Origin: Alistipes sp.
GTDB taxonomy: Bacteria; Bacteroidota; Bacteroidia; Bacteroidales; Rikenellaceae
NCBI GenBank assembly: GCA_017465055.1
Contig: JAFTWZ010000010.1
Span: 1 to 35,092, forward strand
DNA: 35,092 nt
Reading direction: 5' to 3'
Below, in pieces: positions 1 through 35,092 of this stretch. Each line of letters opens with the position of its first letter. Positions within the stretch are counted from its first letter, which is position 1. The translations under genes and the position numbers were made by a program. Under the pieces are notes generated by a model. The model ran no database searches. It was not told where the DNA came from and saw nothing but the letters and a program-made list of their open reading frames with translations.

Positions 1-600
1 TTAAGGGTAGTTCGCGCCTAAAGGCGCTAAAGGGTAGTTCGCAGGCGGAGCCTGCTAAAGGGTAGCTCGCTCGCTGGCGCGAGCTAAAGGGTAGTGAAGG
101 GAGCAGGCTGCTTTGTGCGGTTAAAGCGTTGTCGCTGGCGTGGGAGGTTGGTGCGGGGGCTTGCGCGTGGAGGATTAAGGGTAGTTCGCGCCTAAAGGCG
201 CTAAAGGGTAGTTCGCAGGCGGAGCCTGCTAAAGGGTAGCTCGCTCGCTGGCGCGAGCTAAAGGGTAGTGAAGGGAGCAGGGAGGTCGGTGCGATTAAAG
301 CGTTGTCGCTGGCGTTGTCGCTGACGTGGGAGGTTGGTGCGGCTGAAGCGTTGTCGCTGACGTGAGAGTGGGTTACGATGAGTTACTATGAGTTTCGCTG
401 GGTTACTATGACGGCAAGGTCGGTGCGGCTAAAACGTTGTCGCTTACGCTAAACTCCTTAAATTCCCTAAACTCCTTAAGCTCCTTAATCTCCCTTTAGC
501 GCCGCAGGCGCGAGCTACTCTTTAGCGCCGTTAGGCGCGCACTACTCTTTAGCGCCTTTAGGCGCGAACTACCCTTCTACTACCCTTCAACTACCCTTCC
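1..600. repeat. Composite intergenic hairpin repeat with 107-bp duplication
   Basis: Short GC-rich hairpins are separated by the spacer CTAAAGGGTAG. Stems include GCGCC-taaa-GGCGC, GCAGGC-gga-GCCTGC and a GCTCGC/GCGAGC form. Bases 1-107 and 175-281 are identical (period 174). A centre block follows (about 281-480) with TTAAAGCGTTGTCGC and decamer-like GGGTTACTAT units. From about 490 the hairpins recur in the opposite orientation (CTTTAGCGCC...), so the unit is roughly symmetric. No ORF in the block looks like a real gene. Related composites occur at 5700-6080, 7662-8170, 8461-8700 and 19850-20200. I do not recognise a named family. Confidence 0.85.
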
Positions 601-664
601 GCTTTAGCGGTGGCCGTAAGGCCAACCCCAATTTGTTGTCAAAAGGTAGTAGATACAACGCTCG

Positions 665-725
665 GCAAAAATGCCGTCGATGGGTAGTACTTTGACGTAC
701 GTCCCATTGACGGCACTTTTTGTTA
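665..725 (-). terminator. Strong hairpin terminator downstream of the dksA-like gene
   Basis: TGCCGTCGATGGG (672-684) pairs with CCCATTGACGGCA (703-715), 12 Watson-Crick pairs plus one G-U. On the minus strand the stem is followed by a T run (GGCATTTTTGCC), and on the plus strand by CTTTTTG, so it can act in both directions. It lies just past the stop of the minus-strand DksA/TraR-like gene. Confidence 0.8.
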
Positions 726-756
726 GCGGCAGTAGATGCTGCCTTTTCACAACAAA

Positions 757-1131
757 TTACTTGCGAGCATTCTTCGCCTCAATACACTCCGTCGCGTGGG
801 GAACACGCAACAGACGCTCGCGAGGGATGAGCTTGCCTGTGGTCTTGCAGATGCCATAGGTCTTATTGCGGATGCGCACTAACGCCATCTCGAGATTGCG
901 GATAAACTTAGCCTGACGCTGCGCAAAGAAACCATACTCCTCGCGCGAAAGGGTCATAGCCCCCTCCTCCAACACCTTGAACGTGGGCGACGAATCCTCG
1001 GTGTCGTTCTCGTTGCTCGTAGCGCTGCGAAGCATCTCGAACTCGGCACGCGCAGCGGCCAACTTCTCCTCTATCAACTGGCGGAACTCCTCGAGCTCAG
1101 CATCGGTGTAACGGGTCTTCTCTTCTGCCAT
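757..1131 (-). CDS. DksA/TraR-family transcriptional regulator with degenerate zinc finger
   Basis: A 124-aa protein with an N-terminal coiled-coil-like helical half (residues 1-85, many Glu/Ala/Arg) and a C-terminal region matching the DksA/TraR finger (YGIC..TGKLIPRERL..VPHATEC). The family binds the RNA polymerase secondary channel and modulates transcription, often with ppGpp. The usual four zinc cysteines (CxxC...CxxC) are reduced to two here: the second position is Thr and the fourth Ala. Zinc binding is therefore doubtful. Many Bacteroidetes homologues are similarly reduced, as far as I recall, so this is probably functional and not decay. It has its own promoter upstream (1229-1260) and terminator downstream. 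Confidence 0.88.
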   Translation of the reverse strand: MAEEKTRYTDAELEEFRQLIEEKLAAARAEFEMLRSATSNENDTEDSSPTFKVLEEGAMTLSREEYGFFAQRQAKFIRNLEMALVRIRNKTYGICKTTGKLIPRERLLRVPHATECIEAKNARK

Positions 1132-1228
1132 AATCGTAACGTTTTAGTACTCTCAACCCCGTTGGGTCACGTACGGTTATACATATCGCCACTCAGCCTC
1201 ACTGACCGGGTGACACTCTTATAATAAG

Positions 1229-1260
1229 CGAAGATATACAAAAATTATGAAATACGCAAA
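1229..1260 (-). promoter_or_regulatory. Bacteroidetes-type promoter for the dksA-like gene
   Basis: On the minus strand a TTTG (-33) at 1257-1260 is followed after 20 bases by TATCTTCG (1229-1236), close to the TAnnTTTG -7 consensus. The implied transcript has a leader of about 90 nt before the ATG at 1131. Confidence 0.5.
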
Positions 1261-1267
1261 TATAATC

Positions 1268-1304
1268 AAAAAAAAGTGTAGCCCACGAACTTATGGACTA
1301 CACT
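1268..1304 (-). terminator. ileS intrinsic terminator
   Basis: On the minus strand AGTGTAG (1298-1304) pairs with CTACACT (1275-1281), followed by eight T. It lies 24 bases after the ileS stop and ends the yebC-ileS transcript. Confidence 0.85.
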
Positions 1305-1327
1305 CGTAAAGGTATATTCGCGTCGGT

Positions 1328-4300
1328 CTACGCCTTAGTAACAGCGATTGTGACGGGGTTCTCGTCGATATCCGAGGCGATGACATAGTCGCCTGCAGGC
1401 GCGGCTACAGCCTTAACCTCGACTGCGAGGGTCTGCTGCGCGATATACTCGGCGAAGCTCTCGACAGCTGGCGCTGTAAGCTCCGTAGCCTCTATCTCGA
1501 CACGTATCTTATCCGTAACCTCGAAGCCCGACTCCTTGCGGATGTTCTGGATGCGGTTGACAAGCTCGCGGGCAACACCCTCGCGACGAAGCTCGTCGGT
1601 GATGGTGATATCGAGAGCGACGGTGAGCTTACCCTCCGACGCTACTAACCAGCCGGGCATATCCTCCGACGTGATCTCGAAGTCGGCAGGGGTAACCGTA
1701 ATCTGCTGGCCTGCAACCTCGAGCTGCATCTCTTCGCACGACTCAATAGCGGCAATCTGCTCCTGAGTGAAGGTGGCCAAGAGTGCCGACATAGGCTTAG
1801 CAAGCTGAGCGTAGCGCTGGCAGAAGGTCTTGAAGTTGAGCTTGATACGCTTGGTAATGATACCCGTAGTATCGGCGATAAGCTCGATATCCTTAACGTT
1901 CACCTCGCCCATAATGAGCGCGCTAACCTTCTCGATATGTGCGGCCATAGCCTTGTCGAGCACAGGGATGATAATCTTCTGCAGTGGCTGGCGCACCTTG
2001 ATGTTCACCTTGCGGCGCAGAGCCAGCACCATAGATGAGGCGCGCTGCGCAAGCGACATCATAGTTTCGAGCTGCGAGTCGATAAGCGCGGCATTGCACG
2101 TAGGATACTCGGCAAGGTGCACGCTCGACTCTGTATGGCGGCCGCTGATGGCGTTGAGGTCGCAGAAGATGCGGTCGGTGATAAATGGTGCGATAGGCGC
2201 AGCAAGCATAACCACCGTCTCGAGGCAGGTGTAGAGCGTCTGGTATGCCGCGAGCTTATCCGTAGTGAGCTCGCCACCCCAGAAGCGCTTACGGTTCAGG
2301 CGCACGTACCAGTTCGAGAGGTTCTCGTCGACAAACTGGTCGATACGGCGTGCCGCAGGCGTAGGGTCGTAGTCCTCGAGCGAGGCGGTGACGTCGCGGA
2401 TGAGCGAGTTGAGCTCCGAGAGTATCCAGCGGTCGATCTCGGGGCGCTCCGAGACTGGAATCTCGGCCTCGCGGCCTGTGAAGCCGTCGATGTTGGCATA
2501 GAGCGCGAAGAACGAGTAGGTGTTGTAGAGCGTGCCGAAGAACTTACGGCGGCACTCGTCGACGCCATCGACGTCGAACTTAAGGTTATCCCAGGGCTGC
2601 GAGTTGGAGATCATATACCAGCGCGTAGCATCGGCGCCATACTTCTTAAGCACCTCGAATGGGTCGACGCCATTACCGAGACGCTTCGACATCTTGTTGC
2701 CATTCTTGTCGAGCACAAGGCCGTTCGAGATGATATTCTTGAAGGCCACAGAGTCGAACAACATAGTAGCGATGGCGTGGAGCGTATAGAACCAGCCACG
2801 TGTCTGGTCGACACCCTCGGCGATGAAGTCGGCAGGGTATATCTGGTCGAAGCCCTCCTTATTCTCGAATGGGTAGTGCACCTGGGCATAAGGCATAGCA
2901 CCCGAGTCGAACCACACGTCGATGAGGTCGGGCTCGCGGCGCATAGGCTCGCCCTTAGACGATACCAATACGATGTTGTCGACATAGGGGCGGTGCAGGT
3001 CGATATTCTCGGTCGAGTAGTTCTCCTTCGACATATCGCCCACCTTGAAGTTCTTGTATGGGTTCTCGGTCATCACACCAGCGGCTACAGCCCTCTCTAT
3101 CTCGGCGATAAGCTCCTCGATAGAGCCTATGCACTTCAACTCTGTGCGGTCCTCAGTGGCCCAGATAGGCAGTGGCGTACCCCAGAAGCGTGAGCGCGAG
3201 AGGTTCCAGTCGTTGATATTCTCGAGCCACTTGCCGAAGCGTCCCGTACCCGTAGACTCGGGCTTCCAGTAGATGGTCTTGTTGAGCTCCATCATACGCT
3301 CGCGCAGCGCTGTGGTGCGGATAAACCACGAGTCGAGGGGGTAGTACAACACTGGCTTATCGGTACGCCAGCAGTGTGGGTAGTTGTGGGTATGCTTCTC
3401 GATTTTGAATACGCGGCCACTCTCCTTGAGCTTGATGGCGATATATACGTCGAGCGACTCGGCCGCAGCGGCAGCCTTCTCGTCGTAGCGACCATCGACG
3501 GTGTACTGTGGGTCGTAGGCGTTCTTGACGTAGCGGCCCTCGTACTCCTTGTACGACTCGGCGATGCACTCCTCGACAAAGCGCTCGTCGAGCTCGCCCA
3601 TAAGGTAGAACTTACCCGTGAAGTCGACCATAGGGCGTGTCTCGCCGCGCTTGTTAATCATAAAGAGCGAAGGGATGCCTGCCTGACGCGCTACGAAGGC
3701 ATCGTCGGCACCGAACGTAGGTGCTATATGCACGATACCCGTACCATCCTCCACGGTGACATAGTCGCCGAGGATTACGCGGAAGGCCTTAGCCGACGCC
3801 TCGTGCCAGTCGCCCTTCTCGTCGCACTCCACAGGCTTAACCCAGGGGATGAGCTGCTCGTAGTGCATACCCTCGAGCTCCGTACCGCGCCACTTGCCCA
3901 CAACCTCGAAGGGTATGAGCTTATCGCCAGCCTTGTAGGCGTCGAGCGCTATGCCCTCGGCCTTCTTGTTGAAGATGGTGTAGAGCAGCGGCTCGGCAAC
4001 TACGGCCGTAATCTTTGCGCCATCGTAGGGGTTGTATGTGCGCACCGCAACGTAGTCATACTTAGGGCCTACGCAGAGCGCCGTATTCGAAGGCAGCGTC
4101 CAGGGTGTCGTCGTCCAGGCGAGGAATACGGGAGTACCCCACCCCTCCATCTCGGCCTTAGGCTCGAGGATGCGGAACTGCGCCGTACAGGTCGTATCCT
4201 TAACGTCGCGGTAGCAGCCCGGCTGGTTGAGCTCGTGTGTCGAGAGTCCCGTACCTGCTGCAGGCGAGTAGGGCTGGATGGTATAGCCCTTATAAAGGAG

Positions 4301-4813
4301 ATTCTTCTCGTAGAGCTGCTTAAGCAACCACCACAACGTCTCGATAAACTTGTTGTCGTAGGTGATATACGGATCGTCCATATTCACCCAGTAGCCCATA
4401 CGGCGAGTCAGGTCCTCCCAGATGTCGGTAAACTCCATCACCGCCTCGCGGCACTGCTTGTTATACTCCTCGATGGTGATCTTCTTGCCGATATCCTCCT
4501 TGGTGATGCCGAGACGCTTCTCTACGCCCAGCTCCACGGGCAGGCCGTGGGTATCCCATCCCGCCTTGCGGTGCACGAGGTATCCCTGCTGCGTCTTGAA
4601 GCGGCAGAACACATCCTTAATCGTACGCGACATCACGTGGTGGATGCCTGGCGTGCCATTTGCCGAGGGTGGGCCCTCGTAGAATACGAACGTGGGGTGT
4701 CCCTCGCGCGTCGTTATGCTCTTGTGAAAGGTGTCGTCCTCGGTCCAGCGTGCCAACACCTCGTCGGCTACGCGCGCAAGGTCGAGACCCTTATACTCTT
4801 TAAACTTGCTCAT
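1328..4813 (-). CDS. ileS: Isoleucine--tRNA ligase (class I, eukaryote-like type)
   Basis: At 1161 aa this is the length of the long IleRS form. It charges tRNA-Ile with isoleucine in the cytosol. The class I signature is at residues 48-59 (PPSANGTPGIHH, HIGH variant), followed by GWDTHGLPVE. The CP1 editing domain follows (TTTPWTLPSN) and the KMSKR loop is at residues 707-711. The C-terminal half carries the anticodon-binding helical domain (LSNWYVRLNRKRFW) and the long extension. The GIHH form of HIGH and the overall type match the IleRS clade often associated with natural mupirocin tolerance; that link is family knowledge and is not tested here. The gene lies 27 bases downstream of yebC on the same strand, probably in one operon. 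Confidence 0.97.
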   Translation of the reverse strand: MSKFKEYKGLDLARVADEVLARWTEDDTFHKSITTREGHPTFVFYEGPPSANGTPGIHHVMSRTIKDVFCRFKTQQGYLVHRKAGWDTHGLPVELGVEKRLGITKEDIGKKITIEEYNKQCREAVMEFTDIWEDLTRRMGYWVNMDDPYITYDNKFIETLWWLLKQLYEKNLLYKGYTIQPYSPAAGTGLSTHELNQPGCYRDVKDTTCTAQFRILEPKAEMEGWGTPVFLAWTTTPWTLPSNTALCVGPKYDYVAVRTYNPYDGAKITAVVAEPLLYTIFNKKAEGIALDAYKAGDKLIPFEVVGKWRGTELEGMHYEQLIPWVKPVECDEKGDWHEASAKAFRVILGDYVTVEDGTGIVHIAPTFGADDAFVARQAGIPSLFMINKRGETRPMVDFTGKFYLMGELDERFVEECIAESYKEYEGRYVKNAYDPQYTVDGRYDEKAAAAAESLDVYIAIKLKESGRVFKIEKHTHNYPHCWRTDKPVLYYPLDSWFIRTTALRERMMELNKTIYWKPESTGTGRFGKWLENINDWNLSRSRFWGTPLPIWATEDRTELKCIGSIEELIAEIERAVAAGVMTENPYKNFKVGDMSKENYSTENIDLHRPYVDNIVLVSSKGEPMRREPDLIDVWFDSGAMPYAQVHYPFENKEGFDQIYPADFIAEGVDQTRGWFYTLHAIATMLFDSVAFKNIISNGLVLDKNGNKMSKRLGNGVDPFEVLKKYGADATRWYMISNSQPWDNLKFDVDGVDECRRKFFGTLYNTYSFFALYANIDGFTGREAEIPVSERPEIDRWILSELNSLIRDVTASLEDYDPTPAARRIDQFVDENLSNWYVRLNRKRFWGGELTTDKLAAYQTLYTCLETVVMLAAPIAPFITDRIFCDLNAISGRHTESSVHLAEYPTCNAALIDSQLETMMSLAQRASSMVLALRRKVNIKVRQPLQKIIIPVLDKAMAAHIEKVSALIMGEVNVKDIELIADTTGIITKRIKLNFKTFCQRYAQLAKPMSALLATFTQEQIAAIESCEEMQLEVAGQQITVTPADFEITSEDMPGWLVASEGKLTVALDITITDELRREGVARELVNRIQNIRKESGFEVTDKIRVEIEATELTAPAVESFAEYIAQQTLAVEVKAVAAPAGDYVIASDIDENPVTIAVTKA

Positions 4814-4840
4814 TGTTTATCTCCGATTATTGGTTACTTA

Positions 4841-5578
4841 CTACTCCTCTACCTCGTCCTCGTCCGACTCGGCCATTGTGGTGTAAACGTTTGTCACGTC
4901 GTCATCCTCCTCGAGGTGCTCGATGAGCTTGTTTACCGCCTCGCGCTGCTCGGCAGTCAGCTCCTTGGTGTCGGTAGGTATGCGCACTGCCTCGCCCGAT
5001 ACCAGCTCGAAGCCCTTATCCTCAATCCAGGTCTGAATCTGACCGAACGACTCGTAGGCAGCATATACGGTCACCTCGCCCTCCTCGGCGTAGAACTCGT
5101 CGACGCCAAAGTCGATCATCTCGAGCTCCATCTCCTCGAGGTCAACGCCCTCGGTAGGCTTGAACTTGAAGACGCACTTATGCTCGAACATAAAGCCTAC
5201 TGAGCCCGATGTGCCGAGAGCACCACCATACTTGTTGAAGTACATACGTACCGATGCTACGGTGCGGTTGGTGTTATCGGTGGCGGTCTCTACCAAGATT
5301 GCGATGCCGTGAGGGCCATAACCCTCGTATATCATCTCCTTGTAATCTGCCGAGTCCTTATCCGTAGCGCGCTTGATGGCACGCTCGACATTCTCCTTAG
5401 GCATATTCTCGGCCTTGGCGTTCTGCATAAGCAGACGGAGGCGTAGGTTCGAGGCGGGGTCTGGACCTGATGCCTTCACAGCCATCTCTATCTCCTTACC
5501 GATCTTCGTAAACACGCGCGCCATATGTCCCCAGCGCTTCATTTTTCTCGCCTTGCGATACTCAAATGCTCTTCCCAT
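4841..5578 (-). CDS. yebC: YebC/PmpR (TACO1) family protein
   Basis: 245 aa, the usual family length. The start MGRAFEYRKARKMKRW and the basic N-terminal segment through FTKIGKEI are diagnostic. KENVERAIKRA and YEGYGPHGIAILVE are further conserved blocks. The C-terminus is acidic (DEDEVEE). The family was described as DNA-binding regulators, and TACO1 and some YebC proteins act in translation of difficult sequences such as proline runs. Either role fits its place directly upstream of ileS. A TACCTTTG -7 element lies upstream on the minus strand at 5638-5645, implying a leader of about 50 nt. Confidence 0.95.
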   Translation of the reverse strand: MGRAFEYRKARKMKRWGHMARVFTKIGKEIEMAVKASGPDPASNLRLRLLMQNAKAENMPKENVERAIKRATDKDSADYKEMIYEGYGPHGIAILVETATDNTNRTVASVRMYFNKYGGALGTSGSVGFMFEHKCVFKFKPTEGVDLEEMELEMIDFGVDEFYAEEGEVTVYAAYESFGQIQTWIEDKGFELVSGEAVRIPTDTKELTAEQREAVNKLIEHLEEDDDVTNVYTTMAESDEDEVEE

Positions 5579-5637
5579 AGTGTAATAGTTTTTATATTTT
5601 AGATACTTCTTACCTCTTATATATATACATAATCGCG

Positions 5638-5645
5638 CAAAGGTA
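5638..5645 (-). promoter_or_regulatory. -7 element of the yebC-ileS promoter
   Basis: The minus strand reads TACCTTTG, a perfect TAnnTTTG. A -33 TTTG at the ideal distance is not clear. The region up to the yebC start is AT-rich and contains no other gene. Confidence 0.6.
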
Positions 5646-5699
5646 GTAAAAAGTTTTCAAATTTGCAATTAGCCGTGGTGTTTCAGGCTGCGAAAGGGA

Positions 5700-6080
5700 G
5701 AGGGGCGCGCCTAAAGGCGCTAAAGTGTAGCTCGCGCCTGCGGCGCTAAAGGGTAGTTCGCGCCTTCGGCGCTAAAGAGTAGTTCGCGCCTTCGGCGCTA
5801 AAGGGTAGTTCGCGCCTAAAGGCGCTAAAGGGAGATTAAGGAGTTTAGTGAGTTTAGCGACAACGCTTCAGCCGCACCGGCCTTGCCGTTATAGTAACCC
5901 ATTGTAACTCATAGTAACCCATTGAAACCCACTCACGCGTCAGCGCTTTACCGCACCAACATCCCTGCACCCTTAACTACCCTTTAGCTCGCCGCAGGCG
6001 AGCGAGCTACCCTTTAGCAGGCTCTGCCTGCGAACTACCCTTCTACTACCCTTAATCTTTCACGCGCAAGCTCCTCACAA
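5700..6080. repeat. Composite intergenic hairpin repeat, left flank of the ATPase unit
   Basis: Five hairpins in plus orientation (5703-5830: stems GCGCC/GGCGC with loops taaa, tgcg and ttcg) are separated by CTAAAGNGTAG. The centre block follows in minus orientation (TTTAGCGACAACGCTTCAGC, then decamers ATAGTAACCC/ATTGTAACTC at 5891-5930). Reverse-oriented hairpins follow (5975-6050, CTCGCC-gca-GGCGAG and GCAGGC-tct-GCCTGC). It ends in CACGCGCAAGCTCC, a block also present in inverted form beyond 7662. Confidence 0.82.
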
Positions 6081-6136
6081 CCCCATAACACCCCTACACC
6101 CCCCCTGTTATGATGTTATGGCGTTATGGCGTTATG
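6081..6136 (+). repeat. Left arm of 55-bp inverted repeat around the ATPase gene
   Basis: This arm runs from CCCCATAACACCCC through TGTTATGATGTTATGG to GTTATG and ends exactly at the ATPase stop codon (6137). Its reverse complement matches 7607-7661 with one substitution and one C-run indel. It contains tandem GTTATGGC units (period 8). Confidence 0.9.
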
Positions 6137-7300
6137 TCAGAACGGCGGGTCGGCATCGTCGCACATCGAGGTACACGCTTCAACAGCAGGAGCGACCTCT
6201 ACAGCCGAAGCAGCGGCCGTAGCAACACTATCGGGCAGGCGCAGATAGTCGCCATCGGCAATGAGCACGCCACGCTTAATGGCTCGAGTAATACGCATAC
6301 GCGCAGCACCATCAACAAGGCTAAGCGACGCAATCAGCTTGTTGGTAAGCACCTTACGCTCCACAACACCACCATACTCCTCGCGAACAATATGGGCCAC
6401 GACATCCTCCTTGAGTGGCTCCGTAGGCAGGTCGCATACCACGGGGATGCCCTTGTCGTCGATGGTGAAGGCAAAACGCTCGAAGGGCTCGTTGCGGCAG
6501 AACTGAGGCTCGACAATCGAGCTGTCGCCGTTGCGATGCACGTAGATGACACTCTCGGACTTGCGTTGCAACGATGAGCCGAGGTGACCTCGCGCCTTAT
6601 CTGTGCCAGGGTTGGTATGCAACACACAGATAATGTGCGTATTAGTCTTAGTAGAGAGAGCCATAAGCTCCGAGACTAAGGCGTCGCTCTCCTCTAAGTC
6701 GTTGGTGTTGCGCTGAAGGTCGGCAATGCCATCGATTACCACCAAGTCGTAAGGAAAGTGGTACAACGCCTCGATAAACAGCTCCTTACGCTTGGCTGGT
6801 GCCTCCTCGCGCAGCGAGAGTGTCGTAAGTCGTGGCTCGGAGAGTAGGCCGCCGAGCTTCGAGCCAGTCATCTCAGAGATGCGCTCGATGACCTTACGCA
6901 CGTGAGGCTGCCCCTGCTCAGTGTCTACCCAGAGGCAGGTGAGCTCCGAGTTATTGGCCACAAACTTAAAGTTGTTAAGCCCCTTGTAGGGTATGGCCAA
7001 TGCCGAGGCTACAAGTGCCGACGTGAGGAATGTCTTGCGCGACTTAGCCTCGCCACATATTGCCGAGATGTTGCCGCGCGAGCATATGCAGCTACCATTT
7101 ATCGATATCAACGGGTCGATATCGGGCAGCTGCTGCGAAAGGTCGACGATGTAGGGCTTGAGTAGCTCCTCTACGCGGTCATAATCAAATTGACGCAACA
7201 CCCGCTCCAGAGTTGCACCCTCGGGCACTGGAGTGGAGTGCGATGCAGAAGATAAATTATTTATCTTCGCCTCAGTAGCATTAATGTAATTACTGCTCAT
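6137..7300 (-). CDS. RepA-like (COG3598-type) hexameric ATPase/helicase, orphan
   Basis: 387 aa. The RecA-fold core has a Walker A variant at residues 83-90 (GEAKSRKT), a DTEQG segment at 126-130 and Walker B LVVID at 186-190. A following VLHTNPG...RGHLGSS motif is typical of the RepA/AAA_25 group. Residues 290-370 look like a winged-helix C-terminus. Family members drive replication or mobilisation of plasmids and conjugative elements, and in Bacteroidetes elements they usually sit beside a primase. Here there is no primase, integrase or relaxase next to the gene. Instead it lies alone between inverted repeats. A long TA-rich leader precedes it. It could be a domesticated remnant or the sole gene of an unusual repeat-bounded unit. 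Confidence 0.75.
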   Translation of the reverse strand: MSSNYINATEAKINNLSSASHSTPVPEGATLERVLRQFDYDRVEELLKPYIVDLSQQLPDIDPLISINGSCICSRGNISAICGEAKSRKTFLTSALVASALAIPYKGLNNFKFVANNSELTCLWVDTEQGQPHVRKVIERISEMTGSKLGGLLSEPRLTTLSLREEAPAKRKELFIEALYHFPYDLVVIDGIADLQRNTNDLEESDALVSELMALSTKTNTHIICVLHTNPGTDKARGHLGSSLQRKSESVIYVHRNGDSSIVEPQFCRNEPFERFAFTIDDKGIPVVCDLPTEPLKEDVVAHIVREEYGGVVERKVLTNKLIASLSLVDGAARMRITRAIKRGVLIADGDYLRLPDSVATAAASAVEVAPAVEACTSMCDDADPPF

Positions 7301-7312
7301 AGTACATAAAAT

Positions 7313-7425
7313 TTAATAGTTAGTATATATATATTTATATATATTATATATAATATCTTAGTACACACTAATATATAACTATAAATATATATATATTAAT
7401 ATACCTATATTATAGTTGTCTATTA
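7313..7425. other. Alternating TA-rich tract in the ATPase leader
   Basis: More than 100 bases of almost pure A/T with many TATATA runs sit just upstream of the ATPase start and downstream of a TATATTTG -7 element (7476-7483, minus). The neighbouring DNA is GC-rich, so the contrast is sharp. It may be an easily melted (unwinding-type) site or a leader with regulatory folding. No gene is present. Confidence 0.6.
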
Positions 7426-7475
7426 GTGCGGCACTACCGCCTTAACTGGCTTGTGAAAGCATCTATCTCGTAGTG

Positions 7476-7483
7476 CAAATATA
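7476..7483 (-). promoter_or_regulatory. -7 element of the ATPase gene promoter
   Basis: The minus strand reads TATATTTG, a perfect TAnnTTTG, giving a leader of about 165 nt. The nearest TTTG (7498-7501) is closer than the usual 19-20 bases, so the -33 part is uncertain. Confidence 0.45.
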
Positions 7484-7606
7484 CAACTATTTAACACCAA
7501 AGTCAAGCGTTTTGGTAAATATTTTTACACTAATTTAACTTTGAGGATTGAATTAGATTGATATCGAGGATATTGACGCCCGTAGCTCGGCGCGGTATGA
7601 CGAGGT

Positions 7607-7661
7607 CATAACGCCATAACGCCATAACATCATAACAGGGGGGTGTGGGGGTGTTATGGGG
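7607..7661 (-). repeat. Right arm of 55-bp inverted repeat around the ATPase gene
   Basis: This arm runs CATAACGCCATAACGCC to GTGTTATGGGG, the reverse complement of 6081-6136 with one substitution and one homopolymer difference. Beyond it lie GCTTGCGCG and TTAAGGGTAG blocks, which mirror the left flank. Confidence 0.9.
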
Positions 7662-8170
7662 AGGGAGGGGCTTGCGCGGGGGGGGGTGAGTGTGGCTGTC
7701 GCGTGGAGCTTGCGCGTGGGGGTTTAAGGGTAGTTCGCTCGCTTTAGCGAGCTAAAGAGTAGTTCGCAGGCGATGCCTGCTAAAGAGTAGCTCGCTCGCT
7801 GACGCGAGCTAAAGGGTAGTTAAGGGAGCAGGGAGGTTTGTGCGGTTAAAGCGTTGACGCGTGAGTGGGTTTCAATGGGTTACTGTGAGTTACGATGGGT
7901 AACTATAACGGCAAGGCCGGAGCGGCTAAAGCGTTGTCGCGTGAGTGGGTTTCAATGGGTTACTATGAGTTACAATGGGTTACTATAACGGCAAGGCCGG
8001 TGCGGTTAAAGCGTTGTCGCTAAACTCACTAAACTCCCTTTAGCGCCTTTAGGCGCGCACTACTCTTTAGCGCCGCAGGCGCGAACTACCCTTTAGCACC
8101 GCAGGTGCGAACTACCCTTTAGCTCGCCGCAGGCGAGCGAGCTACCCTCTCCACTCCCCTTTAGCGAGCG
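7662..8170. repeat. Composite intergenic hairpin repeat, right flank of the ATPase unit
   Basis: Plus-oriented hairpins lie at 7722-7815. Two tandem copies (period 80) of a centre block follow, starting GTGAGTGGGT at 7861 and 7941. Each carries decamers of the form GGGTTACTAT and ends AACGGCAAGGCCGG. From about 8038 the hairpins are reverse-oriented and include GCACC-gca-GGTGC (8096-8108) and GCTCGCC-gca-GGCGAGC. No gene is visible. Confidence 0.83.
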
Positions 8171-8264
8171 AACACCAAGTCCCTAACCAACAGCACATTA
8201 CCGCACCCCACAACTCCATTAATTAAAAAAATTGCAAGAATTATTGAAATTTTTTAATAAAATG

Positions 8265-8296
8265 TTTGGCAGTTTAGAACATTCTCTTTACCTTTG
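8265..8296 (+). promoter_or_regulatory. Strong Bacteroidetes promoter for the structured RNA
   Basis: TTTG (8265-8268), 20 bases, then TACCTTTG (8289-8296), an ideal match. Transcription should start near 8303. There is no ORF of note before the terminator at 8450-8459. Confidence 0.8.
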
Positions 8297-8302
8297 CAGC
8301 GA

Positions 8303-8459
8303 AGTTTTAAGGTTCATTTAGGTTAGTAGTTTTAGGTTGGAAGGCCTATCGAAAGGTTGTAGCAAAAGGTGCTCACTCTGCGGAGGAGTAGGTTTTGTTA
8401 CTAAGACAGTGGCGGATGCGCCCCGAGTCGAACACCTTTCGGTAGACCTATTTTTTTTT
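8303..8459 (+). ncRNA. Structured non-coding RNA of unknown family
   Basis: A complete unit of about 155 nt with its own promoter (8265-8296). A 16-base stem, with 15 pairs, closes the RNA (8342-8357 with 8434-8449) and is followed by nine T, so the closing stem doubles as the terminator. Inside, GGTGCTC...CTC can pair with GAGTC..CACC (8369-8436), and GTTTT...AAGAC forms a small hairpin. AAAGGT occurs twice on the 5' side (near 8352 and 8365), and both copies could pair with the single ACCTTT, suggesting two exclusive folds. I do not see the SRP motif (AGCAGCC with a GGAA loop), tmRNA or RNase P elements. A divergent 6S RNA is possible but short. Confidence 0.65.
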
Positions 8460-8460
8460 G

Positions 8461-8700
8461 TAGTAGGGCGCGACTAAAGGCGCTAAAGGGAGCTTAAGGA
8501 GTTTAAGGAGTTTAGGGAGTTTAGCGACAACGCTTTAACCGCACAAACCTTCCACGCCAGCGATATCGTCAGCGACAACGCTTCAGCCGCAGAGGCCGCC
8601 CTGCTCCCCACAATCCCCACAATCCCCAGAGCAAGCTCTGCTTGCGGTTATCCCCATAATCCCCAGTCATCCCACGCGCAAGCTCCACGCTCACCCCTCC
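8461..8700. repeat. Short composite intergenic repeat
   Basis: One decayed hairpin unit (GGCGCGACTAAAGGCGC) is followed by repeated AAGGAGTTTA/AGGGAGTTTAG, the TTTAGCGACAACGCTTTAAC centre motif twice, CCCCACAATC repeats (8608-8630) and ending CACGCGCAAGCTCCACG. No credible gene is present. Confidence 0.7.
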
Positions 8701-8755
8701 CCGATTAGCATTTATACGTAAAAAGTCCCTTTCGGTGATAATGTCGGCGCAATAT

Positions 8756-8786
8756 TTTGCGTTACCGCCAAAAATTACTAACTTTG
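8756..8786 (+). promoter_or_regulatory. Promoter for the glycosyltransferase gene
   Basis: TTTG at about 8756-8759 and TAACTTTG at 8779-8786 (19 bases apart). The predicted start near 8794 makes an upstream GTG at 8794 unlikely as initiator and supports the GTG at 8842. Confidence 0.65.
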
Positions 8787-8841
8787 CAGAGATGTGTGCG
8801 CACGTGCGCACGTACACACGTATAATATTGGACTACGGAGA

Positions 8842-9999
8842 GTGAGACGCAACACAACCATAGGCTTCGATGCTAAGTATGCCAACGTGGGAAACAACAC
8901 CCAGAGCAGCTATGCCCGATTCGTCATCGAGGCTATAGCCGAGGCCTGCCCGCGCCACAGCTACCTGCGTATGTATGTCCCCAGCCGCGAGGAGCACGCC
9001 GAGTATGACGCGCTGGCCAGCCGCCACAACGTAGAGTCTATGGAGCCCGACGGCTCGCTATGGCGCAAGATGCCCTGGTTATGGCGTCTCTGGCCCATAG
9101 GCCGCGATATGCAGCGCGGCGACGTGCGCCTATACCACAGCCTCACCAGCTTCCTGCCCTACGGCCTCGAGCGCCGAGGGATACGCACCATAGTCACCGT
9201 ACACAACCTCGAGTTTCTGCGTCTCAGAGGTTTCTTCAGCCCGCTACACAATATGTATCGCCGTGCGGTGATGCTCTCGTCGCTCACGCGCGCAGACCGC
9301 ATAGTGGCCCTCAGCGAGAGCATAAAGCACGACTTGGTGCGATACCTACGCATCGACAGCGATAAGATAGATGTCATATATCGCGGCTGCCACCACCGCT
9401 TCGCCGAGCCTATAACTCCCGAGAGCCTCGCTGCGGTGCGCGACAGATACCACCTACCGGCGCGCTATATGGTCGTGGTGGGCACACACCTGCCGCGCAA
9501 GAACCTCGGACACCTCGTAGAGACGCTACGCAGGGTAGACGAGGATATAGCCATCGTGGTCGTGGGGCGCGCAACGACATACACCGAGCACATAAGCCGC
9601 CGCATCAAGTCGCTGGGCCTCGGCGACAGGGTCACGATGCTCCACGGCGTAGCCGACGAGGATATGCCAGCCATCTACCACCAGGCGATAGCCTACCTTA
9701 TGCCATCGCTCTACGAGGGTTTTGCCACGAGCATCGTCGAGGCCATAACCGTAGGCACCCCCGTGATTGCAGCTAAGGGCTCGAGCCTCGAGGAGGCAGG
9801 AGGCCCCTCATCGATATATGTCGACGCCACGGACCGCGACGCCTTAGCCGAGGCGATAAGCCGCGTAGCTAATGACGAGGAGCTGCGACAGAGGATGATA
9901 CGCGACGGCAAGGCCTACGCCTCGCGCTTCCGCCCCGAGGTGATAGCCTACAACCTGCTCAACTGCTACCGCCGCATAGGGATAGAGCTGGATGAGTAA
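8842..9999 (+). CDS. GT4-family glycosyltransferase (group 1)
   Basis: About 385 aa from a GTG start that gives RRNTTIGFDAKYANVGNN, the usual N-terminus of this group. An in-frame GTG at 8794 coincides with the predicted transcription start. A GT-B fold is indicated by the N-terminal acceptor domain (TIVTVHNLEF), the linker, and the C-terminal nucleotide-sugar domain with VVVGTHLPRKNL and the E-x7-E signature (EGFATSIVE). It probably adds a sugar to an envelope or exopolysaccharide glycan at the cytoplasmic face of the membrane. The substrate cannot be read from the sequence. It stands alone, without a polysaccharide cluster. Confidence 0.9.
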   Translation: MRRNTTIGFDAKYANVGNNTQSSYARFVIEAIAEACPRHSYLRMYVPSREEHAEYDALASRHNVESMEPDGSLWRKMPWLWRLWPIGRDMQRGDVRLYHSLTSFLPYGLERRGIRTIVTVHNLEFLRLRGFFSPLHNMYRRAVMLSSLTRADRIVALSESIKHDLVRYLRIDSDKIDVIYRGCHHRFAEPITPESLAAVRDRYHLPARYMVVVGTHLPRKNLGHLVETLRRVDEDIAIVVVGRATTYTEHISRRIKSLGLGDRVTMLHGVADEDMPAIYHQAIAYLMPSLYEGFATSIVEAITVGTPVIAAKGSSLEEAGGPSSIYVDATDRDALAEAISRVANDEELRQRMIRDGKAYASRFRPEVIAYNLLNCYRRIGIELDE

Positions 10000-10102
10000 A
10001 ACTGGAAAATCGCAAAACAACACAACGCACAATAATTCAGGACATTAGCTCGTAAAACATAAAATAACAGGCCGAAAATATTACCATTTAGACAAAATTT
10101 CG

Positions 10103-10110
10103 TATCTTTG
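10103..10110 (+). promoter_or_regulatory. -7 element of the etfB-etfA-acd operon
   Basis: TATCTTTG is a perfect TAnnTTTG. No clear TTTG sits 19-20 bases upstream. The leader is about 140 nt and contains hexamer repeats (10174-10240). Confidence 0.55.
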
Positions 10111-10173
10111 GCGGCGCGAAGAGTGCCAACCGAGGGCAAGAGGCCTTGCAGCAGTCTGCGATGGTACGACCGC

Positions 10174-10240
10174 GATAGAGATAGAGATAGCGATAGCGAT
10201 TTAGATAGTGATTGATTGGCATAGAGATAGAAAGATATAG
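10174..10240 (+). repeat. GATAGA/GATAGC hexamer repeats in the etf leader
   Basis: GATAGAGATAGAGATAGC and two further GATAGC/GATTTA units run in tandem, followed after a short gap by CATAGAGATAGAAAGATATA. They lie between the promoter and the etfB start. Repeat number could vary by slippage. Confidence 0.75.
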
Positions 10241-10260
10241 ATTACATAATTAATAACGTT

Positions 10261-11136
10261 ATGGAGAAAGTTACAAAAATCGTAGTTATGGCAAAACAGG
10301 TGCCCGACACACGCAACGTGGGCAAGGATGCTATGACTCCGGAGGGTACGGTAAACCGTGCCGCTCTCGCCGCAATCTTCAACCCCGAAGATTTGAACGC
10401 CTTGGAGATGGCCCTACAGCTTAAGGACCGCATAGGCTCGGCAACTGTCCACGTACTAACTATGGGTCCTCAGCGCGCTGCCGACGTCATCCGCGAGTCG
10501 ATGTTCCGCGGTGCTGATGGCGGCTACCTGCTCTCGGGCCGCGAGTTCGCAGGCTCCGATACCCTCGCAACCTCATACGCCCTTGCGTGCGCACTACGCA
10601 AGATATGCCCCGACATCATCGTCGCAGGACGCCAGGCTATCGATGGCGATACCGCTCAGGTAGGCCCTCAGGTGGCCGAGAAGCTCGGATTGCCCCAGGT
10701 GACCTATGCCGAGGAGCTCTTAGACGTCACGGCCGACACGGTGACCATCAAGCGCCGCTTGGAGCGCGGCAGCGAGACCGTAGTGTCGCCCCTGCCAGCC
10801 GTAATCACCGTGAACTCATCGGCTAAGGAGTGCCGCCCACGCAACGCCAAGCGCGTGATGAAGTATAAGTATGCACTGGCAACCTCGGAGCTTGCCACCG
10901 CCGACGAGCAGCGTAAGAGCTTCATCGCCGAGCGCGACTACCTCCACATCGTAGAGTTCGGCGCTGCCGATGTCAACCCCGACCCCGAGCAGCTCGGCCT
11001 TGCAGGCTCGCCTACGAAGGTGAAGAAGATTGAGAACGTAGTGCTTCAGGCCAAGGAGTCTAAGAGCCTCACCGCCGACGATAAGGATATCGAAGCACTT
11101 ATGCAGGAACTTATTGCGAGCCACACGCTCGGTTAA
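10261..11136 (+). CDS. etfB: Electron transfer flavoprotein beta subunit
   Basis: 291 aa. EtfB pairs with EtfA to move electrons from acyl-CoA dehydrogenases. The start MEKVTKIVVMAKQVPDT and the FNPEDLNALE..LQLKD region are typical, and the nucleotide-binding segment GRQAIDGDTAQVGP lies at about residues 121-134. That DGDTAQVGP form is, as I recall, characteristic of bifurcating ETFs, which hold FAD in place of AMP in EtfB; human-type ETFs differ there. If so the complex may couple NADH, ferredoxin and enoyl/acyl-CoA chemistry. It is the first gene of a tight operon with etfA 15 bases downstream. Confidence 0.95.
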   Translation: MEKVTKIVVMAKQVPDTRNVGKDAMTPEGTVNRAALAAIFNPEDLNALEMALQLKDRIGSATVHVLTMGPQRAADVIRESMFRGADGGYLLSGREFAGSDTLATSYALACALRKICPDIIVAGRQAIDGDTAQVGPQVAEKLGLPQVTYAEELLDVTADTVTIKRRLERGSETVVSPLPAVITVNSSAKECRPRNAKRVMKYKYALATSELATADEQRKSFIAERDYLHIVEFGAADVNPDPEQLGLAGSPTKVKKIENVVLQAKESKSLTADDKDIEALMQELIASHTLG

Positions 11137-11151
11137 TCAAAGAGTAAGAGT

Positions 11152-12171
11152 ATGAACAACATATTTGTATATATCGAGATTGAGGATAAGGAGATTGCCG
11201 ACGTATCGTTGGAGCTTCTTACCAAAGGCCGCGAGCTGGCCAATACGCTTGGCGTGAAGCTCGAGGCTGTAGTCATAGGCCACAATGTCAAGGGCGTAGC
11301 CTCGGAGCTTGCAAAGTATGGCGCCGACACCGTATGGGTTGCCGACGACGAGATATTTGCACCCTTCCGCACGCTGCCACACACCTCGGTAATGGTGGGA
11401 CTCATCGAGCAGGAGAAGCCACAGATAGCCCTCTTCGGTGCTACTCCCGTAGGTCGCGACTTCGCACCACGTGTATCATCGGCACTACACAGCGGTCTTA
11501 CGGCCGACTGCACGGAGCTGGTCATCGGCGAGCACAAAGACCCCAAGACGGGCAAGGAGTACGACTCGCTGCTCTACCAGATACGTCCAGCCTTCGGTGG
11601 TAACATCATCGCCACCATCGTCAACCCCGACTGCCGCCCACAGATGGCTACCGTACGCGAGGGTGTGATGCGCAAGGAGGAGTTGGCCTCGCCCGCAGCA
11701 GGCGAGCTTCGCGAGATAGCTTGGCAGTCGATGGTTAAGGATACCGACCTTGCCGTACGTATCGTCGAGCGCCATATCGAGGAGCGCAAGATAAACATCA
11801 AGGGAGCCTCTATCATCGTGGCTGGTGGCTACGGCGTAGGCTCTAAGGAGGGCTTTAAGCTCGTACACGAGCTTGCCGAGGTTCTCGGTGGCGAGGTGGG
11901 CGCTTCGCGCGCTGCTGTCGACGCAGGCTTTACCGAGCACGAGCGTCAGATAGGCCAGACAGGCGTCACGGTACGCCCTAAGCTCTATATCGCCTGCGGT
12001 ATCTCGGGACAGATACAGCACACCGCAGGTATGGATGGCTCGGCAATGATTGTGTCGATAAACACCGACCCCGCAGCCCCCATTAACAAGATTGCCGACT
12101 ACGCCATCACTGGTAGCGTCGAGGAGGTAATCCCTAAGATGATAAAGTATTACAAACAGAACTCAAAATAA
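11152..12171 (+). CDS. etfA: Electron transfer flavoprotein alpha subunit
   Basis: 339 aa. The N-terminal ETF fold is followed by the C-terminal FAD domain with VAGGYGVGSKEGF (about residues 223-235), GASRAAVDAGF and the signature RPKLYIACGISGQIQHTAGM...INTDPAAPI. It carries the electron-shuttling FAD and partners EtfB. It is translated from the same transcript, 8 bases before the dehydrogenase gene, which points to coordinated synthesis of the complex. Confidence 0.96.
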   Translation: MNNIFVYIEIEDKEIADVSLELLTKGRELANTLGVKLEAVVIGHNVKGVASELAKYGADTVWVADDEIFAPFRTLPHTSVMVGLIEQEKPQIALFGATPVGRDFAPRVSSALHSGLTADCTELVIGEHKDPKTGKEYDSLLYQIRPAFGGNIIATIVNPDCRPQMATVREGVMRKEELASPAAGELREIAWQSMVKDTDLAVRIVERHIEERKINIKGASIIVAGGYGVGSKEGFKLVHELAEVLGGEVGASRAAVDAGFTEHERQIGQTGVTVRPKLYIACGISGQIQHTAGMDGSAMIVSINTDPAAPINKIADYAITGSVEEVIPKMIKYYKQNSK

Positions 12172-12179
12172 GAGAAGCA

Positions 12180-13892
12180 ATGGCAAACTTTTATTTAGAT
12201 AATAAGGATTTACAGTATCACCTCTCACATCCGCTGATGAAGAGGATTATCGAGCTTAAGGAGCGTGGTTTTGCCGATGCTAAGCTCTACGACTATGCAC
12301 CTCAGGATACGGAGGATGCCCTCGACTCATATAAGCGCGTGCTGGAGATTGTCGGCGACGTATGTGCCGAGGTTATCGCCCCCAACGCCGAGGGTGTAGA
12401 CCACGAGGGCCCACGTGTTGTCAACGACCACGTGGAGTACGCCTCGGGCACGGTGCGCAACATCGAGGCACTCAATGAGGCAGGCCTCGGAGGTATGACC
12501 CTACCCCGCCGCTTCGACGGCCTCAATATGCCTGTCACCTGCTTCGCTATGGCCAACGAGATGGTAGCACGCGCCGATGCCGGCTTCGAGAATATCTGGG
12601 GCTTGCAGGACTGCGCCGAGACCATCAACGAGTTCGCCACCGAGGAGATTAAGGCTAAGTTCTTGCCCCGCGTCTCGGCAGGCGAGACCTGCGCTATGGA
12701 CCTTACCGAGCCAGATGCAGGCTCCGACCTGGGCGCTGTAATGCTCAAGGCTACGTGGGACGAGGCCGCAGGCCTGTGGCGTCTCAACGGCTGCAAGCGC
12801 TTCATCACCAATGGCGATGGCGACATTTCGCTTGTCTTGGCACGTACCGAGGAGGGCACTAAGGATGCTCGTGGTCTGTCGATGCTCATCTACGACAAGC
12901 GCGATGGCGGCGTCAAGGTGCGCCGTATAGAGAATAAGCTCGGCATCAAGGGTTCGCCCACCTGCGAGCTTGTATTTAACAACGCCCCAGCAGTGTTGGT
13001 TGGCGACCGTAAGATGGGTCTTATCAAGTACGTTATGTCGCTTATGAACGCCGCACGTCTGGGTATCGCCGCACAGTCTACGGGCTTGTGCGAGGCTGCC
13101 TACCGCGAGGCGTTGAAGTATGCTGGCGAGCGCGAGCAGTTTGGCAAGCCTATCATCGGGTTTGCTGCCGTAGCCGAGATGCTTAAGAATATGGAGGCTA
13201 AGACCTTAGCTTCGCGCGCACTACTCTACGAGACTGCACGCTTTGTCGATATCTACAAGCAGCTCAACCATATCTCACACGAGCGTTCGTTGGAGTCGGA
13301 GGAGCGCCAGGAGATGAAGTTCTACAACCGCCTTGCCGACGGCTTCACGCCTATCGCCAAGATGTTCGCCTCGGAGTATGCCAACGAGGTAGCCTACGAC
13401 TCTATCCAGATTCACGGTGGCTCGGGATATATGAAGGACTACGCTTGCGAGCGCCTCTACCGCGACGCACGTATTATGAATATCTACGAGGGTACTACGC
13501 AGCTTCAGGTTGTTGCCGCCATCAACCACGTGACTAAGGGCACATACCTCGAGCAGATTATGCGCTACGAGGAGAACACCCCTACGGAGGCTACTAAGGC
13601 TATGTACGACCGACTCGTCGAGCTTCGCAAGGTCTACGAGGCTGCTGTTGAGCGCGTTGAGACGCTCGACAAGGAGTGCTCGGGATATAAGGACTTCCAC
13701 GCACGCCGTTTGGTCGAGATTGCAGGCTACGTCATTATGTCGCACATTATGCTTCGCCAGGCAGGCGAGTGCGAGGCCGAGTACCTTGCACCTACCACCA
13801 TCTTCGTCAAGTACGCTACGAAGAAGATTCGCGAGGCCGCCTCGTATATCAACGACTCGGAGGCTTCGGACGTTGAGCTCTTCAGAGCATAG
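12180..13892 (+). CDS. Acyl-CoA dehydrogenase (long form), ETF-linked
   Basis: 570 aa, about 190 longer than the short-chain butyryl type because of a C-terminal extension (residues about 460-570). The flavin/substrate motif CAMDLTEPDAGSDLG and RFITNGD are present. The catalytic base is Glu437 in NIYEGTTQLQ, following QIHGGSGYMKDY. It oxidises an acyl-CoA to the enoyl-CoA, or works in reverse, with electrons passing to the EtfAB encoded just upstream. The chain length cannot be fixed from the sequence. A shared hairpin terminator follows (13976-14010). Confidence 0.93.
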   Translation: MANFYLDNKDLQYHLSHPLMKRIIELKERGFADAKLYDYAPQDTEDALDSYKRVLEIVGDVCAEVIAPNAEGVDHEGPRVVNDHVEYASGTVRNIEALNEAGLGGMTLPRRFDGLNMPVTCFAMANEMVARADAGFENIWGLQDCAETINEFATEEIKAKFLPRVSAGETCAMDLTEPDAGSDLGAVMLKATWDEAAGLWRLNGCKRFITNGDGDISLVLARTEEGTKDARGLSMLIYDKRDGGVKVRRIENKLGIKGSPTCELVFNNAPAVLVGDRKMGLIKYVMSLMNAARLGIAAQSTGLCEAAYREALKYAGEREQFGKPIIGFAAVAEMLKNMEAKTLASRALLYETARFVDIYKQLNHISHERSLESEERQEMKFYNRLADGFTPIAKMFASEYANEVAYDSIQIHGGSGYMKDYACERLYRDARIMNIYEGTTQLQVVAAINHVTKGTYLEQIMRYEENTPTEATKAMYDRLVELRKVYEAAVERVETLDKECSGYKDFHARRLVEIAGYVIMSHIMLRQAGECEAEYLAPTTIFVKYATKKIREAASYINDSEASDVELFRA

Positions 13893-13975
13893 CCTTCGAA
13901 GAGCGTGAGGAGGGGGCGTAGGGCATCAAGATAGCACCCTCTCCGCAGAGACAACCTTTAACTACTACCGACGCA

Positions 13976-14010
13976 AAGGGGATGACAAATTTACGTTTTG
14001 TCATCCCCTT
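13976..14010. terminator. Bidirectional hairpin between convergent operons
   Basis: AAGGGGATGACAAA (13976-13989) pairs perfectly with TTTGTCATCCCCTT (13997-14010) around a 7-base loop. It separates the acyl-CoA dehydrogenase gene from the convergent efflux operon and can serve both. Confidence 0.85.
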
Positions 14011-14030
14011 CTACTGAGAGCGTATGCGAC

Positions 14031-15398
14031 TTAATTCCACCCTCCGCCCAGCGCCTTATACAACACTATAAGGGCTATATATTCATCCCTGATGGCATTG
14101 GAGAGGTCAATCTCGGCGTTGAGATAACTGCGCTGAGCATCGAGCACGTTGATATAGTTGATGTGACCATTGATGTGCTGAAACATTGCTAAGTTGAGAT
14201 ACTTCTGTGCCGACTGCTTAAGATTATCCATAAGCTCGACCTTCTCGTTTGCCGACGTGTAGGCTATAACCGCATCGTTTACCTCCTGAAACGCCTGCAA
14301 CACCTTCTTCTCATATTGATAACGCTCGGCATCATACGCCTTGATGGCGGCCTCATATTTAGCCTTACGCTTGCCAAATGCGAATAAGGGCGCTGCCAGC
14401 TCGCCTATCGCGTAGGTAAAGGGCGCCGACAGAAAACCACTAAAGGCGTTATTCTCCAATCCCCCCTGCAGAGTGATTGAAAAGCGAGGAAACCTATCGG
14501 CCCAAGCATATCCAGCCTTTGCCATTGCCGCCTTTAACGCCTGCTCGCTGGCACGAATATCGGGACGACGCTTAAGCAGGTCCGAGGGTATGCCTACACT
14601 GGGTGCAAACTTTGAATCTCTGTAGCGCGAAATCTCCGAGCGCTTAATCTTCGTAGGCATCTGCCCTGTGAGCATCGATATTTCGTTCTCCTTAGTCTCT
14701 ATCTTACGACGCAGGTCGGGTATGAGCGAGGCGGTCGTTGCATACTCCACTATCGCCTGACGATAGGGTATCTCGGAGGTCAGTCCACCCTCAAATCGTA
14801 GCTTGGCCTTATTTACATCCTCCTCGCGAGTCTCGAGAGTACGTGTAATAATCTCCAATTCGTTGTCAAGAGCCATAAGCTCGAAATAGGCCGTGGCTAC
14901 ATCGGCAACTAATACCATCTGCAACGCACGCTGCCCCTCAACTGTCTTCAGATAGTTGGCCAGAGCCTGACGATTGTTCCAACGCACTCGGCCAAACAGG
15001 TCGAGCTCCCACGAGAGTGCCAACGTCGCCGATACCTCTAAATCGGCTGTCGCCTCGGCGTTACTCTTGTCGGTGGTCTCGTGGTCGACATAGGCCTCAG
15101 CATCGAGCGACGGGAAATAGTCGCTCTTGGCCACGCGGTACAACCTCTCCAGCTCCTCAACCTTTGACCACGCCGCGAGCAGATCCTTGTTGTTTGCGAT
15201 AGTCATATCTATCAGCTCCACAAGACAGGGGTCGGCAAATATATCGTACCACTTCAGGTCGGCGATACACATCGAGTCGGCCTCCATACCAGCTACGACC
15301 TCGTTCGGAAGCTCCACTTCGGGCGAGACACATCTGCTTGATACCGAACATCCGCTGGCAAAGAGAGCGATGATTAGGAAGTATGCTATATTTCTCAT
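14031..15398 (-). CDS. TolC/OprM-family outer membrane efflux lipoprotein (NodT type)
   Basis: 455 aa. The lipoprotein signal peptide ends in the lipobox ASGC (Cys17). Two repeated OEP domains follow, with conserved segments such as LDLFGRVRWNNRQA, GLTSEIPYRQA and GIPSDLLKRRPDIRASEQAL. It forms the trimeric outer-membrane duct of the tripartite pump. Its ATG overlaps the stop of the RND gene by four bases (ATGA), so translation is probably coupled. It is the last gene of the three-gene operon. The substrate is unknown. Confidence 0.94.
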   Translation of the reverse strand: MRNIAYFLIIALFASGCSVSSRCVSPEVELPNEVVAGMEADSMCIADLKWYDIFADPCLVELIDMTIANNKDLLAAWSKVEELERLYRVAKSDYFPSLDAEAYVDHETTDKSNAEATADLEVSATLALSWELDLFGRVRWNNRQALANYLKTVEGQRALQMVLVADVATAYFELMALDNELEIITRTLETREEDVNKAKLRFEGGLTSEIPYRQAIVEYATTASLIPDLRRKIETKENEISMLTGQMPTKIKRSEISRYRDSKFAPSVGIPSDLLKRRPDIRASEQALKAAMAKAGYAWADRFPRFSITLQGGLENNAFSGFLSAPFTYAIGELAAPLFAFGKRKAKYEAAIKAYDAERYQYEKKVLQAFQEVNDAVIAYTSANEKVELMDNLKQSAQKYLNLAMFQHINGHINYINVLDAQRSYLNAEIDLSNAIRDEYIALIVLYKALGGGWN

Positions 15399-18300
15399 TT
15401 ATTCTCACGTTTAGATTTCACACGCTCCTTAATCTTGTATATCCAAACAAAGAAGAAGGGGACTAAAATAATACCTATGGTCATAGCGACAAGCATACCG
15501 CTGAAGATACCTACGCCTATACTCAGGCGGCTTACCGAGCCAGGACCCGAGGCCCACAAGAGTGGCAACATACCGAGGATAAACGTCAACGAGGTCATCA
15601 CTATAGGGCGGAATCGCATAGTTCCAGCTATGACGGCTGCTTCAACGACGTCGACACCCTTCTCCACCTGCTCCTTGGCAAACTCCACGATGAGGATGGC
15701 ATTCTTGGCGGCCATACCTATGAGCATTACTATACCTATCTGGAAGTAGACGTTATTCTCAAGTCCGAATATTCCGATGCCTATAAACGCACCTATACAC
15801 GCCGCTGGGAGCGACATAAGTACTGCGATGGGGACTGACCAACTCTCGTATTGGGCAGCCAAAAACAGAAAGACAAACAAAAACGCAAGCAATATGACGA
15901 TGCCAGTCTGTCCGCTCTGCTTCTTCTCTTGATACGACAGTCCGCTCCACTCAATGCCGATGTTGGGCGGGAGCTTCTCCGCAGCTATCTCCTCCAACAC
16001 CTTCATAGCTTGTCCCGAACTATACCCCGAGGCGCTCTCACCGGTTATCGTCGAGGCATAGTACATATTGAACCTCTTCAGACTACCAGGGCCTGTGACA
16101 TATGAGGTCGTACCCAACGAGGTGATGGGTATCATTTCGCCGCTATTGCCACGCACAAAGTACAAGTTCATATTGTCGGGGTGAGCACGGTATGGCGCCT
16201 CGGCCTGAAGATATACGCGATATACACGATTGAAGAGATTGAAATCATTGACATAGACCGATCCGGTGTATGTCTTCATCGTGGTGAAGATATCGGCAAC
16301 CGATACGCCCATAAGCTTGGCCATATCGCGGTCGATATTTAGATACAATTGAGGTATTTCATTCTGCATCGACGAGGATACTCGCGCCAACTCTTTGCGC
16401 TTAGATGCGTAGTACACCAGCGTGTCGGTAGCCGCTTTAAGGCTGTCGTAGTTCATACCGCCACGCGCCTCGAGCACCATCTCAAAGCCGCCCGACGTAC
16501 CCAACCCCGGAATAACTGGAGGCGTGCTCATATATACTCTTGCCTCGGGATATGTGTGGAAGTGCTCACGTATCTGCTTCATTATGGGTGCCAACTCCTT
16601 CTCCTCCCTGCTGTCCCAATCCTTTAGGATAACCGTAAACTGGCAGTGCGATTGACTGGTGCCGAGTCGTGGACTGCTACCCGCAACATTGAGCACGTGC
16701 TCCACATCGTCGAGCGAGAGCAGATACTCCATAGCGCGATCCGACACCTCGCGCGTACGCTCTAAAGATGCACCCTCGGGCAGCTCCAGCTCTACGGTGA
16801 AGTAACCCTGATCCTCCTGCGGAATGAAGCTCTGAGGGATATACCTCGTAAGGAATATAATGAGGAGAATGGCTACCGCATAGCTTATAAATACTCGCGA
16901 CGAGTTGTTAATGGAACTTCTGATAAGTTTGCCATACATCTTATTGCCCTTGTCGAGCCAGCGATTTATCGCCTCAAAGATGCGCGTGAGCCAGCGACTA
17001 TTCGTCTCTTTAGTTCGCAATATCTTCGAGCACATAACCGGGCTGAGCGTGAGCGCTACAAACGTAGATATGATAACCGAAACGGCTATGGTAATGGTAA
17101 ACTGTCGATACAGCGAGCCTGTGATACCCGATAGGAAGCTGACAGGAACGAATACTGCACACAACACGAGCGAGGTGGCTATCAACGCTCCAGCCAGTCC
17201 GCGCATCGCCCTCTTTGTCGCCTCGTAGGCCGACAACCCCTCCCTCTTCATCAGCATATCGACATTCTCCACCACCACAATAGCATCGTCGACGACAGTA
17301 CCTATGGCAAGCACAAGGCCGAGCAGTGTGAGGGTGTTGAGCGTAAAGCCGAAAACCAACATCACGCCGAATGTACCTATCAGTGAGATGGGCACTGCTA
17401 TGGCGGGAATCAGTGTCGAACGCCAACTCTGCAACGAAAGAAATACCACCAAGATGACCAATATCAGAGCCTCGAACAGAGTCTTGTACACCTCATTGAT
17501 TGACTGCGATATGTAGTCGGTCATATCGAAGGGTATCTCGTAGGTAATTCCTTGCGGGAAGTTATGGCTAATCTCCTCCATCGCCTTTTTCACCTCTTTC
17601 GACACCTCCATAGCGTTCATTCCTGGCAACATTTTCAGCTCCAGTACGGCGGCATTCTCGCCATTTATACCACTCTCGGTGTTGTACGACTGTGCCTCAA
17701 GTTCGATGTCGGCAACATCCCTCAGTCGTAGTATCGAGCCATCGCTATTGGCCTTGATGACAATATCTTCAAATTCGCTTATCGACGATAGACGTCCGCG
17801 AGCCACGATGGGTATGGTGATATCTATGCCTTCGACAGGCTGCTGACCTATGACACCCGCCGCCGACTCTCTATTCTGCTCCTTGATGGCGTTGGTAATA
17901 TCTTGCACGGTCAGTCCGAGTGCCGCTAAAGTTTCGGGTCGCACCTTAATCTGCATAGCGTAGTAGCGACTACCTATGTTCGACACTTGGCCGATGCCGT
18001 TTACACGACGCAACATATCCAATACGTTGAGCGTTGCGTAGTTGCTCAGATATATCTCGTCAAACTTGGGGTCGCTCGACTTCAGCACGATGGTCATCAG
18101 CTTGCTCGACGCCTGCTTGTCTATCGATATACCATTTTGCACGACCTCGCCCGGCAGACGCGACTCGGCCTCCTTGACCCTGTTCTGCACCTCTACGGCC
18201 GCCAAGTCGGCATTGGTCGAGATGTCGAACGTGAGCGTTGCCGAGAAGCTACCGTTGTTAGCACTCCTCGACTCCATATATAGCATTCCAGGCGTTCCAT

Positions 18301-18511
18301 TGAGCACCTGCTCAATGGGCGTCGCTACGGCTTGCGATACCGTCTCGGCACTTGCTCCAGGGTACGATGCCGAGATCTTGACCACTGGAGGTACTATATT
18401 GGGGTATTGGTCGATGGGTAGCAGTATCACACCTATCAAACCCGTAAGGACAATTATAATAGATATAACTGTCGAAAATATAGGCCTATCAATAAAAAAA
18501 TTATTCTTCAT
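15395..18511 (-). CDS. RND-family efflux transporter, inner-membrane pump (AcrB/HAE1 type)
   Basis: 1038 aa from the internal ATG at 18511 (MKNNFFIDRPIFSTVISI), the canonical HAE1 start. A longer reading frame extends upstream inside the adaptor gene and is unlikely. There are twelve expected membrane segments, two large periplasmic loops (YPGASAETV...; GLGTSGGFEMVLEARGG) and the TM4 proton-relay region GTVVDDAIVVVENVD with paired Asp. It pumps hydrophobic drugs, bile-type compounds or detergents using the proton gradient. Its start overlaps the adaptor stop by 11 bases. Confidence 0.96.
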   Translation of the reverse strand: MKNNFFIDRPIFSTVISIIIVLTGLIGVILLPIDQYPNIVPPVVKISASYPGASAETVSQAVATPIEQVLNGTPGMLYMESRSANNGSFSATLTFDISTNADLAAVEVQNRVKEAESRLPGEVVQNGISIDKQASSKLMTIVLKSSDPKFDEIYLSNYATLNVLDMLRRVNGIGQVSNIGSRYYAMQIKVRPETLAALGLTVQDITNAIKEQNRESAAGVIGQQPVEGIDITIPIVARGRLSSISEFEDIVIKANSDGSILRLRDVADIELEAQSYNTESGINGENAAVLELKMLPGMNAMEVSKEVKKAMEEISHNFPQGITYEIPFDMTDYISQSINEVYKTLFEALILVILVVFLSLQSWRSTLIPAIAVPISLIGTFGVMLVFGFTLNTLTLLGLVLAIGTVVDDAIVVVENVDMLMKREGLSAYEATKRAMRGLAGALIATSLVLCAVFVPVSFLSGITGSLYRQFTITIAVSVIISTFVALTLSPVMCSKILRTKETNSRWLTRIFEAINRWLDKGNKMYGKLIRSSINNSSRVFISYAVAILLIIFLTRYIPQSFIPQEDQGYFTVELELPEGASLERTREVSDRAMEYLLSLDDVEHVLNVAGSSPRLGTSQSHCQFTVILKDWDSREEKELAPIMKQIREHFHTYPEARVYMSTPPVIPGLGTSGGFEMVLEARGGMNYDSLKAATDTLVYYASKRKELARVSSSMQNEIPQLYLNIDRDMAKLMGVSVADIFTTMKTYTGSVYVNDFNLFNRVYRVYLQAEAPYRAHPDNMNLYFVRGNSGEMIPITSLGTTSYVTGPGSLKRFNMYYASTITGESASGYSSGQAMKVLEEIAAEKLPPNIGIEWSGLSYQEKKQSGQTGIVILLAFLFVFLFLAAQYESWSVPIAVLMSLPAACIGAFIGIGIFGLENNVYFQIGIVMLIGMAAKNAILIVEFAKEQVEKGVDVVEAAVIAGTMRFRPIVMTSLTFILGMLPLLWASGPGSVSRLSIGVGIFSGMLVAMTIGIILVPFFFVWIYKIKERVKSKRENK

Positions 18512-19724
18512 TGCTTGCTGGTTTGACAATCTCAACCTGCATACCGTGAGATAGTTTGTGGAATCCTTCAACTATAATCATCTCGTTTGAGCCCAGTCCT
18601 CTTTCAACAATTACGTTGTTCTTGATTTCAGGGCCTATCTCTACGAAACGCTTCTCTACGATGTTGTCTTTGCGTACAACAAATACAAATGCGCCACCCT
18701 TCTCGATTACCAGAGCCTTCTTCGGCACGATGATAGCATTCTCTCGGACGTCGAGCAGTAGCTTCACCTTAGTAAGCTGACCAGGCAGCAGTATGTGGTC
18801 GGGGTTGGGCATCTCGGCACGCACCGAGAATGTTCCAGTGTTGGGATTTACCTGTGGGTCAGCAAAGTCGACTATACCCTTTATCGGGTATTCGGAGTGG
18901 TCGGCAAGCGTAATTGTAATATATGGGTTCCAGTTACGCTCCTCGATTGTCTCGCCCAAATTTACGTTGCGCTCCTTGCTTTTCAGGTAGTCCAGACCCG
19001 TCATACTGAAGTTGACTTGAACAGTATCGCTATTTACGATATTTGCCAAGAGCGACTTTCCTCCTGGGCCCACCAATGTTCCTATGTCGGCACCACTCTC
19101 GCTGATAAATCCAGAGATGGGCGAACGCACCACAGTGTAGCTCAATGCTATCTCGGCCTGTGTAAGGTCGGCCTCACTCATAATTACCTCGGCTTTTGCA
19201 CTCTCGTATGCCGCTATGGCATTGTCCAAGTCGAGGCGGCTGGCTGCATTTTGCTCATATAGAGGACGTATGCGCTCAAGGTCACGCTCAGCCTTTTGCG
19301 CCAACGCCTTGTTCTTGTTCAACTGCGCTTTGGCCTTCTCTACTCTCGCTTTGTATAGCTTGGGGTCGATGGTAAAGAGTATATCGTTCTTATTTATGTA
19401 CTTTCCCTCTTGGAAGTGCATCTTCTCTAAGTAGCCCTCTACTCTGGCTCGCACCTCGACATATTGCTTGGCTTTGATTTTTCCGGCATATTCGCCATAC
19501 AACTCTACATTGTCCACGATTACGGGCTGTGCCTCGACAGTGGGATATATGGGAGCAGTTCTCTTGGGCCGATTGTGAAGTATCACAATGGCAGCAATTA
19601 TAAGAACGATGATGGCGATTATGAGGTATATGCTCCACTTTGGCAATGATTTAATTCGTTTGCCATTTTCCAATAGCGTGTGACACCTCTTCTTCAGATT
19701 GTCAGTTGGGATATTTATCTGCAT
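18501..19724 (-). CDS. RND efflux periplasmic adaptor (membrane fusion protein)
   Basis: About 407 aa from the ATG at 19724 (MQINIPTDNLKKRC). The reading frame continues upstream to 19820, but that passes the predicted promoter. A single N-terminal membrane anchor (residues 27-50, YLIIAIIVLIIAAIVIL) is followed by lipoyl/barrel-sandwich halves (VEVRARVEGYLEKMHFQEG; TVVRSPISGFI) with an intervening alpha hairpin and then beta-barrel domains. It links the RND pump to the outer-membrane duct. No TetR or other local regulator is adjacent. Confidence 0.94.
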   Translation of the reverse strand: MQINIPTDNLKKRCHTLLENGKRIKSLPKWSIYLIIAIIVLIIAAIVILHNRPKRTAPIYPTVEAQPVIVDNVELYGEYAGKIKAKQYVEVRARVEGYLEKMHFQEGKYINKNDILFTIDPKLYKARVEKAKAQLNKNKALAQKAERDLERIRPLYEQNAASRLDLDNAIAAYESAKAEVIMSEADLTQAEIALSYTVVRSPISGFISESGADIGTLVGPGGKSLLANIVNSDTVQVNFSMTGLDYLKSKERNVNLGETIEERNWNPYITITLADHSEYPIKGIVDFADPQVNPNTGTFSVRAEMPNPDHILLPGQLTKVKLLLDVRENAIIVPKKALVIEKGGAFVFVVRKDNIVEKRFVEIGPEIKNNVIVERGLGSNEMIIVEGFHKLSHGMQVEIVKPASNEE

Positions 19725-19764
19725 CAAATATTTATTTAGGACAACAATAACTTTTTCACCGTCG

Positions 19765-19772
19765 CAAAAATA
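19765..19772 (-). promoter_or_regulatory. -7 element of the RND efflux operon
   Basis: The minus strand reads TATTTTTG (a TAnnTTTG match), placing the transcript start about 30 bases before the ATG at 19724. The -33 part is not evident in this AT-rich stretch. Confidence 0.5.
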
Positions 19773-19849
19773 TATAAAAAATGATAAAAATACTCTATTT
19801 TTAGAATTTTTTTGTAGCATCGAAGATATTCTTCGACAAGTTAAAGATT

Positions 19850-20070
19850 TGTGGGTTGCAATGAGTTATAATGAGTTACGACGGGTTAATATGATAGCAA
19901 TGTGCGTAGCTTGCGCGAGCTAAAGGGTAGTTCGCAGGCAGAGCCTGCTAAAGAGTAGTTCGCGCCTGCGGCGCTAAAGAGTAGCTCGCTCGCTTGCGCG
20001 AGCTAAAGGGAGTTTAGTGAGTTTAGTGAATTTAGCGACAACGCTTTAGCCGCACGCACCGACCTTGCCG
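19850..20070. repeat. Composite intergenic hairpin repeat
   Basis: Decamers GGGTTGCAAT/GAGTTATAAT lie at 19853-19890, then four hairpins with CTAAAGNGTAG spacers at 19910-20004 (stems GCAGGC-aga-GCCTGC, GCGCC-tgc-GGCGC, GCTCGC/GCGAGC). The centre motif TTTAGCGACAACGCTTTAGC and GACCTTGCCG follow. It lies between the efflux promoter and the left end of the integrated element. No gene is present. Confidence 0.82.
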
Positions 20071-20200
20071 TCATAGTAACCCATCGCAACTCATCATAAC
20101 CCATAGAAACCCATCGCAACGCATTATAACCCATCGAAGCCCATAGAAACCCATCTAACCCCATAGAAACCCATCGTCACTCATAGAAACCCATTGTAAG
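20071..20200. repeat. Thirteen phased 10-bp tandem repeats
   Basis: From 20071 to 20200 the sequence falls into 13 consecutive decamers without a single insertion or deletion, consensus YCATnnnAAC (most often CCATAGAAAC or CCATCGCAAC). The last unit is degenerate at its 3' end. Four-unit versions occur at 5891-5930 and in 7861-7990. The period is one turn of B-DNA. Confidence 0.92.
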
Positions 20201-20223
20201 CCCCCGAGTCTGCGTTTAGGCGT

Positions 20224-20266
20224 AAAAAAAGTAAATCCCCTCCACACTGCTGTGTAGAAGGGATTT
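20224..20266 (-). terminator. Displaced tRNA-Cys terminator at the left junction
   Basis: On the minus strand AAATCCC (20260-20266) pairs with GGGATTT (20233-20239), with an inner ACAC/GTGT stem, followed by seven T. It directly follows the 14-bp tRNA 3'-end remnant, as expected if the element split tRNA-Cys from its native terminator. Confidence 0.75.
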
Positions 20267-20269
20267 TGG

Positions 20270-20283
20270 AGGTCTGAAGCGGA
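20270..20283 (+). other. attL core (tRNA-Cys 3'-end remnant)
   Basis: AGGTCTGAAGCGGA is identical to 29964-29977. Similarity continues weakly to the left (GATTTTG at both sites with one indel) and stops to the right. Confidence 0.85.
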
Positions 20284-20322
20284 ACTCAAACAATAAATCG
20301 CACTAAATCATACTAAACTATA

Positions 20323-20353
20323 TTATAAGTGTATATCAATTAGTTATAAGTGT
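20323..20353 (+). repeat. Two TTATAAGTGT repeats, 21 bp apart
   Basis: TTATAAGTGT occurs at 20323-20332 and 20344-20353, two helical turns apart, between the attL core and the arm-like sites. It could bind an excisionase or directionality factor such as the DUF3853 protein; that is inference. Confidence 0.55.
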
Positions 20354-20388
20354 GATTTTTGATTTTCTATTTAAGATAGTCTAATAAA

Positions 20389-20421
20389 ATGTAGCGAATA
20401 TGTTGCAAATATGTAGCAAAT
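20389..20421 (+). repeat. Left arm-type sites: three tandem 11-bp units
   Basis: ATGTAGCGAAT, ATGTTGCAAAT and ATGTAGCAAAT run head to tail. The same motif recurs at 29874-29895. The third unit abuts the TTTG of the integrase promoter, so integrase binding could repress its own gene. Confidence 0.8.
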
Positions 20422-20423
20422 AA

Positions 20424-20455
20424 TTTGATAAAGTCGTAATAAATCCTTAACTTTG
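20424..20455 (+). promoter_or_regulatory. Integrase promoter
   Basis: TTTG (20424-20427), 20 bases, then TAACTTTG (20448-20455). The predicted start is near 20462, 20 bases before the integrase ATG. Confidence 0.75.
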
Positions 20456-20481
20456 TGTATTGAACAAAACCAATAAGGATT

Positions 20482-21906
20482 ATGGCTTCTTGTGTATTTT
20501 TTATTCGCTCGGAAAAGAGCAAGGCAACCAAAGCAAAGAAACCCGATGCTCAAATAAGAATTGCACTTCGTGGATATGTTAATGGCAAACTGGTTAATGC
20601 GTTTGCCAAGAGTGGTGTATGGACACCAGAAGATGTGTGGAAAAACAAGGGCAGAGATAAGTATTTCGAAGCGAAATACATTGCCACAACTGCACACACG
20701 CAAGCTGGTGGCAAGGAGGAGCGTATCCCTACCTATCCGGACATATACAAAAAACACTTAATTCTATCTGATATCAAAGACCGATGCCAAAGATTTTACA
20801 ATATGCTCGGTCCTGATGCGGTCTTTACCTCCGAATGGTTGCAGGGGGTTGTCGATGGCTATTGGGCAGACATTAAGCGCAAAGAGGATGCAGAACGAGA
20901 GAAACAAGAAGCAGAAGCCAAGAAAGAGAGCCTCAACGCCTATATTGCTCGATATATCGAGGAGATAAGCAACGGCATACGCCTAACCAACAAGGGAACG
21001 ATTTACAAGCACGGAACGGTAAAGGCGATTAAAGCATCGATGACCCAGTTTGCAGAATTTCAACAAGCAAACGGCATATCGCTCAACTTCGATGATATAG
21101 ATTTGGAGTTCTATCGACAATATACTGCGTGGCTCACTCGCAAGGGTTACACACTTAACTCGCTCGGTAAGTGCATTAAGGATATAAAAGTGATAATGAC
21201 CGCAGCCAAAGATGACGAGCTGACCACTAACGAGGCTTACAAGGCGAAAAAGTTTAGAGTTACCGCAGAGGAAGCCGATAATATCTACCTCACAAAAGAG
21301 GAATTAGAAGCTATTGCAAAGGTTGATTTGTCGAAGATGGCAAAGGGTTATGAGATAGCAAGGGATGTGTTTTTGGCTGGTTGTTGCCTTGCACAGAGAG
21401 TGTCCGACTACAACCGATTGACACCCTACAATGTAGTAACCGAGGTACACAAGAGCATCGGAGAGAATGACGAGATAATCAAGGAGGAGGTTACATATAT
21501 CGTTATCGACCAACAAAAGGAGAATGTGCGTGTTCGCATACCTGCAAATAAAATGATGCTCGGCTTGCTTGCAAAGTACAACAACCACCTACCATATATT
21601 TGGGAGCAGAAATTAAATCAATATATCAAGGTAGTAGCGGAAATGGCAGGCATAACCGAGGAAGTGCCGATAACCTCAACAAAGGGAGGTAAGAGAGAAA
21701 CAGCCAACATCCGCAAGTGCGACCTTGTAAAGACACACACGGCACGCAGAACTGGCGCAACTTTGATGTATTTATCGGGGATGGATCTCTACGATATATG
21801 CAAGATTACAGGACACACCAACATTAAAAATCTACGCAAGTACATAAAGGCTGACGAGTTGGATGTGGCAACCAAGATAACCAAATACGATTATTTCAAA
21901 AATTAG
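20482..21906 (+). CDS. Tyrosine recombinase (site-specific integrase)
   Basis: 474 aa. The N-terminal arm-binding domain is followed by a SAM-like core-binding domain (about 150-260, LNAYIARYIEEISNG...LEFYRQYTAWL) and a catalytic domain. Catalytic residues are Arg306 (LAQRVSDY), His419 and Arg422 (HTARR), His445 (GHTNI) and the nucleophile Tyr454 (RKYIK). It catalyses integration and excision at tRNA-Cys. It lies at the left end next to attL and three candidate arm sites, and has its own promoter. It is typical of Bacteroidetes element integrases. Confidence 0.96.
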   Translation: MASCVFFIRSEKSKATKAKKPDAQIRIALRGYVNGKLVNAFAKSGVWTPEDVWKNKGRDKYFEAKYIATTAHTQAGGKEERIPTYPDIYKKHLILSDIKDRCQRFYNMLGPDAVFTSEWLQGVVDGYWADIKRKEDAEREKQEAEAKKESLNAYIARYIEEISNGIRLTNKGTIYKHGTVKAIKASMTQFAEFQQANGISLNFDDIDLEFYRQYTAWLTRKGYTLNSLGKCIKDIKVIMTAAKDDELTTNEAYKAKKFRVTAEEADNIYLTKEELEAIAKVDLSKMAKGYEIARDVFLAGCCLAQRVSDYNRLTPYNVVTEVHKSIGENDEIIKEEVTYIVIDQQKENVRVRIPANKMMLGLLAKYNNHLPYIWEQKLNQYIKVVAEMAGITEEVPITSTKGGKRETANIRKCDLVKTHTARRTGATLMYLSGMDLYDICKITGHTNIKNLRKYIKADELDVATKITKYDYFKN

Positions 21907-21918
21907 GAGGACAAAAGT

Positions 21919-21984
21919 ATGTTGTTTAGTGTTTTATGTTTCTTTTGCTTTTTGGCTGAAGTGTTAGGTCAAAAGCATTATTAA
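21919..21984 (+). CDS. Small hydrophobic peptide (21 aa)
   Basis: ATG at 21919 follows AGGAGG by eight bases, a strong Shine-Dalgarno site that is unusual in this window. The peptide is MLFSVLCFFCFLAEVLGQ plus three residues, with an almost entirely hydrophobic first half that could insert in the membrane. It lies 12 bases after the integrase stop and 18 before the next gene. It could also be a leader peptide or chance. I know no family. Confidence 0.4.
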   Translation: MLFSVLCFFCFLAEVLGQKHY

Positions 21985-22002
21985 AAGAGGAGGGCAAAGA
22001 GT

Positions 22003-23001
22003 ATGAGATATAGAGAATTTGCAAATATGTACAAACTACACGGATTTTGGCATCAAGTGTATAGTTATACCATTACAAAGTTGGGGTATAAAGTACCATT
22101 TTTAACTCGAACTATTCCAGAGCCAAAGCTGATGATGAATAGTGGATTGAAATTCGATGCGGTTGTGTATGGATGGGATTACCTCGATTGGGTAGATTTT
22201 AATAGTCCTACACTAATGGAAGTTGTAGATGAGATAAAGCAAAATATGAGAATGTTACAAGCAGACCAAAGAACAAATTACATCTGTGATATTCTCAAAG
22301 ATTTTCATCCTCTATGGGAAATGGTCTTATACCCAATGTACAACGATAAGAATTGGGTTGAGAATTATGAGGATGTTATTGCAATAATTGAAGGTGGTTA
22401 TTGCCCAGCGTCATACAATGCACCAGAGGATGATGAGCCGCAAATTTACGAATGTGAGTCAGAATGTCTATTTCTGTCAATTACATTTGGGGCTTATATG
22501 GATTTTTTCTCGCACATACGAATTTTATGTTATGAAAATTCCATCGACTTTGAAAAATTGCAAGATGATAATGGTTTGTGGGTTAGTTTTGTAAGCGATT
22601 TAAGATGTAAAGAGGTGCCTATTGCAGGAAGTAGACAACGATATGAAAATTTGAAGCAACAAACAAAGGGCGAATATGATTCGATGGCGGACTATTTTAG
22701 AGATGGTAAAAGGTTTAAGGAGTTTGGAAGGATTTTACTACAATTACAAAATAAGAAGTATTTAGAGGGGGGAAGATGGCTCGCTGATAAAGTCGAATTG
22801 CAAGCACTTATAAAAAGGATGTGCGATTATGACTATTTTAGGGATGCTTATGTACATAAACCAAGCAAATTGCGAGATTTTATCCAAAAGATGTTTGGAA
22901 TATTGTTAAGGCAAGAATTGGAGTACGGAAAACTTAATAACTGCGTAGATTCTTTGTATTTGAATGATATAGACATAAAACCATTCAATGAACTAAATTA
23001 G
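22003..23001 (+). CDS. Unknown 332-aa protein
   Basis: I recognise no family or catalytic motif. The protein is soluble-looking, rich in aromatic residues and mostly helical in the C-terminal half (residues 215-320, many Lys/Leu/Arg). An acidic Cys-containing loop (NAPEDDEPQIYECESEC) is near residue 145. The start has a good Shine-Dalgarno site (GAGGAGGGC). Base composition is clearly AT-rich, and the gene sits between the integrase and the replication genes, where satellites and IMEs often carry accessory or defence genes. It ends before a strong terminator. Confidence 0.8.
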   Translation: MRYREFANMYKLHGFWHQVYSYTITKLGYKVPFLTRTIPEPKLMMNSGLKFDAVVYGWDYLDWVDFNSPTLMEVVDEIKQNMRMLQADQRTNYICDILKDFHPLWEMVLYPMYNDKNWVENYEDVIAIIEGGYCPASYNAPEDDEPQIYECESECLFLSITFGAYMDFFSHIRILCYENSIDFEKLQDDNGLWVSFVSDLRCKEVPIAGSRQRYENLKQQTKGEYDSMADYFRDGKRFKEFGRILLQLQNKKYLEGGRWLADKVELQALIKRMCDYDYFRDAYVHKPSKLRDFIQKMFGILLRQELEYGKLNNCVDSLYLNDIDIKPFNELN

Positions 23002-23040
23002 CCTTACGATTTATACGGTATCAATTACGATTTTGAAAAT

Positions 23041-23078
23041 TGCCCTTGTATCTCAATGAGTTATGAGGGCATTTTTTT
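23041..23078 (+). terminator. Terminator after the unknown 332-aa gene
   Basis: TGCCCT (23041-23046) pairs with AGGGCA (23066-23071), followed by seven T. It isolates the integrase side from the replication genes. Confidence 0.8.
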
Positions 23079-23186
23079 ATTTTCTACGATTTGTATTATC
23101 TCCTATTATAGCAGCTTAATATTGTACTATCGAATTCGAGATAAAGGGGTCGCTCCCCGATTGTTGAATGATTAAATTTGGAAACG

Positions 23187-23480
23187 ATGGTATATAACAA
23201 TTTTACAGAAGCCACACCTTTGGCAATGCTAACGGTTGGGCAGTTAAAGGAGATTATCGCATCGGCAATGCCGAAGCAAGAGGAACAACCGAAACCCGAA
23301 GCTACACCTACATATATATATGGGTTGGCTGGTATTCGGGAAATGTTCGGAGTATCACACGCAACCGCACAAAAGTTAAAAGACACGGTACTTGCACCTG
23401 CCGTAAAACAATATGGGCGTAAAATCGTGGTGGATGCTCGGATGGCGATGGAACTCTTTGCTAATCGTAATCGCAGATAG
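23187..23480 (+). CDS. DUF3853-type HTH DNA-binding protein
   Basis: 97 aa from the ATG at 23187 (MVYNNFTEATPLAMLTVGQL); a TTG nine bases upstream is less likely. The C-terminal part (YIYGLAGIREMFGVSHATAQKLKDTVLAPAVKQYGRKIVVDA) is a winged-helix/excisionase-like module in which YGLAGI..MFGVS forms the HTH. DUF3853 proteins are common in Bacteroidetes mobile elements. It may act as excisionase or replication/transcription regulator. The helicase gene begins one base after its stop. Confidence 0.8.
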   Translation: MVYNNFTEATPLAMLTVGQLKEIIASAMPKQEEQPKPEATPTYIYGLAGIREMFGVSHATAQKLKDTVLAPAVKQYGRKIVVDARMAMELFANRNRR

Positions 23481-23481
23481 T

Positions 23482-24786
23482 ATGGAGGAGATAAAACAAG
23501 CCCCTCATACGCTTGAAAGCGGACAAGAGGCAGATACACGGCAAGCGATTGATTTTCACTGCAAAGATACAAACAATATCCCAATAATGCAATATCGTAG
23601 AGTTGGAGATAAGTACGAAAAGACCATAACCAATTACGATATAGAGGGCAGACCTTATGAGGATATTATTACGCTATCCAAAGAGTCAATCGTTGATACG
23701 CACGGCAAGGATTTTTTGCACCGCATACCATTATATGACGCTCATTGTATAGTCCCAAGTCATACGGATTTTAAGCAAGTTGTTGGTCGATGTTGGAACT
23801 TGTACCGACCTATCGAGCAAAGACCGATACAAGGGGAACATAGAGCTTGGGATGCTCTGATGCAAAGAGTGTTTGGCTCGCAAGAGGCTCTCGGTTGGGA
23901 CTACCTTACAATAATGTATCGCTACCCAACTCACACCCTCCCGGTGCTATGCCTCGTGTCCAAAGCCAATCACACTGGCAAAAGTACCTTTGGCAATGCT
24001 CTTTCCTATCTCTTCGGTCTTAATGTAGGGTTTTTCACTCAGGACGACTTAACATCGACCTTCAACCAGTGGATTAAGCACCTTGTGGCGGTATTCGAAG
24101 AGATTAGTGAAACCAAGCACACCCTTAATAAGATTAAGGCAATGGCAACGGCTAAAATGGCAACACTAAACGAAAAGCATCTTCGCCAAGTCAAATTTCA
24201 GCCGTTTGTAAAGTTGATTATTTTATCTAACAACGATAGCACCTTCATCAAGGCGAATAGAGAAGATATAAGGTACTGGGTGCGACAACTTACGCCATTG
24301 GGTGATGGGGAATACGACAAGGATTTTGATGCCAAGTTGAGGGAGGAAGTCCCTGCGGTACTTTGTACACTGGCTCATCGTGAAATCACGACACCAAAGC
24401 AGAGTAGAATGTGGTTTGCCCCAAGCCTAATAGCAACCCAAGCTCTCGATGTCGTGCGAAATGAAAGCCGTGCCGATGTCGTCAAGGACTTGGAGATTGT
24501 GATTGATGAACTTCTTGCCGAAGAGCCATACTTTCACGCTACGATAGGCGATTTTGTGGAGTTGCTAAAAAAACAATATCCTCAAAATGTTATTAAAAAG
24601 GCTTTGAACGAGGAGTTTGGAGCATACCCAACACCCAAGAGCATCCGATTTAAGAGCGTGCGAGGAACTACACAATTTGGCAAGGGCAGTAGAACGGGAA
24701 CACCCTACCTATTCAAGCGTAAGGATGTGAACGAGGAGGATGTTAAGGAAGAGCCTGACCCCTACGATGCGAGTGTGCCATTTTAA
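23482..24786 (+). CDS. SF3-type (DUF5906/P4-like) helicase
   Basis: 434 aa from the ATG at 23482; an upstream in-frame start inside the previous gene is unlikely. The Walker A motif is at residues 161-169 (KANHTGKST, Lys167), Walker B VFEEISE has Glu206-Glu207, and a sensor-like IILSNND follows at about 245-252. A C-terminal HTH-like region (residues 340-400) is present. SF3 helicases melt an origin and unwind DNA for the replication of viruses, plasmids and satellites. It works most plausibly with the primase encoded at 24974 on the intervening AT-rich spacer. Confidence 0.85.
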   Translation: MEEIKQAPHTLESGQEADTRQAIDFHCKDTNNIPIMQYRRVGDKYEKTITNYDIEGRPYEDIITLSKESIVDTHGKDFLHRIPLYDAHCIVPSHTDFKQVVGRCWNLYRPIEQRPIQGEHRAWDALMQRVFGSQEALGWDYLTIMYRYPTHTLPVLCLVSKANHTGKSTFGNALSYLFGLNVGFFTQDDLTSTFNQWIKHLVAVFEEISETKHTLNKIKAMATAKMATLNEKHLRQVKFQPFVKLIILSNNDSTFIKANREDIRYWVRQLTPLGDGEYDKDFDAKLREEVPAVLCTLAHREITTPKQSRMWFAPSLIATQALDVVRNESRADVVKDLEIVIDELLAEEPYFHATIGDFVELLKKQYPQNVIKKALNEEFGAYPTPKSIRFKSVRGTTQFGKGSRTGTPYLFKRKDVNEEDVKEEPDPYDASVPF

Positions 24787-24973
24787 GTGTGGAACAAATA
24801 ATTGACAAATTCAACATATAAATTAACACAATTTCCCTATACAATCCCTTATAGAGAGTATTATATAATGATTGTTGAAAAAGTTGAAAAAGTTAATTAA
24901 AAAATAGGTTTGGCAGAGTTAGGAAAGAATTGGAAAAGTGAAATAAACAACAACAAATTCAACATTTTGAACG
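24787..24973 (+). other. AT-rich spacer with repeats, candidate origin
   Basis: There is no gene. ACAAATTCAACAT occurs at 24805-24817 and 24953-24965, and GTTGAAAAA is present twice in tandem (24874-24891), containing the inverse GTTGAA. It lies between the helicase and primase genes, as replication origins of small elements often do. No functional evidence. Confidence 0.45.
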
Positions 24974-25831
24974 ATGAATGTGTCATACTATAAAAATGTA
25001 ACAAATAGCCGCACCCCTATCGGGTCTTTACCTCTTACCTCAATACTCTTCTCGGAGCGTGTGAGGGCGAGAGTTGAGGCATTGAGAGCGTTGCCCTATG
25101 GCTCTGCCGAGTTCAGCCAAGCCAAGCGGTCTATGCCCTGCTACACTCCATCGGGCGTGTTCAGCGTAAGGAACTCGGAGGGACTTATTAAGCATAGCGG
25201 AATGTTATGTATCGAGTGGGATGCCGTTGCTGACTGCTCGGAGTTGAAAGACCTACTCGGCTCGTTGCCGTTCATCTTCTACGCTGGGTTATCGTGTTCG
25301 GGTCGAGGCGTGTTCGCACTCATTAAGATTGCAGACCCAACCAAGCATCGGGAGTATTTCCGTGCGTTGAGTGTGTATTTCGCAGGGATAGGTTACGAGG
25401 TGGATAGAAGCGGTAGCGATGTGTGCCGCTTGCGTGTAGCATCGTGGGATGCCGAGCCAGTGTTCAATCCCGAAAGTGAGGTGTGGAGCGAGTTGCCGAG
25501 AGTGGTCGAGCCGACCTTTACACCCCGAATGGCTACCTCTACCGATGAAAGGTTGTTGCTTGCAGGGGTTGAGTACATAACTCGGCACGGCATAGACATC
25601 ACGCAAGGGCGTAATAACTGGCTATCCATAGGGTCGTGCGTCAAGTCTATAATGGGAGCAGGGGGCGAAGATGTGTTTGTGACTCTTTCCAGTTACCACC
25701 CACAATATCGGGAAAGTGATGCTCGGAAAACCTACCGCACCATAGCAGGGAACGGCTACGGAATAGGAGTATTTGCATCGGCTTGTTCGAGGGCAGGAGT
25801 ACCGAAATTAACAGATTTAGTAAAACAATAA
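24974..25831 (+). CDS. VirE-N/BT4734-family primase
   Basis: 285 aa. The N-terminal domain (residues 1-175) matches the BT4734/VirE-N fold, a primase-polymerase-like module: GMLCIEWDAV with Asp, then FYAGLSCSGRGVFALIKI, and the R-S-G-S-D-V-C-R-L-R segment. Residues 185-285 resemble a PriCT-2 domain (NNWLSIGSCVKSI...SYHPQYRESDARKTYRTIA). It probably primes replication of the excised element. The order helicase then separate primase is the reverse of many Bacteroidetes elements. GC content is higher than that of the integrase gene. Confidence 0.88.
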   Translation: MNVSYYKNVTNSRTPIGSLPLTSILFSERVRARVEALRALPYGSAEFSQAKRSMPCYTPSGVFSVRNSEGLIKHSGMLCIEWDAVADCSELKDLLGSLPFIFYAGLSCSGRGVFALIKIADPTKHREYFRALSVYFAGIGYEVDRSGSDVCRLRVASWDAEPVFNPESEVWSELPRVVEPTFTPRMATSTDERLLLAGVEYITRHGIDITQGRNNWLSIGSCVKSIMGAGGEDVFVTLSSYHPQYRESDARKTYRTIAGNGYGIGVFASACSRAGVPKLTDLVKQ

Positions 25832-25844
25832 AAATTAAACGAAT

Positions 25845-26186
25845 ATGACAAGATTAGATTTGATTACCAAGACCATAACCGATGCACTCGGCTACGATGT
25901 TGCGGAGGTTACTTTCGAGGGTAATGTGGCAGATGTTACCACCACAGACCCCGAGCGATTTAGTGTAATGCTCTACGAGCGTAAGGCGGAGCAAGCGGAT
26001 GAGCCTTGTTTCTCCCTATCGAGCAACGGCATCCAATCGTGCCGAGCGTGTAAGTGTGGGTATTTCGCTTACCTCTACGGCAACAAGGCGTGTGCCATCG
26101 TTGAGGTGGAACACCCCGACTACGAGAGCCAAGACGAGTTTGGCGATGAAGTTTACACCTACGCAAACCCTTTGCTCGATGAGTAG
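25845..26186 (+). CDS. Small acidic protein with CxxCxC motif, unknown
   Basis: 113 aa, acidic, with CRACKCG at about residues 67-73 that could bind a metal. The rest shows beta-rich alternation and no family I recognise. It is translated in a tight series: 13 bases after the primase gene and overlapping the next gene by eight bases. Confidence 0.75.
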   Translation: MTRLDLITKTITDALGYDVAEVTFEGNVADVTTTDPERFSVMLYERKAEQADEPCFSLSSNGIQSCRACKCGYFAYLYGNKACAIVEVEHPDYESQDEFGDEVYTYANPLLDE

Positions 26187-26373
26187 CGATTATTGCGGAC
26201 TATCCCCCTCGCGGATTGAGGAGATACGAGAACGCCACCGCCACTTTGTACCTGTTCGAGTGGATGACCGCACAACCATATTTATCGACCCCTCTCGGAA
26301 TGTTGAGGAGGCACGAAAGCGATTTATTAAGGATTTGAAATTTTGGAGAACTAAACACTTTAACGATGAATAG
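26179..26373 (+). CDS. Small basic protein, unknown
   Basis: 64 aa (MSSDYCGLSPSRIEEIRERH...). It starts inside the end of the previous gene and overlaps the following gene by eight bases; such overlaps support real, coupled translation. Arg/Lys-rich helices suggest nucleic-acid or protein binding. No family recognised. Confidence 0.65.
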   Translation: MSSDYCGLSPSRIEEIRERHRHFVPVRVDDRTTIFIDPSRNVEEARKRFIKDLKFWRTKHFNDE

Positions 26374-26641
26374 AGAAAAGAAAAAGGAGTATTATGCTCG
26401 GATAGGGTTTTGCGAGAGGATTACCCCAGAGGATAAGGTGTTTGCGTGTTTGATATGTTGCGGATATAGTGCCTCGCAGGCGTATATTATAGCATATCCG
26501 ACCAAAGCAAGCATCAATAGTGCCGCAGCTCTCGCCAGCCGTAAGGTCGGTTCGTGGGAAATACAAGCCGTTTTACGCTACTTTAAGCGAATGTACGATA
26601 ACGGCTCGGTAGCCTTTCCCGACCATCTAATAAAGAATTAG
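26366..26641 (+). CDS. Small-terminase-like HTH protein (weak call)
   Basis: 91 aa. The segment KVFACLICCGYSASQAYIIAYPTKASINSAAALASRKV resembles the N-terminal HTH of phage small terminase subunits, where an A-Y-x-x-A-Y-P..S..A.A.ASR pattern is common. If correct it would recognise a pac site and support packaging by a helper phage, as in phage satellites. It lacks the C-terminal part of a full TerS and could be a generic HTH regulator. It overlaps the preceding gene by eight bases. Confidence 0.6.
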   Translation: MNREKKKEYYARIGFCERITPEDKVFACLICCGYSASQAYIIAYPTKASINSAAALASRKVGSWEIQAVLRYFKRMYDNGSVAFPDHLIKN

Positions 26642-26682
26642 GGCAAAGAATATCAATGTATAACAAATTAAAAATCAAGAAA

Positions 26683-26910
26683 ATGCAAAACAATTATCAA
26701 GAGATTATCGATTTGGTAGCCAAGAAGTGCCAAGAGGTGTTAGCACCACTTTACGCTGAATTGGAGGAGTTGCGTGCCAAGTATTACCCAGCAGAGCCAA
26801 AGGTTAAGCAACCGACCCCCGAAGAGGTTGAGGATGCGGAGTTGGAGGAGAAACGCAAGGAGTGGCAAAAGTTGGCTAACGAACTCCGTGAGCAAGGAAA
26901 AATTCAATAA
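26683..26910 (+). CDS. Small coiled-coil protein, unknown
   Basis: 75 aa from the ATG at 26683; an in-frame ATG at 26656 would add nine residues. It is highly charged, with two predicted helices (YQEIIDLVAKKCQEVLAPL; EEVEDAELEEKRKEWQKL) joined by a proline-rich linker. It is plausibly a coiled coil. No known function. Confidence 0.6.
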   Translation: MQNNYQEIIDLVAKKCQEVLAPLYAELEELRAKYYPAEPKVKQPTPEEVEDAELEEKRKEWQKLANELREQGKIQ

Positions 26911-26932
26911 CGATATTAACACAACCAAGATT

Positions 26933-27568
26933 ATGACAAAAGAGAAAAAGAATATATCGTATGTGCCTTATGTATCGAAAGAGATTATAGAGGACACAAT
27001 TAGAGATTTTAATGCACGATGCCAACGCTTACACGACTTACTCGCATCGAAGAATGAAACCCTCCAAGACGCTATCAAATACCAGTCGGATGGAGTGGAT
27101 TGGAAAAGAAAGGCGAAGATTGCAGAATGTGAGGCATATATCGAGCGTACGCAGATGCCTACTTACCTACGACAATCGGCTCTCGATGCAGCCCACAATG
27201 ACAACGATAACGACTATATCCGACTACTTGCGGGAGCGTTTGGCTCGTTCCACTTCGATTGTTCGAAAGATATTGAGATTGTAGGCGATAAGTGGGTTAT
27301 CGCTCAACATATAGTCGATGAGATTATAGACAAGCATACCTACACCCTTACGGATAAGGAAATGAAACTCTTTGCTCGGTACAAGCAGATGATTGAGATT
27401 GCGGAGGAGTTGCACCGAGAGTATTATTTCTTTGGAGGAACACTCGACTATAACGATGAGTTGAGAATGTACGACACAGAGGCGGAACTTGCCGAGCGTT
27501 TCATCAGTTGCCAACGAGCAACACCCGAAGAGATTGCAGAACGAAAAAAGAAATACGGCTCAATATAG
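26933..27568 (+). CDS. Unknown 211-aa helical protein
   Basis: The start is the ATG at 26933 (MTKEKKNISYVPYVSKE). A longer frame through the preceding gene is not credible. It is helical and charged, with no motif I recognise; the C-terminus has YYFFGGTLDYNDELRMYDTEAELAERF. It is the last gene of the block from 25845, and a perfect terminator follows 31 bases after its stop. Confidence 0.72.
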   Translation: MTKEKKNISYVPYVSKEIIEDTIRDFNARCQRLHDLLASKNETLQDAIKYQSDGVDWKRKAKIAECEAYIERTQMPTYLRQSALDAAHNDNDNDYIRLLAGAFGSFHFDCSKDIEIVGDKWVIAQHIVDEIIDKHTYTLTDKEMKLFARYKQMIEIAEELHREYYFFGGTLDYNDELRMYDTEAELAERFISCQRATPEEIAERKKKYGSI

Positions 27569-27598
27569 GTCTGACAGCCTCATAGTGTTTTTTAGTTG

Positions 27599-27633
27599 GG
27601 AGTGGCTTGCGTATGCAGGTCGCTCCTTTTTTT
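27599..27633 (+). terminator. Terminator ending the replication/small-gene block
   Basis: GGAGTGGCTTGC (27599-27610) pairs with GCAGGTCGCTCC (27615-27626), including three G-U pairs, with a GTAT loop, then seven T. The T run overlaps the -33 box of the next promoter. Confidence 0.88.
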
Positions 27634-27661
27634 GCTCGATAAGAATAATTTACTAACTTTG
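27631..27661 (+). promoter_or_regulatory. Promoter for the structured RNA/cargo transcript
   Basis: TTTG (27631-27634), 19 bases, then TAACTTTG (27654-27661), an ideal match. Transcription would begin near 27668. There is no ORF until 28017. Confidence 0.8.
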
Positions 27662-27667
27662 CAATAG

Positions 27668-27850
27668 AATTGCGGGATACGCAGTTTGTTTGATGGCATT
27701 TAGGCTATTGTTGTTATTGAGTAAAACGACCAAATTATTACTACGAACACACAATAGGCACACTAAATGCTCACGCTGTATGGCGTGGGTTGTGCTTATG
27801 TTCGTATGGGTGCTTGGTCGTACCTTCTCAATAGTAAGCTATACCCACGC
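27668..27850 (+). ncRNA. Rod-like structured RNA of the element
   Basis: Five nested stems stack into one rod: TATTGAG/CTCAATA (27715-27721 with 27827-27833), ACGACCAA/TTGGTCGT (27726-27733 with 27814-27821), TACGAACA/TGTTCGTA (27742-27749 with 27799-27806), GCACA/TGTGC (27758-27762 with 27791-27795) and CACGC/GCGTG (27772-27776 with 27783-27787). It has its own promoter. It may be a separate RNA or the long leader of the lipoprotein gene. No riboswitch or retron family recognised; no reverse transcriptase nearby. Confidence 0.62.
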
Positions 27851-28016
27851 TTCTCTTTTGAGTTAAGCGGTTGTTATCTAACAGCAACGAGTGCAAAAAG
27901 CACTATTATATGTTTAACTTAAATTCAAAGTATTATGTGGTTTGTTGTAGTATGTTTAACAAGCATAAGCATCAATATCCAAGTTTAATTTAGAGTAACT
28001 ATTAAATCATACAACT
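27851..28016 (+). other. AT-rich leader upstream of the lipoprotein gene
   Basis: Small hairpins only: TGTTA-TC-TAACA near 27875 and AGTGC-aaaaa-GCACT at 27890-27904. I see no gene and no second TAnnTTTG promoter, which suggests the cassette is read from the promoter at 27654 or that its promoter is weak. Confidence 0.4.
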
Positions 28017-28823
28017 ATGAAACGAGCATACAAAAATATGCACACCTTATTTGCTGTGATAATCGCAATAAGTTGTATCTCTTGTTCAAATGAGAGAGTC
28101 GATATTCTATCAACCATTCCAGATGGTTTTGACCCGATGTATATGTATGGTAATGTCAAGGAGGTTATTGTTACATCGGAATATATGTGCGATACAATCA
28201 AATTAGATAAGGCAGGGAGGATTATACAAAAAGGACATAGGCATTATTCATACGATGCAGATGGTGTTTTAATAAGCCAACAGGCGGGGCATATCAAGAA
28301 CGAGTATGTCTATGATGGCAATTTGCTTGTAGCAACTAAATGCTATCGCCGTAATACATTAGATGATATTTACAAGTATTTCTATAACGACAAAAGTCAA
28401 ATTGTTTCAAAAAAATGGTATAGTGATGACGAGTTAAAGCAAGAATGTCGGTATGAATATAATGATGATGGGAATGTATCAAGCGAAACGGATATAGATT
28501 ATTACATTACCAATAGCATATATAATCGCTTGGGCTATAAAGTTGAACCATCAATGACTCGCACTATTTATTCTTACGACAAGAAAGGAAATGCTATAAA
28601 AGAAGATTATTACAATAACTCCAACGAGGTAAGCCGTTCTACTAATTTCAAGTATGACGATAAGGGTAATGTCATTTATGAGGAAGAATTAGATTATGAC
28701 GATATGGAGAAAGAGATTATTACTTATAGATACAAGTATGACCGAAAAGGTAATTGGATAGAACAAGTTGCATCTTGCAATGGAGAAACAAGAACTACTA
28801 AAAGAGAGATTACATACTATTAA
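28017..28823 (+). CDS. Lipoprotein with YD/RHS-like repeats, unknown
   Basis: 268 aa. The signal peptide (residues 1-23, AVIIAISCISC) ends in a Cys suitable for lipidation. The body has repeated short beta motifs of the form YxYDxxG/YNDDG (HYSYDADGVL, YEYNDDGNV, YSYDKKGNA, FKYDDKGNV, YKYDRKGNW), as in YD/RHS-like repeats found in many Bacteroidetes surface lipoproteins. No toxin domain follows. It is probably exported and membrane-anchored. It starts a three-gene series with 11- and 3-base gaps and is the first likely cargo gene. An immunity or receptor-modification role is only a guess. Confidence 0.85.
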   Translation: MKRAYKNMHTLFAVIIAISCISCSNERVDILSTIPDGFDPMYMYGNVKEVIVTSEYMCDTIKLDKAGRIIQKGHRHYSYDADGVLISQQAGHIKNEYVYDGNLLVATKCYRRNTLDDIYKYFYNDKSQIVSKKWYSDDELKQECRYEYNDDGNVSSETDIDYYITNSIYNRLGYKVEPSMTRTIYSYDKKGNAIKEDYYNNSNEVSRSTNFKYDDKGNVIYEEELDYDDMEKEIITYRYKYDRKGNWIEQVASCNGETRTTKREITYY

Positions 28824-28834
28824 ACAAAAGTCTT

Positions 28835-29188
28835 ATGGAGAATTTAGAAGAAAAAATCGTTGAGCAAACAACGAATGAGGTGGAACAAACATCTGTTTCG
28901 CAAGAAGAACAAACCGTGAATGTCAATTTCAAAAGCATTATTAAGTGGGGACTTGTAGCATTAGGATTTATTTTCCTATCAGTTGGTATTAACTACTTGA
29001 TTCAGGATTTGCACTATTTAGACAATCCGATGGACTTTACCGAAGAGCGTTATGTTGGAGGTGATGCCTATAATTACATCATATCGGCAGCCCGTTCAAC
29101 TGCTGTTATGGTAAAAAGTTTAATTTGGGTAGTTTTAGGTTGCTCTTCAATAATGGTAAGTCGCACTATTCATACCACGAAAGAATAG
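28835..29188 (+). CDS. Small two-TM membrane protein, unknown
   Basis: 117 aa. The N-terminus is acidic and glutamine-rich (residues 1-30), with membrane segments at about 38-57 (WGLVALGFIFLSVGINYLI) and 92-110 (VKSLIWVVLGCSSIMV). No family recognised. It lies between the lipoprotein and a second membrane protein and probably acts with them in the envelope. Confidence 0.78.
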   Translation: MENLEEKIVEQTTNEVEQTSVSQEEQTVNVNFKSIIKWGLVALGFIFLSVGINYLIQDLHYLDNPMDFTEERYVGGDAYNYIISAARSTAVMVKSLIWVVLGCSSIMVSRTIHTTKE

Positions 29189-29191
29189 ACT

Positions 29192-29599
29192 ATGATTGTA
29201 AAAAAGAAAAATCTAATAATAGTTTGTATCGTAGTATCTATTAGCGTTATTGTAGCCTCAATCGCCATTTCTGCTTATGTTAGAAAAGCAAGTGAGGAGC
29301 GTGAGAAACAAGAACTAATGAACAAATTCAATCGAGCTGTTGATAGAGAATATAAAGACCTCGAAAGAGAGTATAACTCGATAGTCGATGTTATCAAGGA
29401 TTACGACTACTCCGATTCGTTTAGATGGAAATATATTATTAAGTTAAGCGATTTGGTTGATGACTATGAATATAGGCGTGTATATGCAGACTATGGAGTT
29501 AGTTCTGTTTTGAGCCGTATAAGAAGTAACAAAGAGAAAGATATGACAACACTAAAAACCAAAGCACAAATTAAAGTGCTTTACGGAGAAGACGACTAA
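29192..29599 (+). CDS. Single-TM protein with coiled coil, unknown
   Basis: 135 aa. A lysine-rich start precedes a membrane segment (residues 7-28, NLIIVCIVVSISVIVASIAI). A long charged helix (30-75, KASEEREKQELMNKFNRAV...) follows, suggesting an extracytoplasmic coiled coil. No catalytic motif. It is followed by a terminator and ends the cassette. Confidence 0.78.
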   Translation: MIVKKKNLIIVCIVVSISVIVASIAISAYVRKASEEREKQELMNKFNRAVDREYKDLEREYNSIVDVIKDYDYSDSFRWKYIIKLSDLVDDYEYRRVYADYGVSSVLSRIRSNKEKDMTTLKTKAQIKVLYGEDD

Positions 29600-29620
29600 T
29601 CCAAAATGATTTAGATAGAT

Positions 29621-29650
29621 GAGGTTGCTGATTATCGGCAACCTCCTTTT
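29621..29650 (+). terminator. Terminator of the cargo cassette
   Basis: GAGGTTGC (29621-29628) pairs perfectly with GCAACCTC (29638-29645), then CTTTT. It lies 21 bases after the last cassette gene. Confidence 0.82.
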
Positions 29651-29782
29651 GTTATCAAGGTCGAGCCAAAAATTACATCAAAAAAATTTTAGGGTCGCAC
29701 CTAACCCTTTTACACTATCCGAGCCGATTACCCCTCGCACCCCTTGCCGGCATCGGAGTTCTGCGAGATTTAGAGCCAAGAG

Positions 29783-29866
29783 TTGCACGATTGCAAAAAA
29801 ATACTTATCTTTGCTCTACCTTAATACTCATAACTGACCGCTTGCCCATCGGGTAGGCGGTTTTTA
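29783..29866 (+). ncRNA. Promoter and terminator pair: possible tiny RNA or attenuator
   Basis: TATCTTTG at 29806-29813, with TTG at 29783-29785 20 bases before it, predicts a start near 29820. ACCGCTTGCCC then pairs with GGGTAGGCGGT (29837-29861), followed by TTTTT, so the RNA would be under 50 nt. In the excised circle this promoter would point through attP towards the integrase, so the hairpin could act as an attenuator there. This is inference. Confidence 0.45.
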
Positions 29867-29873
29867 TGTGCCT

Positions 29874-29895
29874 ATGTAGCGAATATGTAGCAACT
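29874..29895 (+). repeat. Right arm-type sites: two tandem 11-bp units
   Basis: ATGTAGCGAAT (29874-29884) is identical to the first left unit, and ATGTAGCAACT (29885-29895) differs by one base from the third. Same orientation as the left array, 69 bases from the right core. Confidence 0.8.
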
Positions 29896-29925
29896 ACTAT
29901 ACTATGACATAAAATAAAAATGGAT

Positions 29926-29957
29926 AACTCGTTGTATATCAACTTGTTATCCATTTG
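29926..29957. repeat. Hairpin next to attR
   Basis: AAATGGATAAC pairs with GTTATCCATTT around a central stretch. Downstream of tRNA-Cys on the minus strand it probably replaces the native terminator now found at 20224-20266. GTATATCAA inside it recurs at the left end near 20331. Confidence 0.55.
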
Positions 29958-29963
29958 ATTTTG

Positions 29964-29977
29964 AGGTCTGAAGCGGA
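29964..29977 (+). other. attR core within tRNA-Cys
   Basis: AGGTCTGAAGCGGA is the same as 20270-20283 and covers the tRNA 3' strand of the acceptor stem and part of the T arm. Confidence 0.85.
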
Positions 29978-30034
29978 TTCGAACCGCTGTACGAGGTTTT
30001 GCAGACCTCTGCCTAGCCACTCGGCCATCAGACC
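29964..30034 (-). tRNA. tRNA-Cys (GCA)
   Basis: 71 nt on the minus strand with a U73 discriminator. The acceptor GGTCTGA pairs with TCAGACC, the D stem is GCC/GGC, the anticodon stem GAGGT/ACCTC holds loop CTGCAAA (anticodon GCA), and the T arm GCGG TTCGAAT CCGC is canonical. CCA is not encoded. The gene is intact despite the insertion, because the element supplies the 3' end. Confidence 0.95.
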
Positions 30035-30075
30035 TTAATAACTTTAACACGGCAACGTAGTACCGTATCGGGGTG

Positions 30076-30106
30076 CAAAGATAGAACTATTTTGCAAATA
30101 TACAAA
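30076..30106 (-). promoter_or_regulatory. tRNA-Cys promoter
   Basis: On the minus strand TTTG (30103-30106), exactly 19 bases, then TATCTTTG (30076-30083). The start would be about 30 bases before the tRNA. Confidence 0.8.
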
Positions 30107-30194
30107 ATATTTGATGATAAAATTTCGAAAATTAGTAACTACCGCATATACGCCACCACAAAGCGACCCTCACGCCACTATCGATTGCTGCGCA

Positions 30195-31628
30195 CTATAT
30201 CTGCTTACGCATACGCGCAACGGGGATGTCGAGCATCTCGCGGTACTTGGCCACGGTGCGGCGCGCTATGCGGTAGCCCTTATCATTGAGGATATCCATA
30301 AGGTTCTCGTCAGTGAGCGGATGGCGCTTATCCTCGCCTGCGATGCACTCGGCAAGGATAGTCTTAATCTCGTGGCTCGACACCTCCTCGCCCGATACGG
30401 TCTGCATACCCTCCGAGAAGAGCGACTTGAGTAATATAATACCAAACGAGGTCTGTATATACTTACTGTTTACCACGCGCGAGATTGTCGAGACGTCGAG
30501 CTCCGTGCGGTCCGCGATATCCTTCAGAATCATAGGCTTCAGCTTGCTCTTATCGCCATCCTGGAAGTATTCGCGCTGGAAGTCGAGGATAGTCTGCATC
30601 GTGCGCATAAGCGTATCGTGGCGCTGCTTGATTGCCGAGATAAACCACTTTGCCGAGTCTATCTTCGACTTGACGAACTGAACAGCCTCGCGATCCTCGG
30701 CCTTGACCGTGCCATCTGGGGCTACCATATCGCGCATCATATCGCGGTAGCGACGCGAGATACGCACCTCGGGGATTCCCGATGTATTGAGGCTCAGACG
30801 CATACTACCGTCAGTATTGTCCAAGATAAAGTCGGGCGTCACGTATGGCACCGCATCGATACCCGTATCGGTATATAGGTTTCCAGGCTTAGGCGATAGA
30901 CTACGAATATACTCTATCGCCTCGCGGAACTCATCTTCGCCGACACCTAAGCGCGCCATCAGCTTCTCGTAGTGCTTCTTGGCGAATGCCTCGAAGTGGT
31001 TGGCGAGAATCTTTTTTGCCAGTTGCTTAGTAGGTGTATCGAGCGTATGGCGACGCATCTGCAACATCAGACACTCCTGAAGCGAGCGTGCCCCGATGCC
31101 CGCAGGCTCAAGCTCCTGCACTATGGCCAGCACGCGCTCTATCTCCTCTGTCGAGACCTCTAAGCCGCGCGTAAAGGCCAAATCGTCGCTAAGCGAGGTG
31201 ATATCCCTACGCAGGTAGCCATCGTCGTCTATGCTACCAACGATATATGCTGCCACGACCATCTCCACGTCGTCGAGCGAGCGAAAGCGCAGCTGCTCTA
31301 TGAGCGACTCGCCGAGCGAATGGCCCTCGGTGATATATACGGGGCGCTGCTTATCATCCTTCGAGATGTTATTTATGCGCGCCTTATACGCTGGCGTATC
31401 ATCCTCCTTGCCGATATACTCCTCGACCGATATCTTCTCCGGCAGTTCGCCCTCTTCGGTCTGTGCCGCCGTATCGACATCCTCTTCGAGCACTATATTC
31501 TCTTCGATCTCGCGCTTGATACGCTCCTCGAGCTGCATTGTAGGCAGTTCAAGTAGCTTGATCATCTGTATCTGTTGCGGCGATATCTTGGTCTGCAGCG
31601 ATATAGTCTGTTGAAGTCTGTTTGCCAT
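30195..31628 (-). CDS. rpoN: RNA polymerase sigma-54 factor
   Basis: 477 aa. Region I is glutamine- and leucine-rich (LQQTISLQTKISPQQIQMIKLLEL). The core-binding region follows (about residues 100-300). The HTH segment (DIADRTELDVSTISRVVNSKYIQTSFG) precedes the C-terminal RpoN box ARRTVAKYREML near residues 452-463. It directs polymerase to -24/-12 promoters activated by AAA+ enhancer proteins; none is encoded in this window. It lies 98 bases downstream of asnS on the same strand, separated by a hairpin with a weak T run, so read-through from asnS is possible. Confidence 0.96.
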   Translation of the reverse strand: MANRLQQTISLQTKISPQQIQMIKLLELPTMQLEERIKREIEENIVLEEDVDTAAQTEEGELPEKISVEEYIGKEDDTPAYKARINNISKDDKQRPVYITEGHSLGESLIEQLRFRSLDDVEMVVAAYIVGSIDDDGYLRRDITSLSDDLAFTRGLEVSTEEIERVLAIVQELEPAGIGARSLQECLMLQMRRHTLDTPTKQLAKKILANHFEAFAKKHYEKLMARLGVGEDEFREAIEYIRSLSPKPGNLYTDTGIDAVPYVTPDFILDNTDGSMRLSLNTSGIPEVRISRRYRDMMRDMVAPDGTVKAEDREAVQFVKSKIDSAKWFISAIKQRHDTLMRTMQTILDFQREYFQDGDKSKLKPMILKDIADRTELDVSTISRVVNSKYIQTSFGIILLKSLFSEGMQTVSGEEVSSHEIKTILAECIAGEDKRHPLTDENLMDILNDKGYRIARRTVAKYREMLDIPVARMRKQI

Positions 31629-31680
31629 AGGTGTGCGTGGTTATCTATACGGTATTAAATTAGGAGGTATCTCCATAAAC

Positions 31681-31713
31681 AATAAGCGGCCGGCCAGAGG
31701 TCGACCGCTTATT
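31681..31713 (-). terminator. Hairpin between asnS and rpoN
   Basis: AATAAGCGG (31681-31689) pairs with CCGCTTATT (31705-31713), with an inner GGCC/GGTC stem. The minus-strand T tract after it is poor, so termination may be partial. Confidence 0.65.
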
Positions 31714-31725
31714 AGGCGTTACGGC

Positions 31726-33114
31726 TTAGAACTCTGCGTTCTTAGGCGTACGTGGGAATGGTATCACATCGCGGATGTTGGCCATACCCGTAACGAAGAG
31801 CAGCAGACGCTCGAAGCCCAAGCCGAAGCCCGAGTGTGGCGCCGAACCCCAACGACGAGTGTCGAGATACCACCACAGCTCCTTGCGGCTCATACCTAAC
31901 TCATCTACCCTTGCACAAAGCTTGCCAAAGTCGGCCTCACGCTCCGAGCCACCGATAATTTCGCCGATTTGTGGGAACAATACATCCATTGCACGCACGG
32001 TCTTGCCGTCGTCGTTCTGCTTCATATAGAAGGCCTTAATCTCCTTAGGATAGTTGATAAGGATTACTGGACGCTTGAAGTGCTCCTCAACAAGGTAGCG
32101 CTCGTGCTCCGACTGCAGGTCGCAACCCCAGTCGCAAGGGAACTCGAACTTCTTGCCCGAGGCCTTCAATATCTCGATACCCTCGGTATAGTCGAGGCGC
32201 ACGAAGTCGTTGTCGAGGACAAACTGCAGACGCTCCAACAGACCCTTGTCCCACATCTTGTTCATAAACTCGAGATCCTCGCGGCAATTCTCCAACGCGT
32301 AGCGAATGAGATACTTAAGGAAGTCCTCCGCAAGATCCATATCGTCCTGTAGCTCGTAGAAAGCCATCTCTGGCTCGATCATCCAGAACTCAGCAAGGTG
32401 GCGTGGCGTATTTGAGTTCTCGGCGCGGAACGTAGGGCCAAAGGTATATATCTGACCCAAGGCCAAAGCGCCAAGCTCGCCCTCGAGCTGACCCGACACC
32501 GTAAGGCTACAAGGCTTACCGAAGAAGTCCTGAGTGTAATCTACCGTACCATCCTCGTTGCGTGGAGGGTTCTGCATATCGAGCGTCGACACGTTGAACA
32601 TAGCGCCAGCACCCTCACAGTCCGACGCTGTGATAAGTGGTGTGTGGAGATAGTAGAAGCCCTTGTCGTTGAAGTACTTGTGGATAGCAAATGCCATAGC
32701 GTGGCGTATGCGCAACACAGCACCGAAGGTATTTGTACGTGGACGCAGATAGGCAATATCGCGCAAGAACTCGAGCGAGTGACCCTTCTTCTGCAGAGGG
32801 TATGTCTCGGGGTCTGCCGTGCCATAAATCTCTATTTTCGACGCCTGCACCTCAACACCCTGACCAGCGCCAAGCGATGCTACGAGCGTACCATCTACGC
32901 GCAAGCAAGCACCTGTGGTCACCTCCTTAAGCTCTGCCTCGTCGATCTTCGCAAGGTCAACAACCACCTGGATATTGCTCACACACGAGCCATCGTTAAG
33001 CGCTATGAACGCAACATTTTTGTTTCCTCGCTTGGTTCTCACCCAGCCCTTTACTGTGATGTCTCTGCCATCGCCCTCCATCTTGAGAATCTCGGCAATA
33101 CGTACAAGTTTCAT
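31726..33114 (-). CDS. asnS: Asparagine--tRNA ligase (class II)
   Basis: 462 aa. The N-terminal OB-fold anticodon-binding domain (residues 15-100, [19 protein letters not shown]) is followed by the class IIb core. Motif 2 lies around [21 protein letters not shown] and motif 3 is [27 protein letters not shown] at the C-terminus. The last motif and [11 protein letters not shown] fit AsnRS and not AspRS. It charges tRNA-Asn with asparagine in the cytosol. A TAATTTTG -7 element lies upstream on the minus strand at 33182-33189. Confidence 0.95.
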
Positions 33115-33181
33115 AAGTCTATATGTTATTATTTCGTTTTATTTCGTTCTCTTGTCAATGGTCAAACGTGATTATAGGCTA

Positions 33182-33189
33182 CAAAATTA
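33182..33189 (-). promoter_or_regulatory. -7 element of asnS
   Basis: The minus strand reads TAATTTTG (TAnnTTTG). No well-spaced TTTG is seen. It lies divergent from the GH2-like gene promoter at 33231, about 40 bases away. Confidence 0.5.
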
Positions 33190-33230
33190 CTATTTTTTTT
33201 ACAAATAGATGGGATATTACCACTTTTTTA

Positions 33231-33238
33231 TACCTTTG
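33231..33238 (+). promoter_or_regulatory. -7 element of the GH2-like gene
   Basis: TACCTTTG, a perfect TAnnTTTG, giving a leader of about 57 bases. The -33 part is unclear. Confidence 0.5.
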
Positions 33239-33302
33239 TGAGGTACAAATAGGGCTTTAAGGATACTATACAACGGTATTTCCCAACCTATATTTAACTT
33301 AT

Positions 33303-34661
33303 ATGAGAGCACAGAACACTATGAGAACAAGATACTCACTACTTCTTACGGCTATCGTTTGCCTACTCTCAGGCGTCGAGGCTATCGCCCAGAGCCGCAT
33401 CGCGCGCAGCGAGTTTATCTGCTACGACAAGCGCGAGGATGCCAAGCGCGACACACGCACCGCCATCGACAAACACATACTCTTCGCTCCCGAGCTTACG
33501 CTCCAGAGCGACGAGGGTGCCGTTCGCCGCGTCTACGAGCAGCGCATCGAGGTGCCAGCCTCGTGGAACGACTACAACGCCTACCTACACGTCGAGAACG
33601 CTGGCGACAGCTACACCATCTTCGTCAACGGCAAGCAGATCAGTTCGCCCGTGGATAGGTTTACCCCCTCGGAGTTCTTCATCTCGCCCTACTTAGACCA
33701 GGGTGAGAACACCGTTGCTGTGGTCATTGTCAATGAGCCATATATGTCGCAGCTCGACGAAGAGCTTATCTCTGCCGAGCGTAAGATGTTTACCAACAGC
33801 TACATCTTCGCACAGCGCAAGTTGGGCATCTACGACTTTCGCGTGCGCCTTGTGCCCGACTCTCTCGACCGCTTTGCGCAGCTACGCCTCGATGTCGTCG
33901 TCGACAACTCCTTCTCGACCGACGAGACCATAGAGGTGGGCTACGACATCTACGCCCCCGATGGCAAGCTTATGGAGTATAGCGTCAACGGTCTGGCTAT
34001 GAGCGGATATACGCGCGATACGCTGAGTTTCCGCCCCTGGATATATAACTCCAACCCCAACCGCTGGTCGCCAGCAAATCCTAAGCTCTACGACCTTACG
34101 CTCTACGTCAAGCGTGGTGGCATACTCTGGGAGTATATACCCCTTAAGGTTGGCTTTGGCGAGTATGGATATAGCGACTCGGGCGCTATTACGGCTTTCG
34201 ATAAGGAGCTTAAGCTCAGCACGACGCGCTATAATGCTGCAGCAGATAGAGCCACCACCGAGCGCGAAATTAAGGCGCTGAAGGCTAAAGGTTTTAACTG
34301 CTTATGTCCGGACTATCCCCAGCCACGCTGGTACTACGATATATGCGACAAAGTGGGCCTCTATGTCATCGACTGCGCCGCTATCAACTCCCCCTCTACG
34401 GGCGACGACCGCAACGTAGGTGGCACTCCGGCTAACGCGCCGTGGCTCGCCGATGACTATACCTCGCGTGTAGATGCTATGTATCGCCGATGTCAGAACC
34501 ACATCTGCATCATAGGCTTTAGACTCGGGGGCGACGCCTCGGGCAATGGATATAATATGTATAAGGCCTACGAGCTACTCAAGAGCTATGGCGATAGCCG
34601 CCCAATCATCTACGGCGGTGCCGACGGCGAGTGGAACAGCGATATAGATATCACAGAGTAG
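33303..34661 (+). CDS. Secreted GH2-like pseudoenzyme, truncated
   Basis: 452 aa, less than half of a typical GH2 beta-galactosidase. A signal peptide (residues about 1-30, ending EAIAQ) is followed by a jelly-roll sugar-binding domain (YLHVENAGDSYTIFVNGKQI), an Ig-like domain and part of a TIM barrel. Where GH2 enzymes carry LGNE(A)GNGYN with the acid/base Glu, this protein has LGGDASGNGYN, so the acid/base is lost. The frame stops (tandem TAG, TGA) before the nucleophile region. It is either a binding-only derivative or a decayed gene. An in-frame ATG at 33321 is an alternative start. Confidence 0.75.
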   Translation: MRAQNTMRTRYSLLLTAIVCLLSGVEAIAQSRIARSEFICYDKREDAKRDTRTAIDKHILFAPELTLQSDEGAVRRVYEQRIEVPASWNDYNAYLHVENAGDSYTIFVNGKQISSPVDRFTPSEFFISPYLDQGENTVAVVIVNEPYMSQLDEELISAERKMFTNSYIFAQRKLGIYDFRVRLVPDSLDRFAQLRLDVVVDNSFSTDETIEVGYDIYAPDGKLMEYSVNGLAMSGYTRDTLSFRPWIYNSNPNRWSPANPKLYDLTLYVKRGGILWEYIPLKVGFGEYGYSDSGAITAFDKELKLSTTRYNAAADRATTEREIKALKAKGFNCLCPDYPQPRWYYDICDKVGLYVIDCAAINSPSTGDDRNVGGTPANAPWLADDYTSRVDAMYRRCQNHICIIGFRLGGDASGNGYNMYKAYELLKSYGDSRPIIYGGADGEWNSDIDITE

Positions 34662-34705
34662 TGAGCCGTTCACACTTTCACTGGGAGCATCAGCATAATT
34701 TAATA

Positions 34706-34730
34706 ATGGGGGTAAATTAGTCGTCCCCAT
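34706..34730 (+). terminator. Hairpin after the GH2-like gene
   Basis: ATGGGG (34706-34711) pairs with CCCCAT (34725-34730). There is no T run, so it is a weak terminator candidate. Confidence 0.4.
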
Positions 34731-34737
34731 CTGTCAG

Positions 34738-34857
34738 GAGGTTGAATAAAAAGATGTAGTTTTAGGCTTGCGAAGCCTGAAAAAGCGGAGTTTACTTGGC
34801 GTAAATGAGCATTTTGAAGGCGAGCATAACGACAAAATACACTTTTTATTCAGCCTC
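34738..34857. repeat. MITE-like inverted-repeat element
   Basis: GAGGTTGAATAAAAAG (34738-34753) is the inverted match of CTTTTTATTCAGCCTC (34842-34857) with one difference, and TGTA continues the similarity inward after one extra base. The core holds GGCTT-gcg-AAGCC. About 120 bp with no ORF. It may be a non-autonomous transposon remnant or an intergenic repeat family. Confidence 0.7.
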
Positions 34858-34929
34858 AACTCTTTAATCTCCCTAATCTTTCCAGATCAGGAGATAATTC
34901 TGGTGGAGTAATTAATAACATAGTACGTC

Positions 34930-34995
34930 ATCGCGAAGAATTGCATCTAATAGCGGTAGTGATACCTACTTGGGTATATGCAATTCTGTGGCGAT
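34930..34995. repeat. Long inverted repeat in distal non-coding zone
   Basis: AGAATTGCAT (34937-34946) pairs with ATGCAATTCT (34978-34987), flanked by ATCGC/GCGAT and enclosing ATACC-tactt-GGGTAT. The preceding ACGTCATCGCGA resembles the dispersed GTCATTGCGAG type repeats seen in many bacterial genomes. The remaining sequence to 35092 holds nothing I can support. Confidence 0.55.
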
Positions 34996-35092
34996 CTTCC
35001 TTTGTTTATACTTCCGCACTGATACGTAAGAGTTGTAATCTCACTTCGCACCGCACACAGGACTATCAATCACACTCCGCGTGGCCCTATAA

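Follow-up and report, generated by a model that had tools for sequence, protein, structure and literature searches.

A tRNA-Cys-integrated element of Alistipes with a terminase-small-subunit-like gene and no detectable relaxase: a candidate PICI-like phage satellite

The 9.7 kb integrative element found at 20269-29977 of the window (the 35,092-nt stretch of Alistipes sp. chromosome analyzed here) is inserted in a tRNA-Cys gene of this gut bacterium and, judged by its sequence, probably belongs to an Alistipes family of PICI-like phage satellites built on a mobilizable-element chassis. Its genes run in the order tyrosine integrase, HTH protein, DUF5906 helicase and BT4734/PriCT_2 primase, followed by five closely packed genes (p6-p7-TerS-p9-p10) and by cargo of low GC content (Table 1). 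In sister elements a relaxase follows the primase, and in the window that slot is occupied by the p6-p10 block with TerS; the presence of a TerS-like packaging gene in place of the sisters' conjugation gene makes spread in phage particles probable.

Table 1. Features of the element and of its integration site, in window positions.
Feature	Position	Strand	Match or remark
att repeat, integrase end, 15 bp	20269..20283	+	exact copy of tRNA-Cys 3' end
Tyrosine recombinase/integrase, 474 aa	20482..21906	+	PF13102, PF00589; phrog_1 E 1.6e-21
p2, 332 aa, GC 0.35, variable, located between int and HTH	22003..23001	+	no family match
HTH protein, DUF3853, excisionase/AlpA-like position	23187..23480	+	PF12964 E 5.6e-13
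DUF5906 (SF3-type) replicative helicase, 434 aa	23482..24786	+	PF19263 E 4.4e-16
Primase, BT4734-like_N + PriCT_2, 285 aa	24974..25831	+	PF08800 E 1.3e-14; PF08707 E 9.7e-7
p6, 113 aa, conserved	25845..26186	+	45-96% aa identity pairwise, six elements
p7, 64 aa, optional, conserved	26179..26373	+	75-88% aa identity, four elements
Mini-TerS, 91 aa	26366..26641	+	phrog_51 (terminase small subunit) E 0.0018
p9, 84 aa, charged	26656..26910	+	same position in relatives
p10, 211 aa, conserved	26933..27568	+	34-93% aa identity pairwise, six elements
GC-rich inverted repeat then T-run, 3' of p10	27598..27633	+	terminator-like by eye
Lipoprotein-like, weak YD/RHS-repeat similarity, GC 0.34	28017..28823	+	TIGR01643 28.0 bits, cut-off 15.8
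Small membrane-type protein, by eye	28835..29188	+	no convincing family
m13, small protein, membrane-anchored by eye, weakly SLATT-like	29192..29599	+	PADLOC RTasSLATT E 1.4e-4
Non-coding block, conserved; candidate pac/cos site for packaging	29657..29744	+	6/6 independent elements
att repeat, tRNA end, 15 bp	29963..29977	+	3' end of tRNA-Cys
tRNA-Cys(gca), integration site	29963..30034	-	ARAGORN, Rfam

The direct repeat GAGGTCTGAAGCGGA (15 bp, exact) lies at 20269-20283 and 29963-29977, and these two copies at the element ends are the only ones on the + strand of the window. For 20 start positions against 600 bp, chance would yield ∼1e-5 such matches. GC content is 0.41 within the element and 0.53 outside. 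A sequence-only reading of this DNA had given the position of the element correctly to one base, and the size near 10 kb that it proposed agrees with the 9.7 kb between the repeats. The site is unoccupied in a relative, G140, in which the tRNA-Cys gene after rpoN carries no element. A 100%-identical copy in G143 was considered as a case of cross-species transfer and rejected: the identity extends over 17.7 kb including the flanks, and the two copies are the same DNA in two bins.

Small integrative elements of this type (6.4-9.7 kb) form a family in Alistipes, and five independent relatives that retain the p6-p10 block, with p7 absent in two, are inserted in tRNA-Cys, -Leu or -Phe genes and carry unlike integrases or helicases. 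In all six elements with both ends present, the tRNA 3' end is repeated as att over 13-21 bp. The relatives do lie in tRNA genes, although it was TerS and helicase searches, and not a survey of tRNA sites, that led to them. Nucleotide identity between the window and L042 is 98 per cent for terS, 39 per cent for int and 50 per cent for p10; at the level of sequence, this exemplifies a gene-by-gene mosaic exchanged among the elements. A decaying prophage might also leave behind an integrase, a primase-helicase and a gene resembling terS, but that the element is such a remnant is very improbable, given that its ORFs are open, that five independent relatives share the same small gene set with no phage structural gene recognized, and that att repeats are present in all four of these relatives with both ends.

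The module set proposed earlier (integrase, small HTH, helicase, separate primase and overlapping small genes) is borne out by Pfam and PHROG matches and by 8-nt overlaps between p6 and p7 and between p7 and terS. The integrase matches Phage_int_SAM_5 (E 3e-11) and Phage_integrase (E 3e-6) and would move the element into and out of the tRNA 3' end, while the small HTH may serve as excision or regulatory factor; the slot of this DUF3853 protein is taken by HTH_17 in relatives L061 and L065 (above cut-off) and, with scores below cut-off, in L090, L070 and L071. Replication of the element would fall to the DUF5906 helicase, which has weak additional matches to VapE and Parvo_NS1, and to the primase. 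The intergenic DNA between these two genes is AT-rich and weakly conserved, and is a possible candidate for the origin.

Neither a relaxase, a coupling protein, TerL nor a convincing structural family was detected in the ORFs of the element when all 13 were scanned against Pfam and PHROGs and ten each against NCBIfam and PADLOC, and tblastn with three relaxase seeds gave zero matches in the window at E 0.01; the sequence-only reading was right on the absence of a relaxase. Among related DUF5906 regions without TerS in the genus Alistipes, 15 of 17 have a relaxase and the remaining two are truncated at the end of a contig, whereas the 10 TerS loci, like the window itself, have none. TerS and relaxase therefore exclude each other in these elements. 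In sisters L046, L050 and L053, for example, integrase, HTH, DUF5906 helicase and primase are followed by a relaxase of the Mob_Pre or PF03432 type.

All six TerS elements have in common a ∼90-bp non-coding block near the att end, which is a candidate packaging site on sequence grounds; the L008 copy has diverged, as has the left part of the window copy. A 28-bp core of the block is present in 6 of 180 Alistipes genomes, always within a TerS element. The block might instead be an oriT, with the TerS-like protein as an accessory DNA-binding protein and the element mobilized by a conjugative element. Such an oriT-only arrangement would account for a chassis shared with relaxase-bearing elements, for the ability of the block to form an imperfect inverted repeat, and could draw on the PF03432 relaxase of the same genome, matches to which are confined to another contig (C21). 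We nevertheless consider it unlikely: a 20-mer of the block (≤3 substitutions) is found in 0 of 17 sister DUF5906 regions, 15 of which have a relaxase (a scan that also misses the diverged L008 copy), the 28-bp core is found nowhere else in the 180 genomes, no MobC-type match was found among element proteins in Pfam, and the TerS homology would be left unexplained. The block was also considered as an RNA structure and rejected, with compensatory change in 0 of 19 predicted pairs.

The TerS-like protein of the window has no match in the Pfam scan and its own PHROG match is weak (E 0.0018), and its assignment draws on the ten-member family. TerS-like genes are also placed after int-HTH-helicase/primase in L010, L070, L071 and L090. 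Four of the ten members match phrog_51 (best E 2.9e-6), four match phrog_2606 (best E 6.8e-6), both of them TerS, and one matches Terminase_2 (E 2e-4); the TerS-like protein of L090 is without match in PHROG and Pfam scans. When viral contigs were scanned with the family alignment, 15 relatives were confirmed, which are close kin of one lineage found by a pattern built from the family itself, and TerL lies downstream in 14 of them, the 15th locus ending first; in the viral locus L093 this TerL is Terminase_6C (E 5.5e-15). Aligned by hhalign with five of the viral TerS, the family gives a probability of 96 per cent (E 1.9e-9) over 72 columns, which is nearly the entire mini-TerS. The homology covers the N-terminal part of phage TerS only: the C-terminal ∼100-200 aa are absent, and in Pfam and PHROGs the element shows neither a TerL neighbor nor, in its 91-aa protein, an oligomerization or TerL-contact region. 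The earlier TerS-like call has gained support, for the N-terminal part, from the terminase matches of family members and from the viral homologues adjoining TerL. The reading as a phage satellite is supported in part, its module set, size and lack of a relaxase being right.

The N-terminal HTH of mini-TerS thus appears homologous to that of phage TerS, and a LuxR-type HTH matches too. Against the ten-member profile the LuxR-type regulator L011 reaches E 6.9e-5 (hhalign 40 per cent), whereas the best Alistipes phage TerS reaches E 0.0028 (hhalign 24 per cent for three), and a profile of the six Alistipes members alone leaves phage TerS at background level (E 3 or worse). Because the LuxR-type protein outscores the Alistipes phage TerS, the protein could be an HTH with another role, a mere regulator of copy number or of a late promoter that resembles TerS through a shared fold, and its HTH-only length would suit this. 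We regard that as improbable, however, since the named-function PHROG matches of the family are all TerS except one exonuclease (E 0.14), unnamed phrog_17390 also matches a TerL-adjacent TerS, Terminase_2 leads the Pfam matches over DUF3618 (0.01), B12D (0.12) and SAC9 (0.17), the viral relatives adjoin TerL, and the hhalign alignment spans nearly the whole protein. Searched by tblastn in phages, single sequences gave three weak matches for L070 TerS (E 0.03-0.4, one annotated TerS), not counted as evidence, and zero for L090 TerS, and a search of PDB with mini-TerS gave a single meaningless match (E 0.3). Two TerS matches were rejected, one (G097) being a LuxR-type regulator by eye and the other (G243) having stops within the matched stretch and no surrounding element.

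Satellites are defined by excision and packaging that depend on a helper. In such a cycle mini-TerS would bind DNA of its own element, the conserved block beside the att end being the probable site, and together with p9/p10 may recruit large terminase and capsids from a phage that co-infects or is induced. There is perhaps an even chance that these elements represent an undescribed Bacteroidales satellite lineage in which the relaxase module was swapped for a packaging module (p6-p10, a DNA-binding-only TerS and the ∼90-bp pac-like block), such that a single integration-replication chassis can move by either route, conjugation or phage heads, and p9/p10 stand in for the C-terminal half that the stripped TerS lacks. 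That missing region is equally what would be expected of a dominant-negative form, and mini-TerS might act against phages, as a decoy that binds DNA and interferes with their packaging, in an element with variable cargo that spreads otherwise, for example by generalized transduction. That mini-TerS is linked both to genes for replication and to the conserved block suggests own propagation instead and makes a pure decoy doubtful; satellites are able to do both, so the decoy reading is partly compatible with that of a satellite. No record in the phage collection shares element DNA, neither the element nor the block turned up in a viral contig, and searches of phages and plasmids with the whole element gave zero matches. 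TerL (PF17289) and TerS (phrog_51) searches revealed no complete helper prophage, and no full-length phage combining these modules with this site was found.

PICIs and SaPIs are small elements with the order int, regulator, replication, small-gene operon with terS, cargo and att, and without capsid or TerL genes, which the window element resembles in layout and size class. It has an integrase with flanking att and a replication module, and it lacks both TerL and structural genes (a weak match of m13 to phrog_1383 aside). It differs from them in its Bacteroidales host, its DUF3853/HTH_17 regulator, a TerS of just 91 aa, a DUF5906 helicase with separate BT4734 primase in some elements, and in having no known interference or capsid-size genes and no known helper. 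It also differs from cfPICIs, whose own capsid genes are absent here (no convincing PHROG structural match), and P4-like psu, sid or delta did not surface in general Pfam/PHROG scans of the element proteins. From phage TerS (phrog_51/phrog_2606/Terminase_2) it has the N-terminal ∼72 aa without C-terminal domain or TerL neighbor. Bacteroidales mobilizable elements (IMEs) of this chassis, which we take to be NBU-like, share the integrase, HTH, DUF5906 helicase and primase but carry a relaxase where the window has the p6-p10 block. According to PMC13376191, the accessory genes of SaPIs are found close to int and in the stretch from terS to the 3' end, and those of the window are likewise placed; the order of modules in the window also fits the SaPI layout given there. 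The minimal satellites of Vibrionaceae (PICMIs) also have int, a small HTH and a primase, and PMC10803314 describes a search model with DUF5906/DUF3987 and PF12728, a position adjoining fis, and one member, PICMI115, in which no terS homologue was found; the window has DUF5906 with a DUF3853 HTH, carries TerS, and lies in tRNA-Cys of Alistipes and not at fis.

Bacteroidales dominate the gut. Phage satellites are known mainly from Proteobacteria and Firmicutes, to which some examples from the sea and from soil can be added, and the titles and abstracts covered by a literature search describe none in Bacteroidales, a group in which this lifestyle is hardly described. If the satellite reading is true, the TerS marker and the cis block could be used to find Bacteroidales satellites, and related elements that differ in having a relaxase or a TerS module could be compared as they occur in nature, so that the choice between transfer vehicles becomes directly testable.

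The remaining genes are less readily assigned. p2 is without family match in Pfam, PHROGs, NCBIfam and PADLOC, its C-terminal part is 32 per cent identical in L041/L062, and a resemblance to RteC was rejected for lack of Pfam support. Among the cargo, the YD/RHS-like gene has no tblastn match in relatives; the membrane-type gene after it was not found in relatives and has no convincing family in PHROGs, NCBIfam, PADLOC or Pfam; m13, likewise not found in relatives, weakly matches virion-protein phrog_1383 (E 0.027). p10 has no convincing match in Pfam, PHROGs, NCBIfam or PADLOC, and none of p6, p7, p9 and p10 matches a known capsid-remodeling or interference family. L063 and L008 have no separate p7, and terS there overlaps p6. 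The stretch around the inverted repeat and T-run after p10, which reads as a putative terminator, recurs downstream of p10 in five relatives (85-97 per cent match over 37-42 bp).

The element lies between 15-bp att repeats, the right one of which is the 3' end of a tRNA-Cys gene, and measures 9694 bp from att to att. Thirteen ORFs were followed within it, all on the + strand, and an integrase, an HTH protein (DUF3853), a DUF5906 helicase and a BT4734/PriCT_2 primase are clear by profile. ORFs p6 and p7 and the gene of a TerS-like protein of 91 residues (terS, mini-TerS) are joined by 8-nt overlaps, p9 and p10 follow after spacings of 14 and 22 nt, and a 448-bp gap separates p10 from three cargo genes. 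The simplest account of the element, judged from its gene content, would be a PICI-like cycle in which the integrase and HTH protein excise it, the helicase and primase replicate it, and mini-TerS with p9/p10 steers the terminase of a helper phage. A literature search of partial coverage found no description of phage satellites in Bacteroidota.

The sequence-only reading had held that the element carries no relaxase, and this was borne out in the window with three relaxase seeds, two confirmed by Pfam (Mob_Pre, E 5e-24; PF03432, E 1.4e-35) and the third below the cut-off (PF03432, E 4.6e-4). The helicase search matched 23 of 180 genomes of the genus Alistipes, and the helicase places without TerS were compared as 17 regions from 14 genomes, those of four further genomes being left out. 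A relaxase is found downstream in 15 of these regions (two of them depending on the third seed), while in the other two (L057 and L058) the contig ends just past the helicase; none of the 17 contains a TerS. The same seeds found no relaxase in any of ten TerS loci, three of which are cut by contig ends. Among helicase-ascertained loci, four with TerS and 15 with a relaxase give a Fisher p of 2.6e-4, but a number of the relaxase regions are closely related to one another, which lowers its true weight. Three relaxase elements, L046, L050 and L053, were read from end to end, and in these the relaxase follows the primase, in the slot that p6-p10 occupy in the window's family.

Mini-TerS alone matches phrog_51 of PHROGs at a weak E of 0.0018 and finds no match in Pfam. 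When the ten members of its family (four from other genera) were each scanned singly with E up to 1, phrog_51 and phrog_2606, which is also a TerS, each matched four of the ten (best E 2.9e-6 and 6.8e-6), Terminase_2 matched one (E 2e-4), and the remaining PHROGs were of unknown function except for one exonuclease at E 0.14; phrog_17390, of unknown function (E 0.001), also matches a TerL-adjacent Alistipes phage TerS. Against 951 ORFs of the collected loci, the best non-member match of the ten-member profile was a LuxR-type regulator (E 6.9e-5), followed by an Alistipes phage TerS (E 0.0028). A profile of the four distant members alone placed that phage TerS first (E 6.6e-4) and the LuxR-type regulator at 0.68, and with the six Alistipes members alone phage TerS stay within background. 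In the reverse test, the best other match to a profile of five Alistipes phage TerS was an element TerS at only E 0.11; TerL is the adjacent downstream gene in three of these five loci, confirmed by Pfam in two of the three.

When viral contigs were scanned with the ten-member alignment, 15 of 32 matching stretches were confirmed, and TerL lies downstream of the TerS relative in 14 of the 15 (tblastn; ORFs mapped in eight), the fifteenth locus ending before that point. With hhalign the family aligned to five viral-contig TerS at a probability of 96% (E 1.9e-9, 72 columns) and to three Alistipes phage TerS at 24%, against 40% for the LuxR-type control and 0.5% for the elements' own HTHs. Because the viral sequences belong to a single lineage (four have 70-79% identity with the first) and the scan pattern was derived from the family, they count as one supporting line and not fifteen. 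The earlier TerS-like call gains support: homology of mini-TerS to phage TerS is likely, and the likeness, as read from sequence, is to just the N-terminal DNA-binding part.

A non-coding block of ∼90 bp, the core of which is almost invariant, is common to all six elements. It lies after p10, or after the cargo, and before the tRNA end. The copy in L008 is diverged, as is the left side of the window copy, which is separated from the p10 hairpin by the cargo. Since the six elements occupy three tRNA sites and have unlike integrases, the block is no att sequence. Among 180 genomes of the genus, its 28-bp core (up to 3 mismatches) was found in six, as a single copy that in every case lies inside one of these elements, a search that misses the diverged G147 copy (L008); the backwards pattern, as a control, matched in none of the 180. 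A 20-mer of the block was absent from viral contigs (exact match) and from the other loci compared, including L090, L010, L070 and L071 (up to 3 substitutions). No compensatory base changes were seen, and thus the block may be a DNA signal. We propose it as a candidate packaging recognition site; an oriT, origin or terminator is a possible alternative.

Neither a complete helper phage nor a phrog_51 TerS match was recognized in the window's genome (84% complete), whose contig C10 carries one TerL-like gene (PF17289, E 0.002, short of the cut-off) adjoining a CI-type repressor. This locus (L128), where no other phage genes were recognized, is apparently a prophage remnant or else a tiny element. 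Searches of INPHARED (phages), PLSDB (plasmids) and IMG/VR turned up no copy of the element with the queries used.

Five independent relatives, all in ruminant-gut Alistipes, span 7387, 7728, 6813 and 6357 bp from att to att in the four with both ends; the more distant L090 spans 8055 bp. The minimal version is L065, with int, HTH, D5/DUF5906 helicase, p6, p7, terS, p9 and p10. Comparison of their sequences indicates that parts recombine gene by gene: the window and L042 share 98% DNA identity in terS, 39% in int and 50% in p10; int is 98% identical between L042 and L008, and the window helicase matches that of L042, not L008; and between the window and L065, p7 (86%) is flanked by p6 (57%) and terS (55%). 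The TerS family profile matched 10 of 180 genomes of the genus, the window's own included (G143 a duplicate of the window, G097 spurious, G243 doubtful), and order-wide four of 393, again including the window's own. The plan int-(x)-HTH-helicase/primase-TerS-like recurs in L070, L071, L010 and L090, and L069, near a contig end, has the TerS-like gene and cargo only. In G140 the tRNA-Cys after rpoN has no adjoining element, and the far flank is not syntenic with the window.

Coordinates and tRNA sites of the element, its parts, its relatives and neighboring features
Feature	Location	tRNA	Remark
Window element	20269-29977		
p2	22003-23001		between int and HTH; little common sequence with positional equivalents
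terS	26366..26641 (+)		
Cargo	28017-29599		low GC; YD-repeat-like lipoprotein and a pair of small membrane-type proteins, one of them with weak SLATT likeness
Conserved block	29657..29744		
Tandem repeats	20072-20201		10-bp units, CATAGAAACC-like; just outside integrase-side att
Dispersed repeats	1-8600 (several places); near 19,900-20,110		up to ∼200 bp, 77-92% identity
L041/L062		tRNA-Cys	relative
L042/L061		tRNA-Leu	relative
L008/L064		tRNA-Leu	relative
L063		tRNA-Cys	relative; integrase end lost at contig end
L065		tRNA-Phe	relative
L090	G101:C5, about 2,979,650-2,987,700	tRNA-Leu	second type; int, HTH, DUF3987, BT4734 primase, TerS-like (profile match only), cargo
L070	973-5854		int-HTH-helicase-TerS-like; very small, ∼5 kb
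L071	9272-14279		as L070; the two are from two other families of the order
L128	G000:C10:16382-18973		CI/S24-type repressor (by eye) adjoining lone TerL-like gene, between chromosomal genes

The GC content of the cargo genes is 0.34-0.37 and that of the backbone genes 0.43-0.51, with the exception of p2 (0.35), and the window cargo found no match in any relative tested (tblastn); a defence or surface function is possible. The C-terminal part of p2 presumably resembles RteC regulators, a likeness without profile support. The nearly closed Alistipes genome that hosts L090 (5 contigs) additionally carries the Mob_Pre mobilizable element L046. Contig L007 (G143:C37) is 100% identical to the window over 17.7 kb, and since G143 is filed as another species, misbinning or a split species is likely; the dispersed repeats came to light in this comparison.
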